Shown here piece by piece: positions 1 through 64,000 of a stretch of DNA of 64,000 nt. This DNA is from Betaproteobacteria bacterium HGW-Betaproteobacteria-1 (GTDB taxonomy: Bacteria > Pseudomonadota > Gammaproteobacteria > Burkholderiales > Methylophilaceae). Both the position numbers and the translations under genes were made by a program. The stretch is taken from NCBI GenBank assembly GCA_002842435.1, contig PHCX01000004.1:1-64000 (forward strand), in the 5' to 3' direction. The first letter of the stretch is position 1, and the number at the start of each line of letters is the position of its first letter. The notes under the pieces are model-generated. The model ran no database searches. It worked only from the letters and a program-made list of their open reading frames with translations, and was not told the DNA's origin.

Positions 1-1
1 C

Positions 2-784
2 CTGTTCGACAAGGGTGGCAAGACCTATGCATGGCACCATGACCGCAACGGTTTTGCATACACCTTCGAAGCCAACACCGGTACGCTGGTATCCGCTGAA
101 AAAGTACATCCGTTCGTCAACTGGGCAACTCACGTTGACCTGAAGTCCGGCATTCCTCACAAGGATGGGAAGTACTCCACTCACCAGGATTACAACGCCA
201 AGGGTATCTGCCCGGCTGCTTTGGGTACCAAGGACCAACAGCCTGCAGCTTACAGCCCACGCACTGGCCTGATGTATTCTCCACTGAACCACGTATGTAT
301 GACATACGAGCCAGTTGAGTCCAAGTACATCGCCGGTCAACCATGGGTTGGTGCTACATTGACCATGTTCCCTGGTCCTGACGGTGTGATGGGTGGCTTC
401 GCTGCTTACGATCCGATGACCAACAAGGCCGTCTGGTACAACAAGGAGAAATTCTCTGCTTGGGGTGGTGCTCTGACAACGGCTTCCGACCTGGTGTTCT
501 ACGGTACTCTGGACCGCTGGTTGAAGGCTGTTGACGCTCAGTCCGGTAAGGAACTCTGGAAATTCCAGGTTGGTTCCGGCGTGATCGGTAATGCATTCAC
601 CTATGGTCACAAGGGTAAACAATACGTTGGCGTACTGTCCGGTATCGGCGGTTGGGCTGGCGTTGCGATGAACCTGGGTCTGACTAACCCGACAGACGCC
701 CTCGGCGCTGCTGGTGGTTATGCAGAACTGACCAAGTACAACGCTGCTCCTGGCGGCGGTGCACTGAATATCTTTGCACTGTAA
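2..784 (+). CDS. xoxF: XoxF-type PQQ methanol dehydrogenase, C-terminal part (5' end outside window)
   Basis: The reading frame is open from base 2 to the TAA at 782-784 and gives about 260 C-terminal residues of a PQQ-dependent alcohol dehydrogenase beta-propeller. Seen: the tryptophan-docking style segments GTLDRWLKAVDAQSGKELW and the ending GGWAGVAMNLGL...LGAAGGYAELTKY...GGGALNIFAL, which resembles the lanthanide-dependent XoxF subfamily rather than MxaF, whose tail is longer. The periplasmic enzyme oxidises methanol and passes electrons to a cytochrome c. The lanthanide-binding Asp and the catalytic Asp lie upstream of the window, so the metal type cannot be checked here. No cytochrome gene follows; two hairpins end the transcript. 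XoxF rather than MxaF is likely but rests on the C-terminus only. Confidence 0.8.
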   Translation: MFDKGGKTYAWHHDRNGFAYTFEANTGTLVSAEKVHPFVNWATHVDLKSGIPHKDGKYSTHQDYNAKGICPAALGTKDQQPAAYSPRTGLMYSPLNHVCMTYEPVESKYIAGQPWVGATLTMFPGPDGVMGGFAAYDPMTNKAVWYNKEKFSAWGGALTTASDLVFYGTLDRWLKAVDAQSGKELWKFQVGSGVIGNAFTYGHKGKQYVGVLSGIGGWAGVAMNLGLTNPTDALGAAGGYAELTKYNAAPGGGALNIFAL

Positions 785-796
785 TAGTCGCCTAGG

Positions 797-824
797 TTGA
801 TGGTCGGGTTCGCCCGACCATCAA
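797..824 (+). other. Perfect 12-bp hairpin with TTCG loop after xoxF
   Basis: TTGATGGTCGGG-TTCG-CCCGACCATCAA forms a perfect stem closed by a stable tetraloop, 12 bp after the xoxF stop. No T tract follows, so it is more likely a 3'-end stabiliser than a terminator; the true terminator is about 50 bp further on. Confidence 0.7.
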
Positions 825-876
825 CACTACAGTCTTCTGTTCAAATTCTTACTCCATAGGGATTTGATACAAGGGT

Positions 877-907
877 CCCCTCTCGATATTCGAGAGGGGT
901 TTTTTTT
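877..907 (+). terminator. Rho-independent terminator of xoxF
   Basis: CCCCTCTCG (877-885), loop ATATT, CGAGAGGGG (891-899), then eight T. It reads in the xoxF direction; the opposite strand lacks a T tract, so glmS is not served by it. Confidence 0.9.
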
Positions 908-962
908 GCCCTGAATAAACAGCTGGAGTAAACGGAGAAGTATGGAATAAACCCGGTCAGGC

Positions 963-2795
963 TTATTCAACCGTGACGCTTTTGGCCAGATTGCGCGGTT
1001 TGTCGACATCGGTGCCCTTGAGCAGGGCAGCGTGATAGGCCAGCAACTGTACCGGTATGGTGTGCAAGATGGGAGACAGCACACCGACATGACGCGGGGT
1101 ACGAATTACATGCACGCCTTCACTCGCGGTGAAATGACTATCGGCATCGGCAAACACGAACAGTTCACCACCACGCGCGGCGACTTCCTGCATGTTGGAC
1201 TTCACTTTTTCCAGCAAGGCATCATTCGGCGCAATGACGACCACCGGCATGTCCTTGTCCACCAGTGCCAACGGCCCGTGCTTGAGTTCGCCGGCCGGAT
1301 AGGCTTCGGCATGGATATAGGAGATTTCCTTGAGCTTGAGCGCACCTTCCAGCGCGATCGGGTAATGCACGCCACGACCGAGAAAAAGGGCATGCTGCTT
1401 GTTGGCAAAAGCCTTGGCCCACTCGCGGATCTGCGGCTCCAGGTTGAGTGCATACTGCACGCTACCCGGCAGGTGTCGCAATGCATCCAGATGCACACTT
1501 TCCTGTTCGGCGTTCAAACGGCCGCGCTGTTTGGCCAGCGTCACCGCCAACGTAAAGAGGGCGACCAGTTGCGTCGTGAATGCCTTGGTCGATGCCACAC
1601 CGATCTCGGCACCGGCACGGGTATAGAGTATCAGTCGTGAGGCACGTGGAATGGCGCTTTCCTGCACATTGCAGATCGCCAGCGTCAGTTCTTGACCCAG
1701 GGACTTGGCGTGCTTCAACGCTTCCATGGTATCCAGCGTCTCACCGGATTGCGAAATGGTCACGATCAACTGCCTTGGATTCGGCACGGAGCTGCGATAG
1801 CGGTATTCACTGGAGATCTCGACCGAGGTCGGCAATTGCGCCATGCTCTCCAGCCAGTACTTGGCAGTGAGGCCTGCATAGTAGCTGGTGCCTGCCGCCA
1901 GTATCAGCACGCTGTCCACCTGCTTGAACACCTCTTCCGCATCCTTGCCGAAGAGGGCAGGGCTGAAACTGGCATCATCGATCAGGGCCTCGATGGTATC
2001 TGTCAATGCGCGCGGTTGCTCATGAATCTCCTTTTGCATGAAATGCGAATACGGACCCAGTTCCATGGAAGCCAGCGAGACATCGCTCAGATGCACCTTG
2101 CGCTCCACCTGTTTGCCGTCTGCCCCGTAAATGACAACGCCCCGACGTTCTATCGTCGCAACGTCACCATCCTCCAGATAAATCACCTTGCGCGTGACCG
2201 ACAACACGGCCGAAACGTCGGAGGCGATGAAGTTCCCTTCCTCTCCCAGGCCGATCAACAAAGGGCAGCCCTGACGCGCGCAAACCATCAAATCAGGCGA
2301 CTTCAATGCCACCACACTGATGGCAAAAGCGCCGACCAGTTCACGAACGGCCAACTGAACGGCAGCAAGCAGCGTACTGCCCTGAGCAAGATAATGATGA
2401 ATCAGATGAGCGATGACTTCGGTATCGGTCTGCGATTCGAAAGCATAACCCAGGCCCTTCAGGCGCTCACGCTGTTCATCGTGATTCTCGATGATACCGT
2501 TATGCACCACGGCAAGCTCACCCCTGGATACGTGCGGGTGTGCGTTGGATTCAGTCACTCCGCCGTGCGTCGCCCAACGCGTATGACCGATACCGACTAG
2601 TCCTGTCAGATGTTCCGCATTGGCTTTTTCCTGCATGGTCGCCACACGGCCGACCGTACGCACACGCCTGATACCATCCGCAGCAAGTACCGCCACACCC
2701 GCAGAATCATAACCGCGATATTCCAGACGGCTCAGACCTTCTATCAATACCGGAACAATGTCTCGTGATCCGACAGCCCCAACAATTCCACACAT
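963..2795 (-). CDS. glmS: Glutamine--fructose-6-phosphate aminotransferase (isomerising)
   Basis: The 610-residue protein makes glucosamine-6-phosphate from fructose-6-phosphate and glutamine, the first step to UDP-GlcNAc for peptidoglycan and LPS. It opens with [10 protein letters not shown], so the nucleophilic Cys follows the processed Met; the glutaminase domain fills about residues 1-220, and two SIS sugar-isomerase domains follow (SGETLDT near 350, [18 protein letters not shown] near 480), ending in the family tail AKSVTVE. Length matches the family. It follows glmU by 12 bp on the same strand, so the two successive UDP-GlcNAc steps are probably cotranscribed. Confidence 0.97.
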
Positions 2796-2807
2796 AAACG
2801 CCTCTAC

Positions 2808-4178
2808 TTATTTCTTGATTTTTACTGGCCGCTTCCAGCCGTTTACCGTGACCTGCTTGCTGCGCGACAAGGTCAGTTCTCCTGCCGGTGTATCCTTGCT
2901 GATGGTCGAACCCGCTCCTATGGTCGAACCTGCTCCCACGGTGACCGGCGCGATCAGTTGCGTATCAGAACCGATGAAAGCATTATCCTCGATGACGGTG
3001 CGGAATTTGTTGGCGCCGTCATAGTTACAGGTAATCGTACCGGCACCGATGTTGACTTGCTTGCCCACCGTCGTGTCGCCAACATAGCTCAGATGATTGA
3101 TCTTGCTGCCGATATCGACCTGGGTATTTTTCAGCTCAACAAAGTTGCCGATATGCGTATCGTCGGCCAGCTCCGTACCCGGACGCAAACGCGCATAGGG
3201 TCCGATCCGGCATTGCGCTGCAATACTGACCTGATCGGTATGAGTAAATGGGGCAATCGTCGTGCCAGCGCCGATATCCGTATCCTTGATTACACAATAA
3301 GCGCCGATCCGGACACCGTCAGCCAGCGTAACCCTGCCTTCAAAGATACAGCCAACATCGATCTCGACATCGCGCCCGACCTCAAGCTCACCACGGACAT
3401 CAATACGGAACGGGTCGCTCAGTGTCACGCCTGCCTGCATCAGGTCTGTAGCTTTACGCAATTGATAAACACGTTCCAGTCCGGCCAGATCCTGCTTGGA
3501 ATTCACGCCTTCTACCGAGGATTCATCGACAGTCATTTCGCTACTCACCGCGAAGCCATCCGCGACCGCCATGGCCACGATATCGGTCAGATAGTATTCG
3601 CCCTGGGCATTATGATTTTTCAGATTCGTCAGCCAGCTGACCAGATTAGCATTGTTGACGGCCATGATGCCGGTATTCACTTCATCTATGCGACGCTGCG
3701 CTTCCGTTGCATCCTTGTGCTCGACGATGGCGTTGATATTTCCATGAGTGTCGCGCACGATGCGGCCATAGCCAGTCGGGTCACTTTTTCTGACTGTCAG
3801 CAAACCCAAATGGCTGGTCTTAAATAGCAGTTGCTGACAAGTCTCGATATTCAGCAAAGGCACATCACCCAGCAATATCAGGGTTCTGGCTTCGGCATCC
3901 AGATAAGACAATGCCTGCTGCACGGCATGTCCGGTTCCCAGTTGCTCCTTCTGCTCGACCCAGGTGATGTCTTCCTGCCGGAAGGCATCCGGCACGGCTT
4001 CACCGCCATACCCATAGACCACGATGATCTTGCTCGGCTGCAATTGTTTGGCGGCATGAATCACATGTTGCAACAATGATTTGCCGGCCAGCTTGTGCAG
4101 CACCTTGGGCAAGGTGGAACGCATGCGTGTGCCCTTGCCGGCAGCCAGAATGATGATATTGAGTAGGGGAGAGCTCAT
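2808..4178 (-). CDS. glmU: Bifunctional GlcNAc-1-phosphate uridyltransferase / GlcN-1-phosphate acetyltransferase
   Basis: The 456-residue enzyme acetylates glucosamine-1-phosphate and couples it to UTP, giving UDP-GlcNAc. The N-terminal nucleotidyltransferase domain has the pyrophosphorylase signature LAAGKGTRMRS near residue 12; the C-terminal half is a left-handed beta-helix of hexapeptide repeats (IGAYCVIKDTDIGAGT and similar). I chose the start at 4178 (MSSPLLNII): the open frame continues 22 codons upstream, but that stretch is hydrophobic and unlike the family N-terminus. No strong Shine-Dalgarno is seen. It lies between the atp operon terminator and glmS. Confidence 0.95.
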   Translation of the reverse strand: MSSPLLNIIILAAGKGTRMRSTLPKVLHKLAGKSLLQHVIHAAKQLQPSKIIVVYGYGGEAVPDAFRQEDITWVEQKEQLGTGHAVQQALSYLDAEARTLILLGDVPLLNIETCQQLLFKTSHLGLLTVRKSDPTGYGRIVRDTHGNINAIVEHKDATEAQRRIDEVNTGIMAVNNANLVSWLTNLKNHNAQGEYYLTDIVAMAVADGFAVSSEMTVDESSVEGVNSKQDLAGLERVYQLRKATDLMQAGVTLSDPFRIDVRGELEVGRDVEIDVGCIFEGRVTLADGVRIGAYCVIKDTDIGAGTTIAPFTHTDQVSIAAQCRIGPYARLRPGTELADDTHIGNFVELKNTQVDIGSKINHLSYVGDTTVGKQVNIGAGTITCNYDGANKFRTVIEDNAFIGSDTQLIAPVTVGAGSTIGAGSTISKDTPAGELTLSRSKQVTVNGWKRPVKIKK

Positions 4179-4239
4179 GAGTTTTGAATTCTTGATGAGA
4201 CGCTTAAATATGACGGCTATGAATATGACGAAAGTATAA

Positions 4240-4266
4240 AACAAAAGGCAGCCTACCGGCTGCCTT
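4240..4266 (-). terminator. Rho-independent terminator of the atp operon
   Basis: On the minus strand AAGGCAGCC-GGTA-GGCTGCCTT is followed by a T-rich run (TTTTGTTTTA). It lies between atpC and glmU, which run the same way, and separates the ATP synthase operon from glmU-glmS. Confidence 0.85.
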
Positions 4267-4296
4267 GCTGTCTGTTGCTTGCCCGAATTGCAGGAC

Positions 4297-4725
4297 TTAA
4301 TGCTGCTTCATCTTGCGCAATTTCTGGATCGCTGCAATCTGTGCTGCCATCGCTGCGAATTCACTCTCGGCCTTGGCAAAGTCGATTTCGCTTTTCGCGT
4401 TTTTCATCGCTTCCTCTGCCGCCGCTTTGGCTTCATTGGCTTTGGCTTCGTCCAGGTCATGGCCGCGAATCGCGGTATCTGCCAGCACCGTAATGACACC
4501 GGGCTGAACTTCAAGTACGCCGCCCGAGATGAAGATCAATTGCTCTTCAGCTTCGTCTGCCACCTTGATACGCAAAGCACCTGCCTTGATCGGGGTGATC
4601 ATCGGTGTGTGGCGCGGATAGATACCAACTTCACCCATCTTGGCCGGCGCAGCCACGAATTCTGCCTCACCGGAAAAGATGGATTCTTCAGCACTTACTA
4701 CGTCCACATGTATTGTCATTGCCAT
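4297..4725 (-). CDS. atpC: ATP synthase epsilon subunit
   Basis: This 142-residue protein is the epsilon subunit of the F1 central stalk, which links rotation of gamma to the c-ring and can inhibit ATP hydrolysis. Seen: an N-terminal beta-sandwich ([33 protein letters not shown]) with the [20 protein letters not shown] segment, and a C-terminal helical hairpin from about residue 95 rich in Ala/Lys/Glu. It is the last gene of the operon, as usual, and is followed by a clear terminator. Confidence 0.96.
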
Positions 4726-4784
4726 GGTATTTTCTCTTTAGCTTTTAATGAGTTAAATGCGGCGCACATCACGCGCGCGCGCCT

Positions 4785-6245
<1,461 letters not shown>

Positions 6246-6267
6246 TCAAACTGCTTTGTTGCTATCG

Positions 6268-7149
6268 TTAAGAACTGACCGCCGCTGCGCCACCGACGAT
6301 TTCCGAGATTTCCTTGGTAATCGCGGCCTGACGGGCCTTGTTGTAGACCAGCTTCAGCTCGCCGATAACGTTCTTGGCGTTGTCTGAGGCGGATTTCATT
6401 GCGACCATACGTGCACTTTGCTCAGAAGCCATGTTTTCGGCGACCGAGTGATAGATGAGCGATTCGATATAGCGTGTCATCAAATCATCCAGAACGCTCT
6501 TTGCATCCGGCTCATAAATGTAATCCCAATGGCCTTTGGCACTGGTATCGTCTTCAGCCAGCTGCTCGCTGGAGAGCGGCAGCAGCTGCTCCATCACCGG
6601 TTCCTGCTTCATGGTGTTGATAAAACGGGTGTAGCAAATGAAGAGTTGGTCGATTTCACCGGCTACGTAAGCATCCAGCATCACCTTGATGGCACCAATC
6701 AGCTTTTCCATGTGCGGCGCATCACCCAAGCCAACAACATGCGACTTGACGTTACCACCGACACGGCCCATGAAACCAAAGCCCTTGTTACCGATGGCAC
6801 TGACAGCTACGCCCTTGCCTTCAGCTTCCCAGGCTTTCATGCGGGCAAGCGACATGCGCAATACGTTGGTGTTCAAGCCGCCGCACAGACCCTTGTCTGA
6901 GCTGACGACGATGACGCCAACGTTGCTGACCTTGTCACGTGTGATCATGAACGGATGCTTGTACTCAGGGTTTGCTTTGGAAAGGTGAGCCGCCACGTTG
7001 CGAATCTTCTCCGCATAGGGGCGGGCTGCGCGCATGCGATCCTGCGCCTTGCGCATTTTCGATGCAGCCACCATTTCCATCGCCTTGGTGATCTTGCGTG
7101 TATTTTCTACACTCTTGATCTTGGTTCTAATCTCTTTGCTACCGGCCAT
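6268..7149 (-). CDS. atpG: ATP synthase gamma subunit
   Basis: The 293-residue rotor shaft of F1 has the typical terminal helices: [36 protein letters not shown] at the start and a C-terminal helix with [22 protein letters not shown], plus the conserved [10 protein letters not shown] loop near residue 85. Length and order (after atpA, before atpD) are normal. Confidence 0.97.
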
Positions 7150-7190
7150 TGTTTAATCTGCCTATTCAGTAAGCGTCAGTAAGCGCGTTC

Positions 7191-8732
7191 TTAGTACGCG
7201 TTATTGGCTTTGAAATCCTCGATTGCGGCAACCACTGCCTTCTCATCGTCACCAGCCAGATCCTTGGTGGTTTCGATCTTGTCCATCAGGCTCTTGTACT
7301 TGGAAGCCATGAAGGAGTGCAGCGCGGATTCAAATGCCAGAGCACGGTTGACAGGCACATCGTCAAAATAGCCCTTGTTCGCAGCCAGCAGGGTCAGCGC
7401 CATGTTGGATACGCTCAGAGGTGCATATTGGGCCTGTTTCATCAGCTCGGTGAACATGCGACCACGCTCCAGTTGCTTGCGGGTCGCTTCGTCCAGATCG
7501 GAAGCGAACTGCGCGAACGCCGCCAGTTCACGGTACTGAGCCAGCGCCAGACGCACACCGCCGCCCAGCTTCTTGATGACCTTGGTTTGCGCAGCGCCAC
7601 CAACACGGGACACCGAAATACCGGCGTTGATCGCAGGGCGGATACCGGCGTTGAACAGGTCAGTTTCCAGGAAGATCTGACCGTCAGTAATCGAAATCAC
7701 GTTGGTCGGAACGAACGCAGAAACGTCACCGGCAGCAGTTTCAATGATCGGCAGCGCGGTCAGTGAACCGGTCTTGCCCTTGACTTCACCGTTGGTGAAT
7801 TTCTCGACATACTCTTCGTTGACGCGAGCTGCGCGCTCGAGCAGGCGGGAGTGGATGTAGAACACGTCACCTGGATAAGCTTCGCGGCCTGGTGGACGAC
7901 GCAGCAACAGGGAGATTTGACGATAAGCAATCGCCTGCTTGGTCAAGTCATCGTAAACGATCAATGCATCTTCACCACGGTCACGGAAGTATTCACCCAT
8001 GGTACAACCGGCATATGGTGCAATGAATTGCAGCGCTGCAGAATCAGAAGCTGTAGCGGCAACAACGATGGTGTATTCCATCGCGCCGTTTTCTTCCAGC
8101 TTGCGCACAACGTTGGCAATGGTTGAGGCTTTTTGACCGATCGCAACGTAGATACAGGTCATGTTCTGACCCTTCTGGTTGATGATCGCGTCAACCGCAA
8201 CGGCGGTCTTACCAGTCTGACGGTCACCAATGATCAACTCACGTTGACCACGACCTACCGGCACCATGGAGTCGACAGACTTCAAACCAGTTTGCACTGG
8301 TTGGGAAACTGATTTACGGGCGATAACGCCTGGCGCAACCTTTTCGATCTTGTCGGTCATCTTGGCATTGACCGGACCTTTGCCGTCGATCGGCTGACCC
8401 AGCGCGTTGACCACACGGCCAACCAGTTCAGGACCAACCGGCACTTCCAGAATGCGGCCGGTACATTTACATGTATCGCCTTCGGAAATGTGTTCGTAAG
8501 CGCCCAACACCACGGCACCAACAGAATCGCGCTCAAGGTTGAGCGCGAGACCGAATGTATTGCCCGGGAATTCGATCATTTCACCGGACATGACGTTGGA
8601 CAAACCGTGGATACGCACGATACCGTCAGTCACGGAAATCACGGTACCCTGGGTACGCGCTTCTGCACTGGTATCGTAATTCTCTAACCTGCTTTTAATC
8701 AGTTCACTGATTTCTGATGTGGATAACTGCAT
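7191..8732 (-). CDS. atpA: ATP synthase alpha subunit
   Basis: The 513-residue regulatory nucleotide-binding F1 subunit shows Walker [14 protein letters not shown] near residue 169, the signature of the alpha/beta family [21 protein letters not shown], and the C-terminal helical domain. The N-terminus [19 protein letters not shown] matches the family, supporting the annotated start. Neighbours atpH (26 bp upstream) and atpG. Confidence 0.97.
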
Positions 8733-8757
8733 TACTCTGTCTCCTGACCTTTATGGC

Positions 8758-9294
8758 CTAACTTTTAAGCGTGTAGGCCAACTCTTGAAGTTGACCACGG
8801 ACGGAAGCGTCGATGACGGTGTCGCCAATCACAATCTTGACCCCACCGATAAGCTCAGGGTCGATCTTGACGCTTGCTTCGATTTTCTTGCCGAACTTGG
8901 TTTCCAGACGTTTAACCAGATCCTTGACCGCACTGTCTGCAGGTTTTGCGGCTGCCGTGATTTCGGCCTCCAGCACACCTTCATCTTCAGCCTTCAGCTC
9001 TTCAAAGGCAGCGGCCACTTCCGGCAACAATGCCAGGCGGCCGTATTCACCGAGCAGCTTGATCAGGTTGACGCCAGCCGCATCGAGTTTCTTGTCACAG
9101 ATAGCAAGAAACATCTTTTCCAATGCTTCAGACGTGACTTTTGGATCCTCGATATAAACTTTCATCTGCGCATCCGCTGCGACTGCGGCAGCAAAATTCA
9201 GCATTTCCGACCATTCGGTCAGCGCCTTCTTTTCCTTTGCCAGACGAAACGCAGCTACGGCATAGGGTCTAACGATAGTGATTGCTTCAGCCAT
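8758..9294 (-). CDS. atpH: ATP synthase delta subunit
   Basis: This 178-residue protein tops the F1 head and binds the peripheral stalk. Seen: the N-terminal helical bundle starting MAEAITIVRPYAVAAFRLAKE and the C-terminal OSCP signature region LVKRLETKFGKKIEASVKIDPELIGGVKIVIGDTVIDASVRGQLQ. Length is normal for the family. It is 16 bp downstream of atpF in the operon. Confidence 0.96.
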   Translation of the reverse strand: MAEAITIVRPYAVAAFRLAKEKKALTEWSEMLNFAAAVAADAQMKVYIEDPKVTSEALEKMFLAICDKKLDAAGVNLIKLLGEYGRLALLPEVAAAFEELKAEDEGVLEAEITAAAKPADSAVKDLVKRLETKFGKKIEASVKIDPELIGGVKIVIGDTVIDASVRGQLQELAYTLKS

Positions 9295-9310
9295 GATCGT
9301 ACTTGCTCTC

Positions 9311-9781
9311 TTATAGCTCGTTAGCGATAGTGCTTAGCATATCGGCATGGGCTTTGGCATCGATCTCTTTACGCAGAATCTTCTCTGCGCCAGCGACGGC
9401 CAATGCGGAAACTTGCTGACGCAAACCTTCCTTGGCACGATTCACTTCCTGATCAATTTCAGCCTTGGCTCCGGCGATAATGCGATCACCCTCGGTTTTG
9501 GCAGCATCCTTTGCAGCTTCAACAATTTCTGTCGCACGCTTTTCAGCCTGGGAAATAATATCGGATGCGCGCAGCTTGGCTTCTTCTACTGTTTCCGCAG
9601 AACGCTTTGAGGCCTGCTCCAACTCACTGCGACCACGTTCGCCTGCAGCCAAACCATCCGCGATTTCTTTCTGGCGCTTTTCAATGGCACCCAGCAACGG
9701 GGGCCAGATAAACTTGGCGGTAAACCAAATCAGCACTGCGAATGTAATAGCCTGCGCAAAGAGTGTCAGGTTTATATTCAT
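9311..9781 (-). CDS. atpF: ATP synthase b subunit
   Basis: The 156-residue peripheral-stalk subunit has one N-terminal membrane helix (about residues 5-27, ending in [19 protein letters not shown]) followed by a long charged coiled coil (E/A/R/K-rich, residues 35-135). Length matches proteobacterial AtpF. Between atpE and atpH. Confidence 0.96.
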
Positions 9782-9850
9782 CTTTTGCTCCTAGCTGCAA
9801 AGTCCCGCATTTCAGACAGGACCTCGCAACTAAACTGATTAGTTAAGGAC

Positions 9851-10147
<297 letters not shown>

Positions 10148-10190
10148 CTACTACTTTGAAACACTAAAAACTACACAACTAAAAAATCAA

Positions 10191-11000
10191 TCAGTGACTA
10201 TCATGCGCCATGGACAGATAGACAACGGTCAGGGTCATGAAAATGAACGCCTGCAGGGTCACAATCAGAATATGGAAGATTGCCCAGCCGATGCCCAGGA
10301 ACGCGCCGAAGAACGTGCCGACCAGGCCGGTCGCAGCCCACATGCCCAGCAGCAGGAAGATCACTTCACCGGCATACATGTTGCCGAACAGACGCAGGGA
10401 ATGAGAGAGGGGCTTTGAAACGTATTCGATGACATTGAAGAGAAAATTGGGGATCCAGACCAGCGGATTGCTGCCGAACGGGGAACAGAACAACTCATGT
10501 ATCCAACCGCCCAGTCCCTTGACGCTGATAGCGAAGAAAATCATCAGGAACCAGACGGCCAGCGCCAGAGCGAAGGTTGCATTGATGTCTGAAGTCGGTA
10601 CGCTGCGCCAGTACTCAAGGCCGAAAACTGAATGATAAATCCAGGCCATGACATCGATCGGCAGGAAGTCCATGGCGTTCATCATGAACACCCAGACGAA
10701 TACGGTCAGCGCCAGCGGTGCAATGAATTTATGACGCTCGCCGTGGAAGATACTTTTGACCTGGCCGTCAATGAAGTCGAACAACAACTCGACAAACGCC
10801 TGGCGCTTGTTTGGTACGCCAGAAGTCACGCCGCGTGCTGCCAACCAGAGCAGACCGAATACGATTACGCCGAGGATGGCGGACATAGCCAGCGTATCTA
10901 TATGCAAAGTCCAGAAACCGCCATCGCCAACCGGAACGGCATTATTGGAAAGGTGATGTGAGATGTATCCGGAAGGAGTTAATTCGTGCTCTGTCGCCAT
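10191..11000 (-). CDS. atpB: ATP synthase a subunit
   Basis: The 269-residue membrane stator subunit forms the proton half-channels. The essential Arg lies in [17 protein letters not shown] near residue 200; five to six membrane helices are evident, and a hydrophilic N-terminus ([17 protein letters not shown]) is typical for proteobacteria. It follows atpI by 5 bp and precedes atpE by 67 bp. Confidence 0.96.
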
Positions 11001-11005
11001 GACTG

Positions 11006-11431
11006 TTAACCTTGCTTTTCACTTTCACTATTGAGGGCATATACTGCCGAACCAGACAATATCGCTGCCGCGGCCAGAGAACAAAACAAGGCCATCAGCA
11101 CCAACTGGTCTGCATAAATCTTAAAACCGAGCCAGAGCAGCATCACGATAACCAGGATCTTGACGGCTTCAGCCAACAACATATTGATGAGTATTGCGCC
11201 CGCTTGTGTGCTTTTTTCGCTGCGCCGAGCAATCCGCGTGGCGACAAAACTGCCGATCAATACCACGCCCCCACCTATCAGCGCAGAGATCAAACCTGGC
11301 AAACCGGCAAACACATAAGCAACCGCTGCGATGCCGAGCGTACTGATGCTCTGCCATTTCGCAGCTCGCTTGAAGATTGCGGTGACTTTTTCAATTTCCG
11401 GCGCACTTGCCGCTAAGTTGTTGTCTGACAA
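11006..11431 (-). CDS. atpI: ATP synthase protein I
   Basis: The 141-residue protein has four predicted membrane helices after a charged N-terminus and matches AtpI/UncI, which assists assembly of the c-ring and is not part of the finished enzyme. It is the first gene of the operon atpIBEFHAGDC; the 114-bp gap upstream to parB should hold the operon promoter, although I do not see a clear consensus there. AtpI is poorly conserved, so the call leans on position. Confidence 0.88.
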
Positions 11432-11545
11432 GTGATTTCCGACTGAAGTCTAACAAACACAGGTTGCAAATTGGTTGCAGAAATTCTACTGCAAAATTTA
11501 TCAAGCCCTGAATTGTCTTGTTAAATGGCCCTTAAGTCAAGTGTG

Positions 11546-12406
11546 TCAGTGACTTGACCCCTTGAGCCTGGCGATGATGTCATCAAGTTGATCAAGGCTG
11601 CTGTAACGAATTTTCAAGGTTCCAGCGCCGCCACGACCCGTTTGTATATGCACCGGCGCACCCAGCTGCTCGGCCAGATTTTCCTGCAGTCGCAAGACAT
11701 CCCGGTCCTGCGCCACCTGTTTGGCCGGTTTCTTGATATCCGCCACCAGACGCTTGGCCAGTTGTTCTGCTTCGCGTACCGAAAGCCCTTTGGCTGCCAC
11801 CTGTTCTGCCGCCATCACCTGCTTTGCGCCATCCAGCGCCAGCAGGGCACGCGCATGTCCCATCTCGATCTCGCCGTGCATCACCATGTTCTGCACGGCA
11901 GGCAGCAGATTCAACAATCGCAACAGATTGGTCACCGCCGCTCTCGAACGACCGACCGCCTCCGCAGCGAGCTGATGGGTCATGTCGAATTCGTCGATCA
12001 GGCGCTTGATGCCTTGAGCTTCTTCTATCGGATTGAGGTTCTCGCGCTGAATATTCTCGATCAGCGCCATGGCCAATGCAGATTCATCAGGAATGTCACG
12101 CACCAACACCGGCACCTGCTCCAAACCGGCCAGCTGTGAAGCGCGCCAGCGCCGCTCACCGGCGATGATTTCATACCGCTCATCGCCGATTTCACGCACC
12201 AGTATCGGCTGCATGATGCCCTGCGCCTTGATCGAATCTGCCAGACTAGCCAGGGATTCCTCGTCCATCTGCGTCCGCGGCTGATATTTACCCGGCTGCA
12301 ACTGGCCGACCTTGAGCATTTTCAGCGCATCACCATCCCCGCTCGCACTGTCATCTCCTGCCAATAACGAATCCAGACCACGACCCAAACCCTTGAGCTT
12401 TACCAT
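11546..12406 (-). CDS. parB: Chromosome partitioning protein ParB
   Basis: The 286-residue CTP-dependent sliding clamp loads at parS and spreads over nearby DNA. Seen: N-terminal Arg-containing ParA-stimulating peptide (KGLGRGLDSLL), the ParB/Srx nuclease-like core with GERRWRASQLAGL and ENIQRENLNPIEEA, a helix-turn-helix (HQLAAEAVGRSRAAVTNLL) and a C-terminal dimerisation domain. Its targets are visible: three parS sites at 15943, 17187 and 24351. Cotranscribed with parA and rsmG-mnmG on the minus strand. Confidence 0.96.
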   Translation of the reverse strand: MVKLKGLGRGLDSLLAGDDSASGDGDALKMLKVGQLQPGKYQPRTQMDEESLASLADSIKAQGIMQPILVREIGDERYEIIAGERRWRASQLAGLEQVPVLVRDIPDESALAMALIENIQRENLNPIEEAQGIKRLIDEFDMTHQLAAEAVGRSRAAVTNLLRLLNLLPAVQNMVMHGEIEMGHARALLALDGAKQVMAAEQVAAKGLSVREAEQLAKRLVADIKKPAKQVAQDRDVLRLQENLAEQLGAPVHIQTGRGGAGTLKIRYSSLDQLDDIIARLKGSSH

Positions 12407-12414
12407 AATTGTTC

Positions 12415-13200
12415 CTAACTTGTTCCTGCTGCGCGTTGTGCAGTCTGGCGATTGATAATTTCACCCGCCAATGCCAGATAGGCCTGTGCGCCTTTTGATG
12501 TTCTATCGTGGAAAAGCACCGGCACCCCGTAACTGGGCGCTTCCGCCAGACGTATGTTGCGCGGAATCACGGTACGATAGACCTTGTCGCCGAAATGCTG
12601 CGCCAGCTCTCCCGATACCTGCTGCGCCAGCGTATTGCGGTTATCAAACATGGTGCGTAACAAACCTTCGATTTCCAGATCCGGATTCAGATGCAAACGC
12701 ACCTTCTTGATGGTATTCACCAAATCGGACAATCCTTCCAGCGCAAAATACTCGCATTGCATCGGAATCATGACGGCGTGCGCGGCTGTCAGTGCATTAA
12801 CCGTAATCAGGCTGAGGGCAGGGGGGCAATCGATCAGCACATAGTCGTAATCGCCTGCCACTTCCTTCAAGGCCACCTTCAACCGGGTTTCGCGTGCTAT
12901 CTCATTGACCAGCTCGACTTCAGCCCCCGCCAGATCACGATTGGCCGGCGCCACGTCGAACTTGCCCTTGACCGAAGGCTGAATGACTTCTTTCAGCGCA
13001 TTCTTGCCAATCAGCACGTGGTAAATGGTTTTCTTCATCGCCGACTTGTCGACTCCGCTGCCGGTGGTGGCATTGCCCTGAGGGTCCAGGTCGATCAAAA
13101 GTACCTTTCTCTTGGTGGCCGCCAGACTGGCCGCCAGATTGACACAGGTCGTGGTCTTGCCGACACCGCCTTTTTGATTACTGATTGCTAATATTTTCAT
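12415..13200 (-). CDS. parA: Chromosome partitioning ATPase ParA (Soj)
   Basis: The 261-residue MinD/ParA-type ATPase opens MKILAISNQKGGVGKTTTCVNLAA, giving a deviant Walker A motif with its two lysines; LLIDLDPQGNATT is Walker A' and YVLIDCPPALSL Walker B. It binds DNA non-specifically with ATP and segregates ParB-parS complexes. Length is that of chromosomal Soj, with no N-terminal DNA-binding extension. It lies 8 bp before parB and 3 bp after rsmG. Confidence 0.96.
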   Translation of the reverse strand: MKILAISNQKGGVGKTTTCVNLAASLAATKRKVLLIDLDPQGNATTGSGVDKSAMKKTIYHVLIGKNALKEVIQPSVKGKFDVAPANRDLAGAEVELVNEIARETRLKVALKEVAGDYDYVLIDCPPALSLITVNALTAAHAVMIPMQCEYFALEGLSDLVNTIKKVRLHLNPDLEIEGLLRTMFDNRNTLAQQVSGELAQHFGDKVYRTVIPRNIRLAEAPSYGVPVLFHDRTSKGAQAYLALAGEIINRQTAQRAAGTS

Positions 13201-13203
13201 GAC

Positions 13204-13866
13204 TCAGGCCACCTTGTTCGTCGTTGCTTCTGGATTGAATGGCAGGAAAACCAAATGACGCTGCGCCTCCAGGCCTGCCACATGCAAAGGCAGAATCCGT
13301 GAAGGCTGTATGCTGATCTGCGCCAGCTCATCGTGAGGATGCACCCCCTTCATCGCCAGCCACTGTCCGTCCGGCTTGCACAGATGTCGCGTGAGACTGG
13401 TGAACTGATCGAGGTCGGAGAAAGCACGCGAAATGATCACATCATAGAGTGCTGCCGGTTTGAACTGCTCGACGCGCCCACAAACGACTTCCAGGTTCTC
13501 AATACCCAGCTCCGCCTTCGCCTGCCGCATGAAGCTGGTTTTCTTGTGGCTCGAATCAAGCACCGTCACCTGCATCTGCGGCAAACAGAGCGCCAGCGGA
13601 ATGCCCGGCAGGCCGGCACCGCTACCGACATCCAGCAGCCGTTGCGCATGTACATGCGGCAACACCGCAAGACTGTCGAGCAGATGCAAGGTCACCATTT
13701 CCACCGGATCGCGAACAGCAGTCAGGTTGTGCACCTTGTTCCACTTGTGAATCAAGGCCAGATAATCCAGAAGCCTGGCCTGCGTTGCCTGCGGGATATT
13801 CAGGCCCATTTGTTGCAGACCGCCTGCCAGTTTGGCAGCCAGAATGGTTTTATCCAGTAGGCTCAT
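13204..13866 (-). CDS. rsmG: 16S rRNA (guanine527-N7)-methyltransferase
   Basis: The 220-residue SAM-dependent methyltransferase has the family segment [20 protein letters not shown] near residue 35, the SAM-binding loop [17 protein letters not shown] near 80, and the SRAF(S) motif near 150. Its start overlaps the mnmG stop by 4 bp (ATGA type), so translation is probably coupled. The order mnmG-rsmG-parA-parB is the classical origin-proximal cluster. Confidence 0.96.
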
Positions 13867-15782
13867 GCGGCTTTTTCCGGAGAGTTGCCAGCCTTGCGGC
13901 AGCCCTTGCGCTTCAGGTAAACCAGCAGGAGTGAAATTGTCACAGGTGTGATACCGCTTATGCGGCCCGCCTGACCTATGGTCTCAGGCTTGTAAATATT
14001 CAATTTCTGCTGTGCTTCTATTGAAAGCCCTTGCACTTCGCGATAATCAAGGTCGGCAGGTAGACGAATCTCTTCACTGCCGCGTTGACGCCGGATTTCC
14101 TCGGCCTGACGATCGATATAACCCTGATACTTGGCGGCAATCTCCACTTGCTGACGCACCTGCTCATCAATCGGCTCGACCCTATCTTCCTGCGCCGCTA
14201 ACGGCAAACTGAGCAGGGACTCGTAACTGACATCCGGGCGGCGCAACAACTCGAACAAGGAATACTCGTGCTCGATCGGTTTGCCAAGCACGCGCATTGT
14301 ATCTTCCTGCGGCAGGGTAGCGGGCTGGACGAAAGTACGTCTGAGGCGCTCCTGCTCACGAGCGATCGCATCCTGTTTGCGCGCAAATGCCTCCCAGCGC
14401 ACATCATCAACCAGACCAATCTTGCGTCCGGCTTCGGTCAGGCGCATGTCGGCGTTGTCCTCACGCAACATCAGGCGATATTCAGCACGACTGGTGAACA
14501 TGCGGTAAGGCTCGGTCACGCCGGTCGTGATCAGATCATCGACCAGCACGCCAAGGTAGGCCTGGTCGCGGCTCGGGCACCAGGCTGGTGCATCAACGGC
14601 ATAAAGTGCGGCATTGGCTCCCGCCAGCAAGCCTTGGGCTCCCGCTTCTTCATACCCTGTCGTGCCGTTGATCTGGCCGGCAAAGAACAAGCCCTGTATC
14701 GCCTTGGTTTCCAGCGAGCTCTTTAGCGCACGCGGATCGTAATAATCGTATTCAATGGCATAACCCGGGCGCAGGATATGCGCATCCTCCAGGCCGCGAA
14801 TGGAGCGCACCAGTTGCAGTTGGATATCGAAAGGCAGGCTGGTCGAAATACCATTGGGATAAATCTCGTTGGTCGTCAGCCCTTCCGGCTCCAGGAAAAT
14901 CTGGTGGGATTCCTTGTCGGCAAAGCGATGGATCTTGTCTTCCACAGAAGGGCAGTAGCGCGGGCCGACACCCTCGATGACCCCGGTGTACATCGGCGAA
15001 CGGTCGAGGCCGCTGCGTATGATGTCATGCGTACGTTCATTGGTCTGCGTAATCCAGCAGGAAACCTGTACCGGATGTTGCGCCGCATTGCCAAGGAAAG
15101 AGAACACCGGCACCGGATCATCACCCGGCTGCTCCTGCATGACGGAATAGTCGATACTACGGCCGTCGATGCGCGGCGGCGTACCGGTTTTGAGACGGCC
15201 GGCCGGCAGACCGATCTCACGCAATCGGGCAGCCAGGGAAATGGAAGGCGGATCACCCGCGCGACCAGCCTGATAATTGCTAAGCCCGACGTGTACCAAG
15301 CCACCGAGGAAAGTTCCAGCAGTCAGCACTACCGACTTCGACTGGAATCGCAAGCCCAGTTGCGTCACCACACCTGCGGCACGGTCGCCCTCCAGAATGA
15401 TGTCATCCACCGCTTGCTGAAACAGCCAGAGATTAGGCTGATTCTCCAGACGATGACGAATGGCTGCCTTGTAGAGTATGCGGTCGGCCTGCGCACGCGT
15501 GGCGCGTACGGCCGGCCCCTTGCTGGAGTTGAGGATGCGGAACTGGATACCGCCTTCGTCGGTCGCTGCTGCCATCGCACCGCCCAGCGCATCGATCTCC
15601 TTGACCAGATGCCCCTTGCCTATGCCACCAATCGACGGATTACATGACATCTGACCCAAAGTCTCTATATTGTGCGTCAATAGCAAGGTCTTGCGACCCA
15701 TGCGGGCAGCCGCCAGTGCAGCCTCGGTGCCGGCATGGCCGCCACCCACCACAATGACATCAAAAATATCTGGAAATTGCAT
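13863..15782 (-). CDS. mnmG: tRNA uridine-5-carboxymethylaminomethyl modification enzyme MnmG
   Basis: The 639-residue FAD enzyme works with MnmE to install cmnm5 groups at the wobble uridine of tRNAs. It opens with the dinucleotide-binding motif [19 protein letters not shown]; the conserved [13 protein letters not shown] loop (near residue 46) and the [21 protein letters not shown] region (near 370) are present, with the C-terminal MnmE-interacting helical domain. Partner gene mnmE lies 1.5 kb away on the same strand, separated by the cytochrome pair. Confidence 0.97.
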
Positions 15783-15942
15783 TTTCGGGGATTCTCACCT
15801 GCTCATCAAAAAATCCATCAACCCCCTTGCCAACAAAGGATCCTGACCTGATGAAATCTGACAGAACTAGAGACAATATTCCTGCTTTGATCTAGGTATG
15901 CATCTTACTGCAAACAGGGTGTGACGTCATGCATGATGCAAA

Positions 15943-15958
15943 TGTTTCACGTGAAACA
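15943..15958. promoter_or_regulatory. parS site 1
   Basis: TGTTTCACGTGAAACA is a perfect 16-bp match to the palindromic bacterial parS consensus, in the gap upstream of mnmG. It is about 7 kb from the oriC candidate and 2.5 kb from the parAB genes. Confidence 0.95.
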
Positions 15959-16119
15959 TGTTGAAAAACCTGGTTTTTTGCATTTTTCTTACAACTATAT
16001 TTAATATCAACCGCGTCCTTACACAATTTATTAACATAGTTGGCATATAATTCGCTTGACTCGAATCAAATCGAGGAAGAGCGGGTTTAACCAATTTTAA
16101 ATCACAAGGGAGCAATGTC

Positions 16120-16542
16120 ATGAAAGCAAGCAACATCCTGTTCGGTCTGCTAATCGCCTTTACCAGCGCCTCAGTCCACGCTGACGTAGGTACTGCACAA
16201 CAACTGGCGGACAAATACGAAGCCATCTCCAAGAACATCAACCCTGCATCGACAGGTCTTTCTGCCAACGACGGCAAGGCTTTCTTTAACCGCGAAATCA
16301 CTGTCAAGGGCAAACAGGTTGCCTGTGCGTCCTGCCACACAGCCAACCCTGCCGACACCGGCAAGCACATCGTGACCGGCAAGCCGATTCGCCCACTGGC
16401 ACCTTCGGCCAACCCGAACCGCTTTGCCGACATCGAGAAAGTGGAAAAAGAATTCGCTGCCCACTGCCATGACGTCATCGGCAGAGACTGCTCGGCGCAG
16501 GAAAAAGGCAACTTCATTTCCTACCTGCTGAGCGTCAACTAA
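16120..16542 (+). CDS. Cytochrome c''-like monoheme protein (SHP / DUF1924 family)
   Basis: The 140-residue protein has a signal peptide (MKASNILFGLLIAFTSASVHA, cleavage before DVG) and one heme site CASCH. Counting from the predicted mature N-terminus gives heme Cys48/Cys51, proximal His52, a second His at 94 followed by Cys95 and Cys103. In Methylophilus methylotrophus cytochrome c'' the distal His leaves the heme on reduction and a nearby disulfide lies at the same spacing, so this looks like an ortholog. The C-terminal SAQEKGNFISYLLS motif is that of the SHP family. A TATAAT lies about 70 bp upstream of the start without a good -35. The membrane cytochrome b follows 13 bp later and is a likely redox partner. 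Confidence 0.88.
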   Translation: MKASNILFGLLIAFTSASVHADVGTAQQLADKYEAISKNINPASTGLSANDGKAFFNREITVKGKQVACASCHTANPADTGKHIVTGKPIRPLAPSANPNRFADIEKVEKEFAAHCHDVIGRDCSAQEKGNFISYLLSVN

Positions 16543-16555
16543 AGACCAGGACCAG

Positions 16556-17173
16556 ATGACCGAAGACCGAGCCAAAGAGGCTGCATTAAACTGCCTGAAG
16601 GATGAGCCTCCACAAAAGTACGTTTGGGATGCTTTTGTAAGGATTTTCCACTGGTCTTTGGTCGTCGCTTTTTCTGTCGCGTTCTATTATCGCGAATCCG
16701 AATGGGACCGACTGATACATGTGTACGCAGGCTACACCGTTGCCGGGCTGATAGCCGCGCGCATCGTCTGGGGTTTCATGAAAACCGGTTATGCCAGTTT
16801 TCGTGCCTTTCCACTAAATCCGCTACTCGCCATCCGCTATCTCTGGCTCACTGCGCAGGGGCGTAGCCGACGCTATATCGGCCACAATCCCGCAGGTTCG
16901 GTAGTGATCTACACCATGCTGTTTTGCGGCATCACCACAGTAGTTTCAGGCTTTTTGGTCTACAACGATGGCTGGCTGATTGACGACCCGGGCTACATCA
17001 AGTCACTGCATTACTATGCATCCTGGTTGTGGCTGTTTCTGGTGGTCATGCATATCATCGCCGTTATTACGGAAAGCATATTGCACAAGGACAACCTGAT
17101 CAGGGCCATGATCACCGGCTGCAAACGCAGTTCCACCCGATTGGAAAAGAGCTACTGGAAAAGAGAGGTTTAG
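16556..17173 (+). CDS. Cytochrome b561-type membrane protein
   Basis: The 205-residue protein has four predicted membrane helices and matches the b561 / Ni-Fe-hydrogenase cytochrome b family: WDAFVRIFHWSLVVAF (His in helix 1), LIHVYAGYTVAGLIAARIVWGF (His before helix 2), and SLHYYASWLWLFLVVMHIIAVI with two spaced His for heme. It should carry electrons between the quinol pool and the cotranscribed cytochrome c''. A conserved GHNPAGS loop sits near residue 104. A terminator follows, so the two genes form a complete unit. Confidence 0.87.
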   Translation: MTEDRAKEAALNCLKDEPPQKYVWDAFVRIFHWSLVVAFSVAFYYRESEWDRLIHVYAGYTVAGLIAARIVWGFMKTGYASFRAFPLNPLLAIRYLWLTAQGRSRRYIGHNPAGSVVIYTMLFCGITTVVSGFLVYNDGWLIDDPGYIKSLHYYASWLWLFLVVMHIIAVITESILHKDNLIRAMITGCKRSSTRLEKSYWKREV

Positions 17174-17186
17174 TTGCCACGAAACA

Positions 17187-17202
17187 TGTTTCACGTGGAA
17201 CA
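17187..17202. promoter_or_regulatory. parS site 2
   Basis: TGTTTCACGTGGAACA differs by one base from a perfect palindrome and equals the well-known TGTTCCACGTGAAACA variant on the other strand. It lies 13 bp after the cytochrome b stop, between that gene and its terminator. Confidence 0.93.
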
Positions 17203-17214
17203 TGTTAAGAAATT

Positions 17215-17244
17215 AAAGCACTTCAGTTTCTGAGGTGCTTTTTT
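17215..17244 (+). terminator. Terminator of the cytochrome c''/b unit
   Basis: AAAGCACTTCAG-TTT-CTGAGGTGCTTT with one G:U pair, followed by TTT. The flanking A and T runs let it also work weakly on the minus strand for mnmE, whose stop codon it touches. Confidence 0.85.
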
Positions 17245-18601
17245 ATTTGCCTATACAGAATTTTGAAAAGATTTCCCCGAGCAGGTCATCCGGTGTAAAT
17301 TCACCTGTAATCTGACTCAACTCCTCCTGCGCCAGTCGCAACTCCTCGGCCACCAACTCGGCCTGACCCAACCTTTGTATCGCCAGCGACAGGTGTTCCT
17401 CAACCACAGCCAACGCCTGCAAATGTCGTGTACGCGCCATGAATACGCCTTCACCGCTAGGCTGCCATCCTGCCAATGCCAGCAGATGATCGCGCAACAA
17501 GGACAAACCTTGTCCATGCTTGGCAGAAAGATGAATGTGCGTTTCGCCGTCCAACACTTCCTTTTTCGGACTCTCCGCACTCAGATCAATCTTGTTGTGA
17601 ATCCAGATTTTTGGCAAAAACGCCGGCAAACGCTCCAGAATCGATTTTTCCGTCTGGCCAATACCATGAGTCGCGTCGATCAATAATAATGCGACATCGG
17701 CGTTTTCTAGAGCTCGCCATGTTCGGGCGATACCGTGCTTTTCGACTTCGTCAGCTGTTTCGCGCAATCCAGCCGTGTCGATGATGTGCAAAGGCACACC
17801 GTTAATCTGTATCGTGCTGCGAATCACATCCCGGGTCGTACCGGCGATCGAAGTCACGATCGCCACATCTTCACCGGCCAGCTGATTCATCAAACTTGAT
17901 TTACCGACATTGGGCTGGCCGATCAGTACGACTTGTATGCCCTCACGCAACAGGTTGCCCTGTTTCGCACTTTGAAACACGGCACTCAACTCCTGCTGGA
18001 TGACGGCAAGCTTCTCGGCGACACGGCCCTGCGTGATGAAATCGATCTCTTCCTCGGGGAAATCCAGACAGGCTTCAACATACATGCGCAGCTCTATCAT
18101 TCTGCCAAGCAAAGACTGTATATAAGCCGAAAACTCGCCGGACAGCGAACGCACAGCACTTCTGGCGGCCGCTTCGGTTGAAGCATTGATCACATCAATA
18201 ACGGCCTCGGCCTGCGCCAGGTCGAGCTTGTCATTCAGGTAAGCACGCTTTGTAAATTCTCCTGGTAGCGCCTGACGAGCTCCCAGCGCCAAACAACGCT
18301 TGAGCAATAGTTGCATGAGCGCCGGACCACCATGTGCCTGTAATTCCAAAACATCTTCACCGGTATAGGAGTAGGGTGCAGCATAATAGATGGCAATGCC
18401 GCGATCGATCAGACTGCCGTCCGCATCCCTGAAATCCAGATAAGCGGCGTAACGCGGGGCAGGGCAGTGACCGAGTACGCCTTCTGCGATACGTCGGCAG
18501 GCCGGACCGGAAACCCGCACAATGCCAATACCACCAGAACCGGGTGCGGTCGCGATTGCTGCGATGGTTTCTGTTGCCTCAGCGTTCATGAGTGAGTCCA
18601 T
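17243..18601 (-). CDS. mnmE: tRNA modification GTPase MnmE
   Basis: The 452-residue GTPase is the partner of MnmG in wobble-uridine modification. Seen: the N-terminal folate-binding domain ([20 protein letters not shown]), the inserted G domain with [16 protein letters not shown] near residue 225, [12 protein letters not shown] and NKID, and the invariant C-terminal FCIGK whose Cys is needed for activity. A second Met four codons in (18589) is an equally possible start; neither has a strong ribosome site. Confidence 0.96.
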
Positions 18602-18650
18602 GCGAGCCCGGAGGAAATGGCACCGGTAACTTGGTACCGGTGCAGAATAA

Positions 18651-20297
18651 CTAGCGCTTGCCCAGCTTCTTCTTGGCAGCCGTCGCGCGTTCGGTCGCGC
18701 GATTGATATGCCATTGCTGTGCGATCGACAGAATGTTGTTAACCAGCCAGTACAGCACCAGACCAGCCGGGAAGAAGAAGAAGAACACGCTGAAGACGAT
18801 TGGCATGATCATCATGACCTTGGCCTGAATCGGGTCGGTCGGTGTCGGGTTCAACCGGGTCTGAACGATCATGGTCAAACCCATCAGGATGGGCAATACA
18901 TAATAGGGATCAATTGCGGATAAATCCTGAATCCACAGCACGAATGGGGCATGTCGCATTTCCACACTACCAAGCAGTACCCAGTAAAGCGCGATAAACA
19001 CCGGGATCTGAATCAGTATCGGCAGGCAGCCGCCAAGCGGATTGATCTTCTCTGTCTTGTACAGCTCCATCATGGCCTGCTGCATCTTCTGGCGGTCGTC
19101 GCCAAATTTTTCCTTCATGCTCTGCAGGCGCGGGGTCAATTCACGCAAATGCGCCATGGAACGATAGCTGGCAGCAGAAAGCGGATAGAAAGCCAATTTG
19201 ATCAGAACCGTCAACAGAATGATGGAAACACCCCAGTTATTAACCAGTTTCTGAATGGCTGAAAGCACCCAGAACAGAGGCGCAGCAATAATCGTCAGCC
19301 AACCGTAATCAACAGCATATTCCAGGCCCGGGGCCACGGATTTCAATTGCGACTGGGTTTGTGGGCCCGCATACAACCTGGCTGGCACCTCCACCTTGGC
19401 TCCCGGGGCTACCTGTCCAAGCGGACTGACACTGCCGATGGAATAAATGTCGCCGGCCAGTTGCTTGGTGTAGAACTCGCGGACAATATCTTCCTGCGGA
19501 ATCCATGCACCGAGGAAATAATGCTGTACCAGACCAATCCAGCCATCACGGCCGTTCTTGGAAAGATTATTCTTGGCCATATCCGAAAAACTGATCTTCT
19601 TGAATTTGTCAGCATCGGTAAAATAAGCGCCGCCGGTGAAGGTTGGCATCATGAATGAACCCTGATTGGACTGGCTGTCGTGCAGGATTTGATAATAAAC
19701 AGATGGCGTAATGACGCTATCAGTGTTGTTGATAATTTCGTAACGTACGCCGATTGCGTAGCTATCGCGCTGAAAGCTATAAATTTTGTCGACCTGCAGA
19801 CCGGCATCATTGGTCCAGCTCAAGCGTACCTCTAGCTGGTCACTGCCTGCAGCCATCTTGTAACTGTCTGCGCTGCTGCTGAATATACTACGGTGATTAG
19901 GTAAACCATTGCCGATCAGGCCGGTTTGTGCGACATAAAGCAATGGTGCGGCCTGGTCATCCAGCAGCACATAGTCGCTTTCCTTGTCGTCTGCACGATG
20001 CTGCAGCAAAGCCAATTTACGCAGGTCACCACCAACCGTGTCAATCTCACCACGATAGAGATCAGTCTCTATGCTGATACGTTGTCCATTTTCCAGCTTG
20101 AAACCTGTAGTTTGCGGCATGTCAGGCTGGCTTGCTACCACGGGAACATCCGATTTTACGGCTTCTGGAATGCTGGCATCCACCGGTTTGGCGCTCTGTG
20201 CAACCGTTTCAGGTGCATTATGCTGCTGCCAGGCATCCCATAGCATCAGCAGGGAAAATGAAAAAATAACGAATAGAATCAGCCGCTTGGTATCCAT
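18651..20297 (-). CDS. yidC: Membrane protein insertase YidC
   Basis: The 548-residue inner-membrane insertase has an N-terminal membrane helix ([19 protein letters not shown]), a large periplasmic P1 domain (about residues 30-330) and the five-helix core, including [30 protein letters not shown] and the [20 protein letters not shown] segment; the Arg of the hydrophilic groove falls in the first of these. A basic C-terminal tail ([10 protein letters not shown]) is typical. It sits in the conserved rpmH-rnpA-yidD-yidC-mnmE order. Confidence 0.97.
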
Positions 20298-20371
20298 TGA
20301 ATTGTCTATCTACTTTATTAATTGATTAACATTTAAGTTATCGGGTTGCACTTGAAGATCACGTACGGAAA

Positions 20372-20608
20372 TCATGGCACCGGGTCATGACCACCTGCAT
20401 GCCATGGATGACAACGTGATAAACGACGTATGGTATATGCTAAACCCTTGATTGCGCCATATTTATTGATGGCATCTATAGCATACTGGGAGCAGGTCGG
20501 ACTAAAACGGCATTGCTGGCCGAAATACGGACTCAATGCAATCTGATACAACCTGATCAAAGCCACCAGCAAGCGCCTGAAGAGGCCGGTAATCGACAGT
20601 TTAGACAT
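20372..20608 (-). CDS. yidD: Membrane protein insertion efficiency factor YidD
   Basis: The 78-residue protein has an N-terminal amphipathic helix and the cysteine-containing signature YFGQQCRFSPTCSQYAIDAI, then LSRCHPWHAGGHDPVP. It assists YidC-dependent insertion. I chose the ATG at 20608 (MSKLSI), which overlaps the rnpA stop by 8 bp; a longer version starting at 20629 overlaps rnpA more and adds residues not typical of the family. Confidence 0.93.
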   Translation of the reverse strand: MSKLSITGLFRRLLVALIRLYQIALSPYFGQQCRFSPTCSQYAIDAINKYGAIKGLAYTIRRLSRCHPWHAGGHDPVP

Positions 20609-21005
20609 GATGTGACTCACTCTGTGCAACAGCGGCGTCCTTGGCTGCTGCCCGCTTCAATCGAAACAACAGTTCCGTGAACTCCTGTTCCAGTTGAGTA
20701 AAATCCTGATGATTGAATGGCTTCATAACCCGGATCACCAGGTCGAGGGCTGCTATCTGCATCTGCTGTTTCCTGAAAAGTTCGCGCAGGACACGACGCA
20801 TATAATTACGGTCTACCGACCGTTTTGCCACCTTTTTGGCTACCACCATGCCCAGCCTGGCACGACCTGACTGACTGGCCTGGTAATGAATGGCAAGAAA
20901 CTGACCAGAAATCCGTTTGCGGAAACTAAAAACGGATGAAAAATCATCCGTTTTTATAATTCTGGCTTGGCGAGGAAAACTCTGGTTTTGCAAACCGAGG
21001 ATCAA
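20601..21005 (-). CDS. rnpA: Ribonuclease P protein component
   Basis: The 134-residue basic protein binds RNase P RNA and helps cleave pre-tRNA leaders. The signature region KRSVDRNYMRRVLRELFR (near residue 60) corresponds to the RNR motif, preceded by RARLGMVVAKKVAK. It is 37 bp downstream of rpmH and overlaps yidD. The RNA subunit gene is not in the window. Confidence 0.95.
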   Translation of the reverse strand: MILGLQNQSFPRQARIIKTDDFSSVFSFRKRISGQFLAIHYQASQSGRARLGMVVAKKVAKRSVDRNYMRRVLRELFRKQQMQIAALDLVIRVMKPFNHQDFTQLEQEFTELLFRLKRAAAKDAAVAQSESHHV

Positions 21006-21042
21006 CGCCTGTCTATCTGAATCAAGGCTGTTCGGGAACAGA

Positions 21043-21177
21043 CTAGACAGCTAGACGTGCACGGCCCTTGGCGCGACGTGAAGCAATCACAGCGCGACCA
21101 CCACGGGTCTTCATGCGCACCAGAAAACCGTGTGTACGTGCACGGCGAACTTTGGATGGTTGGTAGGTACGTTTCAT
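21043..21177 (-). CDS. rpmH: 50S ribosomal protein L34
   Basis: Reading the minus strand from the ATG at 21177 gives a 44-residue protein starting [18 protein letters not shown] and ending in RARLAV, with the canonical [23 protein letters not shown] core. It is fully typical of L34 and heads the rpmH-rnpA-yidD-yidC-mnmE group, transcribed away from dnaA. The 350-bp gap to dnaA holds promoters for both directions and a DnaA box. Confidence 0.97.
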
Positions 21178-21283
21178 TACAAATCTCCGGTAACTTCACT
21201 ATATTTCAAGTAAGACCGCGATTTAACACGATTTCGCCTTGTTTTGTCAATGTTTATTTAGTTTGTGAATTAAGCAAAAACGC

Positions 21284-21292
21284 TGTGGATAA
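21284..21292 (-). promoter_or_regulatory. DnaA box in the rpmH-dnaA gap
   Basis: TGTGGATAA is the exact complement of the consensus TTATCCACA. The rest of the 21178-21526 gap is AT-rich and shows no gene; a single box here suits autoregulation of dnaA or an accessory origin element. Confidence 0.75.
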
Positions 21293-21526
21293 GTTCGAAT
21301 AATAGGGCTAAAATTAATCCCACTTTAGAGCTAACCTGACTTCATTCAGCTGCTACATTATTGCAGACTATTTCATCACCTTGTCCTGCTTGTCATGGTA
21401 CAAGGCCGAAAACAAAGGTCAGTACAACAAGACCTGAATCTCAAGGTTAGCCACAATACCCGGACACCTTAAAAGAACATACCGGGCTAACCATTCTTAA
21501 ATACTAATAGAGGTATCGGGCAACCG

Positions 21527-22957
21527 ATGGATAACTTTTGGTCGATTTGTCTGGGGCGTTTTCAGCAAGAGCTATCCGCACAGCAATTCAACACATGGAT
21601 CAAACCACTGGAATTCGAGTCGCATAACGGCTCCTGGCGCCTGCTCGCGCCCAATCGCTTCGTGCAACAATGGGTCAAGGATCGCTTTCTTGATCGCATC
21701 CGCCTGATTGCAGAAGAGGTTGTTGCCCAGCCGGTCGAAATCGAACTGACAGTCGCTACGAAAAAGGCAAAATCCCACAATGGCGTAGAGTCAGACGCCA
21801 TCAGTAAACACTTGGCAGAACAACAAGCTGACAACAAAATTCAAGTAGCGCTTCATTCCCCAACCAAAACTGACAATATACCGGCCGCCGGCAAAACCGC
21901 CGCCAAACCAGCCAAGAAAACCAAAACCAGCAGCGAGCTCTGTGGACTCAACCCCAGTTTCAATTTTGACAATTTCGTCACCGGCAAAGCCAATCAATTG
22001 GCACGAGCTGCCGCTATCCAGGTGGCCGAGAATCCCGGTACCGCCTATAACCCACTGTTCATCTATGGCGGCGTCGGTCTCGGCAAGACCCATTTACTGC
22101 AAGCCATAGGCAATCACCTCAAGCAACTGAACCCTGATGCCAAGGTCCGCTATCTACATGCCGAACGCTATGTATCGGATGTAGTAAAAGCCTATGAACA
22201 CAAGGCATTTGACGAATTCAAGCGCCAGTACCATTCACTGGATCTGCTGCTGATTGACGATATCCAGTTCTTCGCCAAGAAGAGCCGCACCCAGGAAGAG
22301 TTCTTCTATGCGTTCAACTCCCTGATAGAAGCCAAGAAACAGATCATCATCACCTGCGATACCTATCCCAAAGAGATCGCCGATGTCGATGAACGCCTGC
22401 GTACACGTTTCAGCTGGGGTTTGACAGTCGCGGTAGAACCACCGGAACTGGAGATGCGTGTCGCCATTCTGCTGAAAAAAGCCGAAGCTGCGCGCTTTGT
22501 CCTGCATGAAGATGTCGCCTTCTTTGTCGCCAAACAGGTTCGCTCCAGCGTCCGTGAACTGGAAGGCGCACTTAATCGTATCGTCGCCATGGCCAAGTTC
22601 ACCGGACACGAGATCGATGTGCATCTGGCCAAGGAAGCCCTGAAAGACCTGATTGCCGTGCGCGGCCGCCAAGTCACCATGGAAAACATCCAGAAGACGG
22701 TTGCTGATTACTACAAGATCAAGGTTGCCGAGATGTATAGCAAGAAACGCTCACGGAATTTTGCACGTCCCCGGCAGATTGCCATGGCATTGGCGCGTGA
22801 ACTGACCAATCACAGTTTCCCGGAAATCGGTGAAGCATTTGGTAGCCGCCATCATACAACCGTGATGCATGCCTGTGACGAAGTAGAGCAACTACGCAAG
22901 AACGACCCTAATGTCTCGCGTGATATTGCTTTTCTGGTGCAAGTGATAAGAGGATAA
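21527..22957 (+). CDS. dnaA: Chromosomal replication initiator DnaA
   Basis: The 476-residue initiator has domain I (residues 1-85, starting MDNFWSICLGRFQQELSAQQFNTWIKPLE), a variable Lys/Ala-rich linker (about 85-140), the AAA+ domain with Walker A GGVGLGKTHLLQAIGNH and Walker B LLLIDDIQFF, and domain IV with the DnaA-box binding signature SFPEIGEAFGSRHHTTVMHACDEV. Length is typical of betaproteobacteria. Boxes lie on both sides of the gene. Confidence 0.97.
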   Translation: MDNFWSICLGRFQQELSAQQFNTWIKPLEFESHNGSWRLLAPNRFVQQWVKDRFLDRIRLIAEEVVAQPVEIELTVATKKAKSHNGVESDAISKHLAEQQADNKIQVALHSPTKTDNIPAAGKTAAKPAKKTKTSSELCGLNPSFNFDNFVTGKANQLARAAAIQVAENPGTAYNPLFIYGGVGLGKTHLLQAIGNHLKQLNPDAKVRYLHAERYVSDVVKAYEHKAFDEFKRQYHSLDLLLIDDIQFFAKKSRTQEEFFYAFNSLIEAKKQIIITCDTYPKEIADVDERLRTRFSWGLTVAVEPPELEMRVAILLKKAEAARFVLHEDVAFFVAKQVRSSVRELEGALNRIVAMAKFTGHEIDVHLAKEALKDLIAVRGRQVTMENIQKTVADYYKIKVAEMYSKKRSRNFARPRQIAMALARELTNHSFPEIGEAFGSRHHTTVMHACDEVEQLRKNDPNVSRDIAFLVQVIRG

Positions 22958-23216
22958 AAATAGACAGTAAAGACGTGGATAGCCTGTGTATAAAAATGCG
23001 GTTTATGCGCATTTAATGACTTGGCTTAAAATAACCAACAATTCATCCACAGTAGTATCAAGTGTTTTGCAACGGGTAAATTGATTTCAATTTGATGATT
23101 TCATAAAGAAATTGGATTTATCCACAAGTTTTCTGTGCATTACTATATGTTATTAGTTTTATATATTACTTATTCTATTTATTAAGTAGCCATTTAAACA
23201 GACAGGTTTTAGAACA
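22958..23216. other. Candidate replication origin (oriC) between dnaA and dnaN
   Basis: This 259-bp AT-rich gap holds a perfect DnaA box TTATCCACA (23118-23126), near matches TCATCCACA (23043-23051) and TGTGTATAA (22985-22993), and a weaker CGTGGATAG (22974-22982). Three parS sites, parAB, dnaA, dnaN, gyrB and rpmH lie around it. Promoter of dnaN must also lie here. A strand-skew plot of the whole replicon would settle it. Confidence 0.75.
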
Positions 23217-24320
23217 ATGAATATCAAAATAAACAGAGACACCCTGTTAAAACCGCTCTCTGCGGTTAGCGGTATTGTTGAAAGACGCCATACCCTGCCT
23301 ATCCTTTCCAATCTTTTAATGGAAGCAAAACAGGACAGGATCGTGTTAACGGCGACAGATCTTGAAATGCAGATTTCCCTGTCGATCAACAACGAAGCCG
23401 GTGGAGAGCTATCCACGACTATTTCAGCAAAGAAATTGCTGGATATCTGCCGTGCCCTGCCGGAAAACGCAGAAATCAACATGGCTACGACTGATAGCCG
23501 TATTCAGGTCAAAGCCGGCAAGAGCCGCTTCAACCTGCAAACGCTGCCAGCCAGTGATTATCCGGTCATGACCAAAGCTGCTGGCGCAGAACCCAGCCAG
23601 ATCACCATCGGCCAGGGCGTATTGAAACGCTTACTGAAACAGGTCGAGTTTGCCATGGCACAGCAGGACATTCGTTATTACCTGAACGGTTTATTGTTTG
23701 AAATCAATGCCAACCGCCTCAATGTAGTTGGTACCGATGGCCACCGTCTGAGTTTTACCTCAGCCGAGTTAAGCCAGAACTACGAAAAACAGGAATTGAT
23801 CCTGCCGCGTAAAACCGTTATCGAACTGATCAAGTTGCTGGATGACAGTGATGAAGAAGTCACGGTAGAGATCGTTCCCGGACAGGTAAATTTCTCATTT
23901 GGCGATATCCGCTTGATCACCAAAGTCATCGACGGCAAATTCCCGGATTACAACCGCGTAATCCCGGTTGGCCATAAAAATACATTCACAATCGACCGGA
24001 TGACCGTGTTACTCTCCATGCAGCGTGCTTCCATTCTTTCTAATGAAAAATACCGCGGCATACGTCTGGTATTGAGCAACAACAGCTTGCGCCTGATTAG
24101 TACCAACAGCGAGCAGGAAGAAGCGGAAGAGGAACTGGAGATCAATTACGCCGGTGATGCGCTGGATATCGGCTTCAATGTGACTTATATGATCGACGTA
24201 CTGAATAATGTCAGCAGCGATCAGATTGTCTTTTCCTTCGCGGATGCCAACAGCAGTTGTTTGGTCACCGTGCCTGAAGATGAAAACTACAAATACGTAG
24301 TAATGCCGATGCGTATTTAA
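23217..24320 (+). CDS. dnaN: DNA polymerase III beta sliding clamp
   Basis: The 367-residue clamp has three similar domains; the start MNIKINRDTLLKPLSAVSGIVERRHTLPILSNLL and the end (SCLVTVPEDENYKYVVMPMRI) match the family exactly. It encircles DNA and tethers the polymerase. Normal dnaA-dnaN-gyrB order follows; recF is absent between dnaN and gyrB, where only 64 bp and a parS site are found. Confidence 0.97.
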   Translation: MNIKINRDTLLKPLSAVSGIVERRHTLPILSNLLMEAKQDRIVLTATDLEMQISLSINNEAGGELSTTISAKKLLDICRALPENAEINMATTDSRIQVKAGKSRFNLQTLPASDYPVMTKAAGAEPSQITIGQGVLKRLLKQVEFAMAQQDIRYYLNGLLFEINANRLNVVGTDGHRLSFTSAELSQNYEKQELILPRKTVIELIKLLDDSDEEVTVEIVPGQVNFSFGDIRLITKVIDGKFPDYNRVIPVGHKNTFTIDRMTVLLSMQRASILSNEKYRGIRLVLSNNSLRLISTNSEQEEAEEELEINYAGDALDIGFNVTYMIDVLNNVSSDQIVFSFADANSSCLVTVPEDENYKYVVMPMRI

Positions 24321-24327
24321 TCTTTGA

Positions 24328-26781
<2,454 letters not shown>

Positions 26782-26810
26782 TTTTTCAAAACGCTGGTAA
26801 AACAGTCAAC

Positions 26811-26840
26811 AAGAAGGCCCGCAAGGGCTTTCTTGCTTTT
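26811..26840 (+). terminator. Terminator of gyrB
   Basis: AAGAAGGCCC-GCAA-GGGCTTTCTT with one G:U pair, followed by GCTTTT. The T run is interrupted, so termination may be partial. Confidence 0.7.
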
Positions 26841-26879
26841 GGTTTGAGAATATTCGATAAGGTCAGGATTGGAAGAAAA

Positions 26880-27239
26880 ATGTCAGGCATCACCATCTAT
26901 CACAATTCCAAATGCAGTAACTCGCGTGGCGCCCTGGCCTTGATTCGCGAGCATGGGCTGGAGCCTGAAGTCATCGAATACCTGAAAACGCCGCCCAGCA
27001 AGGAAACTCTGAAGGCCATGATTGCGGCAGCTGGCATCACCCCGCGTGAGTTGTTGCGAGTGAAGGAGGCGGTATATTCCGAGTTGGGGCTGGATGATGC
27101 CAAGTGGACGGACGATGAGCTGGTGGATTTCATGTTGCAGCATCCCATTCTGATGAACCGGCCTCTCGTGGTGACGCCTTTGGGTACGCGTTTGTGCCGG
27201 CCGCCGGAGCGGGTGCTGGAAATTCTGCCGAAGAGTTGA
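26880..27239 (+). CDS. arsC: ArsC-family arsenate reductase (glutaredoxin type)
   Basis: The 119-residue thioredoxin-fold protein carries the catalytic Cys in YHNSKCSNSRGAL (Cys12), the Arg-containing segment ITPRELLRVKE, and the C-terminal ILMNRPLVVTPLGTRLCRPPE with two Arg, matching the E. coli ArsC residue set. It would reduce arsenate with glutathione/glutaredoxin. No arsB, arsR or acr3 is adjacent, so a role in arsenic resistance is not supported by context. The start at 26880 is chosen because the open frame upstream overlaps gyrB out of frame. Confidence 0.85.
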   Translation: MSGITIYHNSKCSNSRGALALIREHGLEPEVIEYLKTPPSKETLKAMIAAAGITPRELLRVKEAVYSELGLDDAKWTDDELVDFMLQHPILMNRPLVVTPLGTRLCRPPERVLEILPKS

Positions 27240-27274
27240 ATATATAATCCAGAGAGGTTTAAAGCTTGGTGTGA

Positions 27275-28633
27275 TTATTCCCGGTTCTTCAGCAAGCCCT
27301 GCAACAGCAATATCTCTTGCATCACTTCCGGCCCGAATCCGGCGCGCTCGCCGCCGCGGTTATCCGTGAGCAGGCTCTGCAGATAGGCATCTGCGCTGTC
27401 ATCCTGCCAGTGTTTCACCAGTTGTCCGCTGATGTGGGGGAATTCCTCCAGGCTATTGGCAACGACCAGCGGGATTTCCACCTTTTCCCATTGCGGGGTC
27501 ATGACGTTGAAATGCTGATGCAGTTTCTGCGCATAGTCTTCAAACTCAGTCCTGAGAGCGGCTTCACGACATAGATCCAGCAGGTAGAGCCAGGTTTCCA
27601 GTGGTTGCGGAGTTTCCGAGTGGACGGCGCGGTCCAACAGTTGAATGGCGGATTTCGGTTTGCCGCTGCCGACCAGGATGCGCGCCTGTTGCAGCATGTC
27701 TTCAGTCTCGATTTCTGCTTCTTTCGATAAGCTGGAGGGCTTCAGCGGCGATTGTTCAGGTGCAATATTGGGTTGTACGGTATTGAGCCACTGTGTGAAT
27801 TGTTGGTTGTTCATGGCAATTTGCTCGCGTTTGCGCCGCAATAGCCAGAACAGTAACAGTCCGAAAAACAGCAGGCCGGCAAGCACTGTGATGTAGCGCC
27901 ATGATGCGAGGATGATCGCCAGGACTTTGCTGCCGGTGGCTACCTGAGAATCAGGGATATTGGTTGCCGCAACCTGTGTTTGCGGCGTGGTGGCGTTGCT
28001 GTTTGCCGGTTTGGCGCCGGTGGGTTTAGTAATGGCGGGTTTGTCAGCTGCCTCTGTTTGCATTGCATTGCGTGCTGCCTCTGTAAGTTCCTGCACCGTA
28101 CGTTGCAAACGGTCGAGGCGGCTGTGCAAGGCGTCGAGTGCTGACTTTAGCTGTTCATTATCCCTTTCAAGCGCCTTGTATTGCTGCCACATGGCTTCGG
28201 TGACGATAGCCATGCTTTTTTCGCCCATTTGCCTTGCCATTTGCAGGGTGCCAGGTTTTTTAACCGGTGGGCTGGCATGTCGTGAAAGCGTTTTCAGTTC
28301 GGGGATGACGATGCTGGTGATTTGCTCGAAGTGTTGGTCGGCTTGTAGTTGCGGGTGCAGATCGCGGCTCAGTGCCAGAGTCTGGCGGATGAATACGGCT
28401 TGCATGGCACTATCGTCCGGGTAGAACAGGCGAGCCAACTGGTTCAGGCTTTCGCCTGGCAACAGCGGCCAGGTCAGTGCTGAGCTATCTTCAGGGGAGA
28501 GGGCTTCTGCCGCTTTCGGGCTGTGGCTGTACAGTGTGGCAAGTAGCAGAAACAGGCTGCCGAAGCAGATGAATTGCGAGCGAAAAAAGAAAGACCTAGT
28601 TGAGACAGGCGCTGGTGCAACGCACTGTCTCAT
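27275..28633 (-). CDS. FimV/HubP-like single-pass membrane protein
   Basis: The 452-residue protein has an N-terminal signal or membrane segment (residues 15-42), a LysM-like stretch (LLPGESLNQLARLFYPDDSAMQAVFIRQ), a coiled coil (about 150-200, DNEQLKSALDALHSRLDRLQRTVQEL), a low-complexity Thr/Pro/Lys stretch, a membrane helix near residue 250 (VLAGLLFFGLLLFWLLRRKR) and a cytoplasmic C-terminus with TPR-like helices. This architecture is like FimV/HubP polar landmark proteins, but sequence similarity is weak from reading alone. It starts 3 bp after the argH stop and is probably cotranscribed. It could also be an unrelated peptidoglycan-associated protein. Confidence 0.6.
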   Translation of the reverse strand: MRQCVAPAPVSTRSFFFRSQFICFGSLFLLLATLYSHSPKAAEALSPEDSSALTWPLLPGESLNQLARLFYPDDSAMQAVFIRQTLALSRDLHPQLQADQHFEQITSIVIPELKTLSRHASPPVKKPGTLQMARQMGEKSMAIVTEAMWQQYKALERDNEQLKSALDALHSRLDRLQRTVQELTEAARNAMQTEAADKPAITKPTGAKPANSNATTPQTQVAATNIPDSQVATGSKVLAIILASWRYITVLAGLLFFGLLLFWLLRRKREQIAMNNQQFTQWLNTVQPNIAPEQSPLKPSSLSKEAEIETEDMLQQARILVGSGKPKSAIQLLDRAVHSETPQPLETWLYLLDLCREAALRTEFEDYAQKLHQHFNVMTPQWEKVEIPLVVANSLEEFPHISGQLVKHWQDDSADAYLQSLLTDNRGGERAGFGPEVMQEILLLQGLLKNRE

Positions 28634-28636
28634 GGC

Positions 28637-30046
28637 TCAGTCGGCCTCTAGCCGTTGGCGGGCGCGCTGGATGGCAGCCTTGACCTGGTTCGGTGCGGTG
28701 CCGCCGATGTGGTTGCGGCTGGCCAGCGAGCCTTCGAGCGTGAGGACGGAGTACACATCTTCGCTGATGTGCGGGCTGAATTCCTGTAATTCTTCCAGTC
28801 GCAGCTCGGCCAGGTCACAGCCTTGCAGCGCAGCCTGACGCACGGCACGGGCGACGACTTCATGCGCATCGCGGAACGGCATGCCCTTGTTGACCAGATA
28901 GTCGGCCAGGTCGGTGGCGGTGGCGAAACCTTCGGTAGCGGCCACGCGCATGGCTTCCTTGTCGACCTTGATGCCGTGCAGCATGTCGGCATAGATCTCC
29001 AGCGTCATCAGCAGCGTGTCGGCGGTGTCGAACAGCGGCTCCTTGTCTTCCTGGTTGTCCTTGTTGTAGGCCAGCGGCTGGCTTTTCATCAGGGTCAGCA
29101 GCGCGACCAGGTGGCCGTTGACGCGGCCGGTCTTGCCGCGCACCAGTTCCGGCACGTCCGGGTTCTTTTTCTGCGGCATGATGGAGGAGCCGGTGCAGAA
29201 GCGGTCGGCGATGTCGATGAAGCCGAAACGCGGGCTCGACCAGAGGATGAGTTCTTCTGACAGGCGCGACAGATGCGTCATCATCAGCGCGGCAGCAGCA
29301 GTGAATTCGATGGCGAAATCGCGATCGGAAACGGCATCCAGTGAGTTCTCGCAAACACCGTCGAATCCCAGTTCTTTCGCTACCATTTCACGGTTGATCG
29401 GATAACTGGTGCCGGCTAGTGCGGCGGCGCCCAGTGGCAGGCGGTTGATGCGTTTGCGCGCATCGGCAAAGCGTGCGGCATCGCGCTGCAGCATCTCGAA
29501 GTAGGCCAGCAGGTGATGGCCGAATGTGACCGGCTGAGCGACCTGCAGATGGGTGAAGCCGGGCATGGCGGTATCGTAGTGTTCTTCTGCCAGATCGACG
29601 ATGGAGGTTTGCAAGGCACGGATTTTGTCGATGATGCTATCGACCGTGGCACGCAGCCAGAGGCGGATGTCGGTAGCGACCTGATCGTTGCGCGAACGGC
29701 CGGTGTGCAAGCGCTTACCTGCGTCACCGATCTTGCTGGTCAGGCGCATCTCGATATTGAGGTGGACGTCTTCGAGGTCCAGCGACCATTCGAATTCGCC
29801 GTTGCGAACTTCCTGCAGGATTTCTTCCAGGCCGGTTTCGATGGCCAGCACGTCTTCCTTGCTGATGATGCCTTGAGCACCCAGCATGCGGGAGTGGGCG
29901 ATGGAACCCTGGATATCGAACTCGGCCAGACGCTGGTCGAAGCTCACCGAGGCGGTGTAGCGTTTGACCAGTTCTGCCACCGGCTCGTTGAAACGACCGG
30001 ACCAGGTTTTGGATTGTGCTGAATTTGTTTTGGAATTATCTTGCAT
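28637..30046 (-). CDS. argH: Argininosuccinate lyase
   Basis: The 469-residue fumarase/aspartase-superfamily enzyme splits argininosuccinate to arginine and fumarate. The superfamily signature [12 protein letters not shown] lies near residue 285, with the [17 protein letters not shown] segment (near 118) and [20 protein letters not shown] (near 160). Length is normal. It is divergent from the algZ-like kinase gene, with only 31 bp between the starts. Confidence 0.97.
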
Positions 30047-30077
30047 GATAAAAAATGATTAAGAATAATGTACTTAT

Positions 30078-31115
30078 ATGATAAGTATAAAGCAAAACCC
30101 AGGCGATGCCGTCAGCGACTTTCGTGAGCCGGGCAATCGACTGCCGGATTTGCGCAACCTTGGCGTCAGTTTACGCATTCTGATCGTCGTCAATCTACTG
30201 ACACTGATCGCCGCTATTTTACAGACTTCCAGCCTCAACCAGGTCATTGTTCGTCTGACCGAGCTTTCCGTGTTGCTGCAGCCGGTGCTGCTGATCAGCT
30301 TGTTGTTGTTCTATGTAGCCTGGCCCGTTTTGCGCCGTATGCCTTATCAAGGTGGGGTTGCGCTGATTCTCTTGAGTGAATTCGGCCTGACCTGGCTGAT
30401 TCATCATGCCGGCGTTTATCTGTTCGGCCCGGATGCCTTGCCGCCGTTGTCGCGGGTCTGGCTGCTGACGCTGATCGTCACGCTGCTGGTGTTGGGGTAT
30501 TTCAATTTGCGCCAGCGCGCCCTGTCACCGGCGATCAGCGAGGCGCGCATGCAGGCACTGCAGGCGCGGATACGGCCGCATTTCCTGTTCAATAGCATCA
30601 ATGCCGTGCTTTCCATCGTGCGTAGCGACCCGCGGCGGGCGGAGACAGCGCTGGAGGATATGGCCGACCTGTTCCGTGTGCTGATGGCAGAGAATCGGGA
30701 ACTGGTACCGCTGGCGCAGGAGATCGCGCTTTGCCGCCAGTATCTGGCGCTGGAAAAGTTGCGGCTGGAGGAGCGCCTGAAGATCGAATGGCAGATCGAC
30801 AATATTCCGCCGGACGCACTGATTCCGCCGCTGATTCTGCAACCTTTGCTTGAGAATGCGGTGTATCACGGTGTCGAACCGCAGCCGGAAGGGGGCACGG
30901 TGACCATCCATATGCAGGTGAACGGCAAGGAAGTGCACATCGGCTTGCGTAACCCTTATGGCTCGCAAGGCCAGCATCATAACGGCAACGGCATGGCGCT
31001 GAACAACATCCGTGAGCGCCTGGCCTTGCATTTCGATGCCGAGGCGAGCCTGAAATGCCGCAACGAGGGCGGGCAGTATCAGGTTGATATCATCATTCCC
31101 TATCGTCATCCCTAG
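30078..31115 (+). CDS. algZ: LytS/AlgZ-type sensor histidine kinase
   Basis: The 345-residue protein has four predicted N-terminal membrane helices (about residues 30-145) and then the His_kinase domain of the LytS family: RPHFLFNSINAVLSIVRSDPRRAE holds the phosphorylated His, and LILQPLLENAVYHGVEP the N box. The next gene encodes its LytTR response regulator, and hemC follows, as in the algZ-algR-hemC order of Pseudomonas. The symbol is by position and fold; what it controls here is unknown. Confidence 0.82.
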   Translation: MISIKQNPGDAVSDFREPGNRLPDLRNLGVSLRILIVVNLLTLIAAILQTSSLNQVIVRLTELSVLLQPVLLISLLLFYVAWPVLRRMPYQGGVALILLSEFGLTWLIHHAGVYLFGPDALPPLSRVWLLTLIVTLLVLGYFNLRQRALSPAISEARMQALQARIRPHFLFNSINAVLSIVRSDPRRAETALEDMADLFRVLMAENRELVPLAQEIALCRQYLALEKLRLEERLKIEWQIDNIPPDALIPPLILQPLLENAVYHGVEPQPEGGTVTIHMQVNGKEVHIGLRNPYGSQGQHHNGNGMALNNIRERLALHFDAEASLKCRNEGGQYQVDIIIPYRHP

Positions 31116-31139
31116 TCTGTAAATGGAGTCCTGCGCGAC

Positions 31140-31883
31140 ATGAGTGAAATCCGTATCGTGATAGCCGATGATGAGGCACCGGCGCGCAAGCGTTTGCGCG
31201 AGTTACTGGGCGATATCGAACAGGCGTGCGTGGTGGGTGAGGCCAAAAACGGCCAGGAGGCGCTGAACCTGGCCGAGCAGACGCAGGCGGATGTGGTGCT
31301 GCTGGATATCCGCATGCCGGGCATGGATGGTATAGAGGCGGCACTGCACCTGCAGAAACTCAATCCGCCGCCGGCCATCATCTTTACTACAGCCTATGAC
31401 GCCTATGCAGTGCAGGCCTTCGATATGAATGCGCTGGATTATCTGCTGAAGCCGATCCGGCTGGAGCGTCTGCAAACGGCGATCGACAAGGCGAAAAAGC
31501 TCAATGCGGCACAGCTTGATGCCTTGAAGCCCTTGCAGCACAAGCGTTCGCATTTCAGTGTGACGGAACGCGGTCGTGTGCTGCTGGTGCCATTGGAGGA
31601 GGTGATTTATCTGCGTGCGGAACTCAAATACATTACCTTGCGTACCCATGAACGCGAGTATTTGCTCGACGATTCGCTGACTTCCATCGAGCAGGAGTTT
31701 GGCGAGCATTTTGTGCGATTGCATCGCAATTGTCTGGTGGCACAGCGCAGCATCATGGGCTATGAGCGGCGTCAGGAGCCGGACGGCGAAACGCATTATG
31801 TGGCCCTGCTGCGCGAGCTGCCGGAAGCCATCGTCGTCAGCCGTCGTCAGCAGCATGTGCTGAAAGAGCTGCTGAAAGGATGA
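31140..31883 (+). CDS. algR: LytTR-family response regulator (AlgR type)
   Basis: The 247-residue regulator has a receiver domain (acidic pair DDE near residue 10, phospho-acceptor Asp in VVLLDIRMPGMDG near 57, Lys in LDYLLKPIRLERLQ near 108) and a C-terminal LytTR DNA-binding domain (RGRVLLVPLEEVIYLRAELKYITLRTHEREYLLDDSL...FVRLHRNCLVAQRSI). It starts 24 bp after the kinase gene. AlgR-like regulators bind direct repeats; no candidate targets were identified. Confidence 0.88.
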   Translation: MSEIRIVIADDEAPARKRLRELLGDIEQACVVGEAKNGQEALNLAEQTQADVVLLDIRMPGMDGIEAALHLQKLNPPPAIIFTTAYDAYAVQAFDMNALDYLLKPIRLERLQTAIDKAKKLNAAQLDALKPLQHKRSHFSVTERGRVLLVPLEEVIYLRAELKYITLRTHEREYLLDDSLTSIEQEFGEHFVRLHRNCLVAQRSIMGYERRQEPDGETHYVALLRELPEAIVVSRRQQHVLKELLKG

Positions 31884-31957
31884 AACCGGCCTGTAACAGG
31901 GCCTGTGCTAGAATTCGGCTGTTACCCAACCGATAACCTGCTGAAAATCACCGCCTT

Positions 31958-32899
31958 ATGATCACTTCCATGCAAATTCCGGAAAAACTCGTTATTGCTT
32001 CACGTGAAAGCGCACTTGCCATGTGGCAGGCACGCCATATCCAGAGCCGTCTGCAGGCGCTTTATCCGCAAACGCAGGTGGAAATCCTCGGCATGACGAC
32101 CACCGGCGACCAGATTCTCGATTCACCGCTGGCGAAAATCGGCGGCAAGGGTTTGTTCGTCAAGGAGCTGGAACAGGCGCTGGCGGACGGTCGTGCCGAT
32201 CTCGCTGTGCATTCCATGAAGGATGTGCCCATGCATCTGCCGGATGGTTTTGCCATGGCCGCTATCGGCGAGCGCGAAGATCCGCGCGATGCCTTTGTTT
32301 CCAACAACTACCCCAATCTGGCCGCTTTGCCTGCAGGCAGTGTGGTCGGTACCTCCAGTTTGCGTCGCCAGAGCCAGCTGCAATCGCGCTTTCCGCATCT
32401 GCAGATCGAATCGCTGCGCGGCAATTTGCAAACCCGTTTGCGCAAGCTGGACGAAGGTCAGTATGCGGCGATCATACTCGCCGCCGCCGGTTTGAAACGG
32501 TTGGGACTGGAGGCGCGTATTGCCGACCTGATTAACACCGAAGACAGCATTCCTGCCGTGGGTCAGGGTGCCTTGGGTATAGAGATCAATGCGACAAGAA
32601 CGGACCTGATCGCGGTATTGGCACCGCTGAACCACGCGAAAACCGCCAGTTGTGTCGAGGCGGAACGCGGCATGAGCCGCGCGCTGGCAGGTAGTTGTAC
32701 GGTACCGCTGGGTGCTTATGCCGAGAGGCAGGGTGACGAGATTCATATCAAGGGTTTTGTTGCCAGTGTCGATGGGCGCGAAATGCTGCGAGAGACGCTG
32801 GTGGGTAGCGCGCAGGACCCCGAGGCGCTGGGCCAGCAGCTTGCGCAGAAACTGGTTGCCCGCGGTGCCGACCGTTTGCTGGCGGCATTGGCCGGCTGA
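31958..32899 (+). CDS. hemC: Porphobilinogen deaminase (hydroxymethylbilane synthase)
   Basis: The 313-residue cytosolic enzyme joins four porphobilinogens. Seen: [47 protein letters not shown] and the cofactor-binding Cys in [14 protein letters not shown] near residue 245. A Met four codons downstream (31970, MQIPEK) is an alternative start. It leads the hemC-hemD-hemX-hemY series. Confidence 0.96.
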
Positions 32900-32910
32900 T
32901 TGCGGCAGAG

Positions 32911-33702
32911 ATGAGCAAGCCAGCGCTATCCGGCAGGCACGTGGTGATCACCCGGCCGCTCGGCCAGGCAGAAAAGCTGCAGACCCTGATAGCGGCTGAA
33001 GGCGGCGAGGCCGTGCTGTTTCCGTTGATCGCCATTGCGCCATTGCAGGACTACACTGCGTTCGATGCTGTCATTGCCGGGCTGGGCCAGTACGACTGGA
33101 TCATATTCATCAGCACGAATGCAGTGCAATATGCCATGCCGCGCCTGCAGCAGCAGGGCGCCTTGCCGCAGCGGCTGCAATTTGCCGCCATCGGGCCGAT
33201 GACAGCGGCAGAACTTGCGCAGTTTTGCGTGCAGCAGGTGTTGACGCCGGTCGACCGTTTCGACAGCGAGGCTTTGCTTGCCTTGCTGCAGATGCAGGCG
33301 GTGGCGGGCAAGCGTTGCATGATCGTGCGCGGGGTCGGTGGTCGTGAGGTGCTGGCGCAGACTTTGATGGCAAGAGGCGCATCCGTCACATTTGCCGAAT
33401 GCTATCAAAGAGTTAATCCGCAGTCGGATGCTGGGCTTTTGCAGACACTGTGGCAGAATAAAGAACTGGATGCACTGGTCGTCACCAGTTCCGAAGCCAT
33501 GCGCCATCTGCTGGCGCTGGCCGGCGATGATTTGCAGAAACCGCCGGCGGAATCGTGGCTGAGAAACACCAGAATTTGCGTCAATCATGCGCGTATCGGC
33601 GAGGAGGCTGCACGCCATGACTTGAATGTACATGTGGCGGACGCACCGGGAGATGCCGCCATGCTCCAATGTTTGATAAGGGCCTTAAACCACTCGACAT
33701 GA
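32911..33702 (+). CDS. hemD: Uroporphyrinogen-III synthase
   Basis: The 263-residue protein matches HemD, which cyclises hydroxymethylbilane with D-ring inversion. The family is poorly conserved; recognisable parts are HVVITRPLGQAEKLQTLIAAEGGEAVLFPLIAI at the N-terminus, DWIIFISTNAVQYAM near 70 and LDALVVTSSEAMRHLL near 190. Twelve bases after hemC; its stop overlaps the hemX start as ATGA. Confidence 0.92.
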   Translation: MSKPALSGRHVVITRPLGQAEKLQTLIAAEGGEAVLFPLIAIAPLQDYTAFDAVIAGLGQYDWIIFISTNAVQYAMPRLQQQGALPQRLQFAAIGPMTAAELAQFCVQQVLTPVDRFDSEALLALLQMQAVAGKRCMIVRGVGGREVLAQTLMARGASVTFAECYQRVNPQSDAGLLQTLWQNKELDALVVTSSEAMRHLLALAGDDLQKPPAESWLRNTRICVNHARIGEEAARHDLNVHVADAPGDAAMLQCLIRALNHST

Positions 33703-34823
33703 GCACCGAAAAAAATAGTTCAAGGGAAAATGCATCCGTTACAGAGGATGTCGTTCAGTCTGTTACAGGCACTGAAATCGCGAATGCCGGTAGTCCGCGT
33801 TCCTCTTTCGCGGCGAGCAGCGCGTTGATCCTGGTTATTATTGCGCTGCTGGCGTTGTCCTGGCACTGGCTCAACACCCGCCATCGTTTTACCCAGCTGG
33901 AGCAAGTACTCACTATGCGGCTGGAGCAATACAATCTGACAAATCAACAATCGCTTACAGTTTCAAAATTGGCCGATGAACGCAGTGTCGAAGCCTCCGC
34001 CCGCATTGCCATGCTGGAGCAGCGGCTGGCCGAATCGCGCAATCAGCAGGAAGCCTTGCAAACCCTTTATTACGAGCTTGCCAATACCCGCGAAGAGCGG
34101 CTGATCGCCGAAGTGGAGCAGCTGATGACGGTTGCCAATCAGCAGTTGCAACTGGCGGGCAATATCAAACCGGCCCTGCTTGCCCTGCAGACCGCGGAAA
34201 GCCGTTTACAGCAGATTGAAGCGCCGCAGGTGATCCAGTTGCGCAAGGCGCTGGCGCAGGATATCCAGCGCCTGCAGAGCCTGCCGTTGGTGGATCTCGC
34301 GGGCATGAGTACGCGGCTGGAGAATCTGGCCGAATCTGTTGATGAACTACCGCTGGTCAGCGACCGCCATCCGCAACCGGAGTTGCAGCAGGCGCCGGAC
34401 TGGCAGGCCAATTCCTGGCAGAAGCTGGCGCATGAGGTCTGGCAGGACATCAAACAGATCATCCGTCTGGAGCGTATAGATCGTCCGGAACCGCCGCTGC
34501 TGGCGCCGGAGCAGAATTATTTCCTGCGCGAAAACATCAAGCTGCGGCTGCTTAGCGCCCGTATCGCCCTGCTGCGTCATGATGAAGTCGGTTATCGCGC
34601 CGATTTGCGTGCCGTCGAAAAATGGCTGCTGGAGCATTTCGATATGCGCGAGAGTGCCAGCAAGATCATGCTGTCGACCGTCCGTCAGCTTTCAGCCGAC
34701 AATATTGTCATTGAAGTTCCGGATATCAACGAGTCGCTGACCCTGGTCAACAAGTACAAGCTGACGCTGGAACGTAGCAAGCCGGCGGAAAAGGCTGCGC
34801 CGGCGAGGGAGCCGCAACCCTGA
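33699..34823 (+). CDS. hemX: HemX-like membrane protein
   Basis: The 374-residue protein has one membrane helix near residues 40-60 (SALILVIIALLALSWHWLN) followed by a coiled-coil periplasmic domain (MLEQRLAESRNQQEALQTLYYELANTREERLIAEVEQL) and a HemX domain. Despite the old label uroporphyrinogen-III methyltransferase, it lacks the SAM methylase fold. The start at 33699 overlaps the hemD stop; its TGA overlaps the hemY ATG. The exact role in heme synthesis is not established. Confidence 0.88.
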   Translation: MSTEKNSSRENASVTEDVVQSVTGTEIANAGSPRSSFAASSALILVIIALLALSWHWLNTRHRFTQLEQVLTMRLEQYNLTNQQSLTVSKLADERSVEASARIAMLEQRLAESRNQQEALQTLYYELANTREERLIAEVEQLMTVANQQLQLAGNIKPALLALQTAESRLQQIEAPQVIQLRKALAQDIQRLQSLPLVDLAGMSTRLENLAESVDELPLVSDRHPQPELQQAPDWQANSWQKLAHEVWQDIKQIIRLERIDRPEPPLLAPEQNYFLRENIKLRLLSARIALLRHDEVGYRADLRAVEKWLLEHFDMRESASKIMLSTVRQLSADNIVIEVPDINESLTLVNKYKLTLERSKPAEKAAPAREPQP

Positions 34824-36001
34824 TGCGCTGGCTGTTGTGGTTTCTGCTGATACTGCTGATGGCGATCGGTTTGTCGCTGTTTGCCAGCAATAACGAAGGT
34901 TATGTGCTGATAGTCAGGCCGCCGTACCGCCTGGAACTGTCGTTCAATCTGCTGATCCTCCTGATTGTCCTGTCGTTTTTCTCGTTGCATCTGCTGTTGC
35001 GCATGCTCAATTACGCGCGCGGGCTGCCCGCCAGCGTCAAGGAATACAAGGAAAGACGGCGCCAGCGCGAAGGCCGTGCGGCACTGGTGGAAGCCCTGCA
35101 TGCGCTGGTGGATGGCCGTTACACGCTGGCGGAAAAAGGCGCGGCAAAGGCGCTGGATCTGGGCGAGGATGCCGGCTTGAGTGCGCTGGTAGCGGCGCGT
35201 GCCGCACATAAGGCCAAGCGCAAAGCGCAGCGCGACTTCTATCTGGCGGAAGCCGAGCGCCTTGCACCGGAAGCCAGAACCGGAAGGTTGCTGACCCAGG
35301 CCGAACTATTGCTGGATGATAAGCAGTACGGTCAGGCTCTGCAGGTGCTACAGCATCTGGATCGACTGGAAGCGAAATATCCACCGGCAATGCGTCTGGA
35401 GCTGAAAGTCCAGCTGCATCTGGGTAACTGGGAACAGGTATTGACCTTGCTGCAAAATCTGGAAAAAGAGGATGGTCTGGAGTTGTGGAAGGTCAAGCAG
35501 TACCGGCAGCAGGCGCATCTGCAAATGATGCGGCGTTATGCCGGCGACCTGAAGAAACTGCAGGCCTACTGGAAGAAACTGGCGTCGGAAGAGCAACTTA
35601 ATCCGCGCATTGCAGAAGCGGCAGTGCAGGCTTTTATTACGGCAGGTGACAGCAATCAGGCGAGCAGGGTGCTGGAAATGAGTCTGACCAAGGGCTGGGA
35701 CAGTGATCTGGTTGGATTGCTGGGGGATTGCGAGAGCCAGGATCCAATCAAACAGTTGCAGCAGGCGGAATACTGGCTGACTCAACATGAAGGCGATGCC
35801 AATCTGTTACTGGCGTTGGGCCGGATGTGTATGCGCCAGCGCTTATGGGGCAAGGCAGAAAGTTATCTGGAAGCCAGTATCAGCGTCAGGCCCAGCGCCA
35901 AAGCACACTATATGCTGGCCAGCCTGCTGGAAAACCGCGGTGAACAACAGCAGGCCGCGTTGCATTATCGGTTCAGTGCACAGCTCGCGCAGTCGTCTTA
36001 G
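34823..36001 (+). CDS. hemY: HemY-type TPR membrane protein
   Basis: The 392-residue protein has two N-terminal membrane helices (MRWLLWFLLILLMAIGLSLF and about residues 40-60), the HemY_N segment NNEGYVLIVRPPYRLELSFNL, and a long array of TPR-like helices to the C-terminus (HYMLASLLENRGEQQQAALHY). It is the proteobacterial HemY of the hemCDXY group, not protoporphyrinogen oxidase. Role in heme synthesis is inferred from the operon. Confidence 0.92.
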   Translation: MRWLLWFLLILLMAIGLSLFASNNEGYVLIVRPPYRLELSFNLLILLIVLSFFSLHLLLRMLNYARGLPASVKEYKERRRQREGRAALVEALHALVDGRYTLAEKGAAKALDLGEDAGLSALVAARAAHKAKRKAQRDFYLAEAERLAPEARTGRLLTQAELLLDDKQYGQALQVLQHLDRLEAKYPPAMRLELKVQLHLGNWEQVLTLLQNLEKEDGLELWKVKQYRQQAHLQMMRRYAGDLKKLQAYWKKLASEEQLNPRIAEAAVQAFITAGDSNQASRVLEMSLTKGWDSDLVGLLGDCESQDPIKQLQQAEYWLTQHEGDANLLLALGRMCMRQRLWGKAESYLEASISVRPSAKAHYMLASLLENRGEQQQAALHYRFSAQLAQSS

Positions 36002-36059
36002 CCGGCAAGCTTTAACCGGCAAGTATTAGCCAGCTAACCTTTAGCCTGCAACTTTGGGC
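36000..36059 (-). repeat. Four degenerate 14-15 bp tandem repeats over a stop codon
   Basis: Read on the minus strand, the last codons of the reductase gene at 36041 (AAAGTTGCAGGCTAA) are followed by three more degenerate copies: AAGGTTAGCTGGCTAA, ATACTTGCCGGTTAA and AAGCTTGCCGGCTAA. The array fills the 39-bp gap between the convergent hemY and reductase genes. Confidence 0.6.
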
Positions 36060-37072
36060 AGCGGGTTGGCGTAGGTAAAGGCATCGGAGAAGAACTCCTC
36101 GGCCGGCAGGCCATGTGCCTGAAACGCCAGGTGCGCAATATCCACCATCTGCGGCGCACCGCAGCAGTAAACCTGATAGTCGTTCAGTTCGTCGAAATCT
36201 TCCATGACCGCCACATGCACCAGTCCTGTACGGCCCTGCCAATTGTCTTCGGGCAGAGGCTCGGATAACACCGGGGTGTATTTGATCTGAGGATGCTCGG
36301 CCTGCCACTGCATCGGCAGTTCGTTCATGTAAAGGTCTTCCAGCGTGCGCGCACCCCAGTATAGGTGTATCGGACGCTGGTCATTGTGATGGATCGCATG
36401 TTCGATGATGCCCTTGATCGGGGCGAAGCCGGTACCGCCGGCGACGAAGATCAACGGCCGTTGGGAGTCTTCGCGCAGGTAGAAGCTGCCGAAAGGCCCT
36501 TCCAGCCGCAGGATTGCCTTTTCGTGCATTTCGCTGAACACATACTGCGTAAACTGGCCGCCTGGTACCAGGCGCAGGTGCAGTTCCAGCAATTCGTCGT
36601 GGTGTGGCGCGTTGGCCAGAGAAAAGGCGCGGCGCTTGCCGTCCTTCAGCAGGAATTCGATGTATTGGCCGGCCATGAACTGCATGCGTTCGTTGCTGGG
36701 TAATTTCAGATAGAGCGCCATGACGTCATGTGAGAGTTTCTGCATTTTCTCGACACGGGCAGGCAGGATACGGGGTTTGATGCCGTTGATCGCACTGACT
36801 TCGCGGCATTCGACGATCAGGTTATCCAGCGGTTTGGCACAGCAGAGCAGCGCCTGGCCAGACTGTTTTTCCGCATCGCTGAGCGCGCTGGCCTGATATT
36901 CTCCATAGTTCACTTCACCCTTGATGATCTGGCCCTTGCAGGCGCCGCATGCACCGTTGCGACAACCGTAGGGCAGGTTGTAGCCGGCTTCAATGGCGGC
37001 AGTAAGTACGGTTTCGTTGTCGGCTACCGCAAAAGAATGGCCGCTGGGCTGCAGGGTGACTTGATGGGGCAT
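36041..37072 (-). CDS. 2Fe-2S / FAD / NAD(P)H reductase (CDP-6-deoxyglucoseen reductase-like)
   Basis: The 343-residue protein has an N-terminal plant-type 2Fe-2S domain (NLPYGCRNGACGACKGQIIKGEV, fourth Cys in ALLCCAKP), an FAD domain (RRAFSLANAP) and an NAD(P)H domain (FVAGGTGFAPIKGIIEH; CCGAPQMVDIA near the end). This is the architecture of AscD-type reductases and of oxygenase reductases such as MmoC. The chosen start (37072, MPHQVTLQPSGH) has an AGGA 12 bases upstream; the frame runs 15 codons further up. No deoxysugar gene is adjacent, so the true partner is unknown; a general ferredoxin reductase role is possible. Confidence 0.8.
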   Translation of the reverse strand: MPHQVTLQPSGHSFAVADNETVLTAAIEAGYNLPYGCRNGACGACKGQIIKGEVNYGEYQASALSDAEKQSGQALLCCAKPLDNLIVECREVSAINGIKPRILPARVEKMQKLSHDVMALYLKLPSNERMQFMAGQYIEFLLKDGKRRAFSLANAPHHDELLELHLRLVPGGQFTQYVFSEMHEKAILRLEGPFGSFYLREDSQRPLIFVAGGTGFAPIKGIIEHAIHHNDQRPIHLYWGARTLEDLYMNELPMQWQAEHPQIKYTPVLSEPLPEDNWQGRTGLVHVAVMEDFDELNDYQVYCCGAPQMVDIAHLAFQAHGLPAEEFFSDAFTYANPLPKVAG

Positions 37073-37142
37073 GCTGGAATTCCTAAATCTAACAAGTACT
37101 TGATTTGATAAGTGCAAAAGGGCAAGAGTTTAGCACAGCGGC

Positions 37143-37601
37143 TTAATCTTCGCGTTTGAATTCGCCTTCGATGACGTCCGAACTGGTGCTCTGGCCGGTC
37201 TTGCGTTCGTATTCGCGTTTGTATTCATAGCTTGTTTCATATTCAAAATCAGGCGCATCCTGCGCCTGCTCGAAGTTGAGCGGTTTGGGGGAAGGGATCA
37301 GCAACAGAATGACGGCAAAAGCGTCACTGACCAAGCCAGGAATGATCAGCAGGATGCCGGCGATAATGTTCTTGGCGCTGCCGAATACCACCTTGGCCGG
37401 TGTGCCACCGGCTGCCAGGGTCTGAGCGACGCGGCTGAAGACCAGCTGTTTCTCGTCCTGAATCAGACGCCATCCGAGCACCATCATGACAACCAGATAG
37501 CCGAGCAGGGCCCAGCCGTAGTTATCGGCCAGCTCGATCAGAATCCATATCTCCAGCACCGGGAAAGCGAGTAAAATCAACAGGAATAAAAGTACATGCA
37601 T
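37143..37601 (-). CDS. fxsA: FxsA family membrane protein
   Basis: The 152-residue protein has three to four membrane helices (MHVLLFLLILLAFPVLEIWILIEL; WALLGYLVVMMVLGWRLI; KNIIAGILLIIPGLVSDAFAVILLL) with the FxsA signature GILLIIPGLVSDAFA, and a hydrophilic C-terminal tail rich in Tyr/Glu/Lys. FxsA modulates phage exclusion in E. coli when overproduced; its normal role is unknown. Divergent from cutA with 18 bp between them. Confidence 0.9.
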   Translation of the reverse strand: MHVLLFLLILLAFPVLEIWILIELADNYGWALLGYLVVMMVLGWRLIQDEKQLVFSRVAQTLAAGGTPAKVVFGSAKNIIAGILLIIPGLVSDAFAVILLLIPSPKPLNFEQAQDAPDFEYETSYEYKREYERKTGQSTSSDVIEGEFKRED

Positions 37602-37619
37602 GAAACAATCACCTAAAAA

Positions 37620-37952
37620 ATGACAATGAATTCAACTGTGGCTATCCTGGTAATGACGCATCTGCCGGACCAAGACAGTGCGGATCGCATGGCCGAGCAT
37701 CTGGTCGGACATCGTCTGGCGGCCTGTGTGAACATCATGCCAGCCAGCACTTCAATCTATCATTGGCAGGGCAAAATCGAAAGGGCGACCGAGGTCGCCT
37801 TGCATATCAAATCGACGCTGAATCGTTATGCCGAAATTGAAACCGCCATTCGCGTAATGCACCCTTACGAACTTCCAGAAATCACCTATGTCCATTTAGA
37901 TGGTGGCGAACCCGCCTATATTCAATGGATACAACAGGAAACCCGCGTGTGA
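37620..37952 (+). CDS. cutA: Divalent-cation tolerance protein CutA
   Basis: The 110-residue trimeric PII-like protein has the family core LAACVNIMPASTSIYHWQGKIE and the C-terminal MHPYELPEITYVHLDGGEPAYIQWI. The ATG at 37620 and a second at 37626 are both possible starts. It precedes dsbD, a frequent arrangement. Confidence 0.94.
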   Translation: MTMNSTVAILVMTHLPDQDSADRMAEHLVGHRLAACVNIMPASTSIYHWQGKIERATEVALHIKSTLNRYAEIETAIRVMHPYELPEITYVHLDGGEPAYIQWIQQETRV

Positions 37953-37960
37953 ATCTTTCA

Positions 37961-39817
37961 ATGTTCCCTTTTAGTCAGTTGTTGCGCTCGCTGGTTCTTG
38001 CTGTTGTCTTTCCTCTGACATTGATTGCCTCCATGCCGGCGCTGGCTGCCGGCGCCAGCGGCTATGGCAGCGGTGTCAGTGCTTTTCTGGAGGATGCCGG
38101 CGAAGACGAGGTGCTGGCACCGGAAGTGGCGTTCAAGGTCGAGCTGGCGGCGCAGGATAGTCGCACCTTGCGTGCGGATTTTCTGATTGCTCCCGGCCAT
38201 TATCTCTACAAGGATCGCTTCAAATTCGAGCTGCTGTCTGCAGGTTCGGAGCTGGTCGGTGTCGAGTTGCCGGACGGTGTTGCCAAGGAAGATCCGACAT
38301 TCGGCTTGATGGAAGTCTATTACGACTTTACGACGGCATTGATTCATCTGGGCGAGGCTAGCCGTTATCCATTGGATATTCGCGTGACCTACCAAGGATG
38401 CAACGCCAGCGGGCTTTGTTATGCGCCGATGCGGACGAACTTTACGGTGGGTGCTGACGGCAAGGTGGCAGTCAAGGCAGGTGGAGACAGAACGACCGCC
38501 ACCAGCAGCGCTGCCGTTTCTGCCAATGAGAATGACCGCATAGCGACCCTGCTGAAGGACGGCAAGCTTTGGCTGATCATTGCCGGGTTCTTCGGTTTCG
38601 GCCTGCTGTTGTCGTTGACGCCCTGCGTCCTGCCGATGATCCCGATTCTTTCCAGCATCATTGTCGGTGGCAAGAAGTTCAGCCGGCTGCATACCTTCAA
38701 TCTTTCATTGGCTTATACCCTGGGCATGGCGCTGACTTATACCCTGATGGGGGTGGCGGCCGGCTTGTCCGGCCAGATGCTGAGTGCTGCTTTGCAGAAT
38801 GCCTGGGCGCTGGGTTTTGGTGCGCTAATTTTCGTGCTGCTGGCGCTGTCCATGTTCGGTTTCTATGAATTGCAGCTGCCGAGCGCATTCGAGAGCCGAA
38901 TTGCCACGTTGACCAATCGTATCAAGGGAGGTCACTTCCTCGGTGTTTTCCTCATGGGAGCGTTGTCAGCACTGATTCTCAGTCCCTGTGTTGCCGCGCC
39001 GCTGGCGGCGGCCCTGCTCTATATTAGCCAAACGCATGATGTGGTGCTGGGTGGTAGCGCACTGTTCGCCTTATCCATGGGCATGGGGGTGCCATTGCTG
39101 TTGCTTGGCGCTTCAGCCGGCGATCTGTTGCCGAGGGCCGGCGCCTGGATGAACGCCGTGCGCAATTTCTTCGGTGTGGTCATGCTAGCGATGGCGGTGT
39201 GGCTGGTCTCGCCCTTGTTGCCGGTGGCTGTGCAGTTGCTGCTGTGGGCAGCGTTGCTGATTGTGCCGGCCATTTACATGCATGCCGTGGATGCGCTACC
39301 GGCGAATGCACATAAATGGCTGAAGTTCTGGAAAGGTGTCGCCATCATCATGCTGGTGCTGGGCATCACGCTATTGATTGGTGCCATGTCCGGCGCCAAA
39401 TCGCCGTTGCAACCGCTGGCAGGCTTGCGCGGCAACGCCACAGAAACGCAAGTTTCGCATCTGCCTTTTCAGCCAGTGAAAACGGTGACGGAGCTGGAAG
39501 AAAAAATTCAGGCCTCTGCCGGCAAGTTGGTGATGCTGGATTTTTATGCCGACTGGTGTGTGGCCTGCAAGGAGATGGAGCTGTTTACTTTCAGCGACCC
39601 GCGAGTGCAGGCCAGGTTGCGGAGTGCCGTGCTGTTGCAGGCGGACGTGACGCAGAACTCGACTGACGATGCCGAGTTGCTCAAGCGTTTCAACCTGTTC
39701 GGCCCGCCAGGCATCATCTTTTTTGACGGGAATGGCGAGGAGTTGACGCAAATGCGGGTAATCGGTTTCCAGAACGCGGACAAGTTCCTGCAGAATCTCA
39801 AGCAGACAGATCTTTAA
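37961..39817 (+). CDS. dsbD: Thiol:disulfide interchange protein DsbD
   Basis: The 618-residue inner-membrane reductant conduit has a signal peptide, a periplasmic alpha domain with the Cys pair in GCNASGLCYAPM, an eight-helix membrane domain with cysteines in TPCVLPMIPI and SPCVAAPLAAAL, and a C-terminal thioredoxin-like domain with CVAC (FYADWCVACKEME). It moves electrons from thioredoxin to periplasmic DsbC/cytochrome c maturation. The start at 37961 (MFPFSQ) is preferred because it begins the signal peptide; the frame continues 12 codons back into cutA. Confidence 0.94.
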   Translation: MFPFSQLLRSLVLAVVFPLTLIASMPALAAGASGYGSGVSAFLEDAGEDEVLAPEVAFKVELAAQDSRTLRADFLIAPGHYLYKDRFKFELLSAGSELVGVELPDGVAKEDPTFGLMEVYYDFTTALIHLGEASRYPLDIRVTYQGCNASGLCYAPMRTNFTVGADGKVAVKAGGDRTTATSSAAVSANENDRIATLLKDGKLWLIIAGFFGFGLLLSLTPCVLPMIPILSSIIVGGKKFSRLHTFNLSLAYTLGMALTYTLMGVAAGLSGQMLSAALQNAWALGFGALIFVLLALSMFGFYELQLPSAFESRIATLTNRIKGGHFLGVFLMGALSALILSPCVAAPLAAALLYISQTHDVVLGGSALFALSMGMGVPLLLLGASAGDLLPRAGAWMNAVRNFFGVVMLAMAVWLVSPLLPVAVQLLLWAALLIVPAIYMHAVDALPANAHKWLKFWKGVAIIMLVLGITLLIGAMSGAKSPLQPLAGLRGNATETQVSHLPFQPVKTVTELEEKIQASAGKLVMLDFYADWCVACKEMELFTFSDPRVQARLRSAVLLQADVTQNSTDDAELLKRFNLFGPPGIIFFDGNGEELTQMRVIGFQNADKFLQNLKQTDL

Positions 39818-39821
39818 GCGC

Positions 39822-40361
39822 ATGCTGAGTAAAACCCTGACCTATCTTTTCTTGGCATTGCTGATCATTGCCTCAGGCCTTGCGGTGCGGCACTTTGTGC
39901 TGAATCCTGCAGTTCAGCCACCGAATGCATCGACAGAAGCCTTTTTTGCCTCAGCCTTTCCCGGCCTGGATGGCCAGTTGCAGCCGATGGTGCAATGGAA
40001 AGGCAAGGTCATCATTTTGAATTTCTGGGCCACCTGGTGTCCGCCTTGCCTGGAAGAGATGCCTGAATTATCAAGAGTGCATGACCAATATCAGGATCAG
40101 GGGCTGATGGTGCTGGGCATTTCCTTTGATGAGCTGGATAAAATCCGGGAATTCGCACAGCAAACACCGGTGAGCTATCCATTGCTTTCGGGTGATCTGG
40201 ATGCGATGAGTCTCAGTGAAAGCCTGGGTAACAACAAGGGTGTGTTGCCTTACACTGCCATCATTGCAGCGGACGGTAGTATCGTAAAAACCCATTTTGG
40301 ACGGGTAAATCAGCCTTTGCTGGAAGAAACATTCCTGCCTTTATTGGGTGCGCGGAATTAG
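39822..40361 (+). CDS. TlpA/ResA-like membrane-anchored thioredoxin
   Basis: The 179-residue protein has an N-terminal membrane anchor (residues 5-25) and a periplasmic thioredoxin fold with NFWATWCPPCLEEMPEL, active site CPPC, and the GVLPYTAIIAADGSI strand with the cis-proline. It starts 4 bp after dsbD and is a probable DsbD client, reducing apocytochromes or periplasmic disulfides. Confidence 0.9.
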   Translation: MLSKTLTYLFLALLIIASGLAVRHFVLNPAVQPPNASTEAFFASAFPGLDGQLQPMVQWKGKVIILNFWATWCPPCLEEMPELSRVHDQYQDQGLMVLGISFDELDKIREFAQQTPVSYPLLSGDLDAMSLSESLGNNKGVLPYTAIIAADGSIVKTHFGRVNQPLLEETFLPLLGARN

Positions 40362-40487
40362 TTGCAGCCGATTCCGTCAGAAAAAGCAATTTCGCTAAAT
40401 TTCGTCAATTCTATAGACAACATCCCCCTATTTGCGGCAAACTTGCGGTCATGAATCACCGCGCCCGGACCCTCCGGGCAACAAAAA

Positions 40488-40955
40488 ATGGCTGCAAATC
40501 ACTCGAAATCCATATTGGTCATCCACGGTCCCAACCTCAATCTGCTGGGTCTGCGTGAGCCGCATCACTACGGCAATGATACGTTGGAGAGCATCAATCA
40601 GCGTCTTGCCGGGCAAGCGGCGGCTGCCAATGTGCAGCTGGAGTGTATTCAGAGCAACAGTGAAGCCGAGCTGATCAACAAAGTGCAGTCATTGGCAGTT
40701 AAAAAAAGCGTCGATTTTGTCATTATCAATCCTGCAGCCTTTACCCATACATCCATTGCCCTGCGCGATGCCTTGTCTGCAGTCAGAATCCCGTTCATGG
40801 AAGTTCATCTTTCCAATGTGTATGCGCGCGAGTCATTCCGCCATCATTCCTATTTCTCTGATATCGCAGTCGGTGTGATCAGCGGCCTTGGTGCCCAGGG
40901 TTATACGTTCGCACTGGATTACGCGATTACATTTTTATCGAATCAACCCGCCTGA
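40488..40955 (+). CDS. aroQ: 3-dehydroquinate dehydratase, type II
   Basis: The 155-residue dodecameric enzyme performs the third shikimate step. Seen: [25 protein letters not shown] with the catalytic Arg/Tyr region, [17 protein letters not shown] and [34 protein letters not shown] with the active His. Gene order aroQ-accB-accC is common in proteobacteria. The 126-bp gap upstream shows no gene. Confidence 0.96.
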
Positions 40956-40992
40956 CATTTGTCAGGCGATTAACTTGTCACAGAGGTATCCC

Positions 40993-41454
40993 ATGGATTT
41001 ACGCAAACTGAAAAAATTGATTGATCTGGTCGAGGAATCGGGCATTTCCGAGCTTGAGCTGACAGAAGGCGAGGAAAAGGTACGTATCAGCCGAAATCAT
41101 CAAGGCGGCGCGCAGGGCATGATGCATTATCAGCCCTACATGCAGATGTCTGCGCCAGCTGCTCCGGCACCTGCTGCACCAGCGGCAGCGCCGGCTGAAG
41201 CTGCTGAACCGGTGATTGACGGCCACGTCGTCAAGTCGCCCATGGTTGGTACTTTCTACCGTGCATCTTCACCTGAAGCCAAGTCTTTTGTTGATATAGG
41301 TTCCACTGTGGCTGTCGGTGACACCCTGTGCATCATTGAAGCAATGAAGCTGCTGAACGAGATCGAGGCTGACCATGCTGGCGTCATCAAGGCGGTTCTG
41401 GTTGAAAACGGTCAACCGGTTGAATATGGCGAACCACTATTTATCATTGGCTAA
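40993..41454 (+). CDS. accB: Biotin carboxyl carrier protein of acetyl-CoA carboxylase
   Basis: The 153-residue protein starts [32 protein letters not shown], has an Ala/Pro linker (residues 55-75) and the biotinyl domain with the modified Lys in [13 protein letters not shown] near residue 119. The ATG at 40993 follows CAGAGGTATCCC. Nine bp before accC. Confidence 0.97.
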
Positions 41455-41463
41455 GGATGTAAA

Positions 41464-42813
41464 ATGTTTGAGAAGATCCTGATTGCCAATCGGGGCGAGA
41501 TTGCACTGCGCGTGCAGCGAGCCTGTCGTGAACTTGGTATTAAAACTGTAGCGGTCCATTCCGAAGCCGACCGCGAAGCCAAATATGTGCAACTGGCCGA
41601 TGAGTCAGTCTGTATCGGTCCTGCTCCCTCCGGTCAAAGTTATTTGAACATTCCTGCAGTCATCAGCGCAGCTGAAGTGACGGATGCGGAAGCAATCCAT
41701 CCCGGCTATGGGTTTCTGTCTGAAAATGCCGACTTTGCCGAACGCGTAGAGCAGAGCGGTTTCGTATTCATCGGTCCGCGTGCGGAAACCATCCGCTTGA
41801 TGGGTGACAAGGTCAGTGCCAAGGAAGCCATGCGCAAGGCCGGCGTGCCATGTGTACCGGGTTCCGAAGGGGCGCTCGGCGATGATCCCGAGGAGACTCT
41901 GCGCGAGGCCAAACGCATCGGTTATCCGGTCATCATCAAAGCCGCCGGCGGCGGTGGCGGTCGCGGCATGCGTGTGGTGCACACCGAAGCCGCATTGCTG
42001 GCATCGGTCAACATGACCAAAGCAGAAGCGCAAAGCGCTTTCGGCAATCCCATGGTCTACATGGAGAAATTCCTCGAACAGCCGCGCCATATCGAGATCC
42101 AGGTACTTTCCGACCAGCATGGCAACGCCGTCTATCTAGGTGAGCGCGACTGTTCCATGCAGCGCCGCCACCAGAAAGTGCTGGAAGAAGCGCCGGCACC
42201 CGGTATCAGCACCCGTCTGCGCGACAAGATCGGTGCCCGCTGTGCCGATGCCTGCCGTCGTATCAACTATCGCGGCGCCGGTACTTTCGAGTTTCTTTAC
42301 GAGAATGACGAGTTCTATTTCATCGAGATGAACACCCGCGTGCAGGTGGAACATCCGGTCACTGAAATGATCACCGGCATCGACATCGTGCAGGAGCAGA
42401 TTCGCATTGCGGCCGGCGAGAAATTGTCTTTCCGCCAGCGCGACATCGAGTTCAAGGGCCATGCCATCGAATGCCGCATCAACGCTGAAGATCCCTACAC
42501 TTTTGTACCGTCCCCCGGCCGCATCACAACTTTCCACATGCCAGGCGGCCCCGGTGTGCGTGTCGACACTCATGCCTATCAGAACTACATGGTGCCGCCG
42601 CACTATGATTCCATGATCGGCAAGCTGATTACCCACGGCGCCACACGTGAGCAAGCGATTGCCAAGATGCGCATTGCCCTTTCCGAAATGGCGGTCGAAG
42701 GCATCAAGACCAATGTCGCGCTGCATCGTGATCTGCTGGCAGATGCGGCATTCCATCTGGGCGGCACCAGTATCCATTATCTCGAGCAGAAGCTCGGGTT
42801 GAATTCCAAGTAA
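41464..42813 (+). CDS. accC: Biotin carboxylase of acetyl-CoA carboxylase
   Basis: The 449-residue ATP-grasp enzyme carboxylates biotin on AccB. Seen: [27 protein letters not shown], the glycine-rich [14 protein letters not shown] lid near residue 160, [19 protein letters not shown] and the [24 protein letters not shown] metal/biotin site. Full length. Follows accB. Confidence 0.97.
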
Positions 42814-42832
42814 CGCACGCTGAACATCAGTA

Positions 42833-43741
42833 ATGGCCTGGATTTCTCTCAAGATAGAGGCGCATGACAATACGGCGGAGTTGCTCAGTGATACGCTGAT
42901 GGAACTTGGCGCATTGTCTGCGACCATCGAAGATGCCAATGCGGAAACGCCGGACGAGCAGCCGATATTCGGCGAACCCGGCGATCCGCCTCCCGGCATC
43001 TGGCAACAGAACATCGTCAGTGCGCTGTTCAATGACGATGCCGATGTCGCGGCACTGATGGCGGACCTGACAAAGGCAACAGGGTTGCAGAATCTGTCCT
43101 GTGAGGTCGAGCAGGTTGCGGAACAGGACTGGGTGCGGGCAACGCAGTCGCAGTTTGATCCGATCCGTATTCGTGACGACCTCTGGATCGTACCGACCTG
43201 GCACGATGCGCCCAATCCTGCCGGTCTGAATATCATCCTGGATCCCGGTCTGGCATTCGGCACCGGTAGCCATCCGACAACCCATCTCTGTCTGGCCTGG
43301 CTGGCGGATAACGTCAAGCCCGGCATGAACGTGCTGGATTACGGTTGTGGTTCCGGCATTCTGGCGATTGCCGCGAGAAAGCTCGGCGCCGGTCGCGTGA
43401 TAGGTACCGATATCGATCCGCAGGCCATCGTGGCTAGCCATTACAATGCAGAGCAGAATCAGGTGGAAGCCGAATTCTATCTGCCGGACCAGCTGGCGCC
43501 GAATCAATTACGCGACGAACCGGCGGATCTGGTGGTGGCCAATATCCTCTCCAGCGCACTTTCGGTGCTGGCACCCGCATTGGCGGTAGCCTGCAAGCCG
43601 GGCGGCAGCATCGCCCTGTCCGGCATATTGCGCGAACAGGCTGAGCAGGTCTCGGCAATCTATGCCGAGTGGTTCGATATGCAAGCCCCGGTTTATATGG
43701 AGAGCTGGGTTCTACTCACAGGCACCAGAAAATGCGCCTAG
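42833..43741 (+). CDS. prmA: Ribosomal protein L11 methyltransferase
   Basis: The 302-residue SAM enzyme trimethylates L11. Seen: the substrate-recognition N-terminus MAWISLKIEAHDNTAELLSDTLMELGALS, the family motif ILDPGLAFGTGSHPTTHLC near residue 140 and NVLDYGCGSGILAIAARKLGA near 165. Twenty bp after accC and overlapping the next gene by 10 bp. Confidence 0.96.
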   Translation: MAWISLKIEAHDNTAELLSDTLMELGALSATIEDANAETPDEQPIFGEPGDPPPGIWQQNIVSALFNDDADVAALMADLTKATGLQNLSCEVEQVAEQDWVRATQSQFDPIRIRDDLWIVPTWHDAPNPAGLNIILDPGLAFGTGSHPTTHLCLAWLADNVKPGMNVLDYGCGSGILAIAARKLGAGRVIGTDIDPQAIVASHYNAEQNQVEAEFYLPDQLAPNQLRDEPADLVVANILSSALSVLAPALAVACKPGGSIALSGILREQAEQVSAIYAEWFDMQAPVYMESWVLLTGTRKCA

Positions 43742-44700
43742 CCACGACATGTCCTCAGTGCAGTGCGGCATTCTATGTCGGGCCGGAACAACTGGCGGCG
43801 CATCGTGGGGACGTGCGTTGCGGCAAATGCGAGCATGTGTTCAATGCGCTGGACAGGTTGGCTGAAGTTGAAGACGAAGAAATTGTAGAGGCTGTAGAGC
43901 CGATACCATCCGCTGTAACTGAATCCGCACCGGAGACCCTGCCGGAATCCGAGTTGCAAACCCCCGTCGTTATTGATGATATAGAAATCATTGCGGAGCA
44001 TGACGGAACGCTTGAAGCGCCGGCTGCTGAATCGCAGTCAGCCACATTCAATGAGGACGAAGCGCCCGAAAATGAGTACAAAAGTCCTGAAATAACATCT
44101 TCCGAGCTTGCGCAGCCGGTTTTCAATATCACTGATTTCAGTGTCCCGCCATCGGCAACCGTCCTTAGCCCGACCATGATGGACGATGCGGCCAGAAACA
44201 AGACGGGCACATCGAAAAAGAGTGGTATCGCAAAATTCCTGATTATATTTGTCGTGCTGTTGTTAATCCTGTTGACGCTGGCGCAAACCGCTTATTATCT
44301 GCGCTCAGATATCGCAGCGCGTTGGCCGCAGGCCAGACCCTATTTGGAACAGGCCTGTACTTTGCTGCAATGTGAAGTGGGCTTGCCGAAGAAAGCCGAT
44401 CTGATTGCCATCGACGACTCCGACCTGAAAGAAGATGCCGACCGCCAAGGGTTGATTCAGCTTTACACAACGTTGGTCAACAAGGCCGACCATAGCCAGG
44501 AGTTCCCGCTGCTTGAATTGACGTTGACCGATGCTGATGACAGGCCGTTGTTGCGACGCACATTCCAGCCCGAGGAATATTTGCCGGCAGGCGCAGATAT
44601 CAAGCGTGGCGTATCGGCAAAAGGCAGGATTGATATCAGATTGTCGATGTCGGTAGGAGATACTGCTGTTGCCGGTTACCGGCTGTTTGTCACTTATTGA
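43732..44700 (+). CDS. Zinc-ribbon / DUF3426 membrane protein
   Basis: The 322-residue protein starts with an MJ0042-type zinc ribbon (CPQC...CGKCEHVFN, residues 6-40), then a long acidic Glu/Pro/Ala-rich linker, a membrane helix near residue 165 (AKFLIIFVVLLLILLTLAQTAYYL) and a C-terminal DUF3426 domain (LIQLYTTLVNKADHSQEFPLLELTLTDADDRPLLRRTFQPEEYLP). The start at 43732 puts the zinc ribbon at the N-terminus. Its position after prmA is conserved in betaproteobacteria; function unknown. Confidence 0.88.
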   Translation: MRLATTCPQCSAAFYVGPEQLAAHRGDVRCGKCEHVFNALDRLAEVEDEEIVEAVEPIPSAVTESAPETLPESELQTPVVIDDIEIIAEHDGTLEAPAAESQSATFNEDEAPENEYKSPEITSSELAQPVFNITDFSVPPSATVLSPTMMDDAARNKTGTSKKSGIAKFLIIFVVLLLILLTLAQTAYYLRSDIAARWPQARPYLEQACTLLQCEVGLPKKADLIAIDDSDLKEDADRQGLIQLYTTLVNKADHSQEFPLLELTLTDADDRPLLRRTFQPEEYLPAGADIKRGVSAKGRIDIRLSMSVGDTAVAGYRLFVTY

Positions 44701-44824
44701 GCGAAGATTTGAGTGCAGGACTCCGCATCTCAGTTGCGTAATCTAATGAAAATCATTAGCCGCTATTCATGACTATCGGCACATGAATTTTTTATAAGCG
44801 CTATATGATTTGACTCATGCAGTA

Positions 44825-44844
44825 CACATTGTGTTTGCAATGTG
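44825..44844 (+). other. Hairpin in the pqqA leader
   Basis: CACATTG-TGTTTG-CAATGTG, a perfect 7-bp stem, lies 26 bp before the pqqA start. It may be an operator or an RNA element; no other structure stands out in the 170-bp gap after 44700. Confidence 0.45.
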
Positions 44845-44870
44845 CATAAAACCAGACAGGAGAATAAATC

Positions 44871-44942
44871 ATGTGGACAAAACCAGCAGCTACTGAAATG
44901 CGTTTCGGTTTCGAAGTAACAATGTACGTTTGCAATCGTTAA
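44871..44942 (+). CDS. pqqA: PQQ precursor peptide PqqA
   Basis: This 23-residue peptide, MWTKPAATEMRFGFEVTMY followed by VCNR, is the substrate from which PQQ is cut. The Glu15 and Tyr19 that become the cofactor are present in the invariant ExxxY spacing (GFEVTMY). A strong AGGAGAATAAATC ribosome site precedes the ATG. No pqqB-E follows: instead come a hairpin and a strong terminator, so pqqA is monocistronic here and the maturation enzymes must be encoded elsewhere. The product serves XoxF and other PQQ enzymes. Confidence 0.95.
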   Translation: MWTKPAATEMRFGFEVTMYVCNR

Positions 44943-44957
44943 TATTGATTGAAACGG

Positions 44958-44984
44958 TTTAAACCAGTCATGTACTGGTTTAAA
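44958..44984 (+). other. Hairpin after pqqA
   Basis: TTTAAACCAGT-CATGT-ACTGGTTTAAA, a perfect 11-bp stem, 15 bp after the pqqA stop and just ahead of the terminator. It may protect the short transcript from 3' exonucleases. Confidence 0.7.
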
Positions 44985-44988
44985 AAGC

Positions 44989-45015
44989 AAAAAGGAGGCG
45001 AAAGCCTCCTTTTTT
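44989..45015 (+). terminator. Bidirectional terminator between pqqA and the macrodomain gene
   Basis: AAAAA-GGAGGC-GAAA-GCCTCC-TTTTTT. The A run and T run flanking the GNRA-loop stem allow it to end both pqqA (plus) and the convergent macrodomain gene (minus). Confidence 0.9.
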
Positions 45016-45040
45016 ATTGCCATCATGGCAGGCTGAGTTT

Positions 45041-45529
45041 CTAATCCAGAAGTTCAGTCTTGGGTTTGTTGCAGATATGGATATCAATGCCATGCTTGTC
45101 GGCTGCAGCCTGCACAACCTTGGACACATCTTCCCATTTCAAGCCGCCGAAACCGCAGCCGATTTTGGTCATATAGAGCGGAATCTTCAGAAAGCTGGCG
45201 AAGTCGGCGGCGTGGTTGACTACGCGTTCAATCGCGTTGATGTCGGCATAGACCTTGCCATCCACACCGTAGTCCTTTTGTGTCAGGCCGTTTAATACAT
45301 AAAGGTCTTTATCCTCGATCTGCACCTCAACGACGCGCCCCAGTATGTTGCGTCCCATTTTGTTGGCAATCTGGCAGTAGGAGCGATAAGGCGGAAAGAT
45401 CATGGGGAATGCCGAGCGCAAAGCGAGGGATTGGCCGAATCCCATTACGCCTTTGGTGTTGCAGCCGTGAAGAATCACCCCCTGCTGAATTTTGGTGAGA
45501 TCCTGTTCTATTTCAATCAACTTGCCCAT
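45041..45529 (-). CDS. Macrodomain protein (ADP-ribose binding)
   Basis: The 162-residue single-domain protein matches the macrodomain fold: VILHGCNTKGVMGFGQSLALRSAFP (the Asn of the catalytic loop and the glycine-rich GFG turn) and TKIGCGFGGLKWEDVSKVV, the ribose/phosphate loop. It resembles small phage-like ADP-ribose-1''-phosphatases. Such proteins hydrolyse ADP-ribose derivatives or reverse ADP-ribosylation; no partner transferase is adjacent. It sits just outside the left end of the sMMO segment, divergent from the ettA remnant. Confidence 0.82.
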   Translation of the reverse strand: MGKLIEIEQDLTKIQQGVILHGCNTKGVMGFGQSLALRSAFPMIFPPYRSYCQIANKMGRNILGRVVEVQIEDKDLYVLNGLTQKDYGVDGKVYADINAIERVVNHAADFASFLKIPLYMTKIGCGFGGLKWEDVSKVVQAAADKHGIDIHICNKPKTELLD

Positions 45530-45637
45530 GAGTGTTCCTGCTTTGTTATTGATGGATTACACACCATTATGCTACCAAGTCCTTGCAAGATAAATGCAGC
45601 AATTTACGTACCAAAATCCCATGCAAGTATTCTGACC

Positions 45638-45688
45638 ATGGTCCATATGTAATGTCCGTGCTCCGTGTGAGCAAAGTCGTGCCACCTA
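45638..45688 (+). pseudogene. Truncated ettA 5' end (left boundary of the sMMO segment)
   Basis: Fifty-one bases align to the first 52 bases of the intact ettA at 60781 with five substitutions and a one-base deletion. The deletion shifts the frame at the third codon and similarity stops abruptly after GTGCCACCTA. Three of the five substitutions are at third codon positions, so the copy diverged while still coding. It is a direct repeat of the right-hand copy and, with it, brackets the 15-kb sMMO segment. Confidence 0.85.
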
Positions 45689-45801
45689 TACCGAGCCGGT
45701 TGTTGATCTCGACAGGCAGACTGTCTGGGCTTGGGCTACGCGATGATTCTAAGTCAAAGTGCAAATGTGCGAGAAGGAGCGTCCAATTTGGACTAAGGGC
45801 A

Positions 45802-47472
45802 TCATGAGCGCGGATCCTCGCGAGTCGCAGCTGCCCATTCCGCGGTATAGCCCAAGGTTGGATCGTCAAGCGGCAATTCGGTGATCACGCACCCAGTTGT
45901 TACCATGGTACAGGCCATGCTGGCAGCCTTTTCTAACGCTAGACGGGAAACCAGGACGGGATCAAGGATGCCGGCTTCGAATAAATCGCCATAGTTGCCG
46001 GTGATGGCATTTAGGCCCCAAAACTCATCATCTGAGCTCGAAACCATCGCGATGACTTCGGACGGTACTAACCCGGAATTGATGCTGATACGGCTGATCG
46101 GTTCTTCGAGAGATTTGCGGACAATGTTTATCCCATAGTCTTGATCGAGGTTTTCGCCATTCAGTCCATTGAGCGCCCGACGTGACCGTAAAAGACTTAC
46201 GCCTCCGCCGGCGAGAACACCTTCTTTTAACGCTGCTGTGACCGAGTTGTGGGCATTTTCTATGCGTTGCAGGCGTTCCTTGATTATCAGATCGGATAGC
46301 CCACCAACTCTTACGATCACATTATTGCCGACAAGCCCCTTGATGCGATCTTCCAAGCCCTCCAGTGCGTGTGACCTTCCAGTAGGAGATTTGGTGCCGG
46401 AACGCCCGCTTTTGAGTTCCTCATGCTCCATACGCAAGCCTGCCAAGCGTTCCTGGATTGCAACGGAATCTCCGCTCGCGCCAAGAATGGTTATTTCATC
46501 TTCAGTTACTATTACGCGTTCTATGCGTCCCAAGTCTTCGATTTTTATATCAGCCAAGCTATCGCCGTTATCCTCCATAAGCACCCTTCCGCCTGTCATT
46601 GCAGCCAGATCGGCCAGCGTATCGGCGCGATGGTCGCCATAGCCGGGCGGCTTTACTGTGACACAGCGAACAATGCCACGGATATGGTTTAGCAAAAGGC
46701 CAGGTAATGCTGCCTCATCGACGTCATCAGCAATAATAAGCAGCGATCCTTTTTTCTCGGTAACTATATCCAGTAGCGGGATCAGCTCCTCGAATCTATG
46801 GATCACCCGATCATAGAGAAGAATGTATGGAGCAGACAGTTCGACTGTATTGCGATCGCTGTTTGGAGACATATAACCCTGATCCCATCTCATTCCTTCG
46901 ACGACCTCAACTTTGTCTTCCATCTCGTGTCCCAGCTCGATATTGATGATGCCGTTATCACCAGCGAGCTCTATGGCCGAGGCAAGTAACTCTCCAATAT
47001 CCTTTTCACCATTTGCAGCTACCGTCGCTACATGCGCGATGGACTCCCGGTCGGAGCAATTCCGGGCGCGTTTTGCGAGATCCGCTGTCACGGCCTGTGT
47101 CGCGCGTTCCATGCCACGCAGGATTCCGGTCGGATCGATGCCGACGCTAATACCTTTCACGACTTCAAGCAGAAATCGCCGGGCAAGTACTACGGAAGTT
47201 GTGGTGCCATCCCCCACCTCTTTGGAGACTTCGCTTACCATCTGTTGGAGCATGGTCACCCCAACATTTTTGAATCGATCGTTGAGATCAATGGTTTTAG
47301 CGACGGTAATACCATCCTTGGTCAGAATGGGGGCAATCCCAGCCGTTCTGTGTTCGATAGCTACCGTGCGACCACGCGGCCCCATGGTTACCTGCACAGC
47401 ATCAGCCAAAACGTTAACACCTGCCAGCAGGTTCTCCATTGCTGTGAATCCGTACAAAAAATCTTTTGCCAT
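45802..47472 (-). CDS. mmoG: GroEL-like chaperonin of the sMMO locus (MmoG)
   Basis: The 556-residue protein is a divergent group I chaperonin: MAKDFLYGFTAMENLLAGVNVLADAVQVTMGPRGRTVAI, then ILTKDGITVAKTI, VGDGTTTSVVLARR and KPPGYGDHRADTLADLAAMTGG match GroEL. It lacks the GroEL C-terminal Gly-Gly-Met repeat and ends with a different tail (YTAEWAAATREDPRS). MmoG is needed, with MmoR, for sMMO expression in Methylosinus and is thought to help fold MmoR or the hydroxylase. No groES-like gene accompanies it, so it may use the host cochaperonin. Last gene of the mmo run, next to the ettA remnant. Confidence 0.9.
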   Translation of the reverse strand: MAKDFLYGFTAMENLLAGVNVLADAVQVTMGPRGRTVAIEHRTAGIAPILTKDGITVAKTIDLNDRFKNVGVTMLQQMVSEVSKEVGDGTTTSVVLARRFLLEVVKGISVGIDPTGILRGMERATQAVTADLAKRARNCSDRESIAHVATVAANGEKDIGELLASAIELAGDNGIINIELGHEMEDKVEVVEGMRWDQGYMSPNSDRNTVELSAPYILLYDRVIHRFEELIPLLDIVTEKKGSLLIIADDVDEAALPGLLLNHIRGIVRCVTVKPPGYGDHRADTLADLAAMTGGRVLMEDNGDSLADIKIEDLGRIERVIVTEDEITILGASGDSVAIQERLAGLRMEHEELKSGRSGTKSPTGRSHALEGLEDRIKGLVGNNVIVRVGGLSDLIIKERLQRIENAHNSVTAALKEGVLAGGGVSLLRSRRALNGLNGENLDQDYGINIVRKSLEEPISRISINSGLVPSEVIAMVSSSDDEFWGLNAITGNYGDLFEAGILDPVLVSRLALEKAASMACTMVTTGCVITELPLDDPTLGYTAEWAAATREDPRS

Positions 47473-47562
47473 CTTCTGCTCCTTCGTCCTGCATGCTGAT
47501 TATTTTAAGAGGGCTCGTAGCAATGATTTAAATAATACCCAGAGCCTGATTTCAGGATATTT

Positions 47563-47913
47563 TTAATCGCTTTCTTTTTCCCCGCTCTGCTCGTCCACTG
47601 TTTTACTTGGTAGATTCATCAATTCGTTACTCATAACCATATAGCTTTGGCCCACAAGCGCACGTCTGGAGTGAGATTGTTCAAGGCGAGACCATATCCA
47701 TATAAGTTTGCGGTCGTCATGGTCGATAAAGCGCTTCACTTCTTCCATCTCTGCAGGATCGAACTCTTTGTTCCAATACATGTTCAATTCGTGGACGCGT
47801 TCCTTACCCAATGCAGCCAGCGATTTCGCTTCTTCCTCTTTTAATTCCTGGATCGTTGCATCCAGCTGCTGCGCCATTTGAGACAGAAACTCCTGATCTT
47901 CGCGATCTATCAT
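47563..47913 (-). CDS. Unrecognised small acidic protein between mmoR and mmoG
   Basis: The 116-residue product (start at 47913, MIDREDQEF, preceded by AGGAGAGCAAG) has an N-terminal coiled-coil-like helix (EFLSQMAQQLDATIQELKEEE), a middle segment with many acidic residues and two Trp (WNKEFDPAEMEEVKRFIDHDD, then LIWIWSRLEQ) and a polar C-terminus. I recognise no family. No signal peptide or membrane segment. It lies in the same direction between the sMMO activator and its chaperonin, which suggests an accessory role in activation or assembly, but this is only position-based. Confidence 0.75.
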   Translation of the reverse strand: MIDREDQEFLSQMAQQLDATIQELKEEEAKSLAALGKERVHELNMYWNKEFDPAEMEEVKRFIDHDDRKLIWIWSRLEQSHSRRALVGQSYMVMSNELMNLPSKTVDEQSGEKESD

Positions 47914-48110
47914 CTTGCTCTCCTTTGAAACTTTCTTGGCAGAGGGTCGGGGTAGGTGGTTTACCGCTTCCACAGGATTTCATTTCATGTTTCTCTTGCG
48001 GGCATTAATATTCGGTTTGTTTCTGCTCAAAGCGCTTGCGCGCGTATGCCGATCTTGGCTGTGGCCTGTGCTGTCGATGGCAGTCGATCACCACGATGGG
48101 CGATTTTTAT

Positions 48111-50423
48111 TTAGGATTTAGGCCTCAATTCGTAACGAGTCATTTTGTGATACAAGGTAGCGCGCGTGACCCCTAATATCCGGGCTGCCTCAGATATATT
48201 GCCATTGCTAGAGGCGAGAGCCGCTCGAATCCCCTGAATTTCAAAATCTACTAACGCCATCCCTCCTTCCTGCAGGGGTTTTTCACTGACCATGCTCTGA
48301 TCGATGCTATTCTGGTTGAAGAGTTTTTCATCGGGTATGCTGCCTTGCGAAAATCTTAATTCATCAAGAAAATACCAGGGCAGATCAGAAATCCTCAAGA
48401 CCTCTCCGTCGCTCATCGCAATTGAAGAGCGCAGCAAGTTAGTCAACTCACGAATGTTTCCGGGCCAAGGGTGTTTGAGGAAAATTTCCCAGACTTCTTT
48501 GCTTATCTTCATAGGCTCGTAGATCCCGATGGCGTGCCGTTCCCTTTCCAGCAGACTTTGGATCAGTCGCATTTTGTCAGGCCGCTCACGTAAAGGTGGC
48601 AGCCATACTTGGGCTCCGTTGAGACGGTAATAAAGATCGCGCCGGAAGGTGCCCTCCCGTACCTTATCTTGAAGCCTGCAATGGGTCGCAGCGACTACAT
48701 GGACATTCACCTTGATCGGCACCCGGCCGCCAACAGGAACAAATTCTGAACTATCGAGAACCCGCAACAAGGTAGCCTGAAGGTCAAGCGCCATATCCCC
48801 GATTTCATCCAGAAACAGCACTCCCTTGTCGGCCAGCAGGAACTTGCCTGGCTTGCCTTTGCTGTTGGCACCGGTGAAGCTTCCTGGCTCGTAACCGAAA
48901 AGTTCGCTTTCTATGAGTTCACGCGGGATGGAGGCACAATTGATGGCAACCAGCGGTTCATCCTTTCGCGGCCCGGCCGCATGCATGCAGCGCACAAGGT
49001 AGTCTTTGCCGACGCCAGATTCACCGGTTATCAGAATCTGGATTTTCTTATCCTGGAATCCGATTGCCTGCTGTAGAGCGGATTCCAGCACCGAATCCTT
49101 CCAGTGGGTATCTTCCCGATGGTTTAAGCTGATACTGGATGAAACCAATGTCGATAGTGTTTTCGCAGGCAAGACAAGAGGAATATTGGACTGCTTTGGG
49201 GTGTGGTCAGTTATCTGAGAAATCCCACTGCTTTCGACTTCGCCTCCACTTTTTTTAGGCGGCTCCAGCTCCTCACGCATTTTTTTAGGTACCTGAACAA
49301 GGATATTAGTGGGGGGGGCGAAATTCTGTACTCTGGGCGGTTCCTGTTTCTCTGCGATGTTCTGTTGCATAGCGCCGGCCTCAGCCAATAGGCGCATCCC
49401 ATTCGGTGATTTGACTTCCAGGGCACCACCACCTTGTGCCAGTCGTGCAATCATATCCTGCAACCCGTTATCCAATACCTGATTGATGTTTTGGTTCAGG
49501 AGGTCTTCGTGGCGCTGATAACCAAGAAGAAGTAGTGCAGTGCGGTTTACCCCATGGATACAACCTTGGTCGTCAACATTGAGCATGCCGTCGAAGAGGG
49601 CTTCTTGCATTCCCACGATCTCGCCGGAAAGGGCAGGCCGCAACTGAATCAGGAATCCAGCCGGCCCGTGCCGTTTGAAAAGGTTCAGTTCGACCAGAGA
49701 GCCGGCGAGACGCAAGAATGCCAGCATGGATTGAGCCGAGTCGCGGCGATCTGTAATGATTCCAAGCGTTGCCAATAATTGGCCGTCAGGCTGGAATATG
49801 GGATATCCGGCCGTCGCGAAGGGGTGAAGTTCTGAGTAAAAATGTTCTTTGCCGTCAAAAGCCACTGGCTCCCGGAGAACGGCCGCTGTGCCCAATCCAC
49901 TATTACCCAGGGAGTCTTCGCTCCAGCTTACGCCGAGCTGCACCAGTCGCCTGCCCGCCGGACACAGTTGCAGACCGGAATTCATTACGTGGATCAAGCT
50001 GCCAGAAGCATCCATAACTAACAAGGTGACGCCGGTTTCCAGCAGATATGAATAGAGGTTGTAGGTCAACTCAAGCAAGCTTTCCTTGATTCCGCTCATG
50101 ACTTGCTTTTTAGCAGCTTCATCGGCACTGCCGTTCAGCAGGTCAGCCTCAGGTCGAAGCCCATAGTCCTCTAAGCATCTTCGCCAAGCTTCCGCAACCT
50201 GTGGGCGCACCCAATCCAGGCCTTCGGGCGCCTGTTGGCTTTGCTTCATCCAGTTCCATGCAACGCCGGGGCGATCCACCCCGAACAGACCAGTTTCCTT
50301 TTCAGAGGCTGCAATGCTGCTTGACCCCGTCTCAGAGTAGCCATTCGAGGAGATATAATCTTCTGGAGGAGCCATCCGCATGTCTCCTGAATTTGGATGA
50401 AATCTGACTTTACTGCTACCCAT
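48111..50423 (-). CDS. mmoR: Sigma-54-dependent activator of sMMO (MmoR)
   Basis: The 770-residue enhancer-binding protein (start at 50423, MGSSKVRF, with ATAGGAG six bases upstream; the frame continues upstream without support) has an N-terminal AcoR/GAF-like sensory part (about residues 70-250), a PAS-like stretch near 280-340, a Pro/Lys linker, an AAA+ domain with Walker A GESGVGKD (467-474), the sigma-54 contact loop as GSFTGA (514-519) instead of the usual GAFTGA, Walker B GVLFLDEIGD (534-543), and a Fis-type helix-turn-helix (GNISEAARILGVTRATLYHKM). It should act on the -24/-12 promoter upstream of mmoX through the paired palindromes at 56170-56206. Confidence 0.92.
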   Translation of the reverse strand: MGSSKVRFHPNSGDMRMAPPEDYISSNGYSETGSSSIAASEKETGLFGVDRPGVAWNWMKQSQQAPEGLDWVRPQVAEAWRRCLEDYGLRPEADLLNGSADEAAKKQVMSGIKESLLELTYNLYSYLLETGVTLLVMDASGSLIHVMNSGLQLCPAGRRLVQLGVSWSEDSLGNSGLGTAAVLREPVAFDGKEHFYSELHPFATAGYPIFQPDGQLLATLGIITDRRDSAQSMLAFLRLAGSLVELNLFKRHGPAGFLIQLRPALSGEIVGMQEALFDGMLNVDDQGCIHGVNRTALLLLGYQRHEDLLNQNINQVLDNGLQDMIARLAQGGGALEVKSPNGMRLLAEAGAMQQNIAEKQEPPRVQNFAPPTNILVQVPKKMREELEPPKKSGGEVESSGISQITDHTPKQSNIPLVLPAKTLSTLVSSSISLNHREDTHWKDSVLESALQQAIGFQDKKIQILITGESGVGKDYLVRCMHAAGPRKDEPLVAINCASIPRELIESELFGYEPGSFTGANSKGKPGKFLLADKGVLFLDEIGDMALDLQATLLRVLDSSEFVPVGGRVPIKVNVHVVAATHCRLQDKVREGTFRRDLYYRLNGAQVWLPPLRERPDKMRLIQSLLERERHAIGIYEPMKISKEVWEIFLKHPWPGNIRELTNLLRSSIAMSDGEVLRISDLPWYFLDELRFSQGSIPDEKLFNQNSIDQSMVSEKPLQEGGMALVDFEIQGIRAALASSNGNISEAARILGVTRATLYHKMTRYELRPKS

Positions 50424-50445
50424 CTTACTCCTATCCATAAAGTAG

Positions 50446-50474
50446 TTATTAAAGTATTTCCATTTTGGTATCAA
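50446..50474 (-). promoter_or_regulatory. Possible sigma-70 promoter of mmoR
   Basis: On the minus strand TTGATA and TAATAA are 17 bases apart, about 20-50 bases upstream of the mmoR start and within the 190-bp gap after mmoC. The -10 match is poor, so this is tentative; a separate promoter for mmoR would let the activator precede the structural genes. Confidence 0.3.
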
Positions 50475-50613
50475 GGTTATTAGCGTTAAGCGAAGTTGTT
50501 CTATATCCGCCAACTAAGACTTTGAAACATAACTGCTGCTACAACCTATAGATGCTACTTGGTGCGGTCTACCAGATGTGGGCGAGTTGTGGGGCAACCC
50601 ATCAAGCGAGTTT

Positions 50614-51699
50614 TTAGGCCTGACGGAGGACAAAACCTCCTTTTTCAGGATCGGCGCTTGCTTCGCTGGCAGGTGTGAATTTTTCGAGGTATATCTGATC
50701 CTTGGGCACACCATACTCCTCTGCCACTTTGAATGTAGCGTCGACCATTCCGGGTGGGCCGCACAAATAGATGTCGGGTTTGGCCAGTGCTTCAGTCAGA
50801 TGCTGGCGCAATAAATCTACAACCGTTCCTGTTGCCCCCTTCCAGTCCGGCTCAGGAAGCATGACAGCCACGCCCAATGTGAGTTTGGGCATTGATTCTG
50901 CCAGTTTCAGTAGCTCATCATAGTAAAATAGTTCATGTTGATGAGTGACGCCAAAGAGCAGTTTTGTTTCATGAGGAGCTTTTTCTTCCTGCATCGCGCG
51001 AACCATCGACAGAACAGGCGAAAGGCCGGTACCGCCTGCAATGAAATAACGGGGCCTGATGCCGTTGTGGTGCAGGTTAAACACGCCGAAAGGGCCGCGC
51101 AAATTGACCTGCTGGCTGATTTTGGCATCGTTCAATAGGTATTGAGAGAAAAGCCCGTCGGGTTGCAACCGGATCAAGAATTCCATGATGCCGTCGTCGC
51201 TGGGAGTCGTAGCCGGAGAAAAGGAGCGGCGCGTCTGAGTACCCGGAATTTCGATGTCCATATATTGACCAGCAAAGAAAGGCACTTTCAGCGCTACGCC
51301 AGTTTCCGGATCGGTGCATCGCACGACGAAACGTATAACATTGGAGGAAATCTTGTCACAAGCGATCACCTCGCCCGACCACTCGGTCTTCACTTCATGG
51401 AATGAGATTCTGTCGAAGGTGTAAGGTACGTCGAGATCAAGATCGCCACGAGGATAGCAACGACAGAGAAGTACCAGGCCATCCTCCTCTTCATTGGATG
51501 GCAGCGCCTGTGAGCTGTAATTCTTCATCTCATAATCGCCATCGGTACATTGCGCCTTGCAGGTCGCGCAACCGCCTTCTCTGCAAGATGACAGAAGGGT
51601 GACGTTTTGCCGTAAGGCCGCTGTGATTACATCCTCACTGAGGCCGCATTCAAAGGAGGTTGTTTCACCATCCTCGGTTTGTATTTGAATTCTAAACAT
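50614..51699 (-). CDS. mmoC: sMMO reductase component (MmoC)
   Basis: The 361-residue protein takes electrons from NADH to the hydroxylase. Its N-terminal plant-type 2Fe-2S domain has Cys39, Cys44, Cys47 (SCREGGCATC) and Cys79, each exactly three lower than the cluster ligands I recall in Methylococcus MmoC. The FAD site is RRSFSPATTP and the NADH site FIAGGTGLSPVLSMVR, with YLCGPPGMVDATFK near the end. It is about a dozen residues longer than usual, from a C-terminal extension (EASADPEKGGFVLRQA). Eighteen bp after mmoD. Confidence 0.95.
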   Translation of the reverse strand: MFRIQIQTEDGETTSFECGLSEDVITAALRQNVTLLSSCREGGCATCKAQCTDGDYEMKNYSSQALPSNEEEDGLVLLCRCYPRGDLDLDVPYTFDRISFHEVKTEWSGEVIACDKISSNVIRFVVRCTDPETGVALKVPFFAGQYMDIEIPGTQTRRSFSPATTPSDDGIMEFLIRLQPDGLFSQYLLNDAKISQQVNLRGPFGVFNLHHNGIRPRYFIAGGTGLSPVLSMVRAMQEEKAPHETKLLFGVTHQHELFYYDELLKLAESMPKLTLGVAVMLPEPDWKGATGTVVDLLRQHLTEALAKPDIYLCGPPGMVDATFKVAEEYGVPKDQIYLEKFTPASEASADPEKGGFVLRQA

Positions 51700-51717
51700 G
51701 AATAACTATCCTAAAAG

Positions 51718-51999
51718 TTATACCGGGTTATTTTTTCGGTTTTTATCAATCCCCTGAAAATAAACGAGGACGTGGCGTACCGCTTCTCTGGAGGACTCCA
51801 GACTCAAAGAACAGCCATGTTGAGCAAGTTCACTGTCGCGGAAAATTTGCCAGCGCCACATGAAGCCAAGGTCTTCGGTATAAGCGCTATAGTTCGCCGA
51901 GCGTTGGAGTTCAATTCGCTCAAACACTTCAAGCTTCTCAAGCAAACCTTTTTCAACAGAAGGAGAGAAGTCTGTTTCCTCATCAATATTTGCATTCAT
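51718..51999 (-). CDS. mmoD: sMMO accessory protein MmoD
   Basis: The 93-residue protein occupies the mmoD position between mmoZ and mmoC and shares the family core (YSAYTEDLGFMWRWQIFRDSELAQHGCSLSLESSREAVRHVLVYF). MmoD (OrfY, component D) binds the hydroxylase and inhibits it, and in Methylosinus takes part in the copper switch with methanobactin genes. No methanobactin genes are in this window. A GC-rich hairpin lies in the 95-bp gap upstream. Confidence 0.9.
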   Translation of the reverse strand: MNANIDEETDFSPSVEKGLLEKLEVFERIELQRSANYSAYTEDLGFMWRWQIFRDSELAQHGCSLSLESSREAVRHVLVYFQGIDKNRKNNPV

Positions 52000-52055
52000 T
52001 TCCAGAAACCTCCGGATACCAGCAATTTAGAAAGACACTTTTCATAATCTGGGAG

Positions 52056-52077
52056 GCCCGGGCGTAACTGCCCGGGC
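52056..52077 (-). other. GC-rich hairpin between mmoZ and mmoD
   Basis: GCCCGGGC-N6-GCCCGGGC, a perfect 8-bp all-GC stem, in the 95-bp gap after mmoZ. No T run follows, so it is a likely RNA-processing or attenuation element separating hydroxylase/MmoB genes from mmoD and mmoC. Confidence 0.7.
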
Positions 52078-52094
52078 ATTCCATTTTTACCTTG

Positions 52095-52598
52095 CTACTG
52101 AGGCACACCCAGATGAAGTACTTTCACGCCACGTTCCTTACGTAAATCTTCCAAAGAGGTTGCCAAATAATCTGTGTTGCGGAGTTCCATAAGGCGAGAG
52201 CCCAATTTGGTATCCGCTGCAAGGAAGTGATTCACGGGCATCACTGGTGGCTTGTACTGCTGACGGAATTCAAAGTGAATTTTCTCGGCAGAGTATTTGC
52301 ATTCAGCTTTTTCCAACTTCTGCACCCAGGTCTTGGCCACATCCGCAGCTAGTTCACCGGTTGTGCAACGGGCAGAGAGGTCTTCAGCTTTAAATGCACT
52401 GGCCTTGAGTACTGCCAGCTTCTCCTCGATCTTGGCCTCGATGAAGAGGTAGTCGAGATCAAGTTCGTAGGACGTACGCAACGGCGACGTATGGTTATGA
52501 CGAAATTCCTGAATAAACCTGGTAGCTGCTTCAACGGACGTCAGCCCGTTAATTTTTGCTTTCCAGTTTTCTCGAACCTCATTAATTTTATTTGCCAT
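52095..52598 (-). CDS. mmoZ: sMMO hydroxylase gamma subunit (MmoZ)
   Basis: The 167-residue all-helical subunit of the (alpha beta gamma)2 hydroxylase MMOH. The sequence has the typical Asn/Lys-rich helical start ([21 protein letters not shown]) and the conserved [37 protein letters not shown] segment. No metal or catalytic residue is expected. Nineteen bp after mmoB. Confidence 0.95.
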
Positions 52599-52617
52599 GA
52601 TAATTTCCCTTTTTCTG

Positions 52618-53034
52618 TTAGATGTCAGTTAACTTACGATCCAGACCCATGAGCTCGGAAGTAATGATGAACTTATCGCCAATAGTGTAGGCGCGCCCAA
52701 TTGTTGAACTCACGTTGACCAAGAAGTCATAAACCGTGAAGGACTTGCCGAGCATTTCGCCCGCCTCGTGCGTGTCGACTTCGATCTTGCCGTCGGCCTT
52801 GATCCACCAGTAACCGGCCTTGTCTTCTACGGTAAGGGATGGATTTTCGGCCTTGCCGTCTTTCAGAATCATTTCGTCGATAATGGCATCTATCTCGTCG
52901 CTTTTCATAAGCACCAGTACGACGGCTTCGGACTCTTTAACGACCTGGTTTTCCTCAGCAAAGAATTCTTCATGGAAGGCCTTGCCCTCTTTTGCCATGA
53001 TGCCGGCGTTGTATGCATTTTTATTGGTAGTCAT
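52618..53034 (-). CDS. mmoB: sMMO regulatory protein B (MmoB)
   Basis: The 138-residue coupling protein binds MMOH and gates oxygen and methane access. Core seen: [34 protein letters not shown] and [39 protein letters not shown]. The N-terminal tail needed for function is present ([20 protein letters not shown]). The start at 53034 has AAGGAG upstream and lies 10 bp after the mmoY stop; a longer frame would overlap mmoY by 28 codons. Confidence 0.96.
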
Positions 53035-53044
53035 AAATTTCTCC

Positions 53045-54223
53045 TTATCCCTTGAGGTTGCGGGTGATGGCGGCGACGTAATGTTCAACATCAACTTTAA
53101 TGTTGAGCGGCTTGGCATAGTCTTGAACCCAGTCGTTAAATACGCGGCGAACGGCTTCCTGAACGCTGACTTTGTCAGTAACCCCGGGAATCACGTCAAT
53201 ATTGCTGTAGATGCCCATGAAGTCAGTCAGTGATGCAACCGTTTTGGGCAGCCATTTGGCAGTCCAGGCACTCAAATACTTGCGGTTGAGCTCAGAAAAC
53301 TCGGGGTCGTCAGCCAGGCAGGTTAAGTAAAGATCCTGTATTGCAGCCTTGGTGGTCTGGAAATAAGTCTGCGCCTGACCAATGAAGAATGGCGTGAGAT
53401 TGTCGCCAAAATACGGGGCAACACGCTGGAAGAACTCACGACGTACAAATTGTCCGAACAATGGTTCAATAACTGCATGAATCGACCAGAGGATCTCGTT
53501 ATGATCCTGAATGCCTTGCCAGACTTCCTGAACTGTTTCACGGGCGCCCGAATAAATCGGATCCTTCATCCATAAGGCTTTCGACTCGTCGGTGGACTCA
53601 GAGAAACCCGGAACCAGCTTGGCGATGAATACTTTTTCAAGTTGAATCATCTGAGAGATATCGTTCTTGTCGAACGCAGCAAAAACAGCCGTGCTGCGGC
53701 CAAAATCCGACAAGATGTCCCGGCCCACTGAAGAGTGGGCATTGAACAAACCGTACTCATAGTGAAGCAATGCACCGTAAAATTTGCCGATCATTTCGTC
53801 GCGCCAAAAGGCATCCATCGTGCGAATGCTTCCTTCAGCCGAATAGCCCTCAAGGAAACGGTTGGTATAACCCCATTCCTCTGTTTTATTTTTCACATAA
53901 GGAGCATGCCAGCGGCGTGCTGGATCGCGATGGCGATTCCAGTCAGTAGTGCGTAGCTCCGTCAACTCATTACCCCATGATGGTCTGCCACCGTGGAACT
54001 TCTGAATCCAGTCGCCCCAGTCAAGCCCTCCTGCAATCCAATCCGGATTAGGCTGGGTGTACCCATTGAGGATTTCGTATTCGCTCAAACGCTTCCAGCG
54101 AGGCGTCATGAAATAGTTCATTCGAGTCTGCGTATCCAGCTTTCCTTCAGGAATCGCAGCCAAAATCACAGCTGCAGTTGCCGGGTCTGTCAGGCCACGT
54201 TTTCTTTGTTCTAAAGACATCAT
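53045..54223 (-). CDS. mmoY: sMMO hydroxylase beta subunit (MmoY)
   Basis: The 392-residue non-catalytic partner of MmoX; highly conserved pieces are MTPRWKRLSEYE, DWIAGGLDWGDWIQKFHGG, RRWHAPYVKNKTEEWGYT and GQFVRREFFQRVAPYFGDNLTPFF. It has the ferritin-like fold but no iron ligands. A second Met immediately follows the first; either could be the start (AGGAGAAG upstream). Sixty-nine bp after mmoX. Confidence 0.96.
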   Translation of the reverse strand: MMSLEQRKRGLTDPATAAVILAAIPEGKLDTQTRMNYFMTPRWKRLSEYEILNGYTQPNPDWIAGGLDWGDWIQKFHGGRPSWGNELTELRTTDWNRHRDPARRWHAPYVKNKTEEWGYTNRFLEGYSAEGSIRTMDAFWRDEMIGKFYGALLHYEYGLFNAHSSVGRDILSDFGRSTAVFAAFDKNDISQMIQLEKVFIAKLVPGFSESTDESKALWMKDPIYSGARETVQEVWQGIQDHNEILWSIHAVIEPLFGQFVRREFFQRVAPYFGDNLTPFFIGQAQTYFQTTKAAIQDLYLTCLADDPEFSELNRKYLSAWTAKWLPKTVASLTDFMGIYSNIDVIPGVTDKVSVQEAVRRVFNDWVQDYAKPLNIKVDVEHYVAAITRNLKG

Positions 54224-54257
54224 TCTTCTCCTAATTCTTTTTCAGTTAGATCCGTTC

Positions 54258-54278
54258 CCGAGTCAAATACTGGCTCGG
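54258..54278 (-). other. Hairpin between mmoX and mmoY
   Basis: CCGAGTCA-AATAC-TGGCTCGG, an 8-bp stem with one G:T pair, in the 69-bp gap after mmoX. No T run; it may stabilise the mmoX message or set its level relative to mmoY. Confidence 0.5.
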
Positions 54279-54292
54279 ACCGGGTTTAATGA

Positions 54293-55876
54293 TTATTTGA
54301 AATTTGCCAAGGGATCGCTAAAGACGCAGTTGGCACGCTTGATGTCATCCACCGTCCACAGGTTCTTGCCATCCACATGAGGTTGGGCAATCAGTGTCTT
54401 GCCATCGGAGCGAACACCCAGACCTTCGATAATCACGTCAGACAACTCACGACCTGCATACTGTTCGAAGATGTTTTGGCTTTCATAGCGCTCTGGCTCA
54501 GACAGCCACATACGCTCACCCCAGTCATCGGTAAGGGCGTGCTTTTTGCCGTTGTATTCATGTATCCGCAACGAGCCAGCGCTCTTGGATAGAGTTGGGC
54601 AGAATGGAACTTGGGAAACACGGTCGATGTAAACGGTATGACCCTTTTCAGCCAACCATTGCAGCGGAAGGAATCCGCTCTTCGGATCTTCGCAACCCAG
54701 AGCCTTCCACTCTTCGTAAATCTTGCCATAGTGGTCGTACCAGCCTGGATAATTGGCTTCAAACCATGCCATGTCTTCAGCATCAGGGAGTGACAGACGG
54801 AAAAATCCAAGGGGCCATGTGGCGTAAGCAATCAGTGCGAGATCATGGTGCGCCCAGTAAGCATCCTGTTTGGCATCGCGCAGGCTGGGTGGAGATTTAA
54901 CGCCATATTTACCGAGACGGCCGATCCAGATACCACCCCAATCTTCATAAACCCAGCGATTCCAGGTTTTTACCCATGGTTCTACCTTGAATTTGGAGCC
55001 ATATTCGAACAAGAAGCCGAGCGCGGGAGTGAAGTACTTCTGTTGCGTCCAAAAGGCGTTGTTCAGGTCGGCGTTCAGGTATTTTTGCGCATTTGGGTCG
55101 TTGGCAATGGAAACAACGGTTTGGTAACCATTCGCCATGTGACGCAACTCGTCCGTCTCGATAGACAAGAACACGGTAGGTGTAACTTCATCGCCATTGG
55201 CTGATGCCCATTCGGTAACCGCAACGATGAGCGGGTTGGTGAAGCAGGCCTCGCCTACGAGTTGCAGGTTGATTGAACACTCAACCGCATCGCCTGAGAT
55301 GAAGCCGTCAGCGAACACGCGTTTCATGCCTTTCCACAGCGGCCCGATAGTCCGGGTGCGACGCGCATCATTATGGCCGGCTGGGTCATGATAGTGCTTG
55401 GAGAAGTAGTAGTTCACAAAGCCGCATTGATTGGTGTGGCGGATCTCATCAAGCACTTGAGCCAGATAACCGTTCTTTTGTTCTGCGGCAGTCGCTGAGT
55501 CCCATAGCATCGCAGAGGCCGCGATAGCGTTGTATTCACCAGACTCGAGGAAATTCGAAACGACCTTCATGGCCTCACCCCAACGCGGATGCACCCGATT
55601 GCCGGCATCCAGACGCGTGAGACCATCCAGTAGCGTGCCGAACTGGCGCTCGTCTTTCACGGACTCCATACGTGCATACTCTTTGGCAATGAGCTTGAAC
55701 TGTTCCTTAGTGTCATTGGCCATTTTGTATTTCGTAGGATATTTGGTGCTGTTGCCTTTGAAATCCCAGTTGAATTCCTGCATCCACTTGTGAACTTCTT
55801 GTGCTCCCACGCTCGTTGGAGCGCGGTTTGCGCTTAGTGCATCGGTTGCTGCCTTGGTTGCTGAACTTATTGCCAT
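54293..55876 (-). CDS. mmoX: sMMO hydroxylase alpha subunit, diiron catalytic subunit (MmoX)
   Basis: The 527-residue protein is the methane-oxidising subunit. The ATG at 55876 (GGAG upstream) gives a protein colinear, without gaps as far as I can recall, with Methylococcus capsulatus MmoX. All six iron ligands are present at the usual numbers: Glu114, Glu144 and His147 (DEIRH), Glu209, Glu243 and His246 (DELRH). Cavity residues Leu110, Cys151, Phe188, Thr213 and Ile217 are also kept. Closely identical blocks are AEQKNGYLAQVLDEIRHT, DPAGHNDARRTRTIGPLWKG and KFKVEPWVKTWNRWVYEDW. Butane or propene monooxygenase alpha subunits are more distant, so true sMMO is the best reading. First gene of mmoXYBZDC. 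Confidence 0.97.
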   Translation of the reverse strand: MAISSATKAATDALSANRAPTSVGAQEVHKWMQEFNWDFKGNSTKYPTKYKMANDTKEQFKLIAKEYARMESVKDERQFGTLLDGLTRLDAGNRVHPRWGEAMKVVSNFLESGEYNAIAASAMLWDSATAAEQKNGYLAQVLDEIRHTNQCGFVNYYFSKHYHDPAGHNDARRTRTIGPLWKGMKRVFADGFISGDAVECSINLQLVGEACFTNPLIVAVTEWASANGDEVTPTVFLSIETDELRHMANGYQTVVSIANDPNAQKYLNADLNNAFWTQQKYFTPALGFLFEYGSKFKVEPWVKTWNRWVYEDWGGIWIGRLGKYGVKSPPSLRDAKQDAYWAHHDLALIAYATWPLGFFRLSLPDAEDMAWFEANYPGWYDHYGKIYEEWKALGCEDPKSGFLPLQWLAEKGHTVYIDRVSQVPFCPTLSKSAGSLRIHEYNGKKHALTDDWGERMWLSEPERYESQNIFEQYAGRELSDVIIEGLGVRSDGKTLIAQPHVDGKNLWTVDDIKRANCVFSDPLANFK

Positions 55877-56042
55877 GATCACTACTCCTTTTCGATATCT
55901 CTCTCTATTTAGTTAGATAGTGTGCGTATTTGTGTAATGGATCGACTAAGTTCGCGTTACCTTTTGGGTGCGGTGGCCTCAGCGTCCTATACGCTTCTGT
56001 ACAACTCGAACGAACGATTTTTAGATTCGTGTAAACCCTAAG

Positions 56043-56057
56043 GCAAATTCCGTACCA
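56043..56057 (-). promoter_or_regulatory. Sigma-54 (-24/-12) promoter of the mmo operon
   Basis: TGGTACGGAATTTGC on the minus strand has the invariant GG and GC ten bases apart and resembles the consensus TGGCAC-N5-TTGC. Transcription would start near 56031, giving a leader of about 155 bases before mmoX. Confidence 0.85.
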
Positions 56058-56169
56058 CGCTTACATTGCATTTATATTACACTTATATTTATCTTTATTT
56101 TCAATTACATATATACATCCATCACGAATATCTTCATTAAAAAAATATATATATAACACCAGATAAATC

Positions 56170-56206
56170 TGTATATTATTTATACAATCTGCATATTATT
56201 TATACA
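56170..56206. promoter_or_regulatory. Two tandem palindromes, candidate MmoR binding sites
   Basis: TGTATA-TTATT-TATACA (56170-56186) and TGCATA-TTATT-TATACA (56190-56206) repeat with a 20-bp period, so both would face the same side of the helix. They lie about 115-150 bp upstream of the -24 element, the usual distance for enhancers of sigma-54 activators. The DNA between is very AT-rich and could bend or bind IHF. Confidence 0.65.
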
Positions 56207-56746
56207 GATAGCTGGTCATTTCCGGCTTTGGGTCCTGCGATTCAATCATTGCCAGAAAATGTTTAAGTCGTAGATGACACCTCGCAAAATCAACCGGTCA
56301 GGTTCCTGCACAGCGCGATAAGAAGTGGCCTGGAATACTTGAACAATCTGATAGCGGTGGATCTGCTACCTTTGACGGTACTACTGAGTAAGGAAATAGT
56401 GCTGAAGGTTGCAAAAAGAACGAGACGGACGCACTCAGCGGCTTACAAAGAAAAGAGGGCCTGGCAAGTCTTGGGGGTTGTTGGCCGAGCCGGCGCTGTG
56501 GTTTGAAGTGCCTTTCGACCGGATACGAAGTGGAAACGGTGGTTCAGCAAGCGGGCTGCTGACGTGTTTGGTGGAACCCTATATTTGAATCTATAGATCT
56601 ATAGAAGAACTCAATGCAGTCAAAGATAGTTTTATGGAGTTTCAGGTATCTACCGGTGTATTACCATCGGTCAGATGGCCAAATAGATGGCAATAGCCAA
56701 GATTGGTCGCCATATCGGGCCACCCCTGGACTATAGTGAATCAGCA
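56207..56746. other. 540-bp gap between the mmo enhancer and the Crp-type gene
   Basis: No gene is supported on either strand. One short element stands out, the 16-bp perfect palindrome TCTATAGATCTATAGA at 56590-56605. Short broken frames may be debris of an older gene, but I cannot identify them. Confidence 0.6.
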
Positions 56747-57499
56747 TCAGCCGACAACTTTTTTAAGTGAAGGCAGAAGACGGTCGAATTCATCTTTCAC
56801 CACCCTGTAGCATTCACAAGAGCGCGCTTCCAGTCCAGGCCGGTTGATCACTTTAATATGCCCACGGCTATATTCAATCAAACCTGCACGTTGTAACTTG
56901 CCAGCTGCCTCGGTGACCCCCTCACGCCGTACACCCAGCATATTGGCGATCAATTCCTGAGTCATCAAAAGCTCATTATTTGCCAGCCTGTCCAGGCTGA
57001 GCAGCAGCCAGCGACATAATTGTTGTTCTATGGTGTGGTGACGATTACAAACCGCAGTCTGCGCCATCTGTGTAATCAAGGCCTGAGTGTAACGGAGCAA
57101 TAAGCGCATCATGGCCCCATTGCGATCAAACTCATTCTTTAACAATTGAGCTTCCAACCGATAGCCATAGCCGGCGCTCTGCACGATAGCCCGGCTTGGC
57201 GTGGTTTCGCCACCCATAAACAGTGAAATGCCAAGTATGCCCTCATTCCCCACGACTGCGATCTCGGCTGAAAGGCCATCCTCCATCACATACAACAGGG
57301 AGACTATCGATGTGGTAGGAAAGTACGCATGCGCTAACCGTCCCCCCGACTCATACAACACATCTCCAAGACGCATTTCAACCAGTTCCAGATGAGCGCG
57401 GAAAAAGTCCAGATCTGCCGGAAGCAAGGCCTCAAGTAAGTGATTTTGCAGGGGTGAGTGTTCTAGTACTAAGGCTTTTTTTTCAGAGGGAGGTTTCAT
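56747..57499 (-). CDS. Crp/Fnr-superfamily transcription regulator
   Basis: The 250-residue protein has an N-terminal cyclic-nucleotide-binding-like beta roll (DFFRAHLELVEMRLGDVLYESGGRLAHAYFPTTSIVSLLYVMEDGLSAEIAVVGNEGILG) and a C-terminal winged helix (LMTQELIANMLGVRREGVTEAAGKLQRAGLIEYSRGHIKVI). It lacks the Fnr cysteine set for an iron-sulfur cluster. It is the last gene of the upstream set on the island and sits directly before the mmo promoter region. Its ligand and targets cannot be told; regulation of the island is a fair guess. Confidence 0.87.
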   Translation of the reverse strand: MKPPSEKKALVLEHSPLQNHLLEALLPADLDFFRAHLELVEMRLGDVLYESGGRLAHAYFPTTSIVSLLYVMEDGLSAEIAVVGNEGILGISLFMGGETTPSRAIVQSAGYGYRLEAQLLKNEFDRNGAMMRLLLRYTQALITQMAQTAVCNRHHTIEQQLCRWLLLSLDRLANNELLMTQELIANMLGVRREGVTEAAGKLQRAGLIEYSRGHIKVINRPGLEARSCECYRVVKDEFDRLLPSLKKVVG

Positions 57500-57567
57500 C
57501 TCTGATCCAAAGTGAATTTATTGTGGCATGCCCATGCTGGTACCTGGCGCAACATTTAAAATGCTGG

Positions 57568-58272
57568 TTATGCAAAATATCTATCCTCAAGCAGCATGTC
57601 TTCAAAAAATGCGCCATATGGTTGATTGGGGTGACGAATATGAATTTCGAGAACCCAAAGTAAACGAGATGGATGGAAATCCAGATCAGCCAAAGGGCCT
57701 TCGTAAACAGCTGCATGAGGAAACTCGCCCAGACGATGCCCTGATAAATCCATATTCAGCTTCCAGCCGCGCTGCTCTGCTCTGGAGATGGCAAATTCGT
57801 AGAGTGTCTTGCCGGTGGCGCCCTGCAGTAACCAGTGCTGCCTGACTTCGTGAAAAATAGCTCTGGCATCGTCTGCGCAGCGCTTCTTTTCGCTATTGCT
57901 GCCGCTGACGAAAGTATCGCCGCCATCCCCTTCCCACTCTTTCCAAACGGGGCCAATATCTATCAAAAAGATATCGTCTTCTCCCAGCACAATGCCAGGA
58001 TCAGAGGCCTCGCCAAAGGTCTTGGTGGTATTGCTACCGAAACGCACGTAAACATCGTGCCAACCACGCACCATCCCGGATTCAGCCAACACATCTTTTG
58101 CGAACTCTACCGCGTCTTCTTCCACCATTCCCGGTTTTACGGAGGCGGCGATGCGTTGAATTGCATCGCGCGTTAATTTCCTGACGGCCAGCATTTTCTC
58201 GGGATCGTAGGCAGTGCCAACATGCTCAAATTGAGTCTGTAAAACTGATGCATTACTTACTGAATTATTCAT
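57568..58272 (-). CDS. M24-family (pita-bread fold) metallopeptidase-like protein
   Basis: The 234-residue protein resembles Xaa-Pro aminopeptidase/creatinase C-terminal domains. The dinuclear metal ligands seem present: Asp in FLIDIGPVWKEWEGDGGDTF (two Asp), His in SGHRLGEFPHAAVYEGP, Glu in LLWVLEIHI and Glu in YGAFFEDMLLE. The usual N-terminal creatinase domain is missing, as in short M24 members. Start at 58272 follows AAGGAAATGAAAA. Peptidase or not, its link to methane oxidation is unknown; it lies between ferredoxin and regulator genes on the same strand. Confidence 0.8.
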   Translation of the reverse strand: MNNSVSNASVLQTQFEHVGTAYDPEKMLAVRKLTRDAIQRIAASVKPGMVEEDAVEFAKDVLAESGMVRGWHDVYVRFGSNTTKTFGEASDPGIVLGEDDIFLIDIGPVWKEWEGDGGDTFVSGSNSEKKRCADDARAIFHEVRQHWLLQGATGKTLYEFAISRAEQRGWKLNMDLSGHRLGEFPHAAVYEGPLADLDFHPSRLLWVLEIHIRHPNQPYGAFFEDMLLEDRYFA

Positions 58273-58320
58273 TTTTCATTTCCTTCTAGGGATTGATAAG
58301 GTCATTAGGTCAGGTAAGAT

Positions 58321-58659
58321 TTAAAAGGATTTCCCCGGGAGCCGGACAACAAGACCTTCCATCCAGGGCTCAAGTTTGATCTGGCACGCCAGACGATCGG
58401 AGGAGTTTTTCCCTGCCAAAGCAGTAATCAGTCTTCTCTCTGCTCGTTCCATAGGCGGTAGCCGGCGAATCCATGACCGATCTATGGTCAATCGACATGT
58501 TCCGCAAGCGGCATTGCCGCCGCAAATGCCTGGTATGAGTTGCGAACTGTGCAAGGCGGTCATTAACGTTTGTCCGGTTGGCATCGTCATCTGAAATTCT
58601 TCGTCATCGCTTATCTTCAGCGTGATCGTTACTATTGGAGGTACTTGCGATGATTTCAT
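58321..58659 (-). CDS. Adrenodoxin-type 2Fe-2S ferredoxin
   Basis: The 112-residue protein has the ferredoxin cluster site CGGNAACGTC (C-x5-C-x2-C) with a fourth Cys in SSDRLACQIKLEPWMEGLVVRLP. The C-x5-C spacing fits the adrenodoxin/putidaredoxin group rather than plant-type MmoC domains. The start at 58659 is 25 bp after the gnd stop; an upstream TTG start at 58713 would overlap gnd. It could feed electrons to an oxygenase, but no partner reductase or P450 lies nearby. Confidence 0.82.
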   Translation of the reverse strand: MKSSQVPPIVTITLKISDDEEFQMTMPTGQTLMTALHSSQLIPGICGGNAACGTCRLTIDRSWIRRLPPMERAERRLITALAGKNSSDRLACQIKLEPWMEGLVVRLPGKSF

Positions 58660-58684
58660 GGCCAGAGTTGGCTTCAAGCCAAAC

Positions 58685-59599
58685 TTACTTGGATTTGATT
58701 GTGTGACCGCCAAATGCGTTGCGCATCATTGACAGTAGTTTGTAGCTGTAACCGCTATCGTCCTGGCTGGCGAAACGCATTTGCAAGGCGATGGTCAGTA
58801 CAGGTGCTGCAACACCTTGTTCGACAGCCTCTACCACTGTCCAGCGGCCTTCCCCTGAATCGGCAACATAAGGGGCCACATCGCCCAGGTCCTGGTCGTG
58901 TTTGAGTGCTTCAGCTGTCAAATCAAGCAGCCAGCTGCGCACGACAGAGCCATGACGCCATAACTCGGTGATTTGCGCCAAGTCGAGATCAAACTCTTCC
59001 TTGCCCTTCAGCAAGTCCAGGCCTTCAGCCATGGCCTGCATCATGCCGTATTCGATACCGTTATGGATCATCTTGGTGAAGTGGCCAGAGCCGATCGGGC
59101 CAACATGTGCCCAGCCGCGCTCATGTGCCGGTGCCAGTGCTTTTAATACTGGGGTCATGGCTGCAGCTACTTCAGGTTCCGCACCTACCATCAAGCAGTA
59201 CCCGTTTTCCAGTCCCCAGATGCCGCCGGATGTACCACTATCCATAAAGCCAATACCATGTTCAGCGAGAAACTGACCACGACGCATGCTGTGCTTGTAA
59301 TTTGAATTGCCGCCATCGACGACAATGTCGCCCTTGTTCAGCAAGGGGACGAGATCCTTGATCTGGTTTTCTGTAGTTTCACCTGATGGAAGCATCAGCC
59401 AGATAATTTTTTGTTTCTGGCCAGTAAGTTTGTTTACTGCATCATCAACTGACATGGCACCGATCATGCCTTCTTTGGCTACCAGCTGGTTTACTGCTTC
59501 ATGGTTGAAGTCAAAGCCGACCACTTCAATTTTATTGCGTAATAGCCGAGACGCCATATTGCCGCCCATCTTGCCTAGGCCAATCATTGCTAATTTCAT
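58685..59599 (-). CDS. gnd: 6-phosphogluconate dehydrogenase, short (NAD-type) form
   Basis: The 304-residue enzyme decarboxylates 6-phosphogluconate to ribulose-5-phosphate. Seen: Rossmann motif MIGLGKMGGNMASRLL, then GFDF, whose Asp at the end of beta-2 suggests NAD over NADP; DGGNSNYKHSMRR, the substrate loop; and GHFTKMIHNGIEYGMMQAMAEG with catalytic Lys/Asn/Glu. It is the short class, typical of NAD-dependent enzymes and of methylotrophs, where it drives the dissimilatory RuMP cycle. On this island it would yield NADH, which sMMO consumes. A strong hairpin lies just before its ribosome site. Confidence 0.93.
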   Translation of the reverse strand: MKLAMIGLGKMGGNMASRLLRNKIEVVGFDFNHEAVNQLVAKEGMIGAMSVDDAVNKLTGQKQKIIWLMLPSGETTENQIKDLVPLLNKGDIVVDGGNSNYKHSMRRGQFLAEHGIGFMDSGTSGGIWGLENGYCLMVGAEPEVAAAMTPVLKALAPAHERGWAHVGPIGSGHFTKMIHNGIEYGMMQAMAEGLDLLKGKEEFDLDLAQITELWRHGSVVRSWLLDLTAEALKHDQDLGDVAPYVADSGEGRWTVVEAVEQGVAAPVLTIALQMRFASQDDSGYSYKLLSMMRNAFGGHTIKSK

Positions 59600-59616
59600 T
59601 TGGTTTTCCTGGATGA

Positions 59617-59641
59617 GGCTTTGCAGATAATCTGCAAAGCC
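59617..59641 (-). other. Perfect hairpin upstream of gnd
   Basis: GGCTTTGCAGA-N3-TCTGCAAAGCC, an 11-bp perfect stem with a three-base loop, ends 17 bp before the gnd ATG. No T run follows. It could end the upstream small gene or sequester/stabilise the gnd leader. Confidence 0.65.
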
Positions 59642-59713
59642 ATTGTCATGCGGGGCCTAATCAGAGCTTCCTTTATCTGACTAAACTATCGTTTTAATTG
59701 ATAGACATGGAGG

Positions 59714-60061
59714 TCAGTAGGCCTTTTGGAGTAAGCGTCTGGCTTGGTCATGACCATCATAATTATGGATCAGCTCTGGTGATGATAATGAAGCTCCCAC
59801 CGGGGCATGACTTGATAAAAATTCAGGTGAAGGTTGCAACATGCGCCTTGCTTGTTCCTGCGGATCTACTGCTGCGGAACTTGACAGCGTTTGTTTCCCC
59901 GCGCTTCCTGCTGTTATGTAAAGGGTTGGCTGTAGCATACGTTGGGCCTGGCCATGGGCATCTTCCGCTGCCATGAGGGCGGGTGCATGAGCACCTATCA
60001 AGAAACAACATAGTGAGATCGCTACGCTAGTGAGTGGCTTTAGTGGGTATGTGTTTGACAT
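59714..60061 (-). CDS. Small secreted protein with three D-x3-Q-A-x-R-x-L-Q repeats
   Basis: The 115-residue product has a signal peptide (hydrophobic residues 10-30, likely cleaved near ALMAAED) and three copies of one motif: DAHGQAQRMLQP (34-45), DPQEQARRMLQP (66-77) and DGHDQARRLLQK (102-113), separated by Ser/Ala/Pro-rich spacers. AAGGAGTTCAGC gives a good ribosome site before the ATG. No Cys in the mature part, no membrane helix. I recognise no family; each repeat would form a short amphipathic helix. It is the first gene of the island run on the minus strand. Confidence 0.75.
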   Translation of the reverse strand: MSNTYPLKPLTSVAISLCCFLIGAHAPALMAAEDAHGQAQRMLQPTLYITAGSAGKQTLSSSAAVDPQEQARRMLQPSPEFLSSHAPVGASLSSPELIHNYDGHDQARRLLQKAY

Positions 60062-60780
60062 GCTGAACTCCTTAAATGGATTTACAAAAAATCGCCTGAT
60101 TCAGCAAAACTAAGCGGGTATTAATACTTATGCTTAATCTACCCAAGGGGTTGAAATATGCCGAACCACAAACGTAGAACAGCAATTGGTATGCCATATT
60201 GATATTATTGTTATTTATCAACTACTTACTTGAATTTTGTGAGTGATGGGATGTATTGTAGATAGAGACTGTGCATTCTTTCTTTACAGTGACCTGTACA
60301 GGCTTTATACAAGAGGCGAGGGTACCGTCCCTGAGTAACTGTTGAATTTGGCTCTATGCAATCTTGTGAGTTATATGAAAACGGTGAATTCACCGATTAA
60401 TTTTGTATGGACTTTGTTCTGAATTGTGTTTGAACTTTCAAAAGCTGTTTTCCGGTACAGAATCAAAAGTCATAGAAGTGACTACCGCGGACCAGCCACC
60501 AATTTTCGGCCGCTTCCAACGTAAGGGATTTATCGAAAAACTCAGCAGTAATAACTGAAATTTGAGTACAAGGTCGCGCGCACTACGATTCTGGATTTCT
60601 CAGTCCCTGCGATAGCATTTCGATACCCTGTGGCGTGAACCGGCAGGAAAGGTGCTGTAAATCTGGTGTCAGACGCTGGAAGAAAGATAGGTATGACATT
60701 TGCCCGGTAATGTTTTTATACTGATTGCGATAGTGGTTTTTTGATAAGCTTGCAACTTTTATCATCACTGAAACTGCATC
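60062..60780. other. 720-bp gap before ettA
   Basis: No gene is firmly supported. A 60-codon frame on the minus strand (60583-60765, starting MIKVASLSKNH) lacks a ribosome site and may be chance. The right-hand end of the island and the promoters of ettA and the secreted repeat protein should lie here. Confidence 0.5.
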
Positions 60781-62445
<1,665 letters not shown>

Positions 62446-62472
62446 TGGATGGATTACTGACCAAATAAAAAA

Positions 62473-62494
62473 GGGAGCCGAGGCTCCCTTTTTT
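62473..62494 (+). terminator. Bidirectional terminator after ettA
   Basis: GGGAGCC-GA-GGCTCCC followed by six T, preceded by six A, so it serves ettA (plus) and the convergent cupin gene (minus). Confidence 0.9.
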
Positions 62495-62511
62495 ATTGCA
62501 ACGGTCCTAAA

Positions 62512-62802
62512 TTAGAAACCGTTGGGAAAGTCGTAGCTGTAGTGCTTGCGCAGCGGCTTGACGACTTCCCATTGGCTGTCGAGGCCGGCGTGGAATGCAA
62601 CCAGGTCACCTGCGACGATGCGAACCGGTTCACCGCCCTTGGGGGTGACCAGAATTTCGCCGTCCAGTACATAGGCGCATTCGGTGGAGCCGAAATCGAT
62701 CGGGAACTTGGAGACTTCCTTCTCCCAGATGGCCCAGTTGGAAACGCCCAGTTCCTTCAGACGCTCTTCGCTAGGGTTTTTTTCGATAACAATCTTGGAC
62801 AT
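62512..62802 (-). CDS. Small cupin-domain protein 1
   Basis: The 96-residue single-domain cupin (DUF861-like): ECAYVLDGEILVTPKGGEPVRIVAGDLVAFHAGLDSQWEVVKPLRKHY matches the short glycine-rich cupins related to (S)-ureidoglycine aminohydrolase. Classical metal-binding His of motif 1 are missing, so enzymatic activity is uncertain. Good ribosome site AAAGGATATTC. A paralog lies 182 bp upstream on the same strand. Confidence 0.85.
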   Translation of the reverse strand: MSKIVIEKNPSEERLKELGVSNWAIWEKEVSKFPIDFGSTECAYVLDGEILVTPKGGEPVRIVAGDLVAFHAGLDSQWEVVKPLRKHYSYDFPNGF

Positions 62803-62983
62803 GAATATCCTTTCAGGGTATGGCTGAAACTCAGCATACGGGTTGTGTAATGATAAAAAGGGATTGCAAAACAGGCGTACAGAGAGATTTCCAACCTACT
62901 TCACGTAGGCTGAAGTATAAGGGTTTTTGCCATCGTGGGCCAGCCGATGGCGGTTCTATGTCAAGCGCGGTTTTGGTACGTGC

Positions 62984-63259
62984 TCAACCGAACTGGTAGT
63001 GCTTGCGTAGCGGCTTTTTCACTTCCCAAGTGCAAGACAGGCCGGGTGAGAACGTCACCAGGTCACCGGCGCCGAAACTGACTGGTGCGCCGTCTTTCGG
63101 CGTAACCGTCACTTCGCCTTCCAGGATATAGGCGACTTCCTGTTCGCTATAGGACCAGGGAAAGGTGGAGACCTCCTTGGACCATGTTGGCCAGGAAGAT
63201 ACGCCCAACGCTTTCAGTCGGGCATCATCCGGATTATGTTCAACCTTGATCAGAGACAT
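62984..63259 (-). CDS. Small cupin-domain protein 2
   Basis: The 91-residue paralog of the previous gene: same start pattern (MSLIKVEHNPDDARLKALGVSSWPTW) and core (EVAYILEGEVTVTPKDGAPVSFGAGDLVTFSPGLSCTWEVKKPLRKHYQFG). The start at 63259 has AAGGAGCACAAC upstream; the longer open frame runs through the palindrome at 63288-63323 and is unlikely. The pair comes from a tandem duplication. Confidence 0.85.
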   Translation of the reverse strand: MSLIKVEHNPDDARLKALGVSSWPTWSKEVSTFPWSYSEQEVAYILEGEVTVTPKDGAPVSFGAGDLVTFSPGLSCTWEVKKPLRKHYQFG

Positions 63260-63287
63260 GTTGTGCTCCTTGTCCATGGTTTGCGCC

Positions 63288-63323
63288 TTGCATGCACTCA
63301 TTGCATGCAATGAGTGCATGCAA
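63288..63323. repeat. Perfect 36-bp palindrome upstream of cupin 2
   Basis: Bases 63288-63323 pair perfectly with no spacer around the centre 63305/63306. It contains GCATGC-rich arms (TTGCATGCACTCAT at one end). It ends 28 bp before the cupin 2 start, inside its leader or promoter, so it may be an operator or a cruciform/hairpin element. Confidence 0.9.
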
Positions 63324-63411
63324 CTGCCGGCGCAATATGTCGACAGTGAACTGTCATGATAAAACTTTTGGCGGGAAGATTCCAAGCGGAACTCGGGAAG
63401 GCCGGTTCAGG

Positions 63412-64000
63412 CTAGGTCAGCAGGCCGTTGAGCGCTTGTTCAAGATCGGCAATCAGGTCGTCTGTGTCTTCCAGTCCGATATACAGGCGCACCAACCCGC
63501 CTTCGTAAGGCCAGGATTTACGGGTATTGCTCATATCATAAGGCAGCGCCAGACTGTGGCTGCCGCCCCAGCTGAACCCGATGTGGAACAGCTGCAGCTG
63601 GTCGACAAAATGATCAATGGCAGCCTGTGAAATCTGCGGCTGAAAGACAATGGAAAACAGGCTGGCTGCAGCGGAAAAATCACGCTGCCAGATATCGTGA
63701 CCGGGAGCACCTGCCAGCGACGGGTGCAGCACGGCCGCAATCGCCGGTTGCTGTTGCAGCCAGCTGGCAATCTTGCGTGCAGAAATGTCCTGTGCGTCAT
63801 AGCGCAATTTGTAATGCGGCAGGCTGCGCAGCACGATATTGCAGTCTTCCGGGCTGACACCGGTACCGGATTGCATGTGTGTCAGTGCCAGCCGCTGATG
63901 CAGTTGCTTGTCGCGGGTGACGATGCTGCCCATCAGCACGTCGCTGCCGCCCGATTGATATTTGGTCAGCGCCTGAATCGAGATGTCCGCGCCCAGTTCC
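63412..64000 (-). CDS. metC: Cystathionine beta-lyase, C-terminal part (5' end outside window)
   Basis: About 196 C-terminal residues of a Cys/Met-metabolism PLP enzyme. The PLP-binding Lys lies in IQALTKYQSGGSDVLMGS, typical of MetC, at the window edge; the conserved GFSWGGSHSLALPYD and the substrate-binding Arg region GGLVRLYIGLEDTDDLIADLEQAL follow. The lyase turns cystathionine into homocysteine. The N-terminal half is beyond base 64000. Confidence 0.9.
   Translation of the reverse strand, partial: ELGADISIQALTKYQSGGSDVLMGSIVTRDKQLHQRLALTHMQSGTGVSPEDCNIVLRSLPHYKLRYDAQDISARKIASWLQQQPAIAAVLHPSLAGAPGHDIWQRDFSAAASLFSIVFQPQISQAAIDHFVDQLQLFHIGFSWGGSHSLALPYDMSNTRKSWPYEGGLVRLYIGLEDTDDLIADLEQALNGLLT

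Follow-up and report, generated by a model that had tools for sequence, protein, structure and literature searches.

The window analysed here, 64,000 nucleotides from the start of contig PHCX01000004.1 of Betaproteobacteria bacterium HGW-Betaproteobacteria-1 (GCA_002842435.1), carries a complete block of soluble methane monooxygenase (sMMO) genes between two native genes of a Methylophilaceae chromosome. Judged from its sequence, the block was probably gained by horizontal transfer from a source of alphaproteobacterial type, and its host is predicted to be a methanotroph. That host is likely an sMMO-only methanotroph using the RuMP cycle, which would put an enzyme already known into a host of a new kind.

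The sMMO genes and their regulation

In the preliminary description mmoXYBZDC, mmoR and mmoG were called intact, and all eight were found to be open and full-length. They lie on the minus strand and run mmoX-Y-B-Z-D-C-R-(orf)-G. The hydroxylase alpha chain gene mmoX (54293..55876) likelier starts at the ATG at 55876 than at the GTG at 55882, where the listed ORF begins. MmoX was assigned no family in NCBIfam; against methane monooxygenase alpha chains of solved structure it scored 1022-1075 bits, compared with 69.5 bits for phenol hydroxylase, the runner-up family. All six di-iron ligands (E114, E144, H147, E209, E243 and H246) are kept, and C151 and T213 are also retained, at what we take to be the active-site positions, checked on the Methylococcus locus (L023). 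The hydroxylase beta chain gene mmoY (53045..54223) matched NF045802 at 679.6 bits, ~20 bits under the cut-off of 700. The genes for the coupling protein (mmoB, 52618..53034; NF045804, 247.3 bits, cut-off 245), the hydroxylase gamma chain (mmoZ, 52095..52598; NF045805, 245.9 bits, cut-off 230) and the reductase (mmoC, 50614..51699; NF045803, 530.7 bits, cut-off 500) all scored over their cut-offs, as did mmoD (51718..51999; TIGR04550, 98.0 bits, cut-off 80). The start of mmoB was set at 53034, within a listed ORF reaching to 53118, because the profile match covers residues 32-166. In MmoC the cysteines CREGGCATCKAQC...C were found to be kept by motif check. All sMMO components, namely the hydroxylase alpha, beta and gamma chains, the coupling protein and the reductase, are encoded.

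Beyond mmoC lie mmoR (48111..50513), for a sigma-54-dependent activator with GAF, PAS, AAA and Fis HTH matches in Pfam, a small orf (47563..47973) with no Pfam or NCBIfam match, and mmoG (45802..47472), for a GroEL-like chaperonin (PF00118; 50-52% identical to three Methylocella loci), all on the minus strand. The small orf lies next to mmoG, and 63 of the 73 named sMMO loci hold relatives of it. The presence of mmoD and mmoG at a locus distinguishes sMMO from other di-iron monooxygenases. A sigma-54 promoter, TGGTACGGAATTTGC, is predicted at 56043..56057 (minus strand), ~180 bp upstream of mmoX; it agrees with the consensus at 9 of 10 positions, and 18 of 1000 shuffles, which preserve base content only, scored equally well. 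RpoN is encoded elsewhere in the genome. Transcription would be started at this site by MmoR together with RpoN, and MmoG may assist folding of the enzyme.

The island, its borders and the empty site

The block lies in an island of 15,093 bp (45687..60779; no strand assigned) that is absent from the site in loci L113 and L114. The borders, 45,687 and 60,779, were defined by two congeners in which the site is empty, G003 and G004 (two of the five congeners compared; these two and G002 are only 74-85% complete). At the empty site the left-flank gene, a native gene for a macro-domain-like protein (45041..45529, minus strand; no Pfam match), adjoins ettA at a distance of 138 bp; this gene and the native ettA of the right flank (60781..62445, plus strand) are both 97-99% identical in G003 and G004. 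The fetched stretches of G001 and G005 contain accC, prmA and the DUF3426 gene but lack both the macro-like gene and ettA, and in G002 no DUF3426 match was obtained.

An imperfect direct repeat of the ettA start marks the two borders. The right copy (60780..60830, plus strand) is the intact start, identical to that of G003 and one base off that of G004; the left copy (45637..45686, plus strand) is decayed, with 4 substitutions and 1 deletion over the 51 positions aligned. The start of the segment 45638..60061 in the preliminary description sits inside the left border repeat. The repeat would also allow the reverse course, in which recombination removed an older island from G003 and G004.

In its 15.1 kb the island holds mmoXYBZDC, mmoR, the small orf, mmoG and five further genes, all on the minus strand: a Crp/FNR-type regulator (56747..57499; PF13545 over cut-off), an M24 metallopeptidase family protein (57568..58272; PF00557), a 2Fe-2S ferredoxin (58321..58713; PF00111), gnd for 6-phosphogluconate dehydrogenase (58685..59599; TIGR00872 over cut-off) and a 115-aa orf (59714..60061; no Pfam match). 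No recombinase or integrase was found in eight island ORFs searched with Pfam or in the mmo genes searched with NCBIfam; no gap exceeds 870 bp, the next largest being 718 bp. The RuMP-type gnd noted earlier is real but is a second copy, a native pgl-gnd-zwf cluster being present on contig C9. The nearest relatives of the island copy are congener genes (92% identity to G001 and G002, 83% to the C9 copy).

The G+C content of the island is 49.3%, compared with 55.4% (30,001-45,529) and 56.7% (60,781-64,000) beside it; three stretches of C9 from the same genome range from 51.7 to 55.4%, and the contrast with the island is moderate. GC3 is 0.55 in six mmo genes and 0.67 in eight host genes, although one host gene, that for the DUF3426 protein, has an island-like 0.56. 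This departure in G+C, and the grouping of the operon with alphaproteobacterial sMMO described below, are also what would be seen if sMMO DNA of an alphaproteobacterial methanotroph had been wrongly joined to a Methylophilaceae contig. Such a chimera is very unlikely, because the decayed start of the host ettA, which is not something an assembler makes, remains at the far border and two congeners show the empty site. Against it stand also the 92% identity of the island gnd to that of the congeners, the position of the island inside a 407-kb contig (407,381 bp) with native genes on both sides, and the spread of its MmoY cluster over 9 contigs (the longest of 364,007 bp, which is not the contig that holds the window). 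So far as the sequence evidence goes, neither refuting condition of the preliminary description, placement of the genome with known methanotrophs or a misassembly, is borne out.

Phylogeny and distribution

In a concatenated MmoXYBZC tree the window grouped with 11 of 11 alphaproteobacterial rows at a support of 100/100. The careful tree was built from 26 chosen rows out of 66; eight of the 73 loci were left out of the concatenated tree for an incomplete gene set (L018, L024, L052, L053, L065, L072, L073 and L076), and L107 was omitted as a duplicate of the L016 contig. The MmoY tree comprised 53 of 120 listed proteins and 14 loci. In these trees, which compare sMMO rows among themselves with no outgroup of other di-iron monooxygenases, the window sMMO falls among methanotroph sMMO. 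The trees place the probable donor in the alphaproteobacterial-type group and at no finer level, such as genus. For MmoY 133 homologues were counted, 120 of them listed, and the nearest among the matches listed are the metagenome proteins P0002 (86%) and P0003 (72%).

A match to mmoX was found in one of six genomes of the genus and in four of 187 genomes of the family, spread over three of 24 genera. Methane oxidation had been described as not established in the family; sMMO is indeed rare there but not unique to the window genome, three further genomes in two other genera carrying mmoX. A single clade for all four Methylophilaceae rows, and with it one shared origin of sMMO in the family, was rejected by the AU test (p 1.03e-05; the rows were defined by family membership, but after a quick tree had been viewed). 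With the window operon beside alphaproteobacterial sMMO and those of the three other Methylophilaceae elsewhere in the tree, two or more separate gains within the family are likely. Carriage in four genomes of three genera could suggest instead that sMMO was ancestral in Methylophilaceae and lost by most, and precise excision at the border repeats could likewise produce empty sites; this history is extremely improbable given the rejection of a single clade, the absence of a match in 183 of 187 family genomes (115 of 119 of high quality) and the low G+C and GC3 of the island.

An order-wide draw of 399 genomes gave 18 matches, and only that of the window genome was at sMMO level; the 17 others (23-35% identity) were read as belonging to other di-iron monooxygenases. 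None of the three further family carriers is among these matches, so they were not drawn in the sample. Plasmid origin was rejected: of 72,556 plasmid records, 70 had a match, none of them at sMMO level (best 53.6% identical, in Rhodococcus). So was phage origin, as five stretches in viral contigs fit a pattern and none encodes a relative.

It is somewhat more likely than not that Methylophilaceae have repeatedly turned into methanotrophs by acquiring one sMMO island. The window genome, in a genus otherwise without sMMO, would have received its island from an alphaproteobacterial-type source, and two other genera would have drawn theirs independently from a second sMMO lineage; the resulting sMMO-only methanotroph with a RuMP cycle would be of a kind not previously described.

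Host pathway and comparison with known systems

The host genome (2.5 Mb, 99.9% complete) was placed in one family (f1) with two genomes recorded as 'Methylophilaceae bacterium' (G051 and G163), and the first named matches of EttA were to a Methylophilaceae-labelled protein (97%) and Novimethylophilus kurashikiensis (92%). Whole-genome placement and EttA agree with the Methylophilaceae-like chromosome proposed earlier. Full-length MxaF (Ca-type) and XoxF (Ln-type), with their motifs present, are encoded on contig C9, and profile search found two HPS matches over cut-off and one PHI in the genome. The XoxF reported in the window is a PQQ alcohol dehydrogenase, but only its C-terminal part (17-652) is present, cut by the contig end; the proposed route from methane to formaldehyde is supported through MxaF and XoxF of C9 and not through this fragment. 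An earlier Pfam search for PmoA in the window genome alone was repeated with a Methylomonas positive control because 14 controls also gave no match; in the repeat the window genome had no family match, the control (two matches) being the one positive among seven genomes.

Genes for methane monooxygenase and for the methanol and formaldehyde pathways are all present, by sequence, in one genome. In the cytoplasm the MmoXYZ hydroxylase, with MmoB and the NADH reductase MmoC, would oxidise methane to methanol; periplasmic MxaF or XoxF would oxidise methanol to formaldehyde, HPS and PHI of the RuMP cycle would fix the formaldehyde, and the extra island gnd may add to the oxidising branch supplying reductant. 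The substrate range of sMMO is broad and the enzyme attacks other small molecules too, therefore methane need not be its natural substrate. The main role of the sMMO could be co-oxidation, or the use of other small molecules such as short alkanes, while the cell still lives on methanol or methylamine, as a passage in PMC11978286 describes for Methylotenera of this family. Such a use is rather unlikely beside the full methanotroph set including mmoD, mmoR and mmoG, the 81-87% identity of MmoX to the loci of cultured methanotrophs, and a product, methanol, that feeds straight into the main pathway of the host.

In textbook accounts Methylophilaceae feed on methanol that escapes from methanotrophs, and when found in methane-fed communities they are usually interpreted as non-methanotrophs. 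For the sMMO-bearing host, use of methane itself, and not of methanol leaked by other microbes, is likely possible. Passages in the literature call the family non-MOB (PMC12482762) and state that methane oxidation is not known from any Betaproteobacteria (PMC8782848), and no report of sMMO in Methylophilaceae appeared in the titles, abstract openings and passages of the literature matches listed. Should some Methylophilaceae carry a functional sMMO, cross-feeding would not have to account for all of the label found in methane-fed isotope experiments; pmoA surveys would miss such members because no PmoA was found in their genomes. With the empty site, the insert and the host in hand, it becomes testable whether gaining a single 15-kb block suffices for a methanol user to start using methane.

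Within the family, the MAGs P-RSF-NP-02 (L052, L053 and L056; G051), Jr-19feb18-34 (L013; G163) and A14_bin-1761 (L016; G162) likewise carry sMMO and no PmoA match, but belong to other genera, with an operon in a clade with Glaciimonas KJS.1 and Methylophaga LH_M6; MmoY of L013 and L016 is only 55% identical to that of the window. The Fen-999 (Rhodocyclaceae) MAG from the Slate River floodplain, as given in a passage of PMC11264602, is likened by description: it too has sMMO in a betaproteobacterial lineage represented by MAGs only, but in another family. The gammaproteobacterial loci of Methylococcus capsulatus (L023), Methylotuvimicrobium buryatense (L020), Methylomonas (L021 and L038) and Methylovulum (L034) are complete, with MmoX 82-83% identical to that of the window, but their mmoR-like gene follows mmoG or is absent from the fetched stretch (L023). 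Gammaproteobacterial sMMO hosts use the RuMP cycle and most also carry pMMO; among these loci the L038 genome was checked for this and has PmoA matches. In the sMMO-only alphaproteobacterial genera Methylocella and Methyloceanibacter (L004-L006 and L008), mmoXYBZDC is followed, as in the window, by mmoR, the small orf and mmoG, MmoX is 86-87% identical, and the L004 genome, the one of these tested, also gave no PmoA match. They differ from the window in the class of the host and in carbon fixation: Methylocella uses the serine cycle, whereas the window host has the RuMP enzymes of Methylophilaceae together with MxaF and XoxF.

sMMO genes and methanol pathway of the host genome

The genes mmoX, mmoY, mmoB, mmoZ, mmoD, mmoC, mmoR, a 136-aa orf and mmoG, in order of transcription, occupy 45,802-55,882 on the minus strand and are all open. 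Four of the six mmoXYBZDC products (MmoB, MmoZ, MmoD and MmoC) were identified as soluble methane monooxygenase (sMMO) components above NCBIfam cut-offs, MmoY scored 20 bits below its cut-off, and the NCBIfam profile search returned no family for MmoX. MmoX was scored at 1022-1075 bits against solved methane monooxygenase alpha chains and far lower, at 69.5 bits, against phenol hydroxylase. In alignment to Methylococcus capsulatus (locus L023), six of six MmoX residues that we take to be the iron ligands were retained (E114, E144, H147, E209, E243 and H246; E or H at each confirmed in L023), as were C151 and T213, and four ferredoxin-type cysteines were retained in MmoC. The complete, intact locus of the preliminary description is upheld by the open gene order and the four profile matches; the sMMO locus in this Methylophilaceae chromosome is real and intact.

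The window covers the opening 64 kb of contig C10 (407,381 bp) in a genome of 2.50 Mb, 10 contigs and 99.93% completeness. Genome-wide placement assigned it to one family (f1, Methylophilaceae) with the Methylophilaceae genomes G051 and G163, and EttA, the product of the gene flanking the island, shares 97% identity with a Methylophilaceae-labelled protein and 92% with one of Novimethylophilus kurashikiensis, in agreement with the Methylophilaceae-like host proposed earlier. Contig C9 encodes a Ca-type MxaF and an Ln-type XoxF, distinguished by a D-x-A versus D-x-D motif. Two hexulose-6-phosphate synthases and one hexulose-6-phosphate isomerase were found above curated cut-offs, and RpoN is encoded. 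No PmoA was found in the genome, the same search returning two in the positive control, Methylomonas sp. LW13. Methanol formed in the cytoplasm by the predicted activity would feed the family's existing methanol pathway. C10 starts within a PQQ alcohol dehydrogenase gene (1-791). The end of this gene and that of a second one on C1 (G000:C1:379407-380042) share 94.8% identity, so repeat copies may have broken the assembly at this point.

Borders and composition of the island

The sMMO genes lie in an island (45,687-60,779) for which an empty-site comparison was possible in two of five congeners. In these, G003 (locus L114, accC truncated by the contig start) and G004 (locus L113, ettA truncated by the contig end), accC-prmA-DUF3426-macro-like gene-ettA is uninterrupted, the gap between the macro-like gene and ettA is 138 bp, and EttA is 97-99% identical to that of the window, where 15,093 bp separate the left repeat end from ettA. 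At the left border, 45,637-45,686 repeats the ettA start, from which it differs by four substitutions and one deletion across 51 positions; the right repeat (from 60,780) is the intact ettA start, the same as in G003 and one base off G004. The island is thus flanked by an imperfect direct repeat of its target gene, with decay in the left copy. Such an arrangement is not what a chimeric assembly would yield. The neighbourhood of the site differs in G001 and G005, and no DUF3426 match was found in G002. Acquisition of the sMMO locus as an island is likely; judged by the site alone, an older island might instead have been lost through recombination between the border repeats, leaving the empty sites in G003 and G004. 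The 718 bp at 60062-60779, which hold no listed gene, replace the native stretch upstream of ettA, which may therefore now be transcribed from a different promoter.

The G+C content of the island is 49.3%, of the left side (30,001-45,529) 55.4%, of the right side 56.7%, and of three C9 stretches from the same genome 51.7-55.4%. Third-position G+C is 0.55 in six mmo genes; for eight host genes it is 0.67, with a value of 0.56 in the DUF3426 gene among them. No integrase was seen among the island genes searched against Pfam or NCBIfam. Within the stretches fetched for the 73 named sMMO loci, no counterparts were found of four genes from the right end of the island (crp, M24 peptidase, ferredoxin and 115-aa orf). 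Two of the 73 (L050 and L067) have a distant gnd-family gene (27-29% identity), as does L107, which is the complete L016 contig. Besides the native gnd, which resides in a C9 pgl-gnd-zwf cluster arranged as in G001, G002 and G005, the genome has the island gnd as a second copy. The closeness of this island copy to the G001 and G002 genes (92% protein identity, 80-83% DNA identity) suggests that the island resided in a Methylophilaceae genome before it reached the present one, or while doing so.

Distribution and origin of the operon

mmoX was found in one of six genomes of the genus, being absent from all five congeners (three of them only 74-85% complete), and in 4/187 genomes and 3/24 genera of the family, or 4 of the 119 family genomes with completeness of at least 90% and contamination of at most 5%. 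An order-wide draw, which did not include the family's other three mmoX carriers, gave matches in 18/399 genomes, with an sMMO-level match only in the window's own. The MmoY cluster of the window comprises 4 member sequences on 9 contigs, the longest of 364,007 bp, which makes repeated assembly of this lineage likely. Four mmoX copies are present in the Methylophilaceae MAG P-RSF-NP-02 (L052, L053, L056; JABFRO010000001.1; G051:C4): a tandem pair precedes a single mmoYBZDC set, and the flanks fetched for the remaining two hold no further mmo structural gene.

Among the 73 loci, the yield of one scan of named genomes, the closest whole-gene MmoX was that of Methylocella (87%), and the partial locus L065 (Methylocystaceae MAG) matched at 88% identity over 74%. 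MmoY (69%) and MmoZ (64%) were likewise closest to Methylocella, and MmoB was closer to other alphaproteobacterial loci (75-76%; L011, L012, L015, L026) versus 71% (L004). Gene order with mmoR before mmoG is common to the window, Methylocella, Methyloceanibacter and Rhodopila. Concatenated trees placed the window with alphaproteobacterial rows, 13 of them (full support) when 66 rows were used and 11 (100/100) in a careful tree of 26 rows. In the MmoY tree it grouped with metagenome proteins P0002 and P0003 within the alphaproteobacterial-type group. The three other Methylophilaceae loci clustered with Glaciimonas KJS.1 and Methylophaga LH_M6 (100/100), and a single clade of all four Methylophilaceae rows was rejected (p 1.03e-05). 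The family has likely acquired sMMO independently at least twice, this locus representing one of the events.

In the Methylophaga MAG LH_M6 (L067:10001-11581) the sMMO operon is complete and closely resembles the one in two Methylophilaceae MAGs; a search of the LH_M6 genome found no PmoA. sMMO operons also occur in genomes titled Glaciimonas, Skermanella aerolata, Acidiphilium and Rhodopila (L017, L019, L026, L009, L010), which are not usual methanotrophs.

Regulation and comparison with known systems

The best predicted sigma-54 site 5' of mmoX is TGGTACGGAATTTGC, ~180 bp before the start, with 9/10 consensus positions; it was equalled in 18 of 1000 shuffles that kept base content, applied to the window's site alone among the 14 loci compared. 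All 13 other loci examined, of the 73, have a candidate site (8-10/10 positions and a GG-GC core) 77-440 bp upstream. As MmoR and RpoN are both present, control likely resembles that of other sMMO systems.

According to PMC8782848 (2022), no Betaproteobacteria were known to oxidise methane. Methylophilaceae are handled as non-methanotrophs in PMC12482762, and a Rhodocyclaceae MAG with sMMO is described in PMC11264602 (2024), so betaproteobacterial sMMO has a precedent. No report of sMMO in Methylophilaceae was found among the literature matches listed, most subscription journals lying outside coverage. As an enzyme, this sMMO is of a familiar type. New, as far as could be checked, are its host and the pairing of an sMMO-only gene set with the RuMP cycle.
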